Origin: Pseudocercospora fijiensis CIRAD86
Taxonomy: Eukaryota; Ascomycota; Dothideomycetes; Mycosphaerellales; Mycosphaerellaceae
Direction of reading: 5' to 3'
Length of the DNA stretch: 64,000 bases
Assembly (NCBI RefSeq): GCF_000340215.1
Contig: NW_006921533.1
Span: 3,770,273 to 3,834,272, forward strand
Position numbers and translations under genes: made by a program. The notes under the pieces are model-generated. The model was not told where the DNA came from, made no database searches, and worked only from the letters and a program-made list of their open reading frames with translations. Positions 1 through 64,000 of the stretch are shown here, piece by piece (within the stretch, counting starts at the first letter, position 1; each line of letters begins with the position of its first letter).

Positions 1-639
1 CTAGATAGGCCGTCTACCTCGCCGGGTTTGATTTTAATATGTTATACCGGCTAGGCGTAAGTAACCCTGCCGATAGCCTATCGAGGCGACCTAATTACGA
101 TAGCGAGACCTAACACATCAATTCTTTGTTTCTAACCCTATAGTATAAGATTACTATAGCCTGTATTATTAATAAGCAAGCGTAGGATAAGCGGACTTCC
201 GGACCCCGCGGCGATAACAAATACTATAGCAGAGTTGTCGTTCTTCTAGTATACGTTAAAAGAAAGGACGTAGATCGCTCGAGCTATAATAACTCGATTA
301 AAGACATTGCTATCTATAGTAATAGCCTATATAGCGACAGTACTATAGAAGAGGTTGTAGTAGTTCCGGCTGCTAGTGCTATTAGATGCATATAATACGT
401 ACCTCGTTCGACAGTATAGATACTATTAAATAACCTTGTAAATAGGGATAGTTAATCGTTTATAGATAAGCTGTTGCGTGCTTAGTAGAGGGACGCCTTT
501 GCTATCGAGCGTATTAATAAGCTTGTAAGTAGGCGGGCGACTCGATCTAGTAAGAGTAACAACAATTAGTCGATCGACGACAAAGGTTACTTAAAGTTTA
601 AGGGCAGGTATTATGTCCCCGCTAAACAATCGATTAGAT

Positions 640-2003
640 AAGAGCTTTTAAAGAGGCACTATAATAGTAAACTCGCTAGTTACTATAGTATAGAGAGGTC
701 GCACGAGTTACTATCGCGTATATACTACTAGCTAAATAGTAAGCGGCATATAAAGGAGTATATACAGACCTATATAGTATGCTAGCGAGTTAAAGCACTA
801 AAGCACTTACTATTTAGCGAGTTGTCTTTACTCCCTGTTCTAAAGAAGCCTTTTGTAGAGCTTATAATAGACTTTATTATAGGTCTTCCCCCTACTAAGC
901 GAAGAGGAAGCAAAGACGTCTTTAACGCTATACTAGTTATTATAGACCGATTTACTAAGGGTGCTCGTTACATTCCTACTCGAAAGGATTAGACTGCTAT
1001 TAATATAGCTAAAGCCCTATAGAACAACATCTTCTATAGCTATTAGGGGACCCCTAAGGGGATAGTCTCCGATAGGGGCTCGATATTTATATCGTACTAT
1101 TAAAGCGAATTATGCCTATAGCTAAGACTAAAGCATCGGCTATTAATAGCCTTCTATCTATAGACTAACGGTTAGATAGAGAGGCAAAATGCTACGCTAT
1201 AGTAGTACCTACGTAGCTATATTAATAAAGACTCTAATAGATAGGTTGACCTTCTATAACTAGCCGAATTCGTATATAACAATAGTGTGCATTTATTAAC
1301 CAAGGTCTCACCCTATATAGCTATAATAGGCTAGAACGCTGCTATACTACAAGACCCCCTATCGCTCGAGGCCGAGCGTAAGGAAAGGGAAGCGCGTTAA
1401 GTACCCGAAACACTAGCGGCTATTAAGAGGGTTTAGAAGATGCGGGAAATCTATGCTAAGATAGCCGAGAAGTTAATAAAGGCTTAAGAGTACTAAAAGA
1501 CCTACTACGACAAGCACTATACGCTAAGGACCTTTAAACAAGGCGATATAGTTATACTAAGCACTAAGAACCTCCGCATCCGCAAGCACCTATTACCTAA
1601 CGGCAAAATAAGGCCTAAGCTCGCACTAAGATACATTAGTCTATTCCGTATTCGAGAAGTTAAGGGCTCCTCCGCATAGGCCTATTAGTTGTAGCTTCCT
1701 CCTTATTATACTATCTATAATACCTTCTATATATCCCTCCTTAAGCTATATTACCTACGCGAGGGGGATAAAGCCCCTGCTAAATATAAAGATATACTAG
1801 CGGATAGTAAAGAGCTGTAGTCTATAGAACGTATTCTAAAGCACTAGACTAGGCAAGGCAAGAAGGAGTACCTATTAAGATAGCAAGGCTATTTACCTAA
1901 ATAGGACTTATAGGAAGCTAAAGGTTCCTTTAAGGATATAACTAAGTTGTTAGATAAGTATTAGACTAGTATAAAGAACAAGAAGAAGGCTAAGGGCCTA
2001 TAA
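640..2003 (+). pseudogene. Integrase core and chromodomain of Ty3/gypsy pol, RIP-inactivated
   Basis: Read on the plus strand, with RIP stops ignored, this segment shows the gypsy integrase landmarks in order: an IDFIIGLP-like stretch near 865-890, DRFTKGARYIPTRK near 945-985, SDRGSIF near 1070-1090, and TNGxIERQN near 1165-1190. Further on, near 1795-1975, comes IERILKHxTRQGKKEYLLRxQGY, which matches the chromodomain of chromoviruses. Many expected Gln and Trp codons read TAG or TAA, as CpA-to-TpA or TpG-to-TpA change would produce. A chromodomain would target integration to marked chromatin in an intact element (family knowledge). This copy cannot make protein. Confidence 0.8.
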
Positions 2004-3172
2004 TGTTACCTAGGAACAATGCTACCCCCGGGGTGCTATTAGCTAACTAATTAGAGGCAAGTAATTGTTAGCAACAAAGGACAATAAGACTATACTACTA
2101 TAGAATCTACCTCTTTACTAGCGTACCCTATAAGACCCTTCTCTTAGCGCCCCTCTTGTTCCTCTATTCTATCGAGGCCCTAAGGCCTAAGCGATCGATA
2201 AGGGCGATACGCGCGCGCGTACGAATAACGGTAAGGAAGATAATAGCGTCGCGCTACGAGCTAGCGAAGGACGGCGCGGCCGGCGCGGCTATATTAGTAA
2301 CAGTGTTACGGGGTGTGTTACTATTCGAGAAAAGAAGGACACCGCTATGTTAGTAACGGTATTACTAATATTGTTGTTAGTTAAAGAAGGAAACCGGAAG
2401 CAAGGTAAAGTTAGCGCTAAGACGGCTAGCGCCGCTATTGTTAATATTACCTAGTCGCTACTGTTATTAACCTTACCTACGTTAAAACTTTAAGGTACCT
2501 TTAATTAAAACTTTAATTAAACTTTGAGGCTAAGTTAAAACTTTAAGCCGCTTAAAAGATTAAGTAGACTAATAGACTAACTAACTAAGGGCAAAACTAT
2601 AGAGCTAAGCTAGCTAGGATCGATCTTGCGGACAATAGGTTACTCCTCGATCTTTCTAACCTTTTAAGCGAGGCGAACCTTAACTACTGTACTTATAATA
2701 GCCTTTACCTATAGAAACTAGACGAGCTGTGTTTTTTCTGAAAAGTAAATAATAGCCCTCGTAATAATAAGAACAAACCCTCGGAAGCGGACAACCCTCG
2801 GAAGCGGACATTACTAGGTCTTTTAAGAGTAGACGCAAAGAACTCGATACGACATTACTTAGAACGGAGGCAGTGCTACAATATCCCGTATACCTACCTA
2901 TTATAGTAGGGAAGGTGCGCTCGTATTATAATTAGTCGATAGTCCTCAATTCTTATAGCTTTATATCCCTTTACTTTATTGTATATAAGGATAGCGTAGT
3001 TAGAGTTAGACATTATATTAGAAGGTAAGGTTTAATATAGTTATATAATTAGGTAGTTAAGTGTTCAATTCAGCGCGGACTAAGTAGCTTATTAGACTTG
3101 CTAAGTTAGCGGCAATAGAGGTCGTAGAACATAGATAGGCTACGAGGGCGCGGCCTTTAGAAGGGAAGCGTA

Positions 3173-3368
3173 TATTAGGGCTAAAGAGGCTATACGTGAT
3201 TGGCATGTGACTAGGCTAAGTAAAGCTAGGGTCTTAGTGCCTTAGGCAGGGCTTGGCGCTTAGCAATAGGCTAACTTGCCTGCCCTCCTCCCTCTCCTCC
3301 TAGCTCCTTATCGAATACTACCTATACCTACTACTACCCTATCTACCTGCTAACAGACCCTTCTTATA
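3173..3368 (+). repeat. 3' LTR of the left gypsy copy (196 bp)
   Basis: This is the reverse complement of the LTRs at 44969-45164 and 51879-52074, with the same length. It begins TATTAGGG (TG changed to TA) and ends CTTATA (CA changed to TA), so both canonical TG...CA ends have been altered in the RIP direction. Confidence 0.9.
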
Positions 3369-4199
3369 TATAGGTATAAGGAGCTATACTTAAAGAGGTA
3401 CTGTCGCCTATGTTTAATATACTAAGAATACTAGCTAAAGGCCGTAGCTTAAGACGTAGAATTAGGTCGCTATTCGAGTTTTTAAGTGTCTCTATTATTA
3501 GCGCCGCTAGCGAGGCTCCGAGCATACTAAGTCCTGCTAGGTTTGTAAGCGCCGGAAGCGACTTAAACGCCGTAATAAGCGCTATAGTAAAGGAAGTTAA
3601 GCTAAAGATAGTATATTAAATAGATGCTATCTAGTCTAGTATCTAGGCCCTATAGGCGACGATAACCGCTTCGTTACTATTAAGGCCGTTACTATTGTCT
3701 TAAATAGAGCTTCCTTCTAATAATATCGTTATAGGTAGTTAAACGGACCCGATAGACAATAATAACGATAGCGACGGCTTCGTAGACTTTAATACCCTCG
3801 ACGATAAGGTATTCTCGTAGATAATTTAATATATTAGTATTAGGGTTAGGTTTAGAGTTAGGGTAAAGCAGTTATAGTCCTTCTTATTGTTATAAATATT
3901 GTAATTACTTAGTTAATATCCTCTTTTATAATTGCCTATTCGAAATCGTACTCTAGTTCGGTACGAGAGCGCTAAGAGCGTCGTTTTCTATATAAATCGC
4001 AGGGTTTAAGCTCGGTCGATAAATCCGGTTTCGATTACTAGCAGCGCGAGGTAAAATAGGGCAGGTATAGTAGTATATAGCTCGAAGCGACGCGGAAAGC
4101 CGAGTAGTATCGCTTAGTAAGCGGGCTCCGACAATCTTCGACTCGCTACGTAATAACGCATTACTCGTTTTTATTTATTTTTAGACGATAGTATACGCC
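3369..4199. other. AT-rich repeat-derived DNA, no gene
   Basis: RIP-like sequence between the gypsy LTR and the Harbinger transposase relic. A 62-codon open stretch lies near 3410-3619 but resembles no family I know. At 3840-3866 there is a short degenerate TTAGGG-like run, too short to call telomeric. The left end of the Harbinger element probably lies here, but I could not identify it. Confidence 0.5.
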
Positions 4200-5830
4200 G
4201 TATACTAAAGATTATAGCGTATACGAGAAGGTTTAAAAATAGTAATATTATTATTATATTTAGAGTCGCAAAGCATCGGTCGCGCTATACTATACGCTAG
4301 TGCGGATATACCCGTATCTAGCTATTTCCTAACCTACGACTTCTTCTACCTGTTTCTATATTCCTCTATTATATTAATAACCTTAATCTTATTAGTCTCG
4401 TGCGTTAGTATATCCGTACGACTATATCTAAACGAAGCGCCGCTATTAAATACCTCGTCGCCTGCTTAAAAGCCCGCTCTAAAGTGCCTACTATAGCGTA
4501 GAAGGTTACCGTTAGCTAGTTAAGCTAGATAAGGTACAGGTAGTAGATTAGCTAGGTATTCTCGTATACTCGGAGGCCGTATACCGTATAATCGACTAAT
4601 CTTATTACTATAATAGCAGGTTAGGCAATTAGTAAGCAAAGTAGCTACTATATACATCGCTCTAACCGGCATTAACTCGACTCGCAATCTATAGAAATAC
4701 TTTATTATCTCGAAGTTATTTACTACCTTAGTAAAGCCCTATTCTACCGCCTAACGTATAGCACTTATCTCCTTTGCCGCCGTAGCCTTACTCGCATTTC
4801 GAAACTCGCTATTTGTAGTTTTCTAGCTTCCTATAACACTATCGACTATATTATATGCTTAGTTACTATATAAGAATACTCGCTCTTCGAAGGGCCGAGG
4901 TAGCTATCTAGGCGGCTCGAAATACGACTTCTATACCTTATTAAATCCGCTCTCTAGTATTAGCGTTATATTATCGTAGGAGCTAGGTGCTAGACTATAT
5001 AGCAATATTATGCTATCTAGAAGGACAATACCTTAATACTTAAGGCTATAGAAGTGCTTATAGCTATTATAGAATAGCCGCTAGTTATAAGTCGGTCTAT
5101 AGTACTTCCGTAAGGTACTATTAATATAACTAAATACGTACTTAATATCGATTAATCTAGCGATAGTAACGGCTATCTACTATAGGTATTCTTTACTTAA
5201 TCGATTGAAGTCCTATACTAATCGACCCTTCTAGCGCCTTACTAATTAAGTATAAGCAGTATTAAATACGATAGATACCTAACCCTTACTACGACTAAAT
5301 ATCTAGTATAGGTTGCGCTAATAGCCTAGATTTAAGAGCCTTCTATATACTATATATAGCACTATTGTTAGATCGTACCGTATACGGTTTAGCAGTTTAA
5401 TAGACCTAATATCTAGCAATTTAGTTAATTCTAGCACCTATTACTTAGTAAAGCGGAAGTTACCTTAGAAGTTAGTATTAGAGTATGTTTCTAGTAACTA
5501 CTGCTTATCCTTTAGATACTTTCGCGGCTCTTTATATAGCCTATTATTGCGAGCCTGTCTATGCTAGTATTTACGCTTAGTCTTATTATCTCGGCGAATA
5601 GCTAGATCTAGTAGATTGTCTACCTTAGAAGCTAATATAGCCGCCGTAGTTACTAATATTCTACTATAAATAGCCGCTATATCTTCTTCGAGTTTACTAT
5701 CCGTCGAGAAGCCGTCCGAGTCGTACTACGCTATAGTATACTATCGCAATTAACGTCTATTCTATAGTGCTAATTATAGTAAGGTCTACGACCCCGGTCG
5801 CTTCTTAGCACCTCCTTTGCTTACTAAGCA
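4200..5830 (-). pseudogene. PIF/Harbinger-type transposase (DDE_Tnp_4-like), RIP-inactivated
   Basis: On the minus strand the frame, read through TAG/TAA codons, resembles the Harbinger-type DDE nuclease. Key parts are INSTLRKYYRPTYNQRLFY (about 5070-5130), LKYQGIVLLDS (about 5015-5050), LESGFNKV with a PRPFEERVFLYSN stretch (about 4870-4960), AVEWGFTKVVNNFEIIKYF (about 4690-4760) and LLTNCLTCYY (about 4610-4650). Family members have an IDGT motif at the first catalytic aspartate. Here it reads INST, with D to N and G to S, as RIP would give. The later aspartate context is also altered. Terminal inverted repeats and the 3-bp target duplication were not found. The family call is firm; the element's edges are not. 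Confidence 0.75.
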
Positions 5831-6082
5831 ATCGTTCAGTGGACGCTACTAAAACCTACTGCTAAACCTCAAATTAGCCGTTATTCTGGTTATTCACCTT
5901 CCGCCGCTAAAACGACGCTATTCGCGGCTTCTTACATATGAGAAACGGCCGGAAACCTACTGCTAAAGGTGCCTATTCCCGTGTCTTACTTTCTGATCTT
6001 CTCGTCTGGAATCCCACTGACTCCTGCGCTTTCAATGGCGTCAAAACACTGATTTGGCACGCTTCACAGACGCTTTTTGACG

Positions 6083-6955
6083 ATGACGACTTCTAATGTA
6101 TCGTGCAAATTGCTCGCTCTGCCTCGTGAGCTCAGAGACCTGATCTATCTCAACGTTATCGAGCAAAGGTTCGAGAGGCCAACAAAGACATGTCGAACCA
6201 TACCTCCTCCAGGCACAGACGGACAGCTCTACCTCTGGACTGAAGAATGTACGTGGCAACGGCTGGGTTTAGTCGCGACATGCAAGCAAATCAGGGGAGA
6301 GACTCTGCAATTGACCAAGCACCTTGCTCGAAGTCATAGAATACGCTTCGAGCTTGATATCCTCGCAAAAGGCTATATCTACACTCCAAAGTGGACTCTC
6401 CTGAACTATAGTCTGCAGCCGGGCTCGCCTCTCGATTTGCATGTCAATCTACGCATTCTCAGCACAGAGGCGTTTCGGCGCAACGGCGGCTGGCCACGAC
6501 AACCAGGCCATGCATTTCGAACACTACTCAACTTCCTATCTCGCTTCATCTTCAATGGCCCCAGTTTCTTGCATCATGACCCGGCCTTCTCGACCCCAGG
6601 CCCACACTATATTCACAAGCTGTCACTTCGAATAACGTTCCAGGACGATTATACTAGGGCCACGCATGCTGAAACTGTGCACGAGATTTTTCGAATGATG
6701 AAAGCGCTTTCCATGCTGGACACTGTGACACAGTATATTGGGAACCTAGTAGTGACCGCGGACTGGACTGTTCGAGGCGAAGATTTCCATCGTGAGAGAA
6801 CATGGAATCTGAGTACTGCATGTCACGATGCAGATGGCATGCTCGACGAGGACGAATGGGCTTCCGCGGGTTTCCTGTTTGGTAAAGCGTGGGCGAGAAA
6901 GTACCGCTGGACGGGCGATAAATCGAAGACGCATCTGCTTCATGACTATAATTGA
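6083..6955 (+). CDS. 2EXR/F-box-like domain protein
   Basis: Single-exon gene of 290 residues. The first ATG in frame is at 6083. Near the N-terminus, residues about 10-24 read LLALPRELRDLIYLNVIEQ, the leucine/proline-rich motif that opens many short F-box-like or '2EXR' proteins in Pezizomycotina. It is followed by a Trp-containing segment and LVATCKQIRGET, also usual in that family. The rest has no catalytic motif I can see. Such proteins are expanded and mostly uncharacterised in Dothideomycetes; some may act as substrate adaptors for SCF ubiquitin ligases, but that is not shown here. It is the first intact gene after the left repeat block. Confidence 0.65.
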   Translation: MTTSNVSCKLLALPRELRDLIYLNVIEQRFERPTKTCRTIPPPGTDGQLYLWTEECTWQRLGLVATCKQIRGETLQLTKHLARSHRIRFELDILAKGYIYTPKWTLLNYSLQPGSPLDLHVNLRILSTEAFRRNGGWPRQPGHAFRTLLNFLSRFIFNGPSFLHHDPAFSTPGPHYIHKLSLRITFQDDYTRATHAETVHEIFRMMKALSMLDTVTQYIGNLVVTADWTVRGEDFHRERTWNLSTACHDADGMLDEDEWASAGFLFGKAWARKYRWTGDKSKTHLLHDYN

Positions 6956-7590
6956 TCGCTTTGAATGGGCAAGCCGTGCTTTATGATGCGATTGTGCAAT
7001 GTGTAAAGGGGGTTCGGAGTAGGGTTGGCAGGGAAGACTATAAGACCAAATCAGTACTTGGAGTTGAACATACAGAAAGGGGATCATGATCAAGATGTGG
7101 TAATTTAGGGACCGAATTTGTATCGGGTCATGCTGTATCAAAGCCACACTATACTGCCTGCTGATGCATGTTGCTGGACGCTCAAATTGCCAATCCGCCG
7201 TCTCATCATAATCTGTACGTACCGTTCGTCAGAACGACCTCCTCGCATGTCAGTTGCGGCTTGCGCAGCAGAGTATTCCGGCTATATTGCGGGCTCGCAG
7301 GCCCAGTCTCTCCTCTCACATGTACCCAGCTCCGCAGATGCAGATACAGGTGACAATACACTGTATCTGTAAGCCTAGAGCCCTGCAAAGCGGCACTGAC
7401 TGCGATTCAATAGGAAAACCGATCCTTTTGACATATGGCCATGGCATTCCTGATCGCTACTCCTGGCACATTGCCAGTACCTTGTTCGTAAGTTCTCAGG
7501 TGCGAGTCCGCTGGATCGCTGGTCTGGTTCCCTGCCTTCTTTTGCCCATGCGTTTTCGAAATCGCTTAATTTCTGTTTCCACCATTCTTC
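6956..7590. other. Intergenic, no gene seen
   Basis: Convergent space between the 2EXR/F-box-like gene and the PHO80-like gene. Several short open frames overlap one another on both strands, but none shows a recognisable family, signal peptide or splice pattern. Probably 3' untranslated sequence of both neighbours. Confidence 0.5.
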
Positions 7591-8835
7591 TCACGTGACG
7601 TCCATGTTCTCGTCTTCCCGCTTTGCAAGTTTGGGGCTGGAGCTAGAAGCGGCCTCCTCGCTTTCGGCCAAACTACTGGTGTCAGAGGAAGCGCTACCCG
7701 CCTCGATTTCATAGCCATCCGCACGGTCTACCAAGCTCGAATAGTACTCCTCCAAGACCTCTGGTTTCGGCACAATCTTCCACTGCACTCTTTGCAAAAG
7801 TTCCAGTTCGAGAGTCGCCAGTTCCGACACGGGAATGCCTCCTATCCGTGCATAAGTAGGGTTAGTCCAAAAAGAATCACTGAGCCCCTTCGCTGCTACG
7901 GTTGCCGCCGTGATAAGAAAACGGTGGACCGTGAGGCTGTTAATGGTGAAAGCTGGGTATAATGTGCACAATCGATCAATATAGTACACCATACTGAGTA
8001 ATATCGGCGGTGAAAGTGTTGCATGTTGAATTAAGCGCTGGAGGTAGTCAGACACGCTTATACCTGGTGGTGCCCGGGAATGAAATCTAGTCAATCGTCC
8101 GTCGCGCAAGGGTATTCTGTCGTTGATCCGGATGAGCTCCATGAGCATATTAGAAATGAGCACACCCAAGTCTTTAGGGCTGCAGGTCTCGTACTTCAGC
8201 GGCATGATCTTTGAGCTTCCGGGTACTGCTTTGGATCTCTTGGGCGCGGCTGAGTGTCCATGAGTCGAGCGGGCCTCCTGAAGCTCGGGGTCTGTGTTTG
8301 AGGGTGTACTTGCGCTGCCAACAACGCGAGATCGTTCGTCTCTAACTCCCGGCTCGTTGGGCTGAGCAGAATGTGGCGCGCCAGAGGAGGCGCTGGCGCC
8401 GCTCATGGGCTCGGGAGACGAGTCCGGCGGCGGAGCAGCCTCTTTGCGCTTCCTCGTGACGGTGACGGTGGCAGTAGAGGGTGGATTACTGCTGCTGCCG
8501 CTGGCCGCCGTCCTGCTCCCCACCGGCCTGTCCACAGCCGCTGCAGCCACCTTTGCTGTTGGTGGGAACCCGTCCGGCGAGTACTGGGTGCCAGCATCCA
8601 CGTAGCCCGCTCCACTGCCCGCTACCGGCTCACTTTCGAGGAAAGACTTGTGTGGCTGTTGAGGCGCGGAGGATGTGGCCGGTGCATTGAACGGGCGAGA
8701 GTATGAGGCTCTTGGTGAGACACGATTGGCGGCCGGAGAGCGGTGAGCAGGCACGAATGCACGGGGACTGCTGTGGTGGAAGGAGGAGCGCGGAGACAGA
8801 GACGGTGACGAAGTCAAGGCACCTGCTGTAGACAT
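7591..8835 (-). CDS. PHO80: PHO80/PREG-type cyclin of the Pho85 kinase
   Basis: Single-exon gene of 414 residues starting at the ATG at 8835. The first ~200 residues are Ser/Pro/Ala-rich and probably disordered. From about residue 210 the protein follows the fungal PHO80/PREG/PhoB cyclin closely: a KDLGVLISNMLMELIRIND helix, TRFHSRAPPGISVSDYLQRL, LSMVYYIDRLCTLYP, and the signature HRFLITAATVAAKGLSDSFW. In yeast and Neurospora this cyclin with Pho85/PGOV phosphorylates the bHLH activator Pho4/NUC-1 and keeps phosphate-acquisition genes off when phosphate is plentiful (established). The C-terminal acidic/serine tail is of unknown role. Two CACGTG boxes lie 215 and 349 bp upstream of the ATG. 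Other Pcl-type cyclins are less likely given the signature. Confidence 0.9.
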   Translation of the reverse strand: MSTAGALTSSPSLSPRSSFHHSSPRAFVPAHRSPAANRVSPRASYSRPFNAPATSSAPQQPHKSFLESEPVAGSGAGYVDAGTQYSPDGFPPTAKVAAAAVDRPVGSRTAASGSSSNPPSTATVTVTRKRKEAAPPPDSSPEPMSGASASSGAPHSAQPNEPGVRDERSRVVGSASTPSNTDPELQEARSTHGHSAAPKRSKAVPGSSKIMPLKYETCSPKDLGVLISNMLMELIRINDRIPLRDGRLTRFHSRAPPGISVSDYLQRLIQHATLSPPILLSMVYYIDRLCTLYPAFTINSLTVHRFLITAATVAAKGLSDSFWTNPTYARIGGIPVSELATLELELLQRVQWKIVPKPEVLEEYYSSLVDRADGYEIEAGSASSDTSSLAESEEAASSSSPKLAKREDENMDVT

Positions 8836-9049
8836 TTCGTGTACAACAGCTTAACCCGGTCGCCTTGGTCAGGGTACGCGGAGCGCATGGTAATTCGAGG
8901 AGGAGCCACTGATTGGGCGGAGCTGGTGCGCGCGACAAGGGCAAGCAGGTCGATCTATAATAGTGATTATTGTACGCAGGCGAAAAGCGTGCGACGACCG
9001 TCCTTATACAACCTTGAAGTAGCGGCGCCAATTGACGCGTAAGGACAAG

Positions 9050-9189
9050 CACGTGGCACGCAGACGCCGGTCGGCTCGACCACAATGGGAGCCTTGGCGC
9101 CCGCCGCCGTTTCGTTCAGGCCGAAGTAAGGTGGTGCATGTTGAACACCACAGCATGGCCACGATGTCAGGATGGCGAGAGTCCACGTG
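9050..9189. promoter_or_regulatory. Two CACGTG E-boxes upstream of the PHO80-like gene
   Basis: CACGTG occurs at 9050-9055 and 9184-9189, in the 514-bp space (8836-9349) between the PHO80-like start and the end of the CCCH gene. CACGTG is the core site of bHLH factors such as Pho4/NUC-1 and CBF1 (established). Function here is inferred from placement only. The rest of this interval shows no gene. Confidence 0.35.
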
Positions 9190-9349
9190 AGAGAGACATA
9201 TATGATTGAGTGAAAAGTTCCCATTAATCAGCATTTGCTGCTGTGCCGCATCATCAACGACTGACTACGCTTCCCATGTGCAGGGTACTTGTGCACACCA
9301 GGGAGTGGAACGAACGGGCGTCGACTGCTTCTACCTTCAGAACCATCCA

Positions 9350-11187
9350 TTATGCGTCCATCAGCTCCAGATCCTGCTCTCTCAGCGTCTTCGCAACCGT
9401 CATGTCCATACCATGCATTTCCTTGGCAAACCGACAATTTACCCCATTTATGCAAGCAATGCCCTTCTGTGGGCCCTCTGTCTGCTTCGGATAAGGGCAA
9501 TGGTGGCCATAGATGCAGTCCAGCTCGAGACAGGCAGTGCCTTTCTTGCACACTGTCTCTCGGGCCACAACACGCAGCCACTTCCGATCTTCCGCTGATA
9601 AATTGAGATCATGGCGATGCGGGCAATTACGATTTCCAGCCTGATAGTGACAGCAACCGCGCCCAATGTAGTGTTGATTGCATAGCTTGATCTTCTTCAG
9701 ACTAAAGACCTTTTCGTGGTCGTATTCCATCTCCACATCAATTCGCTGGTCGTCCTTGTTGAGCAATACCGCAGGTCCTGTTGGTAAAGGTTCTGCCACC
9801 TTCTTGGTCAGATCCTTGTAAGGCAGGTGTGCGGAGCCCTTCGCGATATTAGCCCAACCTCCGCCGTTCGGGGTCGAAACAGATGGTGCGGCTTCAGACA
9901 ATGCAACGGAGCTCATAGAATTAGTTCGCGTGAGGTCGTTGCGAAGAGGTCCCAGAGCATCGCTAGCCAACGTCTTCGGGCTGAATGCTGGCGTTGTCGG
10001 CGCCGGTGTCTGGCTTGGTGGAGTGAACACCGCACTGTTCGGATTGAAGACGTTCAGGTTGTGCTTAGAGTCATGACGCAGTCGTGAGAAGTCTGCAGTA
10101 ACGAGGTCCACCGAGTTGACGACGATTTTTGAGTCGCGGAAAAGACCAGGAAACTTCTGCTGTTGATAGGGTAAAGTTCGAAGTTCTTTTTCGAATGGCA
10201 CGCCTTCCAGCAGCGTGACTTTTGCGACAGTGGCATCGTCGTGGGTGTATCTTTCAAGGTGCCGGGCGAAGCCATTGTCGTGACTGCAGCCGAAAAGGAT
10301 GTGTCGGCACTGGTAGTTGTGGACTTCGTGCTTGAAATTGGCGATAACCTTCCCATCGGCGCGGTCTTTACCGTATCCAACGTCGATAACGTCAAAGAGG
10401 TCGTCTCCGTACGTAAAGCCACGGAGGAAATCTTCGACAATGGTGACAGAGCTGACCAGACGTGCACGCACACAAGTCTGAGCAAGGCCGCTCACGTTCG
10501 TATACAAACGAGCGGCAATCCGGAGATCCTTCGGCATGCCATCGAGGCTGGCGAGATATTTGGCGGCCGCCGACTTCAGTTGGCGAGCAGCCTTCTTTCC
10601 ACCCTCTTCGCCGAGACGAAGGAGATCTGTATTGAAGATCATACTATCACCATCAATCAAGATCATGGCAAATGCGTCGCGCGTCTACGAGACAGTCAGC
10701 TCTGATAACATCTTCGAGCACAGCGCAAGCAGCAGTCACCCAATAACAGGATCATCGCCAGATCACGGGTTGTACTCACCAGAAGATCAAACAACTTATC
10801 GCAGTGTTCTCGCCACGCCGTAATTTCTTCGGTCTGGGAGTGGGTTGCCGACGCTGCTACCAGGCACTCACTTTCACGCTTGTACTCCTCGAACACTTGC
10901 GTGAGATGGCTGTATCGAGTGAGCACGTCTTCAAGCAGATTATTCTTGATGTTATCGGTATTCTTGAGGAAAGTGAAGCGGTCCCAGAGGCCTTGAACAT
11001 GTTCGCTTTGGCTTCCACCGACCGCCAAGCTGGCAGTATTTGCGGTCGCTCCGCTTGTCACGCGACTTGGCGCGGAATCGGTCGTCCAAATGCTGTTGGA
11101 GGCGCTGCGGCCAAGACCAGTCGCAGAAGTGGCAGAATTGGCCAACGAGGTAGAGCGGCGAGGAGTGCCGATCGGATCTTGCGCCAT
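9350..11187 (-). CDS. Tandem CCCH zinc-finger protein with NYN/PIN-like domain (DUF7923 type)
   Basis: Two exons, 11187-10780 and 10684-9350, give 580 residues. The 95-bp intron (10779-10685) has GTGAGT and TAG ends and joins LFDLL to TRDAFAMILIDGD in frame. Exon 1 encodes a Ser/Thr-rich head and a charged helical segment (about residues 60-130). Residues about 140-290 form a domain with ILIDGDSMIF (144-153), DVGYGKDRADGK (237-248) and HILFGCSHDNGF (264-275). Their acidic residues and spacing resemble NYN/PIN ribonuclease folds (my inference). The C-terminal third has at least two Cys/His fingers, near LCNQHYIGRGCC...CPHRH and CKKGTACLELDCIYGHH, plus a further Cys-rich piece. RNA binding is likely; nuclease activity is a hypothesis. 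Confidence 0.8.
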
Positions 11188-11656
11188 TCTGGTTCGGTAT
11201 CCTGGTTGCACGTCTGGTGTCGACGTGCCGATTGCTGAAGGAGCCAGTTTGATGAAGTTCTGCGAGTGCAGTGATGTTGATGAAAATCAATATTTTAGCG
11301 CGAAGTAAAAATGTTGGTGAAGCTGGAAGTTTGGAGGCCGCTCTGCGAGAAGAATATGGCCGCCCGCGCAGATGGCCAGAGCTGAGCTGAGAGTGTCTCG
11401 TCGAAGATTGAGTCGATGGTTTCTGTGCGTGGAAAGTGCGTGCTTCTTCTTCACATGCGCGTGGAAGGGGCGATTTGAAGTGTTCGAGGTTGCCACGGCC
11501 CCTGCCGCTTCCGCAGCCAACCCGTAATAAGCTCCGCCGTAATGTCACAACCCTGCCTTCTGAAAATGAATGCTACAAACGACGTAAACGGACCATGCAC
11601 CTATCCTGACCCCGATTCGGTGGCGTTATAATCCATGTGCATCAATTGATGCACTA
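11188..11656. other. Upstream region of the CCCH gene, no gene seen
   Basis: Minus-strand open frames here run into the 5' side of the CCCH gene but lack a credible start or family match. Probably 5' untranslated and promoter sequence. Confidence 0.45.
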
Positions 11657-12243
11657 TCAGCGCGACACTGCATATGCAGTCGTTGTGAAGCGTATCAAGG
11701 ACAGGTCACAAAATGTTGAAAAGTCGGTGGTCTCGGGTCGGCTTGGCGTGCCAACGTTGTCTGTGTAACGATGAGACGTGTCTGTCTCGCCAGATGGGGG
11801 GTGCGTCGCTTGGATCAATCGGATGGCCCGCTCGTTGACGAGAGCTGCGGATGTGATGGAGCTACTGTATTGCGTTTGGTCAGAACCAGGCATTCGGCAA
11901 GTCAGCGTTCGTGCAAAAGTCATCTCCGCTATCCGCTCCAGATGCGTAATCCAACCACGGTAAATCCAGAGGCTACTCACCAACGCACTCTCGCTGCTAT
12001 GGCCATCCGACGGAAAGGAATCTACAAGTGAGTCACGCTGTGAGGCAATCCGTGGCAATGTTCGCTCTACGAAGCAATTCAGACGCACTTGCATTCCGTT
12101 TCCTGCCTGCAATGCTTGGATCCTGAACCCAATCCCCACTTGCATTGTCCAAATTCTATGCTATGGTGCTTCATTAGCGACGAGATGAACCGGCGATACC
12201 CTATCGAGGCCAAGAATTAACTCACCATCTGTTTGTACCACAT
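11657..12243 (-). CDS. Small spliced hypothetical protein
   Basis: Tentative minus-strand gene just downstream of HNT3. An ATG at 12243 opens an 18-nt exon (12243-12226). A 65-bp intron follows (12225-12161; GTGAGT start, GCTAATG branch-like site, ATAG end). Exon 2, from 12160, continues in the same frame as an ORF that runs to 11657. A second strong donor (GTGAGTAGCC) lies inside that ORF, so the C-terminus may differ through a further intron. No domain is recognised. The evidence is the splice signals and frame agreement only. It could instead be spliced 3' untranslated sequence of HNT3 or a non-coding RNA. Confidence 0.3.
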
Positions 12244-12321
12244 ACACGCTTGCGTTTAGGGCGTCAGGCTGCCACCAACACTTCTCGCTGGTGTGTAAAG
12301 GTTAGGCTGTCTCCAGTCCGT

Positions 12322-13226
12322 TCATTCATTCTTCCATTCCTCGAATTCTTCCGCGAGATGCTCTTTCAGTTTCGCCATTTTCCTACCAAAGTTTTTACCG
12401 CATCTCCAACAACACATATCTTCCGGGAAATGGTTGTAATTCCTTCTGTGGTCATCCGCAGGGAGCGGATACTGATCGAGGCCAATGAAGAAGTCTGTGG
12501 TGAAAGATAGGTAGTGGTTGGGCTTCTTCATGGGGTCACTGACCATGTCACGGCTAAGCACATGTATGTGGAGGTGATTCATGGATGGATTGGCATGGGT
12601 GCCGGATATCACTTCCTTGGCCCAGTCTCGACCCGGTGGAAGTTCTGCAGGAGGGTCGTCCGACTCCATAGCCTGTATGCGTGCTTGCTCGGACCTCGAA
12701 AATTTACCGAAGCGTCGTCGCAACTCCTCTGCAACCATCTGCCGAACCTTTTGCTCCTCCTGTCGGCAATCCTCTAGGAATTGAGGATCCTCAAATGCCT
12801 CTTGTCCGCGCTGCACGTTGTTTGCCGGATCTCGGGGGAGAATTAAGACATGTACGGATGCTTTCGGGTAGAGGTCGTTGATGACAGTGAACTTGTCATT
12901 ATAGTAAATCACTCGACTTTGCGGGAAGGAAGCTGGATCCACGGTGTAGGCAGCTAGGCCATCACCGCCGAAGAAAGTGGTCCGCTTGCTAGGTTCATCA
13001 CGGTTCTCCTTGGTAGGCTGAATCTTTGGCTTCGCCCTCATCAACTCTGTGACTTCAATCATTATCAGGATCTGGTAGAGGACGAAGGAGACTTTTGCAT
13101 ACAGGCATTGGATTTTCGCGACTGTGGAAATTGTTCTGTTGGCTGCTTTTCCGGTAATGCTGTGCTTGAAACATGGTCCTCGTGTCCCTGCTCGAAGTCG
13201 TCTGCGCTCGCCCGCTTTGCAGCCAT
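12322..13226 (-). CDS. HNT3: Aprataxin-like DNA-adenylate hydrolase
   Basis: Two exons, 13226-13103 and 13052-12322, give 284 residues. The 50-bp intron (13102-13053) has GTATGC, a CTGATAATG branch region and an AAG end. This splice gives NAFTELM, the usual aprataxin N-terminal motif. The HIT domain (about 70-215) carries the histidine triad H201-L-H203-I-H205 within MNHLHIHVLSRD. The C-terminal zinc finger has Cys256, Cys259 and His273 (CWRCGKNFGRK...EHL). Aprataxin removes 5'-AMP from DNA ends left by abortive ligation and acts in the nucleus in single-strand break repair (established). The start at 13226 is preferred over longer in-frame openings, which run through the promoter region. It is divergent from the DUF4211 gene. 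Confidence 0.9.
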
Positions 13227-13664
13227 TGCAGTTGAATGAGGGACTCTGACTCCGTGCAAAGGTCTCATTTGGGAAGCCACAATGCGCACATGTGGAGGAG
13301 GTAGCATGCGACAAACATGTGAGTGAATGACTGTTGGGAGCAAGCGAGAAACAACCTGTAGTAAGCTCCCTAGCCTCGTACACAAAGAGCCCCTCTCTAG
13401 CCCCACCAGTGCCGCGATCGGACCGGGCAATTGGTGCGGCTCGAGCACTTGACGAATCAGACCCACCCTGCTTCGAGAACGGGAGAGGCAAAGCTTCCGA
13501 GCTTCCGTCATCGCCATCATCACCATCCATGTTGCCATGATCACCCTCCGTCGCGTCACTGCGCGTCTTCCATTTTGAGACTTTATTATCAGTACACACA
13601 TCTTGTCGCATGCACCTTGGACTGAGAATGCTCCCATGACCATACACTGCTGGTCAAGACAACC
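13227..13664. promoter_or_regulatory. Shared upstream region of HNT3 and the DUF4211 gene
   Basis: 438 bp between two divergent start codons. Long frames overlap here but do not match any family. I take it as a bidirectional promoter with 5' untranslated sequence; no specific factor site is claimed. Confidence 0.4.
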
Positions 13665-15818
13665 ATGCCGTCTAAGAGAAAGCAACAAACGCGCCTGACC
13701 TTTTCGCCATTGCTGTCCTCCTCGCCTGCTTCCAAAGACTACAACAGACAAATCCGCGACCGCGCAGCAACGGTCACAATCGAAGGGTCGCCAAGTCCTG
13801 CTAAGCGTCGCAAAGTGAAGGACCGCAGACTAGATCACTCAGAGACGCTTCCGTCAGACAATGACGGCAGTGTCTCGATCGCTGCAGCAGTTGCCTCAGC
13901 GGACGGCGCGATTGAGAGGGACGACGACCCTATCAGATCTTCACAGCGACGTCTCACTGCTGGCCGAGTGAAGTCGCGCTGTAGGCAACAACGACTGGAC
14001 TTCGGCAATTCAAGACACGCTTCTTCCTTCGACGCACCCGTAAAGCTACCTTCGTCTTCCGCGCGCACTCAGTCCACCAAGGGCGGCACAATGTTCTCCT
14101 CTCAAGTACAAGGGCGCATGGTTGAGCTCTCTAGTGATGACTCTGATGGCAATCTGCCATCTCCACGCAAGATCATGAACAAGACAAAAGCGAAGAGCAG
14201 AGGGAAACGGAGCACATTGAAAGCAGACGCGCAACAAGAGGAGGTAGACAGCGATGAAGACGATATCGTAGCACCGAGTCGGCGAAGCCAGAGGCCCAAG
14301 GAAGGCCCTCTCACGCGCAGTTCACGAACGGACGTTCTAGTGGATTCTGATGACGAGGGTATCATCGCCAGAGCCCCACGGCCAGTGCACGTCAGCGATA
14401 ACGAGGAGGAAGAAGACGACTTGCCTACAACCGCCGGGACTCAGCGTCGTCAGAGGAGACGGTTGCCGAAAGACGACTTCATTGTAGAATCTCCCACGCC
14501 TGAAGACAGCGACGGAGATCTTGTCGAGATCGAAAAGTCTTCAAGAAAGCGACGAAGATCGCTGATCGAGGGCAGTGGAGACAGCGATAGGACACCCAAG
14601 ACTCCCAGTCGGCGACGCATTAAGCGTTCGCGACGAGCGACCCAGCAAGAAAAAGACGACCTAGCAGAAGACCTAGACTTTCTCGGTCCCAGCAGTGATG
14701 TGGAGTCCTCCTCGCGACCGGCTCGTAGCACGCAATCGGCACACATGAGCGCTCGGGAGAAGGCACTGGAGAGACTCAAGCGTGCTCGAGGTGCGAATCT
14801 TGGACAGGTGCAGGAAGAGGAGGAAACAGCAGGAGAAGGTTCCTCGGCAGACTCTGTCGATGAAGCCAGTGGCAGTGATGATGTGATTGGGATGGATGAT
14901 GACCATGACGCCGATGAAGACGGAACAGCTGCTCCTAGATTTCTGTCTTCGCGCCAGATGTTCAAAGAGGATGCTGAAGATGCAGACTTCCTCGCAGAAG
15001 ATGGCGATGACACTTTGGGCGCACCGGAAGACGTCCCGATTGAATTCACGAGATATGCCTCCATGAAGCCAAAAGAGCTGTTCGAGTTTGCGGTGGAGTG
15101 GATGGTGCAGAAGAAGATCAACCCAGCATTCCAAAAAGACGACCCTCTGTACAAGCTCACATTTAAGAAGTTGGATGACGAGGTTCGTGGTCTCGCTGCA
15201 TCCAAGTTCACGTCCTCGGCATGGACGGCAGTCTTCACGACTGCGCTGAATGCGCGACCCGAGATGCGCTTCGATATGATTGATCGAGCTTCAGCTGAGC
15301 ATTGGATGAGGGACAAGTGTGATGCCTGCAACCGGACGAACCATCCAGCGACGTATGAGATCCAGTTCATTGGCAAGCCATACCATCGAGACACTCTTGA
15401 GGATATTGACAACGGCGAGGACGACGAGTCTGATTCTGACTCTGACACATCTCAATTCGGGGGAGAAGGCCGTCAGGACTGCGACGGGAACGGCGTCCAG
15501 GTCGCTTCGACGGACACTATCTTCTACGTAGGCAAATTCTGCTGCGCCAATGCTCGTACCGCACATCAGCTTCAGCACTGGAGATTTCATCTGAACGCGT
15601 ACGTGGAGGTGTGGCTAGAGCGTCAAGGGTATGGTAGAGCGGAGGAGTTGTCCAGGCGTGACAAGTGGAGCACTAGGAAGAAGCGCAAATACGCCAACAA
15701 GATTCTGGACCGCATGAAGCTTGAAGGCGAAGTGAAGGTGCTTTGGAACAGATTCCGCGAGTCTATCGAGGAAGCCAGGAATTCAAAGCAAGGCAGATTC
15801 GAGGCCCTCACTCCTTAG
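13665..15818 (+). CDS. DUF4211 domain nuclear protein
   Basis: Single-exon gene of 717 residues starting at the ATG at 13665. The N-terminal two thirds are low-complexity, with alternating basic (KRRK, RKRRR) and acidic/serine blocks (DSDDE, EEEEDD) typical of chromatin-associated proteins. It opens with KRKQQTRLTFSPL, a motif common at the start of this family. The C-terminal ~230 residues form the DUF4211 region: IEFTRYASMKPKELFEFAVEWMV, a Cys-x2-Cys pair (RDKCDACNRTNHPATYEI), an acidic insertion, then YVGKFCCANARTAHQLQHWRFHL and a basic helical tail. The Cys/His pattern may bind metal (inference). Its biochemical role is unknown to me. Confidence 0.8.
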   Translation: MPSKRKQQTRLTFSPLLSSSPASKDYNRQIRDRAATVTIEGSPSPAKRRKVKDRRLDHSETLPSDNDGSVSIAAAVASADGAIERDDDPIRSSQRRLTAGRVKSRCRQQRLDFGNSRHASSFDAPVKLPSSSARTQSTKGGTMFSSQVQGRMVELSSDDSDGNLPSPRKIMNKTKAKSRGKRSTLKADAQQEEVDSDEDDIVAPSRRSQRPKEGPLTRSSRTDVLVDSDDEGIIARAPRPVHVSDNEEEEDDLPTTAGTQRRQRRRLPKDDFIVESPTPEDSDGDLVEIEKSSRKRRRSLIEGSGDSDRTPKTPSRRRIKRSRRATQQEKDDLAEDLDFLGPSSDVESSSRPARSTQSAHMSAREKALERLKRARGANLGQVQEEEETAGEGSSADSVDEASGSDDVIGMDDDHDADEDGTAAPRFLSSRQMFKEDAEDADFLAEDGDDTLGAPEDVPIEFTRYASMKPKELFEFAVEWMVQKKINPAFQKDDPLYKLTFKKLDDEVRGLAASKFTSSAWTAVFTTALNARPEMRFDMIDRASAEHWMRDKCDACNRTNHPATYEIQFIGKPYHRDTLEDIDNGEDDESDSDSDTSQFGGEGRQDCDGNGVQVASTDTIFYVGKFCCANARTAHQLQHWRFHLNAYVEVWLERQGYGRAEELSRRDKWSTRKKRKYANKILDRMKLEGEVKVLWNRFRESIEEARNSKQGRFEALTP

Positions 15819-16087
15819 ATACTTGGTTGGAAAGAAACTTCGGATTGACTCTCAAGATTGTAGACAGGTAGGACCAGTCTGTTTCCTTGTATTGGACCGA
15901 CCCTCGCACCATCGCGGTGGTAGCATGAGCGGCATTGCTCCTTCTCTCAAGCCAGCAAGTGGGTCCGTGGCAGGAAGGTGCCTTGAACGTTCATTCCTTC
16001 TCAGATCCTACTCACACCACACCACACCACACCACGCAAACAACCTCTTCCACAAGATTGACTTGAAAGCTGATTTGGATCGCCACG

Positions 16088-17648
16088 ATGGCCGCTGATG
16101 ACAAGGACATTGTTTGCCCAAGTCCCAGGGCAATGGCATTCGCAATATCTGTCGTGCGCTCAAAGCCGCCTGAGCTTGCAGTAGCAGAATACATTCGACT
16201 TCTCCGACAGCACATTGCTCAGGGTCGCAGAGAAAATGCGCTTAGCTCGGTATATCGTCATCTCGACAGGTCTGCCTTTTGGCGTTCCGAGTTCGAAAGA
16301 ACGAAAGACGCCCTTCACGCTTCCGAATCACAAGCTGTGGATCTGCAGCTAGAGATTGAGAAGCTGAAAACGAAAATGGAGCATTTGAAAAGCAACGCAC
16401 CGAACAAGAAGAGAAAGAAACAAGACATTGACACCATTCCTGTCCCACGGTCGCCCAAAAGGCCAAAGCGGGAAAGCTCACCGCCGAGAGCGCTGTCCGC
16501 TGCTGTAGACTTCTCCTTTGAAGCTGAGTATCATGGTGCCGGCAAGATCGGTAAGTCAGTTCTTGTGCCAAACATCTGCGGTGGCTAATTAGATAGGCAA
16601 CGATCTCTTGCACAGTGTCTATTCTATGATCACAGCGTCCAAAGGTCACCACAATCTTGATGAGAATGAGATCGCCCATCACTTGCTTCGAGCGACGTCC
16701 GCTCTACCACAGATCATACAGCGCGAGGTAGAGAGAATCACGGCCGAGGGAATGTCAGACAACAATCTCTTGGGCAATGCGTTGACTGTTTGCTCCCGAG
16801 CTGCTAGCGCTGTGATCGTGGCATACAGCAAGCTGAGTCCCTCTTCGGGCATCGCAGGCAAGGCTACGCATGCTGTCGTCTTGATGTTCAAGGACTTTCT
16901 GCGAGACTTTGAACTCGTATCAGTCGGCGAAACCAAGAACGCGCCTGATTCAGATCGAGATGCCAGCGCTTCTCTCCCGACAAAGCCTAAGGGCAAGGCT
17001 AAGGCCGGTCATTTCACAAACATCAGGTCAACGCCCCGCCTCAGCCTGTACGCCAACTTTCTTGCCAGTACGATTGACAGATTGGACCCAAACAACGAGA
17101 TGCACAAAGCTTTATACGAGGGCTTCGCTTATTGTCTGCTAGAGAGACTGGGCGACCGCTTGTACACAACAGTCTTCGGGCAACGCAGGGCTCCGACACT
17201 CGAAGATGAGATCCTGAGAGGTGCCGCAGTGGACACTTCGAACGAGGGCGAAGCAGCGAAGCATTCCAGCAGCACCAGCGAATGTGAAGAGACGCAGATG
17301 CGGTTGGAAGCACCCTATCTCATTCATCTGCTTAACCGCCTGATGCTGTCAGCCCCGGAATTCCTTGGCTCTAGCAAAGGAAGAAAAAACAATGCCAAGT
17401 CCGCGACGAAGATGTCTCTGTCCCTGTCGGCAAGAGAGAGCCTGCAAAGAACCCTTGTGAATTGCGTCTTTGGAGTGCGAGAGGAAGGCGACGATGACTT
17501 GTTCAAAGAATGCTTGAAAATGCCGCATGCTCGTATGGACTCCATACCGCTACCCAAGATCAAAGAAGCCAATGTGCAGGACTGGTTCAAAGACGAGCTT
17601 TGGCGGCTGTTGGGATGGGAAATACTTGCCAAGGAAGGAGAATGGTGA
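16088..17648 (+). CDS. Conserved fungal coiled-coil protein, unknown function
   Basis: Two exons, 16088-16550 and 16597-17648, give 504 residues. The 46-bp intron (16551-16596) has GTAAGT, a GCTAATT branch-like site and a TAG end, and joins GAGKI to GNDLLHSVY in frame. Residues about 70-105 look like a coiled coil (SQAVDLQLEIEKLKTKMEHL). Basic clusters follow (KKRKK, SPKRPKR), suggesting nuclear location. The second exon is mainly helical, with a polar insert. I recognise no enzyme motif or named family. A (CACAC)n run at 16013-16034 lies just upstream of the start. Confidence 0.6.
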
Positions 17649-18535
17649 GGACGATAGAGCGTCGAGAGCGTGATGTTCAATGAGCTAGCTCTCTGACTCT
17701 GCGGGGTCAACCTTTTCCCTTTGCTCAGTCGAATGTCGAGGGCTTTCCAGTTGTCACAGGAACAGAATGTAATGATATACTTTGCAAGATCACCTATCAA
17801 AGAAGTGATCAATTGTCGCAAAATGCAAGCAACGTGAACGTGAGTTCAACTCGAGAATGTCCAAAGGGTGGCCAGCGACGGAGAGCCAAACAACCATTGT
17901 TCTGAACAAGTACTCCGGAGTCCATGGTAGACTGTGTCGACGATGTAAGGATTGCATTCAAGATGCAAAATAACGGTTGGCCCGAATATTGAGAAGCGCA
18001 AGAAGAGGAATGAAGCAAAAGTTCAGAGGTCCTACCCGGAATCCTGATACACTGTCAGAGACTGCAACGTACAACAGGCATGGTGCGGATGTGCACTTAC
18101 GAACCGGGGTTACCGGAAGACTGAAACTGTATATCAGAATCCGAGGTGCTCTACAGCATGAGAATTAGTACCTGATAACCAAGTGTCGGATCGAGAGGTT
18201 GTACGTACAACCGCTACACCTTTTCAAGTGGTTAGCCAGTGATTGCAAAGATCGACTTGTGGTTGGAACTCACTATAGAACCAAGCGCACGCTCGAGGGC
18301 ACGTGATATGTTGTCTTGTTTCTTTAGCTGTATATGAACCTCCAATTGCAAGACCGAGAATTCGCCGAGCTTTGAGTTCGTTGGTCTGGAAGATGATAAA
18401 ACGAGAGCCGGTATGTTGACCTTTGGAAGCATTCTCACCTAAGGTCTAACTAAGCTCATCTCAGATGTGCTTATGGGGCACAGTGAACTGCCATGACAGC
18501 GCTAGTCCCAACAAGCAGCTGTTGCAATGCGGGTA
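17649..18535. other. Intergenic, no gene seen
   Basis: 887 bp between the coiled-coil protein gene and the URM1 stop. I looked for short exons with GT/AG splicing on both strands and for tRNA-like folds and found none convincing. CACGTG occurs near 18299. Confidence 0.45.
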
Positions 18536-18963
18536 TCATCCACCATGAAGCGTCGAAACAAAGACAATGTTGTCCCCGGGTTGTAACTCATACTTGTCCT
18601 CGCCCTCCAGCTCCCAGTCGGCATCATTGATCAGTACAAGTATACCAGGTCGTCTTCGAGAAATCAGCTGTAGGCACTTCTGGGCGTGGAATAGCTTGTC
18701 CTTACACAGAATCATCCAGGACGAACATGTCTTTCCGCGGATCTTTCATAAGGTTGTCGCATAGCCATGCAATGAGAAACGCTACGCTTGAAGGTTGCCC
18801 TTTGGCATCTCGCGCTGATATTGAGACTCTGTGCTTGCGTTGGTTGGAAAAGAGCAGCTCAAGCCCGCCGCTGAAATGCTTAGAGATGGGACCAGAGAGA
18901 GGGTTGAAGGAAAGAGACCTACGTGAATTCGACGGTGAGGTCTACTGTGTCTGTGTCTGCCAT
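18536..18963 (-). CDS. URM1: Ubiquitin-related modifier 1 (sulfur carrier)
   Basis: Three short exons (18963-18923, 18870-18706, 18653-18536) give 107 residues, the normal URM1 length. Both introns are 52 bp: 18922-18871 (GTAGGT...CAG) and 18705-18654 (GTAAGG...AAG). The joined frame shows the URM1 landmarks: [17 protein letters not shown] near residues 11-27, [54 protein letters not shown], and the C-terminal Gly-Gly. URM1 is thiocarboxylated by Uba4 at that glycine. It supplies sulfur for 2-thiolation of tRNA wobble uridine and can be conjugated to proteins (established). The gene is divergent from ELP2, with 140 bp between start codons. Confidence 0.95.
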
Positions 18964-19103
18964 GGTGATTTCGCGTTTGGTGCTTTGACGCGGTGGAGTT
19001 GGATGTCGCGGCCGCGCGAAATTGGCAGCTGGCCCAAGCTTGCCAAGCCGAGAAAGAATCACAGCTTTCGGCGACAGAAAGCTCAGCGTGACAGGACAGG
19101 AAA
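18964..19103. promoter_or_regulatory. 140-bp bidirectional promoter between URM1 and ELP2
   Basis: This is the whole space between the URM1 ATG (18963, minus) and the ELP2 ATG (19104, plus). Both transcripts must start here or overlap. No clear TATA box is seen, and I claim no specific factor site. Confidence 0.7.
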
Positions 19104-21506
19104 ATGGGGCAGACAAGCGTCGAATACATTGCCGCAGGAGGCAACCGGCACCCTTCCGCCGCGGACTGGGCCTCTGAACTGTTGGTGTTCGGCGCTGGCA
19201 GCAACATAGCGCTGTGGAATCCCGACGACGCAGACCATCGTGGAGTCACTGCGCTCTTGTCGGGCCATACCGACACGGTGAACGCGGTGAAGATTCTGCA
19301 TCGAAACGATCGGCGGTTTATCATTAGCGGAAGCGCAGACAGGACGGTTCGACTTTGGGCTGCCTCAGACCAGACGCCTAATGGCTACCATGCGGCGCAG
19401 TGCTTGGCAGAACATACTGGCTCTATCAATGCAATTGCTACTCTTGCAGGCTCCTCGATCTTTGCCACCGGAGCCGCGGATGGGACCGTCAAGATATGGA
19501 GTCTGGAAAATGCCACCGCCGAGCTGATTCAGTCGATTTCGCTGACGCCTCGATATTTCCCGCTGAGCCTCGCACTGACCGCTCTATCCAACGATGTTGT
19601 CCTGCTTGCAGTCGCCGGCACTTCGAACAGCATACAGCTCTACGCAAGCGACCAAGTCAGCTATAACTTTGCGCTGCAGGCCACATTGAGTGGACACGAA
19701 GGCTGGATTCGGTCGCTGGACTTCACTAGAGAACGTCGCGACGACAGCACCGATGTCCTCCTTGCATCGGCCAGCCAAGACAAGTACATACGTCTCTGGC
19801 GCCTACATCAACCCCAGGGCGGAACTACAATCGACGACCTAGACACAGCTGGCATTGCTCTTCCTACCGGAAAAAAGTCTCTATCAAACAAAGCGCACCA
19901 GGTTGGTAACCCAGAGGCAAAATACAACGTGACGTTTGAGGCACTCCTCATTGGTCACGAGGATTGGATATATACCGCAAGATGGTCGCCGAAAGGAGAC
20001 GAGACTGGAAACCCAGTACTACTATCTGCATCAGCCGATAATTCACTGTCCATTTGGCATGCAGACGCTGCTTCTGGTTTATGGGTCTGTAGTAGCAGAC
20101 TCGGCGAGATCAGCTCTCAGAAAGGCTCCACCACAGCCACCGGCTCCACGGGTGGCTTCTGGATAGGCCTTTGGCGGCCGAGCGGGCAATCCGTTGTCAG
20201 CTTGGGTCGCACTGGAAGCTGGCGTAGATGGGTGTGGAGTTCTCCCAATCATGTGTGGCTGCAGCAGATCGGCATCAGTGGACATATCGAGGAGGTGCGA
20301 AGCCTGACTTGGGCTCCATCTGGCAGCTATCTCCTCACCACTGGCTCGGATCAGACCACACGATCGCTGTCCCCCTGGAGCAGGAATGGCAGGAGCTCAT
20401 GGCACGAAACATCCAGACCACAAATACACGGCTACGACCTCAATTGCATCGCCGCCATCACTGAGCACCAGTTCGTCTCTGGTGCCGATGAAAAACTCTT
20501 AAGAGTCTTCAACAAGCCCAAGGCAGTCGACAGCCTCATGGCTCGGCTCGGCAACTTCTCACAATCAATGGCAACAGATTTACCAGACGCTGCAAACATA
20601 CCAGTGCTTGGTCTGTCGAACAAAGCCGTTGCGACTGTGGACGATGATGATGCGATCGCTCATCTACAGAACGGTAATGCGGATGAGCGCGAAACCGTTG
20701 ATCCTTCGGCTGTTATCCATAGATCCACACTCGATTTGCGCCAACCCCCTTTTGAGGACCATCTCGCCCGACATACTCTCTGGCCAGAACATGAAAAGCT
20801 CTACGGTCATGGATACGAGATCTCGACCGTAGCCACAAGTCACGATGGCTTGTTGATTGCAACTGCTTGCAAAGCAAGTGCAGTAGATCACGCCGTCATC
20901 AGGCTGTATGAGACCAAAGATTGGCGCGAGATAAAGCCGCCCCTGACAGCGCACAATTTGACTGTCACAAGTCTTGCTTTCTCACCTGATGACAAGTATT
21001 TGCTGAGTGTCAGTCGTGACAGACAATGGGCTGTTTTCGAACGGGAAAATGACAGTCCAGGACTTTACACCCTACATGCCACAAATCCCAAGGGCCACTC
21101 CCGCATGATCTTAGATTGTGATTGGGTACCATCAGCTGCAGGACCTGCTTTTGTGACTGCTGGCAGGGACAAGTCTGTGAAAGTATGGAAGCTGGAAAGC
21201 GGCAAAGCACAATGTGTAACTGCACTGTCCGCCAGCAGCTCTATAACTGCAGTCGCGGTATCGCAAACAAGCACGTCCATCCTCATGGCGTTTGGAACCG
21301 AAGAAGGAAATATAAGCATCGCCAAGCTGGATGCTGGGACGCTGTCGGTCGAAGAACGCGCTGAGATTGACGATGCCATCAGTCCTTCACGGGCCGTCAA
21401 TGCTCTTCGCTGGAGGCCACGTGCAGAACCAAGAGTGACAGAGAGAGGGGAACAGTTGGTAGCAGGAAGCGATGACTTTTCTGTGAGGATGTACAACATG
21501 GCATGA
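19104..21506 (+). CDS. ELP2: Elongator complex subunit 2 (WD40 protein)
   Basis: Single-exon gene of 800 residues, the usual ELP2 length, starting at the ATG at 19104. It holds a double set of WD40 repeats, such as LSGHTDTVNAVKIL...ISGSADRTVRLW near residues 50-90, LSGHEGWIRSLDF, LIGHEDWIYTARWSP...LLSASADNSLSIW, and late repeats ending VTAGRDKSVKVWKLE. ELP2-specific stretches include GSTGGFWIGLWRPSGQSV and YGHGYEISTVATSHDG. ELP2 is the scaffold of the Elp1-Elp2-Elp3 core of Elongator, which places the cm5/mcm5/ncm5 side chain on wobble uridine of tRNA in the cytoplasm (established). It pairs divergently with URM1, which supplies the thiol part of the same nucleotide. Confidence 0.93.
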   Translation: MGQTSVEYIAAGGNRHPSAADWASELLVFGAGSNIALWNPDDADHRGVTALLSGHTDTVNAVKILHRNDRRFIISGSADRTVRLWAASDQTPNGYHAAQCLAEHTGSINAIATLAGSSIFATGAADGTVKIWSLENATAELIQSISLTPRYFPLSLALTALSNDVVLLAVAGTSNSIQLYASDQVSYNFALQATLSGHEGWIRSLDFTRERRDDSTDVLLASASQDKYIRLWRLHQPQGGTTIDDLDTAGIALPTGKKSLSNKAHQVGNPEAKYNVTFEALLIGHEDWIYTARWSPKGDETGNPVLLSASADNSLSIWHADAASGLWVCSSRLGEISSQKGSTTATGSTGGFWIGLWRPSGQSVVSLGRTGSWRRWVWSSPNHVWLQQIGISGHIEEVRSLTWAPSGSYLLTTGSDQTTRSLSPWSRNGRSSWHETSRPQIHGYDLNCIAAITEHQFVSGADEKLLRVFNKPKAVDSLMARLGNFSQSMATDLPDAANIPVLGLSNKAVATVDDDDAIAHLQNGNADERETVDPSAVIHRSTLDLRQPPFEDHLARHTLWPEHEKLYGHGYEISTVATSHDGLLIATACKASAVDHAVIRLYETKDWREIKPPLTAHNLTVTSLAFSPDDKYLLSVSRDRQWAVFERENDSPGLYTLHATNPKGHSRMILDCDWVPSAAGPAFVTAGRDKSVKVWKLESGKAQCVTALSASSSITAVAVSQTSTSILMAFGTEEGNISIAKLDAGTLSVEERAEIDDAISPSRAVNALRWRPRAEPRVTERGEQLVAGSDDFSVRMYNMA

Positions 21507-21682
21507 AAGACAAGCGGCATGCTGTCGATATCTGCAGCTTCGAGGCCAACAAACATCATCCGTCACAAATTGAAGCCGATGGAACCATTTCCCACCAACG
21601 CCGAACTCCTGCCGCTAAGTCGACGACACGGGCGAAAAAATACTACAGCTCCCTCAAATTCCCAAGCAACGACCACAATAGG

Positions 21683-22207
21683 TCAAAATCCAGGACACAT
21701 CCAAAGTGGCCGGGCACCGACATTAGTCTCTCGCTCAGGAGTTCTTTCATGGCGCTGCTCTCACGTCAGTCTCAAATACGTCCCTTTCAATCACAATACA
21801 GCACTTACGGAACCTGTTCTAAAGGACTTTGGCAACAGTCTTGATCTGGCCTTCCGGATAGACGAGCCGGAATCGAGTCCGATCAGATGTGATTGTGAAG
21901 CGTTACCGAAGCCAAACTTGCTAGGCTTCAAAGACCAATGGGTAGATGCATAGCACTCAGACCATCGCTCTCCCTTGGAGGATCTTGCGAGGGACGAGTT
22001 GCGAACTGGACTGCTGCACGGCGTCGGTGTATTTGAATCTTGGTAGGTCCTTTCATCATCGGTTACTCCAGAATCACTGATTTCCGTGATCTCTGTGACA
22101 GTGACGGTAATGTCTCTCGCTTCTCTGCATGTCAATCGAGCTCTTCGAGACTCTGCCATACCGGCCTTGGCCAGTCTGGACTCGACTTTCCGAACAATAT
22201 ACTCCAT
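21683..22207 (-). CDS. Small hypothetical protein, two exons
   Basis: Exons 22207-21809 and 21754-21683 give 156 residues. The 54-bp intron (21808-21755) has a canonical GTAAGT donor, an ACTGAC branch site and a GCAG acceptor, which is why I prefer this strand over an overlapping plus-strand frame at 21519-21953. The N-terminus (MEYIVRKVESRLAKAGMAE) is helical and basic, then comes a Thr/Glu/Asp-rich part (VTVTEITEISDSGVTDDE) and a Ser-rich C-terminal half. No domain is recognised. It converges on ELP2. Confidence 0.45.
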
Positions 22208-22604
22208 TTCAGATGAGCAGAAGTAGACCCCCAGTAAGTTGGGTTTGAGTTGGATGTTCCCGTAAAGCGCTTCGTTCTTTGTTGTGAACTACGAGGTGTT
22301 CACAGACTTGGTCGTGTGTACGAGGTTTTTGCTGATGTGGATCAAGCTGCTGGAGCACATCTCAGGGCGAGGGCGACTCCGAAAGCCTCATGCAAGCCAT
22401 AGCGGGCTGTGCTGTTCGAGTAGTTGCCTGGTTGGTGGCTTGTCTTGGCGTAGCTGAAAGTACAGATTGATGTCTGCTTTTTGCAATGGCTTGCGCAGAG
22501 GCTGGCAAAGCGGTATGCACACATTCTACAGTATCGATCATACCTATCAGACACTCCTTCACACTCACAGGACTTCTTGCAATCGACAAAGATCATCCGC
22601 CAAT
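22208..22604. other. Intergenic, no gene seen
   Basis: 397 bp between the start of the small hypothetical gene (minus) and the tentative start of the zinc-cluster gene (plus). Short frames only. Confidence 0.4.
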
Positions 22605-23644
22605 ATGCTTCCAATGGTTGCGACCTCTCACTCCGTCCCGGAAGTTTTTGGTTCCTTCATTCCGAGGATTCACGCCGACAGTGCCGCGCTTGCATAGCCA
22701 TCCCCAACTTCATCCCGTTGAAAAGCTTCGATATCACCTGCTGTCAGTAGGCGTAATGGGAAGCCAGCATCCTGCGAACCATGTCGGAAATCCAAGGTAG
22801 ACTACAAGACGCGAATGAGATGAAACCACGCTGAGTTGTGCACCTAGATCCGTTGCGATCACGAAAGGCCTACCTGTGGGCGATGTCTGCATCGCGGAAT
22901 AAGCTCGAAGTGCTTCTACCATCCTGCTCCCTTGACCAGACCACGGGCATTCCCTGGACATGACCTCCACGGACCGCCTCATCGTGCTCCTAATACCCCC
23001 TCTTCAGCATTGGACTCTCGTTCTTTAGAGCATGACGTTGGCGGTTATGAAGCCATTGACGCTGCGCGAGAGATTGCCCGAGGCCGGGAGAGGTCTCTCT
23101 TCTCAAGTCCGGAGGACAGCAGTCATGCCAAGCACTTCAAGGCAGTGTGTGATATCCTCACTCACTTGCGGAACTTCACCTTGGTTCATCGGCTTGTCGA
23201 AGAATACTGTACGCATTCGCAAGCGGCACTTGTACCAGCACCCAGTGAGTCAAGCCAGCCTCACAACCTCTCTTTCATTAATACAGCCCAGCAATCATGA
23301 ATGCATACAACACGCCTCCAAAGTCCCTGCGTCTCAAACAGGAATAGTCTGCTAATTAGAAAGACCGCGATATGCCGCAATTTGTTGACCGAGTTCCATC
23401 GCTTACAGTAATACTGCGCGCCATCCCAAATATTTCAGAGACGCTTTCCGCTCTCGATACCAGTGACGATCACGATTTCGAAGAGCGGATTGAGAGTCTC
23501 GCACACGATGTGCTCACTACGACTGCCCTTCCAATAGAGATGAGCTCAGACATGGAATGGACGGAGTTCGTCGACGTGCATACCAAGAGTAGCACTCGGT
23601 TGGAAATGATTGGTCTCATATACACCATTGCAGGCAAGGCCTGA
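22605..23644 (+). CDS. Zn2Cys6 transcription factor, C-terminally truncated
   Basis: Four exons read: 22605-22680 (tentative), 22726-22796, 22848-23244 and 23364-23644, 274 residues in one frame. The intron at 22797-22847 (GTAGAC...CTAG) splits the zinc cluster after CEPCRKSK. Splicing gives Cys-x2-Cys-x6-Cys with IRCDHERPTCGRCLHRGISSKCFYHP, a complete six-cysteine Gal4-type DNA-binding motif followed by PAPLTRP. The next part, LTHLRNFTLVHRLVEEY...AALVPAP, resembles the start of the fungal regulatory middle region. The frame then stops at 23644 after GLIYTIAGKA, where relatives go on for several hundred residues. The first intron (GTGCCG...AAAAG) is weak. It may be a decaying gene or a shortened regulator. 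Confidence 0.65.
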
Positions 23645-24655
23645 TTTGACCGGATTTCCTCAGACCTAACCAGTCGGCTTGCAGAGAACCATCGATCACC
23701 AGCTGGGCCGGACTCAATATGCCGCCCATGAAATCCGGACTGACACCGAGCATTGTCAAACCCGCTGTTGACTTGCGTCGATAGATCGAGAGCACCCGAG
23801 GCCAATATTGGTTAGTGATTGAGGATTAATATGATGAATGCTCAACATACCGCGATATTACGATCAAGGAATTATTATTCTGGGATGTGTACATTTGGAG
23901 GGTACAAAAGTTCGAGTTGCACACATTCAAAAGCTGAGAGAGATGCATAGTGCGAGACGGCCCTCGGACTGGGCGGAGTTCAATTCTCGGAATTCGCTAT
24001 CGGTTGCAGCTGAACCTGCGATGCAACAACGCAAATTGATAACAATATTTATTGCATCATCATGAGACTTTTGCTGTTATTATTGATGTGGTATTGCTAT
24101 ACGCTGCTTTAGTAAAGCTCTAGTCAGAAGCTCCTGTGTTACCCTATTTTCCAGCAAAGTTTCGCTCGAAGAAGCCGCTTCTACTCTTGCACATGATTGG
24201 GAGCTGTGGCGTTAATTGCCCTTTCCTGCCTTGGTTAACAAGAGCTTGGTGAACTCCCGGATGGGTGATGGGTGAATGATGCTCGTAGCTCGACACCTGC
24301 TTGCGAGAGAACGAGGAAGTTGGTGCGAATGACGGAGCTCTTTTGAACATCTCCTCATGAAGAGGACCGCATTGCAATTCCGCTGAGGATTTTGCAAATT
24401 ACAAGTCAACACTGCATCCAGCCGAGATCCATGCTGAAGAAATCCAAGGACCTGCCCCAAAGTGTTCTGCAACGCTCTTCCTGCTGGAGCTCATCCTGTG
24501 GGCGAAAACCTGGTGATCTTGTATAGAGCCTATCCTTTGGAAGCCGATGTTGGCTTTGATCCTATGCTTGGCTGCCTTGTCGCTCGAGTGGTAACACGTG
24601 CTAAGCGTGTTACAGACCATGAGGCCCGATGGCAAAAAAGGCAGTCCGCATCTGG
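23645..24655. other. Intergenic or decayed sequence downstream of the zinc-cluster gene
   Basis: About 1 kb without a credible gene. If the regulator is a truncated pseudogene, its missing C-terminus should lie here, but I could not find family motifs in any frame. CACGTG occurs near 24596. Confidence 0.4.
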
Positions 24656-25291
24656 CTAGTTGGACCAGATACTTCGAAATGGGGCATTCAATCCTTCAGC
24701 TGGGGCGGATCCGGCAGCGTTAGGCGCAGCTTTAAGGTGTCCAAAGCTAGGGGGGGGGGCTATCACCATGTCTCTCCGAGTCCAAGACCTTGAAATCATG
24801 AAATCATGTCTGAACATGGCATTAGCTGCTCGCGAAACTTGGCGGAGAAATGGATGCGCACCTGCGTAGCCCATTCCGTCAAATCCCTGCAAGCTTTTAT
24901 GGCGAGTGCATTGCCATTTGCCATCTAAGCGCTTCCATTCGATCATTGACATACTTTGCTGAGCTACTCCCTCGTGTATGCCTGTGATCTCCTCGTTGAC
25001 GCACATCTGGGCAGTTCCTGCGCCAACGTGCACCATCGTTGTCACGTCCACCAGTTTCACCGAGTATTCCGGGTTGTCCTTCGTTACGGAGCACAGCGTA
25101 GCGAGAAGTCCATGTATGTCGAGGAAGACTTGCTCATGCAAATACCCGACGCTGGCCACGAAGTCGGGCGCCATTTGACTCCAGGCTGGCGAGGGTAGGG
25201 TGAAGTCGCGAACGTTGATCGAGGTTGCGAAAAGTTGCACCTGGGCTTCGAGATAGTGCACTGTGGCGTCATGTTTCTGGTTGTTGGGCAT
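24656..25291 (-). CDS. NTF2/SnoaL-like fold protein
   Basis: Single-exon frame of 211 residues from the ATG at 25291. It has an N-terminal helix (TVHYLEAQVQLFATSINVRDF), a middle with alternating strands (YSVKLVDVTTMVHVGAGTAQMCV), and a final strand pair with MSMIEWKRLDGKWQCTRHKSL. This fits the cone-shaped NTF2/SnoaL fold common in small fungal proteins. No catalytic residues can be assigned. The last ~50 residues are Pro/Ala-rich, cross a homopolymer tract (nine C on the coding strand), and may not belong to the fold. It is divergent from TIF6. Confidence 0.55.
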   Translation of the reverse strand: MPNNQKHDATVHYLEAQVQLFATSINVRDFTLPSPAWSQMAPDFVASVGYLHEQVFLDIHGLLATLCSVTKDNPEYSVKLVDVTTMVHVGAGTAQMCVNEEITGIHEGVAQQSMSMIEWKRLDGKWQCTRHKSLQGFDGMGYAGAHPFLRQVSRAANAMFRHDFMISRSWTRRDMVIAPPPSFGHLKAAPNAAGSAPAEGLNAPFRSIWSN

Positions 25292-25778
25292 GGCGGGTGC
25301 GAGGTATGGTGTCCATCATCGAGGGCGGCATTGCTGCAAGCAGACACTCGGAGAACTGACGGGGGTGCTGTGTGGTGCTAGAGCACCAGCGGTGGTGGGT
25401 TGGGTGGGCGGTGAGGACCTCGGACGTCTGGCTCTCCCAATGCCATAGTCTTTGCCGTGCAAATGAGTCACTGTATGTGTGCTGCATAGCCTCTGCGGCA
25501 ATGCAATCGCACATGCCATTGTGCCATTCTTGGCGGTGATGATAATGTTTGACATAGCCGCCATCGGATGATTCATACTGACTCTCCCACTAGCGCGCCT
25601 CTGAGATCTTCAGCCCCACGTTCGCTTTTGCTTAAAACTCCAACCACGACCCCCAAGCTCGACGACACCATTCTGCGCACGCGATCAGACAACATCCCGA
25701 CTTCCTCACCCCAGTACACAGACAGATTCGCCGCCTTACACAGTACTCAAGGGACACATCAACCACCCGCGCAACATC
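25292..25778. promoter_or_regulatory. Upstream region shared by the NTF2-like gene and TIF6
   Basis: 487 bp between divergent start codons. Overlapping short frames have no family support. The part next to TIF6 is C/A-rich, consistent with a 5' leader. Confidence 0.4.
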
Positions 25779-26588
25779 ATGGCGGTCCGCGCCTCATTCG
25801 AGAACTCCAACGAGTACGTCAAGCTCTGCTCTGCTCGTTTACAAGGATACCGTAGCATTTCAGCTAACCAACAATCATCCAGAGTCGGAGTCTTCTCAAC
25901 CCTCACGAATTCCTACTCTCTCGTCGCAGTCGGCGCATCCGAGAATTTCTACAGCGTTTTCGAAGCCGAACTTCAAGACGTCATTCCCATCTGCCACTGC
26001 ACAATCGCCGGCACGCGCATTGTAGGTCGCCTCACGGCCGGAAACAAAAAGGGCCTGCTCGTACCCACATCCACAACCGATCAAGAACTCCAACACTTGC
26101 GAAACTCGATACCAGACGAAGTCAAGATCCAGCGAATAGAAGAGAGATTATCAGCACTCGGGAACGTCATTTGCGCCAACGATCATGTGGCGCTCGTGCA
26201 TCCCGACCTGGAGCGCGAGACGGAGGAGATCATCGCAGATGTTTTGGGCGTGGAAGTTTTCAGGCAGACGATTGCGGATAACGTGCTGACGGGCTCCTAC
26301 ATGGCGCTCTCGAATCAGGGCGGTATCGTGCATCCCAAGACTTCGATTCAGGACCAGGATGAGCTTTCGAGTTTGCTTCAAGTACCACTTGTCGCAGGCA
26401 GTGTCAACCGGGGCAGTCCAGTCGTTGGTGCCGGGATGGTGGTCAATGACTGGATGGCCGTGACTGGACTCGACACCACAGCCACAGAGTTGAGTGTGGT
26501 GGAGTCGGTATTCAAGCTTGGCGAAGGAATGGGGCCCAGCGCAATCAACACGACTAACAAGGAAACTATGGTTGAGTCCTTCTACTAG
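25779..26588 (+). CDS. TIF6: Eukaryotic translation initiation factor 6
   Basis: Exons 25779-25813 and 25883-26588 give 246 residues, the standard length. The 69-bp intron (25814-25882) has GTACGT, a GCTAAC branch site and a CCAG end, and restores the family start [17 protein letters not shown]. Without splicing, 23 foreign residues would sit between SNE and VGVF. The rest follows eIF6 throughout: [78 protein letters not shown] and a C-terminal VESFY. TIF6 binds the 60S subunit, is needed for its biogenesis and blocks premature 40S joining (established). Confidence 0.97.
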
Positions 26589-27180
26589 GTTTTCTTGCAG
26601 GGGTATGCGGGTCTATGAGCGTGGCGTTGGGGGAACTTATACAGCAGGCATATTCACGACATCATGCCAATTGCGGCCGCTTCAGGAGGCGTGCGAGTGT
26701 ATGGACGCGAGGCTCTGATGGCCACCAGCGGACCATGCAACACGATATGGAGAGGAATTCGTTTAAGAGAAAAGCTACCATAGTAGCACGCTAGTACTAC
26801 TTCAGTTAGTGTTCGAAGGAGACAGCGAGACGATTTTCAACGATTTTCCATGTTCATCCTTGTCAAGCTGGCTGTTATGCAAGGGACGGGAGCTTCGATG
26901 TGGCATTCAATTCGTGGCACAAGCTATGTGCAGTGGCCCTGTGAAATACCTTAGATAAAACGCCACCACAACATCAAGAAACCGCACGCCCTGGAGTATC
27001 TCTCTGAATCCCGCCAAACGCCGATCATGTCCTTAGCTAGCTGTCCATGAGACAAGTCTCCCATGAGCAGTCTCTGAATTAGTCCGGGTTCGTGAAGGCT
27101 TCTGAAAAGCGTGAATCAACGGCAACTCTGCCGCCGCCTGTAGTAGCTTCGTCAGAAGCCTGACTCTGAGTGTCCGCAGT
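26589..27180. other. Intergenic, no gene seen
   Basis: Space between convergent TIF6 and CBF1. Only 3' untranslated-type sequence is seen. Confidence 0.5.
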
Positions 27181-28172
27181 CTATGCGTCTTCGGCATCGG
27201 CCTCCTTCTCGTCGACATCAATTGTGATGCCATTCTTCTGTGCGGCTTTCTTCCACTGTTCGCACTCGGCCCAGGCGCGCTGACACTCAGCCTTGAGCTT
27301 ATCGCAGCTTGTGCTCAGCTCAGCAATGGCTTGCTCGGTGAGAAGCTTCTCCAGCGTCCACTTCTCGATGTTCTGAGTCTCGTTCTCCTTGAGCTGCGTA
27401 ATAAACTGCACGGCACGAGCCAGAATGCTGCCTTTGTTCTTTTCGCAGCCTGGAACTATCTTGGCGAGTTCGTTAATGCCCTCGTTGATAGTCTCTCGAC
27501 GTCGACGTTCCACTGCTAAATGTCAGCTTCCGGGCATCTTTGAGCGCATTGGAAGACTTGGCGATGGAGTTGGTGGCGGAGGAGTGCTTCCTATCGAACA
27601 CATCACGGAGACTCACCTTCTTTATGATTGTCTCTTCGCACTTTATGCCATTCCTCGGTGCCAACCTGTGGTTTGGGACCGTTAGAGCCCTTTCCTGGTC
27701 CGGATGGAGATGTTGCGCCATTAGAATTCGCCTGACCAGAGTTGGGACCGATATCGAAGTCGCCGAAGCTGTTAGATCGCCCGGGAACACCACTGGCTTG
27801 GTCGATTGAGGAGCTCGTGGGACGGTCGTTCGGCGGTTCAGTGGGCTGGGTCATGAAAGCCTGTTCTGTGGATTGAGGCACGGTCATAGTATGATGGTAG
27901 GCCATCGCAGCAGCAGCAGTGTCACTCGCCGTCGGGCCTCCTTGTTGGTGTACTTCGGCTTGGGGGTTGTGCTGATGATGGAGATCTCCCATGTCCGGGT
28001 CGGTATTGTGTTGATTCAGAGCGGCGGCGAAGTCCATATTGCCATCGTGATGTCCCATTCCATCGCCTCCATGCATGTACTGGTGCTCGAAGTCGTCGCT
28101 CATGTTGGGTGGTGCGCGTGGATTCGGCATATCGTTGGCGTCGCGCTTCCGTTTTGCAATGGCAGCAGCCAT
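27181..28172 (-). CDS. CBF1: CBF1-type bHLH transcription factor
   Basis: Exons 28172-27617 and 27512-27181 give 295 residues. The 104-bp intron (27616-27513) has GTGAGT, a GCTGAC branch site and a GCAG end, and falls inside the basic region. Splicing makes HKEVERRRRETINEGINELAKIVP, the CBF1-class basic helix-loop-helix, followed by NKGSILARAVQFITQLKENE and a leucine/heptad coiled coil to about residue 275. The N-terminal ~180 residues are Gln/His/Asn/Ser-rich. CBF1 dimers bind CACGTG; in yeast they act in sulfur-amino-acid gene control and centromere function (established). A CACGTG lies 528 bp upstream of the ATG (28700-28705). The C-terminal tail is acidic. Confidence 0.88.
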
Positions 28173-29919
28173 GGTCGGGACTCGCCTGGACGCGCGGGCT
28201 CCCCTTCCGCAGTCAGAGGCGTCGCGTTTCTATACGCTGTCCTGCGCAAGACATATTAGCTCGTGATCAATCTCTCGCGTCTGCATGTGATGCGCATCGA
28301 GCAGTTGAGGTCATGCGATGCGGCTGGCCAGTGGCAGTGGCAGTGGCAGTGGCAGTGGCAGGTGGCAGGTGGCAGCTAAGGACGACAGTCGACGAGAGCT
28401 CAAGCGAGGATAGGTTGCGGCCATCGCTCGTAGCCTCGTCGCCTCACAGCCTCGCCTCGCCTCGCGGACGCTCAGTGTCGTTCGTTGTATGGCCAGCTCC
28501 ATGCATCGAGCGTCGCTACGCTGAGAGCATGGCGATAGCATGCGGTCGCATGACGCGGGCTTGCGGCTGCGCATCGGTCCAGGCTCTTTGCGCAGTGTGG
28601 TTCTGTCGACGGGCATTTCATCGTGCCACTTACACGGCCTGAGTGATTCCCGCAACTCCCTCTCCCTTCCCGCGTAGTAGTCACCTGATGATGGCTTTCA
28701 CGTGCGTGTTGTTCAAGTCGGGTCGTCGACGAGATGCGGCTTCGGCTTCAACCGAAGCAGGGTCCGTCCGCTCGGGCGTGCTTGGCAACTCACTCACTTG
28801 GACGCGACGGGCGACGGGCACGAATTGCGAAGCGACGCGATGCAGACGGCAACAACAGTAACAGCAGGATTCGTGCGCTCTCAATCAAGCAGCTCGTGCG
28901 AACGAGATAGAGAAGCGATCAGGTGCAGACACGGCGGAGGTGATCAGGTGCATACCAGGGCCCCAACCGTGACGGAAAGGCAGCATGTGATTGGCAAGCT
29001 CACCCACCTCCTCCTTGGACCGCGCGGGGGCCACTTCTGCTTTCTTTGTACTCAACTCAACCCTCCCTCCTTCAGGAAACATCCGGAGGCTTTGCGCTTT
29101 GCCTTTGCGGAGAGCCTCACACGCCTGCACACGCCTGCACACGCCTACGGAGTACACACGCCTGCCCACGCCCACGCCCACGCCCCCGCCCCCGCCCCCG
29201 CCCACGCCCAACCCGTCACGCGATCCCCTCGATCCCCGATACATGTGTGGCATCCAACATTGAAACTTGAAAGGTCGAGAGGGCCAATCAGATCCGCCCG
29301 GCGTCGGCTCCGTGCCAACCATGTTCCCGTCTCCGAGCACCGCAGGCATGGCCTTCATGAAGATATTGGAGACATTGACCCACACGATAATCCATTCTCG
29401 AAGCCTAGTGTTCGACCCTCCTCCCTCGCTGAGCCACCAAATACCACTCGTAGGGAAACGAAACTACATCGATTGGAAATTGCCAATTTTCGGTCTTCGC
29501 ACGTCTCTCTCGGCAGCCTACTACTTTCCGTCGTTTGACCTACCCAACGAGGAGCCCACACATGCTGATTCTCAGCAACGGCTACTTGCACTTCTGAGGA
29601 CTAGGTAGGCGCCAGGAGGCACTCTTAAACAAAATTCGCTATGGTGCCGTCCATCAATTTCAATGCTTGACACCATCTTCCATACTATTGGGCGTCTGCG
29701 TTCGTCAGTCGCATCTGTCCGTATCTTCCTTATCCGTATGGAAGAAAAGTCGGCTTGCCGCTTGTAAGAGATGCAGGTCGCCGAAGCCTTGGTCATAGCT
29801 TGTAGGCGGTCGTTATTGATACAAACGGCACCACTGACCGCCCTTTGGGCCATAACACTGCACTGAACTTGATCAAAGATTCTGCAGCACCAAAACTTAC
29901 CTCAAAACACTTGCTCGCG
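28173..29919. other. Long upstream region of CBF1 with simple repeats
   Basis: 1.75 kb between divergent CBF1 and the Myb/SANT-like gene. It contains (GTGGCA)n at 28331-28374, a CACACGCCTG repeat at 29118-29147, a (CCCACGC/CCCCCGC)n run at 29163-29210, and CACGTG at 28700-28705. A long plus-strand frame across 28702-29538 lacks an ATG and is driven by these repeats; I do not call it a gene. CBF1 relatives often have long regulated leaders, which would fit. Confidence 0.5.
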
Positions 29920-31216
29920 ATGGATCCAGAAGGCGCCCCTGCTCTTGCTCCCAAGAAAGAACTCAAGCGTAAGCATTCAGATGCGTCCATCCAGCCCTTA
30001 TTCGGGAAGCAGGTCAAGACCGTCAGCGGCACAACGTTTGATCCCATCAACGTCGACATTTATCGCCTTCGCAAAGAACACGACTTGGAATGGGATCGTA
30101 TCGCCGAGGACCTCAACACTCGCTACAATCGTGGTGTCAGTACAGACACTTCGCTGCTTTCTGGTGAGCTTGGGCCCTAATTTCTGCGCTCAACAATACT
30201 AATGGTGGTATCCCCAGGTGCTGCTTGCTATTCCCGCTTCAGCAAGTATGCTGCGGCAATCGCTCAATCTCGTGGAGAGGACTATCGCAGAGAGTGGTAC
30301 ATTGCCGATGCTCACAACAAAGCCAGTCTCGCAGTCGATAATCATGCTCTCAACAAAGCAATATACTTGATGTGTACGAAAGAGAGCAAGTCATGGTCAG
30401 AGATAGCAAGAAGCCTTAACGAGAAATACCGGCTTGACGGGACCAGAGGCCGGGAGCCGTTATCAGCAGTACGATTCTGTACACCACACGAAGGGTTTTT
30501 CGACTGACAGCAGCGTAGAATATGTGTTACCAGCGATTCAGGAGTACTGGAGCATCCATAGCCCGCTCGGTGGGTGAGGTCTTTGAGAAGGAGCAGTACC
30601 AAGGGTACGTTGTTGACCATGCATGAGCTTTTGATGAGAAGTCAGTTGAATGAGAATACTGACAATCTTTCTAAGGCAGCAAAAACGAAGAACGGCTGAG
30701 AAAGCGCCAGCGATTCAACCAGCACAACCGGCACCGACAAATCAGCGAAAGCCGTCTATGACCAATCTGCCTCGGATCAAGACGCCTGTAATCAAGAAGG
30801 AGCCGATCAATGACCCAGAACGCCCAGCACCAAAATTACGCGGACGCGCCGATAGCGAGGTAAAAGTCGTCGCATCCAGACCGGCCCCAGACCGCAGACA
30901 GAGCAGCGCCGTTGACTTCCTCAAGCCCACCATCCCTTCGAAGCCCAAGTCAGAGCGCTCTGTAGCTGGTGGAGTCCCGAAGAGTGCATCATCATCATCA
31001 TCATCATCGAAGACAGGCAAGAACGAAAGGGTGAGCAAGACGACGAGCAGCGCACACGACGCCGATGGGCTCGTAAAGGAAGCTTACTCCAAGGTCAAAG
31101 CCAGAGTGTGGAAGGAAGTTTCTGAATTGGTGGCTTTCGCGTCAAAGGGGGAGGTTATGATGACTGATGAGGAGTGCCGTTCTGTCATGTATGGCCAAAG
31201 GAAGAGCTCGTTGTAA
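29920..31216 (+). CDS. Protein with two Myb/SANT-like units, unknown function
   Basis: Four exons (29920-30163, 30218-30468, 30519-30604, 30676-31216) give 373 residues. The introns are 54, 50 and 71 bp with GTGAGC...CAG, GTACGA...TAG and GTACGT...AAG ends. After splicing there are two similar units. The first runs from DIYRLRKEHDLEWDRIAEDL to CYSRFSKYAAAIAQSRGEDY. The second runs from AIYLMCTKESKSWSEIARSL to CYQRFRSTGASIARSVGEVF. Each has the W...IA...LN helix pattern of Myb/SANT-like domains and a trailing YxRF helix. The C-terminal 180 residues are basic, Pro-rich and Ser-rich, with a (TCA)n-coded serine run. DNA or chromatin binding is likely but not shown. The start is the first ATG in frame. 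Confidence 0.65.
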
Positions 31217-31632
31217 GCAGGATTGATGACGAAGGAAAGCGAGCAGCGTGCCGCCGACAGAATCATGGCACATTCTACGTAACTTGGAGTTGCCATAGAG
31301 CGAGAGCGCAGGGTCGAAGAAAAAGAAAAGCGAGAATCAAATTGTGATTCATTGAAGCAAAGCATTCTGGTACATGTATCACTCATATTCTATATACAAT
31401 CCATCTCAAGCAAATCAAGCACCCAGCATCAGTCTCATCCAACCAAACAACCTTAGTCATAAACTCCAACCCTTTTGGTATCCATCATCGATCGACCGTA
31501 AGCTTAGCCTCCCACCAGTAACGCCTAGCTAGAAACACTGTACTTCCGCCAGTAATCATAAAGTCAACGAGCCAGCCGTGCTGTCTGCACCAACTCAGAA
31601 CATACTCCAACTCCACCGAAGTTATTAGTTTT
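31217..31632. other. Intergenic, no gene seen
   Basis: Convergent space; probably 3' untranslated sequence of both neighbours. Confidence 0.45.
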
Positions 31633-31998
31633 CTAACCCTTCAACGCCGCAAGCGTACCCAGCGTCACATACGAAAGTCGACCAGCCTTCTTCTCCGCCT
31701 CTTTCTGCGCAGGAGTTCTCTTCTCGTCGTCCTTCGAAGACCTCTTCATCCTCTCCTTAATCACAGTAATCGTCGAAGTTCCCGTAGACTTGCTCCAGAC
31801 CGAACTCCTGTCATCAGAATCCGAGCTGGAAGTGACAACAGACTGTGTTCCTGTTCGTGGTTGTGTGGAGGACATCTTCTCATTCTCCTTCTGAGCGTTG
31901 GCGGATTGGAACATTGGTGTGTATTGGATTGATTTTTCTGATGAGGTTTTGGGCAGGAGGGGTGTGGATTTGTAGAGTTGGTCGTAGAGGATGGACAT
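31633..31998 (-). CDS. Small Ser/Lys-rich hypothetical protein
   Basis: Frame of 121 residues from the ATG at 31998. A longer in-frame opening (to 32205) exists, but its N-terminus is less protein-like. The start MSILYDQLYKSTPLLPKTS suggests an ordered N-terminal segment. Then come a Ser/Asp-rich stretch (TSSSDSDDRSSVWS), a Lys/Glu-rich helix (KRTPAQKEAEKKAGRL) and a short hydrophobic end (YVTLGTLAALKG). No family recognised. Confidence 0.45.
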   Translation of the reverse strand: MSILYDQLYKSTPLLPKTSSEKSIQYTPMFQSANAQKENEKMSSTQPRTGTQSVVTSSSDSDDRSSVWSKSTGTSTITVIKERMKRSSKDDEKRTPAQKEAEKKAGRLSYVTLGTLAALKG

Positions 31999-33345
31999 TA
32001 CGTTGATGTCTTGGGGGTTAGGAGGGCTGTATAAGTAAGGCTGTCGGATTGAGTGAGACAGCTCAGTCCGAGGGTTTCGTCCGAGATCGTGTTCGCGTAC
32101 GAGCTGCCTTGAGTGGAGCTTTCTGCCTACTGCCGATCTTTGAAGGATGAGATGAATGATTGCTGCTGACCGGATTTCTGGGATATTCTTGAAGGTTGAA
32201 TACATGGAGCGTGGGTATCACTTCTTTATAATTGAACGACTCATCGCGGTGACACATCTGCCATTCCTGGCATACAAGCAGGTCAATGCTGATGTGTGCT
32301 GCGCCCTGCAATACTCACCGCGTGCTGCTGGCGTTGACTCAAGGCATCCATCGGTCTCAAAACACGCGAATGCGGTGTTCATGCTCGGAGTTCAAGCATT
32401 CATCAGCGTGTGCTTGGAGTGAGCCGCTGAAATGTGGTTGGTGCTGACGGGCTATGGCGCCTTTGCCTTTGGCAAGTGGCTTGATGAATCCTGCGGTGAC
32501 TCAGAGCGGAATTAGACCTCAAGTCCTTGAACAAACTTCAATAATAAAGATTATAAATAATAAAGCATATCCACTTCGTATTGCACGCATTAAAGTTCTG
32601 TGCACTTGTATGCCAAGTTCTAGAACTACAGGGTGTCTTATTATAAATTCGAGAAGCCGCTCATCAGAGTGCTTCCTTCCCGCCTACTCATCGAAGGCAG
32701 ATTTACTATGATTACGAGGCATTGGCACGGTCCTCGTTCTGGTCTCCGACTGGCTTCGCGAATGCATCAGACACCCTATTCTATAGGCTATAGCATTTTC
32801 GATGCATATGCTCTCATGATTACAGGGCTCTGGGTTGGCAGTGTGGCACATGCTGCAGCGGCCTGTGACCCCCTATTCAGTGCCTGATTCGCTCACCATT
32901 CGTTTGCCAACCGTGAAACTGTGGCATTCCCTTGTAGTTGCAATTTTCATACCCAGTTTCAAGGTTTGGTGGTGTTTGGGGTCTTTTGCTTGTACAGGCT
33001 GTACAGCAACGCGCCTCGAGGCTCGAGCAGAAATCGGACTGTTTAGTTCTACAGCCTCCAAACTACATCTAAAACTGGTTCCGAAAGGAATTTTTGGGGA
33101 TAGATGTTCACCAGGAGCGTGCAAGGCTCGGTCGCTTAGCAGGGACTCGGGAAAGTAGTCAAGGATGGATGTCTATTCTGGAGGTCTATCCTAGTGCGAG
33201 TTTCATTACTACAACATCGAGGGTGAAGTGTTGTTTTCCCGGATGCGAGTATAACTAGATACGTAGTGCTTACGACCGCTGGCTTTCGACATAGCACGGA
33301 ATACTACCTTACCTCTACAAACAACATCGACACAGCAAGAACACT
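31999..33345. other. Intergenic, no gene seen
   Basis: 1.35 kb upstream of the secreted cysteine-rich gene, partly AT-rich. No credible coding frame or RNA gene seen. Confidence 0.45.
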
Positions 33346-33695
33346 ATGCGGTCTATACTCACCTTCGCTGCTACTATTGCTCTCGCAGTAACCGCTTCGG
33401 CAGACCTATCTGGAACTCAATGTAATTGTAAAGGTCTCAAATCTTGCCAAGCCCAAGGAGCTGCGGGATGTGTGCAACTTTCATCAGGCCCAGCCTGTGT
33501 TGTATACACTAAGGGCCAAGACTGTGTGCCCGAGTGCCTTGGCGCGCATTTTAATTATTCCTACAAGAAGCAGAAGTGAGTGGCGTATCTGCGAATTGTC
33601 GACCAGTTCTTAACACAAGATATTACAGATCAACCGACCAACAGTGCATATGCACCCTCAAGGATGCTAGCAAACCATCAGATGTTTGCAAGTAG
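33346..33695 (+). CDS. Small secreted cysteine-rich protein (candidate effector)
   Basis: Exons 33346-33575 and 33629-33695 give 98 residues. The 53-bp intron (33576-33628) has GTGAGT and TTACAG ends. Residues 1-19 (MRSILTFAATIALAVTASA) are a clear secretion signal. The mature part of about 79 residues has ten cysteines. Seven are in exon 1, including a CNC and a CVPEC pair; three are in exon 2, including CIC and a final DVCK just before the stop. Even cysteine number, small size, secretion and a position at the edge of repeat DNA are the usual marks of fungal effectors or apoplastic proteins. I recognise no named family and infer no target. Without the intron the reading would end after seven cysteines. 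Confidence 0.7.
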
Positions 33696-34323
33696 GAAGG
33701 TTGAGAATGCCAAGGCTTTGGTTTTTAGAGCCTTACAGAACGCGAAGATTGGACTTCTTTGTACCTCTTGTTGTACCGCTATTATCTAGCCTCTCAATAT
33801 ATATTATTGCGCTGTGTTGCCTCTAGAAGTTACTATTCTTATCGCTACGTTAATAGCGACTAGTTTATAGCGCCTAGATCTCGAATACTCGGCTATATCT
33901 ATAGAGTATATATCTCGATTATAAAAAGCAGCTTCGAAGGACCTTAGTAACCTAAACCTTACTAAAGATAGGAATACCTTACTAGATAGCTTATAATAGT
34001 ATCTCTAACGATATATAGTCGACTAACTCGTATCTATTTTCGCTACTATCCTAGCTATCTCGTAACCGCTATAAAAGTATTGTTTAGCGAGTCGACCTAT
34101 ATACTTAAGTAGAGGGATAGGAAGGGCTCGTACGATATAAAAGAGCTAGAATAATAATAGTAATAGTAATAATACCTAGGACTATATATCTAGCGGCTAT
34201 ACTAATAATATATATTTTATAGTGTTTAGGGCTATAGTGCGTAAGAACAAGAAGAAATAGTCGATTTGCTAGTAAGTTCTTAGTAGGGTTTCCTAAGTCT
34301 TAGCATTCTCAACCTTCCTGCAA
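33693..34323. repeat. AT-rich segment flanked by a short inverted repeat
   Basis: TAGGAAGGTTGAGAATGCCAAG starts at 33693. Its near reverse complement, CTTAGCATTCTCAACCTTCC, ends near 34317, and a TTTGC/GCAAA match extends beyond it. A 17-bp core is identical. The DNA between (about 33790-34270) is AT-rich and RIP-like, unlike the genes on either side. This could be a small non-autonomous element whose left end touches the effector stop codon, or an inverted duplication. A clear target duplication is not visible. Confidence 0.45.
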
Positions 34324-35144
34324 AGCATAGTAGCTGTCCCGCCAAACCGCCCGGCTACAACCGGTGCTGTTCTAGTCTTCTCAACAAGTGCAAGTCCGAG
34401 GGCGCCTACATATTCAAGATTTCGAACATTCAAAGGGGAGAAGAGGCATGGTTCGCAATTTGGTCTCCGGTCGGCTTCCTGTATACACAAGACCCTCTGT
34501 AGGGCTGGAATGAGTAATAATCTCGAGCTTTTCTTCCCCTTGTGCCAGTACAGATGACTCAATGTTCCGGATTTCAAGCCACTTGTAGCGCTCGGCCGAG
34601 CAGCACGAATTTGCGTTGCAGCCTCGTTTAAAATGTGCGACGCTCGTGCGTAACTGCTGCCAGCTCCGATGCTCGACCCTGCTACGGGTAGCTGGCGCAA
34701 AGCATGATGCTGCTGAAGCCACAAATTGAACGACACAAAGACGAAAGCCGGGTAAGGTCTGGTCCCGCATGTCAACATTCTCAATCACTCAATCATTAGA
34801 TGATATTTCATTCCTGTGTGATAAACATGTCCCAAGGCCTGCTTGTGGTCAAGCTAGATAAATTTCCCAGCCCTGCTCTTGACACTTTTTGAGGGGAAGC
34901 CTATAACCTTTGGTCTGGTTACGGAGAATTCGGGGCAATGAAGGACTGACTGGATCTCAGTGATTCTGCGAATAAGATCACATCTTAGGAGAAATTTGTG
35001 CGCCCTGCTCTCGACCATGGAGACTGGATGCCTGTCTGCGACGTATCGACTCGCGCTCAGAACTTATAGCGGAGTCGTGCATCGCGGCGAATTCCCCGAA
35101 TGCTGGCCAGACTCTTCACACTTTCACAGAAAACGCCAGGCCTG
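34324..35144. other. Intergenic, no gene seen
   Basis: Minus-strand frames around 34293-34788 lack a family match and run into the AT-rich segment; I do not support them as genes. Confidence 0.4.
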
Positions 35145-37544
35145 TCACGTTGTATCCTGAGACCGTCCACTCTGTCTCTGAAAGGCCAAATCCATAAGTC
35201 GCTTGCTGAGCAGCGATTCATTCTTGGTACCAGTGCGCCTTTCTCTGCTTCTGTCGCGCTCGAAATGAAATGGATCTTCCAGAAAAGGCATGAATTTGGT
35301 CGGAGCTTCTCCATTCGAAAAAGAGGGAGAATTCGGCGAGCGAACAGAAGACGTACCCTGTGAGCCGGAGTCGATTTCCATGACGTCGCTGAAAGCTCTG
35401 CTTGCGGGGCGTGAGTCGAGTGTCAGCAGCGTTGTAGGCTGTCGTGGAAGGGATGGCATGGGGATGTCGTTGTGCTGTCGAACAGGATATTCGTGGAGGG
35501 GCAGAGACTGTGCGAAGTGCTGCCACCGAGTATCATTCGTAGGCTCGATTGCACTCCGCCTTCTATCAGGATCTCTGGCACCATTCGCATTTGCGCCAAC
35601 GTTCGAGTCTCGTCCAGGTTTGTAGGCACTGTACCTCGGCTCAGGCATCTGTATCTCGTTGCGAAGCCTCTCTTTGCCATCCGGCACGCGATTGGCAAAG
35701 ACAACTCGTATAGACTTGTAAAGGAAGTATCTACCTTTCGAAGGACAGCATACGTGCAAATGAACCAGATATCGCAGCATTGGCCGATCATTAGGATCGT
35801 CAGTCGCGTTCAGAGCTGCTTCGGGACGATCTGTCCCGAGATTCGTTCGGGAAGAAAGGGGCATATCTACGATCGGTCCAGCCGAGTAGCTACGCTGACG
35901 CAAAAAGGTCTTTTGCCCCGGCTCCATGTCTGAGAAGTCATACGGCACTAGGAACAGCTTCACAGCGGTCTTGTTTGGATTCTTAATGACAATCTGAAGT
36001 TGCCCCTGCTGAGGTATACGGTAGCTGCCTCCTGGTGGAGCTTTCGGCGAGCCAGATCTGCGCTTGGCTTTTTGTCGCCGACGCCGTCTAGCCTCAGGCC
36101 CTGAGCCATTCTCTCGCGAGGGAGAGCTAGCACGGCTGCCTTCATTGCTGAGTGCCAAGTGTGATCTTTGCTGTCTTCGTTCGTTTTGTGCCTGGTCTGG
36201 GCTTGGAATATTGTTCTCAAGGTCAACGAGGCCAACGTACGGGCTTGGCTGATCGCTAGCGGATGAAGTCTTTGTTGCAGTCCCATAGCTGTAGAATACG
36301 GCAGGGAACGGCACTTGCACATGTGGTGGACATCGCAAGTTGGATTTGCAGTTGCCCTTGCCAAGAACACCGATCTGTGCAACAAAGTTCAAAGGCTTGG
36401 AAGGAGTAGTTGACATTCGACCTCTCAAAATCGACTCTTCATATGAGCCGACCATCGGCGCGTGGTGCAAAGGTGATTCCATAGAGAAGGATGGCCGTCT
36501 CAGTGCAGCGACTGGGGTCTGTGGCATGCTGGAGTACGGCGTGTTGTTCAGCGATCTTCTCGGCTGGTGCGCTTGGTACGGGAACGTCTTCTCAGAACGC
36601 AAAGAAGGTATGACACGCGCAGACGTAGCATCGTCCAGAGCAGATTGGAAACGATGAAACGACTGAGGCGAGAATGTATGACGTCGACTTTTGTCGGGAC
36701 TTCTTGAACTAAGACGAGCAGGTGGCTCAGGCGTGTCTGGTCTTGAGGACTGCACTAACGGGCTGGTAGGCGGTTTATACACGAAACTAGCAGCAAGCGA
36801 AGCATTTGAAGTGGCACGATATCTCGCTGGTCGTGGAATCGGAACACCATCCTCAGGTGGTAAGGCACTAATGTCATTGCGAGGTTGCTTATATGCTCCG
36901 GCAGGGAATCCCGGATGCCATGGTGCAACAGGCGAAGTGGAGAAGGCAGGTGCGGGCTCTTCTCTGACAGCTGCTGTACAAGAGCCAAAGCGCTCGAAGG
37001 ACGACTCTGTCTGCTCTTTATCCCTGAAGTCTCCACGATGAAGAGCAGATCGCGGTCTTTCGATTTGCAACCCGACCGACTGATTGTCTTGCGGAGTTCC
37101 TGGAGATCGTGGTGTGGATTCGGAAAGATTGCTGAGAACAGGAGCGAATGGCACAGGCGAGCGACGCTTCTTTTCCAGACCGGCTGATGTCGGTCTCTCG
37201 AGCTCGGGAGATGTAGGTCTTGACTCTCTGCTCTTCAATTTCACCAAGCGACTGTACTCGGTGGAGGACGGTCTCTCCAGTTCAGGAGATGCCGGCCTCG
37301 ATCCATTGCTCTTGATCCTCCTGATGATCTCCTGCCTGTCGACAGTGTTTGTCTTCGATCCCTGTGCGGGCGTGCGCGGCCTTCCAGTGTAGTAGGGATT
37401 GAAGATGGTTGGACTGGATCGACCATTCTCCGGGCTGGCCGTTCTCGATCTGGTCACCTTCGCTGTGTCTGACTCGGAGCCATTGCAATTCGTAGGCTGT
37501 CCATAAGTCGTCTGGCAGTCAGGGCATCCATTGTTCACTGCCAT
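35145..37544 (-). CDS. Atos-family protein (DUF4210 / Chromosome_seg domains)
   Basis: Single-exon gene of 799 residues from the ATG at 37544. The N-terminal ~350 residues are Ser/Pro/Arg-rich with repeated RPASPELERPSS-like motifs. In the middle is the conserved Atos block: GSYEESILRGRMSTTPSKPL, FVAQIGVLGKGNCKSNLRCP and VQVPFPAVFYSYG. Further on, GQLQIVIKNPNKTAVKLFLV, DFSDMEPGQKTFLRQRSY and LRYLVHLHVCCPSKGRYFLY form the second conserved domain, once annotated as 'chromosome segregation during meiosis'. Relatives include Drosophila Atossa and vertebrate ATOSA/ATOSB, linked to transcription control (established for the animal proteins). The fungal role is not defined. It is divergent from FYV7. 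Confidence 0.85.
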   Translation of the reverse strand: MAVNNGCPDCQTTYGQPTNCNGSESDTAKVTRSRTASPENGRSSPTIFNPYYTGRPRTPAQGSKTNTVDRQEIIRRIKSNGSRPASPELERPSSTEYSRLVKLKSRESRPTSPELERPTSAGLEKKRRSPVPFAPVLSNLSESTPRSPGTPQDNQSVGLQIERPRSALHRGDFRDKEQTESSFERFGSCTAAVREEPAPAFSTSPVAPWHPGFPAGAYKQPRNDISALPPEDGVPIPRPARYRATSNASLAASFVYKPPTSPLVQSSRPDTPEPPARLSSRSPDKSRRHTFSPQSFHRFQSALDDATSARVIPSLRSEKTFPYQAHQPRRSLNNTPYSSMPQTPVAALRRPSFSMESPLHHAPMVGSYEESILRGRMSTTPSKPLNFVAQIGVLGKGNCKSNLRCPPHVQVPFPAVFYSYGTATKTSSASDQPSPYVGLVDLENNIPSPDQAQNERRQQRSHLALSNEGSRASSPSRENGSGPEARRRRRQKAKRRSGSPKAPPGGSYRIPQQGQLQIVIKNPNKTAVKLFLVPYDFSDMEPGQKTFLRQRSYSAGPIVDMPLSSRTNLGTDRPEAALNATDDPNDRPMLRYLVHLHVCCPSKGRYFLYKSIRVVFANRVPDGKERLRNEIQMPEPRYSAYKPGRDSNVGANANGARDPDRRRSAIEPTNDTRWQHFAQSLPLHEYPVRQHNDIPMPSLPRQPTTLLTLDSRPASRAFSDVMEIDSGSQGTSSVRSPNSPSFSNGEAPTKFMPFLEDPFHFERDRSRERRTGTKNESLLSKRLMDLAFQRQSGRSQDTT

Positions 37545-38111
37545 TCCTTGCCCGGAGCCACGAACTTGGCTCCGAGCCGGTCCCGCCTCGCCAGTGGCAG
37601 TAAGAGGGCGATATGGGCAGTGTGGAAGGTCGGTGGTGGACTGTCGTCCGGTGCAATAGGGCAGTGTGTGATGAGCCTACACAGTAATAGGAAAGACGTA
37701 AGTGCCGCGTCCAAGTGTTCGTAGCATGCAAGGAAGAGGGTGCAATGAGTGATGGATGGCTTCGCTGGTCGACAAAGAAGGCGGGCGTGCGTCCCTGTGA
37801 GCGCCTCGGCTCGGCCTAGCTTGGACCTTGGTTCTTATGTACTCGATTTTGGTATTGCTGGTGCAAGGTGGAAGGGCAACAGGACAGGCTTGCGACTCCG
37901 CTCGGTGTTGGTGGTGGTCCTCTGATCACCCGACTAGAATATCCTTCCCTTCGTCATCCGTAAGGTAGATAACCTTAACGCGAACGCCCAAAGGAAAGCA
38001 AATCGAAATTTGAAAGACACCCATCAAAACCTTCAGGTTCCCCCAGTGCCGACGTACAAAAGTTGCGGAAAACAGCAGTGTCGCCACCACCACCTTGTTG
38101 GCCATCTGACC
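37545..38111. promoter_or_regulatory. Upstream region shared by the Atos-family gene and FYV7
   Basis: 567 bp between divergent starts. No gene or specific site recognised. Confidence 0.4.
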
Positions 38112-38726
38112 ATGCCCGAGGCGAGAAAGAGAGACCGCGACGAGGCAGGCGCGAAGGACGCCCGAAAGAGACAGAAGAGAGGCTTCGTGGTGGGACCAGG
38201 GAATTTGCCGGATGGTGCCTACAAGCGCAAGACGCAGGAAATCAAGCAGAGTCTAATTGCAAAGGCAAAGCTGCGCAAGAAGTATGAGAAACTGAGGAAA
38301 GAAGGGAAGGTGGCACAGGAAGAGGATCTACCAATGCCAGCATCGTTGGCGGTGGAGGAGGATGAAGGTGAAGGTGATGAGCCGACCACCGCGCCACATC
38401 CAGATCGACAGAACTTGATTGAGGAGGAAGCAGAGGCGCCGGAAGACTCGAGGAAGGAGGTGCCCCGGCGGAAGCGCAGAGAGAAATTTGCGACGTTTAG
38501 CAAAGAACATGAGCAAGCTCGTCGGCGCAAAGCTGAGGCAGAGGAACGACGCAAGGCGCGAGAGGAGGCTGAGAGGCAGCGACAAAAGAAGATCGAAGAG
38601 CGGGAGAAATTCAGAAAAGCTATGGCAAAAGCACGAGGCGGTGGGCGAAATGGGCAGAGGAAGCTGGGAAGAGAGAGTCAGCCGCTGTTGGAGAAGGTGA
38701 AGAGGCTGATGGGCGAGAGTGGATGA
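38112..38726 (+). CDS. FYV7: rRNA-processing protein FYV7
   Basis: 204 residues from the ATG at 38112; upstream in-frame codons lack an ATG. The N-terminal signature GFVVGPGNLPDGAYKRKTQEIK, followed by LIAKAKLRKKYEKLRKE, matches FYV7. The rest is a long charged helix (EERRKAREEAERQRQKKIEEREKFRKAM within residues ~150-185) with basic flanks. FYV7 acts in the nucleolus in processing of pre-rRNA for the small subunit (established). Its stop is 69 bp from the convergent P450 stop. Confidence 0.85.
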   Translation: MPEARKRDRDEAGAKDARKRQKRGFVVGPGNLPDGAYKRKTQEIKQSLIAKAKLRKKYEKLRKEGKVAQEEDLPMPASLAVEEDEGEGDEPTTAPHPDRQNLIEEEAEAPEDSRKEVPRRKRREKFATFSKEHEQARRRKAEAEERRKAREEAERQRQKKIEEREKFRKAMAKARGGGRNGQRKLGRESQPLLEKVKRLMGESG

Positions 38727-38794
38727 GCAGTGCATCGGGTCAACACGAGCGATGCTGGTTGTCATGGGTGTATGTTCTACGTCTATAGAGAGGC

Positions 38795-40550
38795 TTAAGC
38801 GTTCTGCTTTGCTTTCTTGAAGAACTCGCCCACGCGCTCCGACTCTCCATCATACCTGGATAGATTCTCAAGTGCCTGCCGACCTTCTCGCTCCACGGCG
38901 CGCCGAATATCGTCGGATCTTGGGACGAAGACACACGGAAATTCCTGCGGGCGCATATTCAGGCCGTTTGTATAGTTGAAAATATCGACGGGAATCTCAT
39001 GCCCGTGCGAGTCTCGCGCCTTTTCTATCCGGAATGCCCACAGCAGTCTGGCAACGGTGATGAAGGTGCCCTGCTCAGCAAGACCTTGGCCACTACACAC
39101 GCGTCGCCCCCAGCCAAACGTCATATATCCTTTCTCATTCGGAAATGGCCTCGATGCGGCGTCGTTCTTCAGAAAGCGTTCTGGCTTGAAGCGGTCTGGC
39201 TCTGGGAACTCATTCTCGTTGTGGTGTATTGCCCATACATTGCCTTGAGTCCAGGTGCCTTTCGGGATTTTGTATCCATTCCATTCGTCGTCCTGCACCG
39301 GTGCGTGAGGCTGGCCTCCGATGATGGCCACACTACGCCATCTGAAAACCTCCTTGACGAAAGCTTTCACGTATACCAGCTCAGCTTCATCCTCCCACGA
39401 TGGGCTGCGGTGATGGCCAACCACCCGATCCAGCTCTTCCCAGGCTTTGGGCAATACCTCGGGGAAGGCGCAGCACGCAAGCACGAAAGTGATCAGAGTA
39501 CTGCTGGACGTGTCACTTCCCGCGCCGAACAGGTTTCCAGCCAGCGACGAAATCTCATCCTTTCTCAGATTGTATTTGGGCGCTTCTGTGAACAAAGTTT
39601 TCACAAAGCAGTCTTCGTCTGGCGTCTTCGTCCTCGCTTCATCGGCCAGAGCATAGAAGAAGTCTTGGCCTCTTCGCCTGCGACCCAGGCCATTGAACAT
39701 CCACGGGAATAATTGAGGCGGAAGGTTGGCAAGCCATGGGAACGTCTCAAAGAGCATCGGGAAAGACTTGCCGGGCACATTCAAGTCTGCGGCCTTCTGC
39801 ATCACAGCAATCACTTCCGTGATGAGCGGATCCGTGATGCTTGCTATCCTCCTGCCAAATCCGATGATCGAGACCACACTAGCTGCATACCGCTCGAAGT
39901 GTGCGACGTACTCGTGTGGCGTGCGCACGAGACTGAAGGCCACAAGCTTGCTCTCGTCATTCTGGAAATCACGGTATTTGCGAACTTGTTGGAGCCCCAC
40001 GCCGGCATGTGTGATCTTTCGGTGCACTCGCCAACGCTCGCCATAGTACATCGTGACGAGATTCGTGCCGGGCACTTTGGCATCAGCATCCGACGACTGC
40101 CCCATCCCCGTCAGCTCTGCGAAAACGACCATTCGCGGGCGTGAGGCATAGACAGCGGCTTTCTTTTCCAGGAGCTCTGCGGCCGACCAGGCGTCATTGA
40201 TCCACACTGTAGGCTTTCTGCCAATCCAGAACGTGATGACCGGCGATTTCAGCTTTTTGGAAAGTGCTTCGAAGTAGATCCAAGGCTTGTTCTCGGGCAG
40301 CAGGTGAGTATTGCCAATGATTGGCAACGGTAGAACGCCGGGTGGCTGGATGGGAATCAGTCAGGTCACTTCATCCGCGGAGCTGGCAACGTACCATTCG
40401 CCTGTGAAGCCCAAGAATACGAACATAGTCGACCAAGAGTGCTAGCAGCGCAGCCACTGGCACCAGAGTGACACTCGTCCAGAGCAGCACATCTGAAGTC
40501 AAGATCCAGGCTGCCCATCCATGACCTGACAAGCTTTCCACCACCGCCAT
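38795..40550 (-). CDS. Cytochrome P450 monooxygenase
   Basis: Exons 40550-40395 and 40345-38795 give 568 residues. The 49-bp intron (40394-40346; GTACGT...CCAG) joins HRRM to PPGVLPLPIIGN, the proline-rich hinge after the membrane anchor. The anchor is the hydrophobic stretch at about residues 15-45. Class motifs are all present: helix-I AGSDT (327-331), ExxR in KEVFRWR (384-387), PERF (440-443) and the haem loop FGWGRRVCSG (462-471), with the thiolate Cys at 469. It should be an active ER-bound oxygenase needing a reductase partner. Style resembles secondary-metabolite P450s; the substrate is unknown. Neighbours are a broken sugar transporter and an SDR. Confidence 0.9.
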
Positions 40551-41072
40551 CTCGTTATCAGACCTTTTGAATCGGGAGAGTCTCGATTTTGGATTAATGC
40601 AAGCATGTGTACAGTGTATTTGCACCAGAAGTAAGACACCAACACTCAGCTACGCCGAAAGGTATTATTATTCTAGCGAAGTGGCCGCGTGCAGCCTCCA
40701 CGCACGGCAATTTAACCGCACAACAGCAGCAATTGCCGGGACGAGCATTGCCTTGCACGAGCCATAACTTCACTGCATGCTTCATTGCTTCCCCACACCC
40801 CATTATTCCCCAGACGGAACCATTTATCCATGCTCTGCAAATTCAACCCGAGGACCTATCAGACCGCATACTCGTGATCTGTACGGAGTACAGAAACGCA
40901 TGGCTGTATAGCGATGTACCTCTTCGCATACACGCCTCTTCTGGTGTGATGGCTCGGCAGTTCGTATGTGCTTCGACGTGTCAAAAGCTGGTCCTTTGTC
41001 GTTCCTCGCTGCCAGACAGGACCATACTGTGAAGCTGCAAAGAGATCTGTCAACCCTCCAAGAGTCTTTCCC
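40551..41072. promoter_or_regulatory. Upstream region of the P450 and the transporter pseudogene
   Basis: 522 bp between divergent starts. No coding sequence recognised. Confidence 0.4.
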
Positions 41073-41984
41073 ATGGCGCCCAAGAACTACGACTCGCTTC
41101 TCGTGAATTGGAAATGTCTCCTGGCATGTGTGCTCGTGTCCATGTGTCCGTTCCAATATGGCATCGACTTTGGTCTGATAGCAGGTCTTCAAGGTACCAT
41201 TTCTCGTCTATCTGTACCAAGAGAAAAAAAAAAGAAACATCCCACACGACATCTGACGTGCATAACAGCTATGGTTGGCTTTCTTAAAGTCTATGGCTAC
41301 CGAGCACCGAACTTACCATCGGGCTACAACATCTCGACTGAACGACAGCAGCTCATCGCCTCCCTGATGACTCTCGGTGCAGTGATAGCATCCGGCTTCG
41401 CAGGTCCTATTGCTTGGAAACTGGGTCGGAAAGCAAGTATCTGGGTCGCGTGCGTCCTCTGCTGTGGGGCCAACGTGATTCTGATGACAGACGAACCGTC
41501 CTCGCAATCTGTGTAGTAAATACCCAGGCCGCATCGGGCGCTATGTTTATGATAGCTTACGGAACCTACTTCTTCGAGATGGCAGGTGTTGGAAACGCGT
41601 TCCAGAATTCCATCATTCTGGTGGCCGTAGCGGTGTTCATCATGATCGTTAACGCCTGCATCATCGTCCGATGGGGTCGTCGAAGAGTTATGCTCACCTC
41701 CGGCCTGATTCTATGCGGCCTCGTGCACGTAAGTTCAGAGAGACCTTTGAATCCTGTCGATCATTGCTGATAGTCTGGTAGTGGAAGAAGTCGATGAAAT
41801 GTTCGCAGCTCGGCTTCCAGCTCGCAAATTCCGGAGTTATCAGTGCATCGGCATCGCCAGACATGACACCGGTCCCTCAGACGAGGACGAGAAAGGGATG
41901 CATGTCGTCGAGACCGTCGAGCGTGTATCGGTGGACATGAAAGGCGCTCCAAGAGTTGCAGAGACGATTGTCAATCCTGTCTAG
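41073..41984 (+). pseudogene. MFS sugar transporter pseudogene with two internal deletions
   Basis: Exon 1 (41073-41193) begins MAPKNYDSLLVNWKCLLAC. A 75-bp intron (41194-41268) leads to AMVGFLKVYGYRAPN, NISTERQQLIASLMTLGA and KLGRKASIWVACVLCCGANV, the first three or so membrane segments of a fungal sugar transporter. Near 41490 the sequence jumps, in another frame, to RRTVLAICVVNTQAASGAMF, which belongs about 180-200 residues later in the family. It runs to GRRRVMLTSGLILCGLVH (about 41718). A second jump, again out of frame, lands at EEVDEMFAARLPARKFRSYQ (from about 41782), the cytosolic C-terminal tail. About half of the 12-helix protein is missing. The loss is by deletion, not RIP. Confidence 0.8.
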
Positions 41985-41997
41985 GACAAGGGTATGA

Positions 41998-43176
41998 TTA
42001 CAATCTTGCTTGGTCACCTCCTACCAGACTCTCGCTTAACTGCCATAGCCTATCAGCAATCTCGATATCATTCGCATGATCCTTCGGGTCTTCGAATTGA
42101 CAGTCACTGAGAAAGATCTTGTCGTGTGGTGTTGCTAATGCTGGATCCAATGCCGCGACTAGAGTCGTTGCAATCCCTTGATCATGTGTCTTCCAGACGC
42201 CATTTCTTGCAGTACTTTCGACGAAAGCCAAGTCTGCAGGTGTCAGGTTTCGTGATAGATCAGTATCGATAGCTATCGCTGTCAGGTTCATGCTCCACTG
42301 TTGAGCAAAGATGAGCACTTACTTCCAGGATGTACAGCATAAGCCCTCAGCTTCATCGATGCGAACTTCTCATTCAACGAGATCGCATGCAAGATGTTCG
42401 CGGTCTTAGATTGTCCATACGCGCAGAAAGCATGATAAGGGCGACCTTCTGCAGCATTTGGTGTGAAAATAAGTGGGAATCCTGGAAGAGGCTCCTCGTC
42501 TGGCGGTATGACTTTGCCCTCGAAATTGTAGTCATGAAAACGTATAGGCGAGATCTCGTACCCAAGACTCGAAACATTGACTACCCTTGGAGTGCCACTT
42601 GCAAGCAATTTGGGCATGAGAAGATTCGTGAGCAGAAAGTGACCGATGTGGTTCACGGCGAATTGGAGCTCAAGACCTTCGCTGGTCGTCTTTCGTTCGG
42701 AGGATACAAGGCCTGCATTGTTGATGAGCAGATCAACGTGAGTCATCACCCCGGCGATCCTTGCAGCTGCATCTCGAACGGAGGCTTGAGAACTAAGATC
42801 TAAGACGACCAGTCTTGCGAGGACACCAGTAGATTGATGAAGCTCTTTCTGAACCTTTTGAAGCTCGCTGCGGGATTGGGAGGCGAGTACGAGGTCGTAA
42901 GGTCGGTGTCGTGCGATCGTCAAAGCCAATGTTCCCCCGAGCGATCTCGGTGAGACTCCCGTGATTACGACTATGCTGACGATCAGCCTGACAGTCTATT
43001 CATGTAGCTGTGCTGGGAACAGTTCATGCTCTCAAGCACGACCAGTCGGCTTATGCAACAGCTATTGGAAGGACTTCTGCTCCAACCATACCATTTCTGC
43101 CCTTGATTTCCTCCGCGAAATACTCTGCGACTTCAGTGCCATTCGTGGTAGCACCGAAATCTGGGCGCGAAGTCAT
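41998..43176 (-). CDS. Short-chain dehydrogenase/reductase
   Basis: Three exons (43176-43092, 42970-42323, 42278-41998) give 337 residues. The introns are 121 bp (GTATGG...ATAG) and 44 bp (GTAAGT...ACAG). Exon 1 encodes MTSRPDFGATTNGTEVAEYF, the usual lead of this SDR group. The first splice completes VVITGVSPRSLGG, the nucleotide-binding turn (residues 29-41). Then follow NNAG (112-115), VVNVSS (near 162), and the catalytic pair Tyr213 and Lys217 in YGQSK. A HPG turn precedes the last exon. All catalytic residues are present, so it is probably an active NAD(P)-dependent oxidoreductase of retinol-dehydrogenase style. The substrate is unknown. Confidence 0.88.
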
Positions 43177-43616
43177 TGTGTCACATCGCCTGCAGTACAG
43201 AGTCGGAAGTGTACACTCGACGTTCTTTGAGAAGTCATACGAACCACTGGTCTTTCCAATGAGAAGAAGAGCCCAAAGTATGGAAGCTGAGATGCCGCGC
43301 AGCCGAGACATCCGGGTCTGGAAAACGTGATCACGCCACGGTGTAGGGTGTAGGTATGCTGTACTGCGCGAGCTCGAAGCATATAATAGGAGCAAGCTTC
43401 ACATGATCCTTGCCTGCAAGTTCGCGGGACAGTGGGGGAGAATCTATCTCCGGTTCAGACCCTTGCTGACTAAGCGCAAGGAAGTGTGGTAGGTGTGGGT
43501 CTTCTACCTGCCTTCTACTACTATGCTCCTTCTACTACTACTACTACTACTACCAATCTATATCGGACTACTACGCGACCGGACCTATACTACTACACTA
43601 ACCTCCTTACGCTAGT
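43177..43616. other. Junction between genes and the large repeat unit
   Basis: Unique-looking sequence to about 43490, then a CTTCTAC/(CTA)n simple-sequence run at 43501-43555 and AT-rich repeat-type DNA up to the inverted repeat at 43617. The same simple-sequence motif, inverted, lies beyond the right end at 62659-62730. Confidence 0.5.
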
Positions 43617-43662
43617 AAGGGTCTAAGGACAAATGTAGCAGATCTATAGCATTGTCCTTATA
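43617..43662 (+). repeat. Left terminal inverted repeat
   Basis: 46 bp beginning AAGGGTCTAAGGACAAATGT and ending CCTTATA. It pairs with 62529-62574 in reverse complement, matching at 37 of 46 positions without gaps, including a 14-bp identical block (CTAAGGACAAATGT). Confidence 0.65.
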
Positions 43663-44126
43663 AAAATAAAAGATTACTAACTAGCGTAGAATACTATAAT
43701 TTGATGTATACATATTATAGCCCTGCTATTTCTAAGTTATTCTATATATATAATATTTAAATACGACGTATAGTTATAAAGAAAATAAGCAATCCTTACT
43801 ACGGGTAGATATAGGTATACGACGGATTGTTATAGAGCGCTGCTACCTAATATCTAATATAGGAAATACACAAATCTAAGACTAGGAGGTTGTAGACCGG
43901 CTAATTCTAAGTACTGTTTATATAAGCTATATATCGAGAAAATGTATACCTACTGTCTACTAACTCTTAAGCGGAGCTAAGCTAGCTACTCGAAATAAGA
44001 CATTCGGATCTCGACAAGTAACAACCCGGAGGTTCTAGAATAGCCAATTCTTAATTACTTTAATATAAGCTATGTTTGTATAAAGCGTAGTATTGTTATA
44101 TTATATCTAAGTAGCGGAGGTTACTT

Positions 44127-44188
44127 AGCTATTACTAAAAGCTATTACTAAAAGCTAGCACTAAAAGCTAGTACCAAAAGCTAGCAGC
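44127..44188. repeat. Short tandem repeat (AGCTATTACTAAA-like)
   Basis: About four degenerate 13-15-bp units near the left end of the large unit; subterminal repeats of this kind are common in DNA transposons. Confidence 0.5.
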
Positions 44189-44365
44189 TAGCATATTGTC
44201 TACTAATATTCTCGGTTATGTACTAAGCGATAGAAGATCCTATATATAGGCGGGCGGCCTTCTATAGGCGGCTTCCTATAGGCTGTCGTTTATCGCGCTA
44301 AGACAAGCAACCTCGTAAAACACAGTCTCGTTCGGCTTCGGATGCGCGTTAAGGCAGACTCTCTC

Positions 44366-44455
44366 TATATATCGTATATATCGTATATATCGTATATGTC
44401 GTATATTATATATTGTGTATCGTATATCGTATGTCGTATATCGTATATCGCTGTT
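44366..44455. repeat. Tandem repeat of ATATCGT-like units
   Basis: About ten degenerate copies of a 7-9-bp unit (TATATCGTA), just upstream of the DUF6589-like start. Confidence 0.6.
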
Positions 44456-44968
44456 AGTAATTCGAATAAAGGCCGCATTTACACGCTCTTTATTTAAGTA
44501 GGCCTAAAGGCAATATAGCTTTGCCGCTTTAAGCTACAGGTATAATAGCGGGCTGCCGCCTTCTTCTTCTTCTTCCTCTTGCTTTTAGCTTCTTCTGCCT
44601 TACTACTTGCATCTACTACTCGCATCTACCGCTAATATGTCCGACGTCGATATACTAGACTCCGACCTACTAGACCTACTAGACCTGCTAAGCGCGCTTT
44701 CTAGCCTACCGCTAAATCTATACCCGAATAAGTTGTCTAAGCTATTATCTAAATTAAACCTAGATTCCGAGGCAGATGCTAGTATATAAGCTGCGCTTAA
44801 TATAGACTAGCAACGTATCGAGGTAGAGCGCTAGATAGCTACTATCGACGAGAGGGTACGTAGAGAGGCCCTATTCTAGGCGGTTAACGACGAAGATATA
44901 TACGAGCCGGAGGCGTATAAGCAGGATAATAATCTTAGTAATAATAATATTGTATTAGAAGAGGCGGA

Positions 44969-45164
44969 TGTAAGAAGGGTCTGTTAGTAGGTAGATAGGG
45001 TAGTAGTAGGTATAGGTAGTATTCGATAAGGAGCTAGGAGGAGAGGGAGGAAGGTAGGCAAGTTAGCCTATTACTAAGCGCTAAGCCCTACCTAAGGCAC
45101 TAAGACCCTAGCTTCACTTAGCCTAGTTACATGCTAATTACGTATAGCCTCTTTAGCCCTAATA
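44969..45164 (-). repeat. 3' LTR of the nested gypsy element
   Basis: 196 bp. Read on the plus strand it begins TGTAAGAAGGG and ends CCCTAATA, so the minus-strand LTR runs TATTAGGG...CTTACA. The TG start is altered to TA; the CA end is intact here. Confidence 0.92.
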
Positions 45165-46319
45165 CACGCTTCCCTTCTAAAGGCCGCGCCCTCGTAGCCT
45201 GTCTATGTTCTACGACCTCTATTGCCGCTAACTTAGCAAGTCTAATAAGCTGCTTAGCCCGCGCTAAATTAAACACTTAACTACCTAATTATATAACTAT
45301 GTTAAACCTTACCTTCTAATACAATGTCTAACTCTAACTGCGCTATCCTTGTATATAATAAAGTAAAGGAATATAAAGCTATAAGAATTAAGGACTATCG
45401 ACTAATTATAATACGAGCGCACCTTCCCTACTGCAATAGGTAGGTATACGGGGTATTGCAGCACTGCCTCCGTTCTAAGTAATGTCGTATCGAGTTCTTT
45501 GCGTCTACTCTTAAAAGACCTAGCAACGTCCGCTTCCGAGGGTTGTCTGCTTCCGAGGGTTTGTTCTTATTGTTACAAGGGCTATTATTTACTTTTTAGA
45601 AAAAACACAGCTCGTCTGGTTTCTATAGGCGAAGGCTATTATAAGTGCAGTAGTTAAGGTTCGCCTCGCTTAAAGGGTTAGAAAGATCGAGGAGTAACCT
45701 ATTGTCCGCAAGATCGACCCCAGCTAGCTTAGCTCTATAGTTTTGCCCTTAGTTAGTTAGTCTATTAGTCTACTCAATCTTTTAAGCGGCTTAAAGTTTT
45801 GACTTAGCCTTAAAGTTTAATCAAAGTTTTGATTAAAGGTGCCTTAAAGTTTTAACGTAGGTAAGGTTAACAATAGCAGCGACTAGGTAATATTAATAAT
45901 AGCAGCGCTAGCCGTCTTAGCGCCAACTTTACCTTGCTTCCGGTTTCCTTCTTTAACTAATAACAACATTAGCAACACCGTTACTAACATAGCGGTGTCC
46001 TTCCTTTCTCGAATAGCAACACACCCTATAATACTATTACTAATATAGCCGCGCCGGCCGCGCCGCCCTTCGCTAGCTCGTAGCGCGACGCTATTATCTT
46101 CCTTACCGTTATTCGTACGCGCGCGCGCATCGCCCTTGTCGATCGCTTAGGCCTTAGGGCCTCGATAGAATAGAGGAATAAAAGGGGCGCTAAGAGAAGG
46201 GTCTTATAGGGTGCGCTAGTAAAGAGGTAGATTCTATAGTAGTATAGTCTTATTGTCCTTTGTTACTAACAATTGCTTGCCTCTAATTAGTTAGCTAATA
46301 GCACCCCGGGGGTAGCATT

Positions 46320-49300
46320 GTTCCTAGGTAACATTATAGGCCCTTAGCCTTCTTCTTGTTCTTTATACTAGTCTAATACTTATCTAACAACTTAGTTATG
46401 TCCTTAAAGGAACCTTTAGCTTCCTATAAGTCCTATTTAGGTAAATAGCCTTACTATCTTAATAGGTACTCCTTCTTGCCTTGCCTAGTCCGGTGCTTTA
46501 GAATACGTTCTATAGACTACAGCTCTTTACTATCCGCTAGTATGTCTTTATGTTTAGTAAGGGCTTCATCCCCCTCGCGCAAGTAATATAGCTTAAGGAG
46601 GGATACATAGAAGGTGTTATAGATGGTATAATAAGGAGGAAGCTACAACTAATAGGCCTATGCGGAGGAGCCCTTAACTTCTCGAATGCGGAATAGACTA
46701 ATATATCTTAGTGCGAGCTTAGGCCTTGTTTTGCCGTTAGGTAATAGGTACTTGCGGATGCGGAGGTTCTTAGTACTTAGCATAACTATATCGCCTTGTT
46801 TAAAGGTCCTTAGCGTATAGTACTTGTCGTAGTAGGTCTTTTAGTACTCTTAAGCCTTTGTCAACTTCTCGGCTATCTTAGTATAGATTTCCCGCATCTT
46901 CTAAACCCTCTTAATAGCCGCTAGTGTTTCGGGTACTTAACGCGCTTCCCTTTCCTTACGCTCGGCCTCGAGCGATAGGGGGTCTTGTAGCATAGCAGCG
47001 TTCTAGCCTATTATAGCTATATAGGGTAAGACCTTAGTTAATAAATACACACTGTTGTTATATACGAATTCGGCTAGTTATAGAAGGTTAACCTATCTAT
47101 TAGGGTCTTTATTAATGTAGCTACGCAGGTACTGCTATAGCGTAGCATTTTGCCTCTCTGTCTAACCGTTAGTCTATAGATAGAAGGCTATTAATAGCCG
47201 ATGCTTTAGTCTTAGCTGTAGGCATAATTCGCTCTAATAGTGCGATATGAATGTCGAGCCCCTATCGGAGACTATCCCCTTAGGGGTCCCCTAATAGCTA
47301 TAGAAGATGTTGTTCTATAGGGCTTTAGCTATATTAATAGTAGTCTAATCCTTTCGAGTAGGAATGTAACGAGCACCCTTAGTGAATCGGTCTACAATAA
47401 CTAGTATAGCGTTAAAGACGTCTTTGCTTCCTCTTCGCTTAGTAGAGGGAAGACCTATAATAAAGTCTATTATAAGCTCTATAAAAGGCTTCTTTAGAAT
47501 AGGGAGTAAAGACAACTCGCTAAATAGTAAGTGCTTTAGTGCTTTAACTCGCTAGCATACTACATAGGTCTGTATATACTCCTTTATATACCGCTTACTA
47601 TTTAGCTAGTAGTATATGCGCGATAGTAACTCGTGCGACCTCTCTATGCTATAGTAACTAGCGAGTTTACTATTATAGTGCCTCTTTAAAAGCTCTTATC
47701 TAATCGATTGTTTAGCGGGGACATAATACCTGCCCTTAAACTTTAAGTAACCTTTGTCGTCGATCGACTAATTGTTATTACTCTTACTAGATCGAGTCGC
47801 CCGCCTACTTATAAGCTTATTAATACGCTCGACAGTAAAGGCGTCCCTCTACTAAGTACGTAACAGCTTATCTATAAACGATTAACTATCCCTATTTATA
47901 AGGTCATTTAACAGCACCCGTACTATCGAACGAGGTACGCATTATATACATCTAATAGCACTAGCAGCCGGAACTACTATAACCTCTTTTATAGTGCTAT
48001 CGCTATATAGGCTATTACTATAGATAGTAATGTCTTTAATCGAGTTATTATAGCTCGAGCGATCTACGTCCTTTCTTTTAACGTACACTAGAAGAACGAC
48101 AACTCCGCTATAGTATTTGTTGTTGCCGCGGGGTCCGGAAGTCCGCTTATCCTACGCTTGCTTATTAATAACACGGGCTATAGCAATCTTATACTATAGG
48201 GTTAGAAACAAAGAATTGATATGTTAGGTCTCGCTATCGTAATTAGGTCGCCTCGATAGGCTATTAGCAGGGTTACTTACGCCTAGCCGGTATAATATAT
48301 TAAAATCAAACCCGGCGAGGTAGACGGCCTATCTAGCCTATCGACCTATAACCCTAGTAACCTTAGTAATACTACGGAGGTTGTTATAGTCTGTATAGAC
48401 CTAAATTGTATGCTAAGCACTATTAAGATAGTAGCGCTAATGCTTGAAGGCTTTAACAATAGCTAAGAGCTCTTGCTCGTAGGTCTCGTAGCGACGTTTA
48501 GTATTAATTATCTTCCTCGAGAAGAAGGCAATCGGGTGCTAGTAGGTGTTATTAGCCTATTGTAATATAATAGCTAATATAGCGAACTATAAAGCGTTAG
48601 TCTCAATTCGGATCTGTTTGCTTAGTACGAAATAGTATAATAAGGGGACTTTAGTAAATCGCTTCTTTAGACCGTTAAAAGCGGCTTGCGTTTTGTTAGT
48701 CTACCTAAACTCTCTAGAAGGGTTTGCCTTAGTCTTAGTAAGCTTAGTTAATAGTATTACATGCCTCGAATAGCCCTTAATAAAACGGCGGTAGAAATTA
48801 GCGAAGCCGAGGAACGATTAAAGCTCCTTAATAGACGTAGGAATAGGCTATTTAGTAATTGTTTTAATCCGATTAGGATCAGCCTTAACACTATTAGTTA
48901 ATACGATAAAACTAAGAAAGGCTACCTCCTTAGCAGCAAAGGTGCATTTAGAAGGCTTACAATACAGTCTATAGGCTCGTAGGCGGTTAAGGACCTTGCG
49001 GACTATAGCCTAGTGCTCCGCAATGTTAGGTAAGTGTATATAAACTAGGATGTTATCTAGGTAAACTACATAGAGGTAATCTAATAGGCCTAATAGGGCC
49101 CGATTAATATAGGACTAGAATATAGTAGGGGCATTAGCTAGCCTAAATAGCATAACTAAGTACTCGAAATAGCTATAGCGAGTATAAAAGGCTATCTTCT
49201 ATTTATCGCCCTTGCGAATACGAATGCGGTAATAGGCGTCCTTAATGTCCAATATAGTATAGTAGTAGGCACTAGAAAGGCGATCGAGGGTCTTATTAAT

Positions 49301-51621
49301 AAGAGGAAGTAGACAGCGATCTTTAATAGTAACAGCATTAAGCCTACGATAATCGATATAGAGGCGTAGGCTACTATCCTTCTTTAGTACGAACAGGATA
49401 GGGGCACTAGCAGGGCTGTTACTATACCGAATGCGGCTATTAGCTAGGTTTTCCTCTAGGTACTTACGCAACATAGCAAGCTCTCGCTTACTAAGGTTGT
49501 AGAAGGGGCTAAAAGGAACCTCCTTGCCCTCTATAATGTTAATCTTATAATCTGTCTCCTTAAACATAGGCAATGTCGATGCTAGGTAATGTTTGAATAC
49601 ATTAATATAGGTCTCTCGAATAGGCACTAGTATACGTTCGAGCTAATTAGGGTCTATACTATTAGGGGGCATAGGTTTATCGTTATTACTACTAAGCAGG
49701 TCGGCAGTCGGATTAGCTAAGGCGGAGGCTAGTATTAGGTTGCTAATAAACAGGACCCTAATATTATTAGGACACTCGCTAATATCAATGTATTTAATGT
49801 CCTCTTTCCTAGCGATTCTAAATCGCTATTGTTAACTGCCTAAGTCTATAACTATAGCATAGTACTTAAGAATAGGGTTGCTAATAACAATGTCGGATAG
49901 GAGGCTATCTATGTCTACCGCGTAAGTAGTAAAGTTTAGTAGGCGTTTATTTCCGAGGTCGTCTTTTAGAACTATAGGAACATAGTAGGCCCTATAGGTC
50001 AAGTGCCGAGCGTTATTAAACTAAGCAAGGGTTAGTAGGTTAGTTTTCGGCAGTTGTCGGAGGTCTAATTGCTTAGCTAGGCGATAGCTAATAAGGGCAC
50101 TAACTGAATTTCCGGGGTCTAGCATAACCTTTGCCTTATAGTTAGTGTCGCGCCTAGATATAAGATAGGTACGTATAATAGCTAGTATAATGTCGATAGT
50201 CTTACGCCGTACAAGGCTAACAGTTAGTGCGGCGCTTACTCTTTTTTCGACTAATTAAAAGAGCCGACTAGGGTAGCATTAGCGGCTAAAAGGTGTTTCC
50301 TATGCTTAGCGGAAGCATAGTTAATTCGGGCCTAGTCCTTAGGTTTGTCGCATTAGCCTAGTAGATAGCTAGTGCTATTACAATTAAAGCACTTCAATCC
50401 GGTTAGGGGGTTGCTATAGCCGCTATTGCTGCTATTATTAGTTAAGCGATTAGTACTATAGGGATACGAGCCCCTTCTACGGCCCCTATCGCGGCCTCCT
50501 CTATATAGCTAGCGGCTACAGCCTCTTCTACGGTTATTGTTACTATTCCTATTGTTAGTATTGTTGTTATAGTAGGAACCTTGATTTCCTCCGCGGCTAC
50601 TACGATTGCCGCGGTTAGTACTAGCTAGCCGGATCCTCGATTCTAGTCGTTGCTAGAGCTAGATAGCTCGTTCGGCTGTTTCTACTTCGACTATAAATTA
50701 AATGCGTATTAGGTTAGCTTATTCGAACATACGGCGACGGTCTAATTCGAGGATAAGTTCCTATCTAAGTTTTAGGCGTATTTCCGAGATCTATATAGAA
50801 TTAGTCTTAGGTAGAAGGTTATCCTCGAGGGTCTTTAAATAGGCTTCAAATAAGCGAGCCGATTGATTAGTCTTCTATTTAGCTCGAAGATACAGGTCCT
50901 AAGCATATTATTGCCTTAGTATAGGGTTTCTAAGGGTATCTAGTATAATAGTTTTATAGGTCTACTACTAAACAGCGGTCTAGTCGTCGAGGGAGTCGAA
51001 ATAGTTATCCTATGTGCGCTTTAGGTCGCTATTAATGTACTGCATAGCGTGTACGACTAAGGAATAGTCGTCTAGTAGCGCTCTTAGTACATTGCGCTAG
51101 TTGAGTTTATAGTTACGAATGTAGTCGTTATACTGCTTTCGACTAGAGCTATTAAACACAATGCAGTCCTTAAGTTTAGCGTCCTTCTTTTAGATAGGTA
51201 GTAAAGAAGGTCCTGCTATTAGCTTAGTAGTAGTTGTTAGAGATTCCTAGAGGCGGCGAATCTCGAGAAGATTATCCTTTAGCTATTGTTCTTAACGCAA
51301 GGTAGTAAGCCTGTTTTAGGTAGCTTCTTAAAGCCTCGCTACTAGCTAGGGGCTAAAGGCTAGTTAGCTATATCGACGGTTAACAATATTGCTAAGAATG
51401 TCGTTAATAGGCAACCCTAGGTCGTTACCTAGAATTATAGGTTCTTCGGTAGGCCTAGTAGTAGGCTCTTTAGTAGGAGGCACTTTAGCAGGTGCTCCGG
51501 TAGGCACTTTAGTAGGAGGCGCTTTAGTAGGCACTATGCCGCTAGCGTTGTCGTTGCTAGCGCTACTAGCGGTAGTACGGTTGTTGTTTCGTAATAAACT
51601 AGCTATTATAAGGAGCGACAC
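46320..51621 (-). pseudogene. Gag-pol of the nested gypsy element, RIP-inactivated
   Basis: Minus-strand reading gives Gag from an ATG near 51621, with a Pro/Thr/Lys-rich stretch. A zinc knuckle lies at 50397-50351: CFNC, then Tyr in place of the expected His, a stop in place of Gln, and the last Cys, both changes in the RIP direction. Reverse transcriptase is open at 49627-49199 ([29 protein letters not shown]). The YLDD box (near 49040-49065) reads YLDN, losing a catalytic Asp by TpG to TpA. RNase H sequence follows (about 47900-48600). The integrase (about 46960-47530) and chromodomain (about 46380-46550) mirror the left copy. No functional protein can be made. Confidence 0.85.
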
Positions 51622-51878
51622 TAATAATGTATTATTAGCCCCTAAGATACGGGTATAGCGGAATTAGCGAGTATCGTTCTAATATGCTTAACTTAGTATA
51701 ATAGGCCGTATAGAAGGCCTTGCTTAATAATTAGTACGGTTGTTTTAATAGAATAGTACGTATAGGTCCCGTTCTTCGGGCGTAATATAGTTAGATTAGT
51801 CTTGTTCGTAGCTATACCGCTAAAAGCTTAAAATAAGAACTATCTAGCTGCTGCCCTCGAAGGGTAGATCGAATACTA

Positions 51879-52074
51879 TATAAGAAGGGTCTGTTAGCAG
51901 GTAGATAGGGTAGTAGTAGGTATAGGTAGTATTCGATAAGGAGCTAGGAGGAGAGGGAGGAAGGTAGGCAAGTTAGCCTATTACTAAGCGCTAAGCCCTG
52001 CCTAAGGCACTAAGACCCTAGCTTTACTTAGCCTAGTTATATGCCAATTACGTATAGCCTCTTTAGCCCTAATA
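51879..52074 (-). repeat. 5' LTR of the nested gypsy element
   Basis: 196 bp, paired with 44969-45164. On the minus strand it starts TATTAGGG and ends CTTATA, so both termini are changed from TG...CA. Directly followed on the plus strand by the GCGGA duplication at 52075-52079. Confidence 0.92.
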
Positions 52075-55063
52075 GCGGAAGAGGCTCCTATCGAGGAAGA
52101 CGAGGCTATCGACCTATTTAGCGACGTCGAGGAGGATAATAGCGATATACTAGCGGACGAGGAAAATGCGGAAGATGCTAGCGTAGCTATAGCACTACGC
52201 CGCTAGACTCGATAACAAACTCGACTCGTAGCCGTAGCCGCCGCCGCTAGTCCTTAGCGACGTATTTAACAGAATAGGACTACTCGAGGCACTTAACGCG
52301 TTCGTAGTTAGCGTCGTACCCGCGAGTAGAAGTACGTTAATATCTTCGGAGAGATAAAGCGTACTAGGCTCCCGCCTAAGTAGTAGATAATAATCTTTAA
52401 TAGCTATAGCGAGAAGCTAAATAGGACTTATCGTAACTATATCCGCTAGTCTATAGCTGCCCTTAAATATAAGTATATCGTCTTAGCTCGAGTTATTCGT
52501 AACGAACTAAAGAAGCTTATTAGTAAGCCCTTCTTTAGCTAATATAAGCCGGAAGATTCGATAAAGGAGGTTAACCTATAGGAGATATATAGTATTATCG
52601 AAGATACTATACTAACCTAGGTCGATCTTCTACGTAAGCTGCTTCCGAATAAGAAGGTCCTAATCGATAAGACTACGAACGAGTCGCCTCCGTATAAGTA
52701 GGACCGCCTCTACAAACGTATCGCGGTAATAATATAAATAGCTATTCGCTCGATCTCCTTAAAGAAGGCCTCGATTTTCGGTAAGCAATTCGGCCTATAT
52801 CTAGTTACTAGCGGTATACTATACTACGTTATTAGTATAATTAATAATATAGGCATTTCTAGTGCCGCCCGTACGATTTAAGTGTTAATACGGAAGATAG
52901 AGGCGGTCTAGGACTAGCGTATTATAATTATAGCTCGAGACAAGCGGAGTTTCTCGGTATACGACAACCTCGTAAAGCAGAAGAACCGTAAGAGCGTCTA
53001 GAAGCAAGGCGACTATACGGAGATACTAAATATAACTACATCCTATATCGGCATTAACGAGCGCATTTAAGACGATTTAACTAAAGATATAATCGATTTA
53101 AATTCGGAGCTTAGCTATAAGCATATCCTAGGAAACCTAGCCGAGGACGCGAAGCATAGAACCCGTAAGTACCTCTCGTTATACTATATCGACTAGGCAT
53201 TAGGTATTATATTTAGACTAGAGCTAAAGGGTATATTCGAGAGGTACGATTTCGAGATACGATACTAGTCGACTATTTTAGAGAGTATCGATATAGTAAT
53301 AGGAGTTAGTACTAAGCATCTCCGTAAGGGCAACAAAACCGAGCGCTTTATATAGCTAGAAATCGATATAATAGACCTAGAAGATGCTACCGACCTCGTA
53401 CTAATAAAGCTGTTAATAAACGATAAGGTATCGATTGCTAGATCTAAGAAGGTCCTAAAGGACATCTTTATCGACAATATACAACTAGATAAGGATAAGG
53501 ACTTCGGCGATCCGGATCCTACTCGAGATACGAAAAGCCGACTATATCTAATCGTCGGAGACTAGATAATATATGCCCGTTTTAATAGCTATTAAGCGGA
53601 AGGCGTCGAGTCGGAGCGCCCGTACGATCGATACGACTAGGGCGTTATCGTACCTAGCTAGCTATATATCTATATAAACAAAGCGTACGGCATCGTTAAG
53701 ACCTACTTCGACAAGAATTCCGATAAGGCGCAGCTTGCCTATTCCTTAGTCGGCGATGCCTTGTTCTATACGATAAAAGGCATTAGTAAGGAGAACCCTA
53801 AATACTTTTTAATCTTAAACTTGCTATATCGTATGTTCCGTAGCCGCATTACTACCTGCTTCTAGTATAAGATAGACTTACAAGGTTTATTAGACTATTC
53901 CGATAAGTCGAAGAGCCAGATAGAGGTGCTAAAGGCTGCTATCTCTAATCTCGAGCTAGAGTAGTATCTGCAAATAGTCGAGAATATCTAGAGCAAGGCG
54001 TTTACTAAGGAGATATAGCAAAACAAGTATATTAGTAAGGACGAGGTCATTATCTAGGATGCTAACTATACTACTATGTATCGCTTGCTAATACAGATCG
54101 AGGAGCTTATAACGATACGTACCGCTATCCGGAAAATAGACGTCGGTTACTTAAAGCGTATAGTCGACTATCTTATCGTTCTATTCCTTAGAGCTAACTA
54201 GACTAACTACGCGAAGCATATGCTAGAATTCCGCTAGTTACTAGAATAGGAATAGCCGTTACGTCGAGTATTAATAGCTATCTCTATCGTTAACCCCTCT
54301 AGTAAGTAAGGCAAAGGTATCGCCGTAGATAAAGAGATCGAGCTTATTAACAACGACCTAACCCTAGATCTGAATTACTTTAGTAACTCGACCTATAATA
54401 TAGCCGCTGTCGCTCGTAAGAAGGCCGGTAATCGCCGCGTAGCTCGAGTATTAAAGAAGATATTTACATCCGCGATCGGTGTCAAAGGTACTAGTTACTA
54501 TACTAATAAGAACGCTATAACCGATATACTAAGTATAGCCGATAAGCTGTTCCGAGATAGCCTTACAGAGCGACAACTAGTTGCTAAGGACGCTAATAAC
54601 AATTGCGCCCTATCGGACGATATTTAGTAGATTAGTATTAGTAAGCTAGTACTAGTAATTAAGGCATTAAATAAAGCTTATAGCGCTCGTTCTCGGTATA
54701 TAACTATAAGCACGAACGAGGCAGGCAATAATAGCGTCGATAGTATTAATAGCGCTAATGCTCGTAGCTACGGACTCGACGGATATAGCGGAGATCGTAG
54801 TCTACTTAGTGCTATAGCTATTAATAAGGCAGATAAGCTATATATAGATACTAATAGCTTTACTTAGCTAGGCGACGGTCTACTACTAGCAGGATATGCC
54901 TAGGCATTAGGCGAACACGACAATAGCAATAGTAGTAGCAATCTCGGCTTCTATACTATAGCTAGCGGTATGCTATATAATATAGCACTCGCAGATCTAG
55001 ACATGCTGTAGTCTAACGATGCTAATCGCAACCTAGTTCGCGATACTAGTCGTACTAGCACTA

Positions 55064-55110
55064 GTAGAGCTAGCAGAGCTAGCAGAGCTAGCAGAGCTAG
55101 CAGAGCTAGT
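55064..55110 (+). repeat. 9-bp tandem repeat coding Ser-Arg-Ala
   Basis: Five near-perfect AGCAGAGCT units, in frame within the DUF6589-like gene. Confidence 0.7.
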
Positions 55111-55297
55111 AGTAGAATAGACGATAGCGACGACCTAACACTTATATATAGTGCTATCTAAGAGACCGCTACTACTACTAGCTACTTCGATTATGCCGAG
55201 TATTAGGATCTAGGCTAAGATAATAATAAGGCTATTATAACAGCAATAGCTATAGACTAGGGTATTGCAGTAATAAAGGGTTAAATAGAACTAGCTT

Positions 55298-55428
55298 TAA
55301 TTCGCTAGAATTAGCGCTAGAATTAGTACTAGAAATAGCACTAGAAATAGCACTAGAAATAGCGCTAGAAATAGCGCTAGAAATAGCGCTAGAATTGGCG
55401 CTAGAATTGGCGCTAGAATTGGCCTTCT
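55298..55428. repeat. 12-bp tandem array, GGCGCTAGAATT orientation
   Basis: About ten units of a 12-bp repeat drifting between AGCGCTAGAATT, AGCACTAGAAAT and GGCGCTAGAATT. The same unit in the opposite orientation (AATTCTAGCGCC) makes arrays at 57701-57768 and 58239-58512. Confidence 0.75.
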
Positions 55429-55499
55429 CGTCGCGTACGTAGACCTCGAGCAACTTCTCGATAAAGTTAACTCTAGGTTAATAGCCTTAGGTAACTATA

Positions 55500-57041
55500 T
55501 ATTAGATTAGTGCTTGCCTCGCAGGTATAGTAATATATAGCCGTTATTGTTGCCTTGCTATTATCGTGCTGCTATTAGTAGAGGCAAACCTTACCTGCGA
55601 TACGCTAATATAGACCTCCGCTTTCTAGTTTAACTTCTTCTTCTTCTTCTATATATATATATATACATATACTAATACACTAACACCCCTAGTAACATAC
55701 TAGCTATCGGCTTCTTAGTAACAGTATCGATACCTCTTTGTCGTATATAGGTAGCTCTATAGCGATTAATACTATTCCTTGCTAGTTCTACGGCTTGCTA
55801 CCGACAGAGCCGCTTGTCTAATAGTTAAGGTTCCTCGATAGGTAGAGTTTGTTTAGTCCTTCCTCTTCCTTCGAGGTTTGGTCTCCGATAGGCTTTGCCG
55901 ACGTAAGACGTTGCGAACGCGACTCTCCTAGCGAGTAGGTTGTTTTCTATAGCTTTAGCGGGCGCCGACTGCGCATTTAACCGAAAGAGCATAGTTGTTA
56001 TTAGATTATCGCAGTCTTGTCTTAGTGTAACAAACTGCGGGTCTCGGGTAGATTAGCGGAGGTAAAAACTCTTTAGTAAGGTACACCTATAATGCGGCTA
56101 ACGGTCTAACTCGGTAAAAACTCTTTAGTAAGGTATACCTTAAGTAGCGGCTCGATAGCGACTCTCCTACTAAGTAGGTTAATAGACTAAGTAGGTTAAT
56201 AGGTTCGTAGCATTGCTATAGGCCTAACTCGGTAAAAACTCTTTAGTAAGGTATACCTTAAGTAGCGGCTATAGGCTCCCTACGTTCGGATTCTTTATAG
56301 GATAACATACGCGTATCTAGTTAAGTCGGCGTAACGCCTTCGTTAGGACTGTTAGTTATAATAACCTTAGTCGTTACGTAAGGGCCTCTAGTATACTTAA
56401 GCCCGAAGGCGCTTAGTCTTTACTACTATACGACTATAGCACTGCTATACGACTGTAGCCCTTTGCGTATTAAGACTGCTATTCGACTATAGTACGCCTC
56501 CTCTTCTAGCAAGCGTATTAACATTGCTATACGACTACAATGCGCTCGACAACCCTTTTCTACGGTGTCTCTAATACTAAGGGCGCGGTTACACTCTATT
56601 ATTGTCTAGGTACTAATAAGTGTCGCTTTAGCGAATAAGCTGTTATTGTTTCGCTTAATAAGTCCCGTCCTATATACCTTGTCTTCGGTTATACGTGCTA
56701 TAGTTAGTAATAGAATACGTTAATTGTTGCGCATTACGCGTAGCATATAGGCTATATATAATTCTAGTATACTTCGGAGTATATGCTTCTATAGCCGCTT
56801 AGTACCGCTAGTTAATTAGATCCCCGGACGCTACTACTCGTTCTTCTCTGCCTCGTATAGTAACTAGTTATCGGAATGATCGTTCTAGGAGAGTCTAAGT
56901 AATAGAGGGCGTTAACGTAAGAGGGCTATCGTAGCTTCTCGAAGAGTACTTGCGCTCGATATATATTATCGCCCTACGTATCTATCCTTGCCGTATATAT
57001 TATAGTGCCTATAAGAGCATGCGGTGTAATAAGTATAGTAC
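55500..57041. other. Repeat-rich spacer of the large unit
   Basis: No gene seen. A motif of about 28 bp (GGTAAAAACTCTTTAGTAAG plus GTAYACCT) occurs at 56061, 56113 and 56231. Degenerate short motifs around CTGCTATACGACTGTAG recur at 56440-56560. Could hold regulatory or terminal-binding repeats for the element's proteins (inference). Confidence 0.5.
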
Positions 57042-57220
57042 TAGTCTCGCTAGTCTCGCTAGTCTCGCTAGTCTCGCTAGTCTCGCTAGTCTCGCTAGTA
57101 ACTTCTCGCTAGTAACTTCTCGCTAGTAACTTCTCGCTAGTAACTTCTCGCTAGTAACTTCTCGCTAGTAACTTCTCGCTAGTAACTTCTCGCTAGTAAC
57201 TTCTCGCTAGTAACTTCTCG
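57042..57220. repeat. Two adjoining tandem arrays: 9-bp and 14-bp units
   Basis: 57042-57098 is (GTCTCGCTA) about six times. It passes directly into about nine copies of TAACTTCTCGCTAG to 57220. Both units share CTCGCTAG, so the longer one looks like a grown version of the shorter. Confidence 0.8.
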
Positions 57221-57547
57221 GGTTTCGGAGGCGGTTCTTAGTGCCTAAGGCGGCCGTCGTTATCGTATTAGACACTTTTGTTAGCGCTATTTGCTAGAAA
57301 CGCGCTAAATCGACGTATCTCGCTATACTAGTAATACTATTATAAAAGTCGTAAAAGTCGGTATTGTAAATACGCGGAAGGAAGCAGCTATAACGTTTAA
57401 TCCTACTAATTAAGCGCTCTGCTATACTAAATCCGGGGTCTTAGCGGGACTCGGTATCCTTATCGCTTCCTCGAATTTACGCTTCTCGCCTAGCTCTTAT
57501 ATACTATCGATACCTACGACTATCGACACCTACGACTATTTATAAGG

Positions 57548-58512
57548 ACATAATTAGCGAGCCTATAAGGATATAATAGAAGGGTAGTAAAGAGCCTGCT
57601 TAGCGAGCCTATAAGGACATAATAGAAGGGTAGTAAAGAGCCTACTTAGCGAGCTTATAAGGATATAATAGAAGGGTAGTAAGGAAGGACCTTATAAAAT
57701 GCCAATTCTAGCGCCAATTCTAGCGCCAATTCTAGCGCCAATTCTAGCGCTAGCTCTAGCGCTAGCTCTCGTAGAAGCAGCTAAACTAGGCACTATACGC
57801 TAGCTCTCGTAGAAGTAACTTAACTAGCTCTCGTAGAAGCAACTTAACTAGGTATTATACGCTAGCTCTCGCAGAAGCAGCTTAACTAGGCATCCTACAT
57901 TATATGCCGGCTCTCGTAGGAGCAGCTTAACTAGGCATCCTATATTATACGCCGGCTCTCGTAGAAGCAGCTTACGCCGGCTCTCGTAGAAGCAACTTAC
58001 GCCGGCTCTCGTAGAAGCAACTTAACTAGGCATTATACGCTAGCTCTCGCAGAAGCAGCTTAATGCTGCTACCGATATCTAATCTAGAAGATATTATAGT
58101 ATATAACCTATCCGATCTAGAAGATAGTATAGTATATAACCTACGATCGAGCGTAGTATTACGGCTTACTTTTCCGGGGATAGGACAAGGACTTAGCGAG
58201 CTTACAAGTATATAATAGAAGGGTAGTAAGGAAGGACCTTATTAAATGCTAATTCTAGCGCCAATTCTAGTGCTATTTCACTGCCAATTCTAGTGCTATT
58301 TTACCGCCAATTCTAGTGCCATTTTACCGCCAATTCTAGTGCTATTCTAGTGCTATTTTACCGCCAATTCTAGCGCTATTCTAGTACTATTCTAGTACTA
58401 TTCTAGCGCCAATTCTAGCGCTAATTCTAGCGCCAATTCTAGCGCCAATTCTAGCGCTAATTCTAGCGCTATTCTAGCGCTATTCTAGTACTATTCTAGT
58501 GCCAATTCTAGC
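57548..58512. repeat. Nested satellite block with 54-bp, ~38-bp and 12-bp units
   Basis: 57548-57692 holds three ~54-bp units (TTAGCGAGCCTATAAGGACA ... GAAGGGTAGTAA); a fourth appears near 58195. 57701-57768 is a 12-bp AATTCTAGCGCC array. 57765-58064 has about eight units around CTCTCGTAGAAGCAGCTTAA. 58239-58512 is a longer 12-bp array with variants. The block lies between the two genes of the large unit, at the 3' ends of both, and the last array touches the helicase C-terminus. Confidence 0.75.
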
Positions 58513-61500
58513 TTAGGTATCTATCTCTTCTTACGACAAGTTAGGCTCTCCTCGAGTAGATTCTCCGGTAGGATGTCTGCGCTAACAAGAGCAAGGTTCT
58601 CTCGTACTTTTAGAGTTAGCGATAGTATACGACGCGGGCGATTGCTGCTTATAGCCTTACGAAGAGCAGACTTAGCGACCGAGATTAGAGTGCTATAATT
58701 ACTATCCTCGTCCTCTCGTTAGCGCCGGCGGCGTAGTATCCGCTATATTAGTATACGAGTAGATAAGGCCGTAGCACTATTATCCTAGATTAGATCTCCT
58801 ATATACTTACCTTTCGCCTTTAGTTAAGACTAAGACTATAACTGCTTCTTCTAAGTCTTAGCCTTCCGATTGCCTACGATAGCCTTCTTTACTAGCGATA
58901 TATTAGCGTCGCGAGACTTATTAGAATCCTATTATAGCTAGCGAAGACGATCTCGCGCTATAGGCGGAGGCTAATTAGTTAGTAGGTCGCCGGAATTACC
59001 GTTATCTACTTCTATTATATCCTCCGAAGCCTTCTTTCGCTCGGCCTACTTACGCTTCCGCTCCTCGTAGTACTCCTACTAGTCCTTAAAGGCCTAGCGA
59101 AAGCTATAGTTAATATACCGAAGGACGTTACCGAGCTTTAGCTTACGACGAAGGTTATCGCCGCTAGCCTAATACTAGGTATCGAAGTCTAGCGTACTCT
59201 CTAGCATTTCTTCTCTATCTATACTAGTCGATTCCTCTTCTACGTCGCTAAGCGCCGGGTGCTGCATTACATTATAGAGGTTCTATATATATTAGTCCTC
59301 GATAAGAGTATTCGATAGAAAAGTAAAGAAGTACGTATTAAACCGGCCGCTAGCTTTATTAGCCTTCCGGTCGAAGAACTTCTATAGGTATAGTAGTAAG
59401 AAGTACTGCTTAGAGCCCTTATACGGTGCAACTAGGGCTTTCGGTAGGCGTAGTGCCTGTTTATCCTACTAGAATACCGAATCTAGATCGCGATTATAGA
59501 CAATGTTATAGCAATCCTTACGATCTAGGGTCTCCTTAGGATCCTACAATCGGAGCTCTTCCTAGTATCGCTTATTAAGGATAGTACGTAGGTATCGAGG
59601 CGTCGCTATATACTAGCTATTAAATAATAAGCGGAAGATGTCGGAGATCTTATTGCGCTTTTCTATATTATTCTTAGACTAATTCTTACGCCTAGGCGCA
59701 GAGGCATTAGCATTAGTATTAGTATTACCTGCTTCCTAGGTTTCTAGTGCAGCTATGCCTGTGCCTATGCCTATGCCTGTGCCTATACCTGTGCCTGTGC
59801 CTATGCCTGTGCCTCTCGGAACGATAATAGTATCCTCGTTATCCTTATTCTAATCTAGGTCTCTATTAATATCTTCGCTAGGGATCTCGGTATTACGTAG
59901 ACCGCTTAGTCGGATCGGCTAGTATATAATAGCACCCTATACGAGATTCTTATATTAGTCCGCGTTAGCCGGTCGACCTTCTCGATTAATAATAGAGATA
60001 TAGTTAATACTATCTAGAACATACTTAGCTATATCGTCGATATACTAAGGGAAGAAGAAGATAGTATATAACCGCTATCCTACGCTAAGCTTACGACTAG
60101 TACGACTAGCTCGCTATATAGCATCGTTAATATCCTTCGTAATAGGTAGCTACTATATAATAACGAATTTAATATCGCTAATATTAGTGCCTATAGCGAT
60201 CGCTAGGGTACTAACTATAATGCGAGTTAATAAACGAGCGCTAGGCTTCTTAAACTCGTTATATCGGAGATCCTTGTCGTAATTAGTAATATAAGTAGTA
60301 TAGAAAGCGACGACTTTATATACATTATAGCTAGTATTATTCTAGGTATACTTCTTAGTTAGATCTTCTTAGCCCTTTGTTAGCTAGATAAGCTACTAAC
60401 GTAGTATAAAGGTTAGCTTATTAACCTTGCCCCGACTATTAATAAAGACGATCGCCTTATCGATATTTGCGGATATAGCCTATCTATCCTAGTCGACTGC
60501 TTTCTTTAGTAACAGATATAACAAGTCGAAGTCGCTACTATGCTTCTACGGGATAGTCTTAAAGATATATATAGTGTCGATCCGATCGATGCTCGTACGG
60601 ATAACCTTAGTCTTAAATGCCTCGCGGCTATTGTTACGGAAGCCTCTATACTTTAAGACAAATTCGAGTGTCTCTTAGGAGATAGTCGTAGAGGCACCTA
60701 GCTATAGGGTGTTATTACGGAATAGGCTGCGGAGGGTATATATTTAGGCAAATTCCTCGCGGAAGTCCTTCTATTTATATACTAAGTATAGCTTATCGAT
60801 AGTAATAAGGCTAATGCGATCGCTAATCTTCTTAAATACCTCTCGCAATTCCGGAGTAAACGCCTACTCTAGACTATAGAAGATATAGTAGTACTTGCTA
60901 GTAACGATATTATCGTACATCTTTAGATCCTTACGCTTAGTCTTAGTAGAGATTATATAGTAACGTACTAACTCGACGTTTCCGGTAGTAACTATAGACT
61001 TCTAAGTAAGCGCACGTATCGTTTAGTCGATATTAGCCTTCTGCTCTTTACTAAGGCGGTTTAGAGGGATAATCTAGATATTAATGCGACTAGTTAGTAT
61101 AGTATATACCTAGTAGACTAAGCTCTTGCCGCTACCGGTCTTCTCGATTATTACTATATCGGTGCCTACGAAAACTAGGTTATATAGTACCTCGCGCTAA
61201 AGGTCCGAAGGCATATAGCCCTTGTCTAGATAGAATGTATTTAGTACCTACTGTAGGCTATTCTTAATAATGTCCCGCTAGAAGGGGATAGCCTCTCGCT
61301 TAAAACCGGCATCCTATATTAATATCTAGATTTCCTCTAGATTAAATAGCTTATCGAGTATATAATTAGTCGTAGCCTAGAAGAAGGCGGTCTTCTATTA
61401 TAGATCTTAAGGAAGCTCTAGCTTCTTAGTAGACTAGTTTAGCTGCTAGCGGGTATAAGCCTTGCGAGATAGAAGGATTAGTATAGCTTGTAGCTAAGTG

Positions 61501-61560
61501 TTCTACGTACCTTGCTATTACTATTGCTACTAGCGGCGCCGGTCGTATGTCTTTGCTAGA
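58510..61560 (-). pseudogene. RecQ-like DEAD/DEAH-type helicase gene, RIP-inactivated
   Basis: The minus-strand frame, read through RIP stops, shows superfamily-2 helicase motifs. Walker A is EKTGSGKSL at 61149-61123. A DEXH-type box (about 60803-60785) reads IDKLYLV where relatives have IDELHLV, both changes in the RIP direction. IYTLRSLFRNNT, AIVFINSRGKVNKLTFIL and FYTTYITNYDKDLRYNEFKK follow. Then come TRIIVSTLAIAIGTNISDIK and a motif VI region with RASRTSRKLSVG (about 60121-60084). Upstream, MPSDLxREVLYNLVF resembles a RecQ-type Q region. The C-terminal ~500 residues are charged and family-specific. RecQ helicases unwind DNA 3' to 5' (established). Similar helicases occur in fungal subtelomeres and large transposons. 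Ends are approximate. Confidence 0.65.
59754..59814. repeat. 6-bp tandem repeat GCCTAT/GCCTGT
   Basis: About ten units inside the helicase C-terminal half; on the minus strand it codes a Gly-Ile/Gly-Thr run. Confidence 0.65.
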
Positions 61561-62528
61561 CGGCCTACTAGATTCGCACTCGACTAGCCCTAACTCTAGC
61601 CCTAGTTTTACTACTGCTAGCGCCGTTGCCTACGTTAGTTCTTAGTAAGGTTAGGGTTCCTAGCTAACTAGAGAAAGCTACCGCTAGCGTAATAGATCGG
61701 ATCCGGAGGCGCTATACGTAGAGGCGGAAGATTAGTATAAGTATAAGCATAGCTATATTCTATAGCTTGTCCGGCGTCCTTATTACTAGATCTATTATCT
61801 ACTACCGATAATAATGTCTTTATATTTAGCGCCTTTAGCACTAACTTCCTTCTACTTTAAGTCTATTAATAGTCCTATATCCTAGCGCGGTAGACCTTAA
61901 CGAGCGGCTTCTTCGGTAGCTATAATATATAGCGATAGCGATAACGATAGCGGCGAAATGCGAAATGCGAAATTCGAATACGGACTCGAGTCTTAAATTC
62001 GATAAGCGATTGAATCCCTCTAAAGCAGGCGGTTACTAGGGCGGAGGTATTCGGTTATTGCGCTATACTAAAGTCGGGCAGCTTTAGTAATATAAGACGG
62101 TAGATATATAGTAGTAACAGATATATTAGATAAACATACGCGAAGTTATACGCGTTTAGTAAAGCGCGTAGACCTTAAACAGCCGCGTTTTAGCCTAGTT
62201 TACCTAATCGGCATTAGTACGTAATAACGCGATACTATTACGGATAGCAAACACTTAGAGGTTAGAGAGCGGGTAATTCTAAGGGTCTACGTATGTTTCC
62301 GCCTATAGTAAACGGTAGTAGTTGTATCGTAGTAGAGGTAATCCGGACGCTATTCGCATAGCGTTTGTCTTAAAGTAGTGTTTTGTAATTTTCATTCCTA
62401 TATCTTTAGAAATATATAGATTATTATATAGATATTAATTTTCGTCTACTTAATACCTATAATTAATTCTAATATAACTTTTACTTAAAATGTATGGTTG
62501 TTATGCTATTCTACCTGTTTTGCAGATA
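61561..62528. other. Right flank of the large unit, upstream of the helicase
   Basis: AT-rich, RIP-like. No further gene recognised; it probably includes the helicase 5' end and promoter. 62380-62520 is especially AT-rich. Confidence 0.45.
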
Positions 62529-62574
62529 TATAAGGTCAATACTGCAGCTTTGCGACATTTGTCCTTAGGCTCTT
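62529..62574 (-). repeat. Right terminal inverted repeat
   Basis: Reverse complement starts AAGAGCCTAAGGACAAATGT and ends CCTTATA. 37 of 46 positions match 43617-43662, in a gap-free comparison by eye. Confidence 0.65.
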
Positions 62575-63340
62575 CTACGAAGACTTCTCCTATATACTAG
62601 ACTATATACAGAAGAGCCGAGAACCGATCGACGCTAATTGCACGTAGGTTAGGTAAAGGAAGGTAGAAGGTAGAAGGTAGAAGGTAGAAGGTAGAAGGTA
62701 GAAGGTAGAAGGTGGAAGGTAGAAGGTAGGATAAAGTCTATAAGAAGAGCCTGAGAAGGAGGTAGGGTAGAATAAGCCGTGTTCCCCCAGCATCAAATGC
62801 TCGCATGCACATGACATGCAAGCGATGCCTATGCTTATCATTGTACCTCTGTAACACTTCCGGCTAAAAGATGAAGTCGTGCTTGGCAGTCACTGTTGTC
62901 CGTACTGCTCGAAGCCAGATGAAGGACTACCTCCATTCAGGCGCTTCGTGGTTGAATTCGTGTGTGTGCTGCTCGTGACTTCCATTTCTACACTATACCA
63001 CATTAGGTTTAGCGCCATTCGAGATCTCATCTTTGGGCAAAGGATTAGGTGGAGTGGTGTGTGATTGGTTGTTCGGAAAGACGGAAGCTAGCCCTAATTT
63101 AAATCTATCACGTGCAATCTGACCAATTCACCACCGCGCAACGTAATCCTTAATGCACAAAGGCCTGAACGGAGGTAGATGAAGGAGTCCGTTCTCGGCA
63201 GATGCGTTGGAAGAAAGCACCGGGATTCTCATAGCGGCCCACCCAACGATCGTTTCAAATACAGAAGCATGCCATGAGGATGTGTTAACGAAGAACTAGA
63301 CTCTGTGAGACTTAGCTGCTGCACTGGCCACACTGACATT
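62575..63340. other. Junction and upstream region of the FAD monooxygenase
   Basis: Contains a (GAAGGTA)n array at 62659-62730, then unique-looking sequence from about 62760 leading to the monooxygenase start. CACGTG near 63109. No gene seen. Confidence 0.5.
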
Positions 63341-64000
63341 ATGGGTTCCGTATCGCAGGAAACTAGCACAGCGAGCCCTCAAGATGATATGGCAGCAAAT
63401 GGTTCATTGCCACACCCGATGCGGACCCGCGCAAGAACAGGCATAAAAGTGATCATCGTCGGCGCCGGATTTGGAGGTCTCTGTGCGGCAGTGGAATGTT
63501 TCAAGCAAGGCCATGATGTCGAAATCTTCGAAGCATTCCCCGAGCTCAAAGTTTTGGGCGACATCATCAGTTTTGGTGCCAATGCAGGCAGGATTTTCCG
63601 AAGATGGTTCACTAGAGACGGCAGAAGGATACCAGATATTCTAAGACCACTGTCGATTGATCTCCAGAATTACGGCTTCAACATCCACAAGTTTGATGGC
63701 GAGCTGATTATGAATCAGAAGGGTCCGCCACCAGATCCCGAGGCGCCGGTTTTCAATGGCCATCGCGGGGAGTTTCACGAAATAGTGTTCAACTACGTCA
63801 AAGATGACCTGGAGATACCAATACATCTGGGCTGTCGGATCTCCAAGTACTTCGAGGACTCCCGAGCTGCTGGTATCGAGCTCGACACAGGCGAGCGAAT
63901 TAGCGCCGATGTGGTGATTGGTTCTGATGGCGTTCGATCGACAGCACGAGAGCTGGTCCTAGGCTACTATGACAAGCCCAAATCATCTGGCTACGCTGTC
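63341..64000 (+). CDS. FAD-dependent monooxygenase (salicylate-hydroxylase-like), 5' part
   Basis: An ATG at 63341 opens a frame that stays open to the window edge (220 codons, incomplete). After a polar ~35-residue lead, residues 36-50 read KVIIVGAGFGGLCAA, the FAD-binding GxGxxG turn, ending as usual with an acidic residue in VEIFEAFP. ISFGANAGRIFRRW and NGHRGEFHEIVF follow the pattern of flavoprotein aromatic hydroxylases. DVVIGSDGVRSTAREL near residues 193-210 is the DG motif that contacts FAD and NAD(P)H. Such enzymes hydroxylate aromatic or polyketide substrates. The particular substrate is unknown. It lies directly right of the large transposon, with a P450 and an SDR on the other side. 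Confidence 0.85.
   Translation, partial: MGSVSQETSTASPQDDMAANGSLPHPMRTRARTGIKVIIVGAGFGGLCAAVECFKQGHDVEIFEAFPELKVLGDIISFGANAGRIFRRWFTRDGRRIPDILRPLSIDLQNYGFNIHKFDGELIMNQKGPPPDPEAPVFNGHRGEFHEIVFNYVKDDLEIPIHLGCRISKYFEDSRAAGIELDTGERISADVVIGSDGVRSTARELVLGYYDKPKSSGYAV

What the first reader, a model, noticed from the sequence alone, without database searches (positions are those of the whole stretch)
43617..62574. Undescribed-looking transposon architecture: DUF6589-like protein plus RecQ-like helicase within one pair of inverted repeats
Seen: a 46-bp inverted repeat (37 of 46 bases match) bounds a unit with two divergent-in-identity, convergent-in-direction genes and a satellite-rich spacer. Known: DUF6589 is a fungal domain of unknown function, and RecQ-like helicases travel with some large fungal elements and subtelomeres. 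Inferred: the two proteins cooperate in mobility or replication of the unit, with DUF6589 as a possible recombinase or replication partner. RIP on both genes says the unit was multicopy.
Basis: partly seen in the sequence, partly recalled or inferred. Interest (0 to 1): 0.88.

Follow-up and report, generated by a model that had tools for sequence, protein, structure and literature searches.

The report
Fungal transposon carrying DUF6589 and helicase
This is a real, now mutation-riddled fungal jumping gene, about 12 kb long, that carries an uncharacterised protein (probably its transposase) and a RecQ-like helicase; related copies in the same genome show where its true ends lie and that insertion duplicates 8 bases.

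Summary
The finding is real, but its borders were misread. The 46-bp inverted repeat (37/46) exists and is beyond chance, yet it lies inside the element. Homology among copies runs on to true ends at window 43444 and 62765 (CTATCTCC.../CTACCTCC...). A 7.1-kb LTR retrotransposon (44969-52074, GCGGA duplication) is nested inside; the net element is about 12.2 kb. The DUF6589 gene (+) and RecQ-like helicase gene (-) converge, and both are broken by RIP-type mutation. Of 15 elements with both ends read, from three families, 9 have perfect 8-bp target duplications, 1 has 9 bp, 4 have imperfect 8-bp ones and 1 has none (swapped flanks: 0 of 210 perfect). Ungapped empty sites confirm the 8 bp. Of 102 scored DUF6589 matches in the genome, 72 have a helicase match within 20 kb, 64 of them convergent. 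By elimination DUF6589 is the likely transposase. The closest known kind is AcademH (transposase + helicase, fungi and animals), but its reported duplications are 9-10 bp, and no Academ transposase sequence could be compared. Verdict: a new variant of a known kind, with a role proposed for DUF6589; a separate superfamily is not excluded.

The parts
43436..43443 (.). left target-site duplication GGGAGAAT (7/8 against the right one)
43444..62765 (+). whole transposon, 19,322 bp including the nested LTR retrotransposon; 12,211 bp net
   Evidence: homology boundary over 11 copies
43444..43467 (+). DUF6589-side terminus CTATCTCCGGTTCAGACCCTTGCT (16/24 matches to the other terminus)
44969..52074 (.). 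nested LTR retrotransposon (reverse-transcriptase fragment 49199-49642, -, RVT_1 E 1.2e-5; Ty3-like by eye), LTRs of about 197 bp, 5-bp duplication GCGGA
52420..54768 (+). DUF6589 gene, part conserved among copies (RIP-broken); Pfam domain 53362-54363; proposed transposase
55303..58512 (.). satellite-rich spacer between the two genes; no Pfam domain in six frames of 55301-59900
59901..61808 (-). RecQ-like helicase, part conserved among copies (RIP-broken); DEAD about 60678-61169, Helicase_C about 60093-60320
62529..62574 (-). subterminal inverted repeat, right arm
62742..62765 (-). helicase-side terminus (CTACCTCCTTCTCAGGCTCTTCTT on the - strand)
62766..62773 (.). right target-site duplication GGTAGAAT

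Best explanation
A DNA transposon of about 12.2 kb that carries two convergent genes. Shown: defined ends (CTATCTCC.../CTACCTCC...), an inverted repeat just inside both ends, 8-bp target duplications, empty sites, several copies, and the same gene pair in divergent families of the same genome. Inferred: DUF6589 is an RNase H-like DDE-type transposase that binds the ends (possibly through the subterminal repeats), cuts them and joins them to target DNA with an 8-base stagger; the RecQ-like helicase unwinds or remodels DNA during excision, strand transfer or repair. The lineage is most likely AcademH or its sister. Inferred too: the window copy took an LTR retrotransposon insertion and both were then mutated by RIP.
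For: Ends and duplications: 15 elements with both ends in three families gave 9 perfect 8-bp, 1 perfect 9-bp, 3 of 7/8, 1 of 6/8, 1 none; swapped flanks 0 of 210 perfect. Empty sites: D, G and J align across the junction with no gap (93, 88 and 90%); H has one 150-base match with no gap (96%) in satellite DNA. The pair: with the window's helicase as query, 34 of 102 DUF6589 matches have a helicase within 20 kb, 31 convergent. With all rows, 62 of 102, 57 convergent (random placement: mean 7.9, maximum 16 of 500; convergent mean 2.1, maximum 8). Adding the 53 stop-bearing rows, 72 of 102, 64 convergent (random: mean 9.7, maximum 19; convergent mean 2.5, maximum 8). Helicases in these pairs are as little as 31-44% identical to the window's, yet the arrangement is kept. 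Six-frame Pfam scans of the whole element outside the LTR retrotransposon gave only DUF6589, DEAD and Helicase_C plus one chance-level hit (SSFA2_C, E 0.077), so DUF6589 is the transposase by elimination. Fungal Academ copies are reported to carry DEAD/recQ domains (PMC6416283, passage).
Against: No intact protein and no structural model. DUF6589 matched nothing but its own Pfam family and one weak DUF1896 hit in 1 of 7, no PDB chain and no protein in three database searches with stop-masked queries. No catalytic triad was identified; only candidate conserved acidic residues were seen. RIP damage may hide a third gene from Pfam. AcademH is reported with 9 or 10 bp duplications (PMC10045372, passage), not 8. 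The window copy's own duplication is 7/8, with a G/T mismatch that RIP does not explain. One element (N2a) has no duplication; 30 of 102 DUF6589 matches have no helicase found.
Confidence: 0.72

Rival explanations
1. A superfamily separate from Academ and Kolobok: DUF6589 is a distinct transposase that acquired a RecQ-like helicase on its own, with CTAYCTCC-type ends and an 8-bp stagger.
For: 8-bp duplications in three families instead of the 9-10 reported for AcademH; shared CTRYCTC ends; DUF6589 hits no transposase profile in Pfam; no paper in the library names DUF6589.
Against: The composition (transposase + DEAD/RecQ-type helicase, in fungi) is the one reported for AcademH; duplication length may vary within a lineage (one 9-bp case here). 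No Academ sequence was available to compare.
Confidence: 0.25
2. A telomere-linked RecQ helicase unit or other subtelomeric repeat.
For: RecQ-like helicases in subtelomeric repeats are reported from several fungi (PMC4522978 and PMC5576322, passages).
Against: The element lies about 3.81-3.83 Mb into an 8.84-Mb contig, copies lie along many contigs, and there are target duplications and empty sites.
Confidence: 0.01
3. Helitron, Starship or another recombinase-type element.
For: A helicase is present; the element is large.
Against: 8-bp target duplications and CTAYCTCC ends; the Pfam scans of the element gave no Helitron or tyrosine-recombinase domain.
Confidence: 0.01
4. Segmental duplication of a host gene pair, with the repeats incidental.
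For: Both genes are broken in the window, so activity cannot be seen.
Against: Homology stops at the same base in 11 of 11 copies at the DUF6589 end and 10 of 11 at the helicase end, with a different duplication for each element, and empty sites exist.
Confidence: 0.01

Closest known systems
AcademH (lineage of the Academ superfamily; Kojima 2020, paper not held, known only through papers that cite it and from recall)
   Same: DNA transposon with a transposase and a DEAD/Helicase_C helicase; reported from Ascomycota among others; fungal Academ copies carry DEAD/recQ domains.
   Different: Reported duplications are 9 or 10 bp; here 8 bp, one 9 bp. Transposase relatedness not tested.
KolobokH
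   Same: RecQ helicase in a fungal DDE transposon.
   Different: Kolobok makes TTAA 4-bp duplications and has 5'-RR ends; here 8 bp of varied sequence and 5'-CT ends. [quoted passage not shown] here it is on the other strand, as reported for one rhodophyte Kolobok.
Zisupton/KDZ and hAT
   Same: 8-bp duplications.
   Different: No Pfam match to them in any of 7 DUF6589 proteins; no RecQ helicase known to me (recalled).
Telomere-linked RecQ helicases
   Same: RecQ-like helicase in repeated DNA.
   Different: Subtelomeric; this element is interior and duplicates its target.

Membership tests
AcademH | encodes a DEAD/Helicase_C (RecQ-type) helicase | tested here: met
AcademH | 9 or 10 bp target duplications | tested here: not met
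   8 bp in 13 of 15 (9 perfect, 4 imperfect), 9 bp in 1, none in 1; the 9-10 bp figure is from a passage of PMC10045372
AcademH | transposase related to the Academ DDD/E transposase | not testable with these tools
   no Academ sequence held; three protein searches with DUF6589 found nothing
KolobokH | TTAA target duplications | tested here: not met
[quoted passage not shown]
   in the window the helicase is on the opposite strand; convergent in 64 of 72 paired matches
Zisupton/KDZ, hAT | 8-bp target duplications | tested here: met
Zisupton/KDZ, hAT | matching transposase profile | tested here: not met
   only DUF6589 in 7 of 7 and one weak DUF1896 in 1 of 7; profiles can miss remote or RIP-damaged relatives
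DDE transposons in general | conserved catalytic D, D, E/D | tested here: inconclusive
   eight acidic columns (alignment positions W182, 243, 336, 381, 547, 574, 637, 641) show D or N, or E or K, in 32 of 32 rows; the rows hold 30 distinct copies (L011 is copy J, L017 copy C); no triad assigned
Telomere-linked helicase | subtelomeric position | tested here: not met

The most novel reading that the evidence does not exclude
DUF6589 defines a DNA-transposon superfamily of its own, neither Academ nor Kolobok, with CTAYCTCC-type ends, an 8-bp stagger and a convergent RecQ-like helicase on which its transposition depends.
Probability: 0.25. Interest if true: 0.75.

Novelty: new variant of a known kind. 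Interest (0 to 1): 0.5.

Why it matters
It gives a domain of unknown function a testable role as a transposase, defines real ends and target duplications for an element type whose helicase gets it annotated as host genes (as reported for Academ in PMC6416283, passage), and points to one genome with 102 scored DUF6589 matches in which to ask why a DNA transposon keeps a RecQ-type helicase.

Tried and rejected
Rejected: the 46-bp repeat as terminus (homology goes on 173 and 191 bp further out on the two sides of the window copy); an 18.9-kb unit length (7.1 kb is a nested LTR retrotransposon); subtelomeric repeat, Helitron, Starship, segmental duplication.

Led nowhere: three protein-database searches with stop-masked DUF6589; viral contigs; NCBIfam; PDB by sequence for DUF6589; the AcademH paper, not held. 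Papers were seen only as search listings and as passages found by term, none read whole; Kojima 2020 was not seen. DUF6589 gave 0 papers. One search failed on a too short term.

Dropped before counts: copy C (helicase end missing) and the C5 copy of the g1 family (DUF6589 end not seen) were left out of the 15 elements. The ten pairs were picked by eye from the 55 sites. One search used 65 of 67 helicase rows. For one search I chose by hand 44 of 98 rows and 17 of 134, having noticed that some lay near DUF6589 matches. One search repeats it by rule (all 67 rows, all 98, and the 53 rows that carry a stop, out of 134) and gives the same 72 of 102 and 64 convergent. Both controls place helicases at random within contigs; where a contig's length was unknown, and throughout, the largest coordinate seen was used. 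Genome counts are from capped lists: 102 of 177 DUF6589 candidates were scored. Two DUF6589 rows (C6:1767264 and C6:1770852) lie 3.6 kb apart and may be one locus.

Against my reading: N2a has no duplication, and its right end is a copy of a left end; 30 of 102 DUF6589 matches have no helicase found; 3 matches with the helicase upstream on the same strand form one group (C6:1377817, C5:1729933, C1:10924040); no empty site was found for 9 of 15 elements among the sequences in hand, the window's among them, and the site for A has 6 gaps. The g1 termini match each other poorly (8 to 10 of 24) and show no subterminal inverted repeat. Ends of the other DUF6589 groups were not read.

Full report
The window lies in a 73.9-Mb assembly of 30 contigs (C2:3770273-3834272), by its content a fungus (inferred). 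The island at 43.4-62.8 kb has RIP-type composition: G+C 0.407, TA/AT 1.79 and (CA+TG)/(AC+GT) 0.36 in the element, against 0.534, 0.53 and 1.34 in the left flank.

The 46-bp inverted repeat is real and beyond chance, but it is subterminal. Its core occurs 55 times in the genome with at most one mismatch, against 1 for the reversed control. I picked by eye ten facing pairs about 12-13 kb apart. Aligning their surroundings with the window shows homology running on outward to CTATCTCC (10 of 11) or CTGTCTCC (copy D) at the DUF6589 side, and to CTACCTCC (9 of 11) or CTGCCTCC (copy J) at the helicase side, after which the sequences differ; copy C is truncated at the helicase side. The window element is 43444-62765.

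The excess length of the window copy is a nested LTR retrotransposon at 44969-52074 with LTRs of about 197 bp, 97% alike, a GCGGA duplication and a reverse-transcriptase fragment (RVT_1, E 1.2e-5). A partial second copy of the same retrotransposon is at window 1-3370.

Target duplications were read for 15 elements: nine others of the window's group and the window copy, three of a second family (g1) and two of a third (N2). At offset 8, nine are perfect, three are 7/8 and one 6/8; one is a perfect 9; one has none. Mean identity at offset 8 is 0.858 for own flanks against 0.282 for swapped ones; at the other offsets from 4 to 12 own flanks are at 0.15-0.27, swapped at 0.22-0.26. Joining flanks minus one duplication finds ungapped empty sites for D (window 49182-49381, 93%), G (window 50822-51012, 88%) and J (L047, 90%), sites with one gap for E, which fits its 9-bp duplication, satellite sites for H, and a site with six gaps for A; none for the other nine.

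The gene pair is conserved. There are 102 scored DUF6589 matches. With the window's helicase as query, 34 have a helicase within 20 kb, 31 convergent. With every row of both helicase-protein searches, 62 do, 57 convergent; adding the stop-bearing Helicase_C rows, 72 do, 64 convergent, 52 of those 64 with 3.5-7 kb between the matches. Random placement gives means of 7.9 and 9.7 pairs and maxima of 16 and 19. Helicases paired with DUF6589 go down to 38-44% and 31% identity to the window's, so the arrangement is old. The g1 and N2 families share the CTRYCTC ends and the 8-bp duplication.

Mechanism. Six-frame Pfam scans cover the whole element outside the retrotransposon and show no domain but DUF6589, DEAD and Helicase_C, and one chance-level hit. 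A RecQ-like helicase is not expected to cut and join ends by itself (established knowledge), so DUF6589 is inferred to be the transposase. It has strongly conserved acidic columns around YDN, GD(Q), DxGH and DxxxExxN (read by eye), but I assign no triad. [quoted passage not shown] this is a resemblance, not a test. The helicase's role in excision, strand transfer or repair is inferred.

Known kinds. AcademH and KolobokH are DNA transposons with a helicase, and fungal Academ copies carry DEAD/recQ domains. AcademH is reported with 9-10 bp duplications and Kolobok with TTAA. The element therefore works like AcademH, but one reported feature is not met and the main one, transposase relatedness, could not be tested, so I call it a variant and do not file it as a member.

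Noticed in passing
window 1-3370: Partial second copy (95.5%) of the LTR retrotransposon nested in the element, in another RIP island.
   Followed up: partly
window 43444-44968: The outermost DUF6589-side sequence of the window copy resembles copies such as I and J, the sequence from the subterminal repeat inward copy A: a possible recombinant or gene-conversion product.
   Followed up: no
G000, e.g. C8:4205599, C7:4562264, C3:6590438: A separate group of stop-bearing Helicase_C matches 29-131 kb from contig ends, perhaps telomere-linked helicases.
   Followed up: no
C6:1377817, C5:1729933, C1:10924040: A divergent DUF6589 group with the helicase upstream on the same strand.
   Followed up: no
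G000 sites such as C2:6289467, C3:2787715, C14:414487: Helicase-side ends without a helicase match in the lists, with the subterminal motif 126 bp inside (185 bp in copy A): possible short non-autonomous derivatives.
   Followed up: no
L035/L036 (copy H): Copy H is inserted in satellite DNA like that of other copies of the element, and a helicase match (C9:3115405, +) and a DUF6589 match (C9:3136735, -) lie on its two sides: probable self-nesting.
   Followed up: partly
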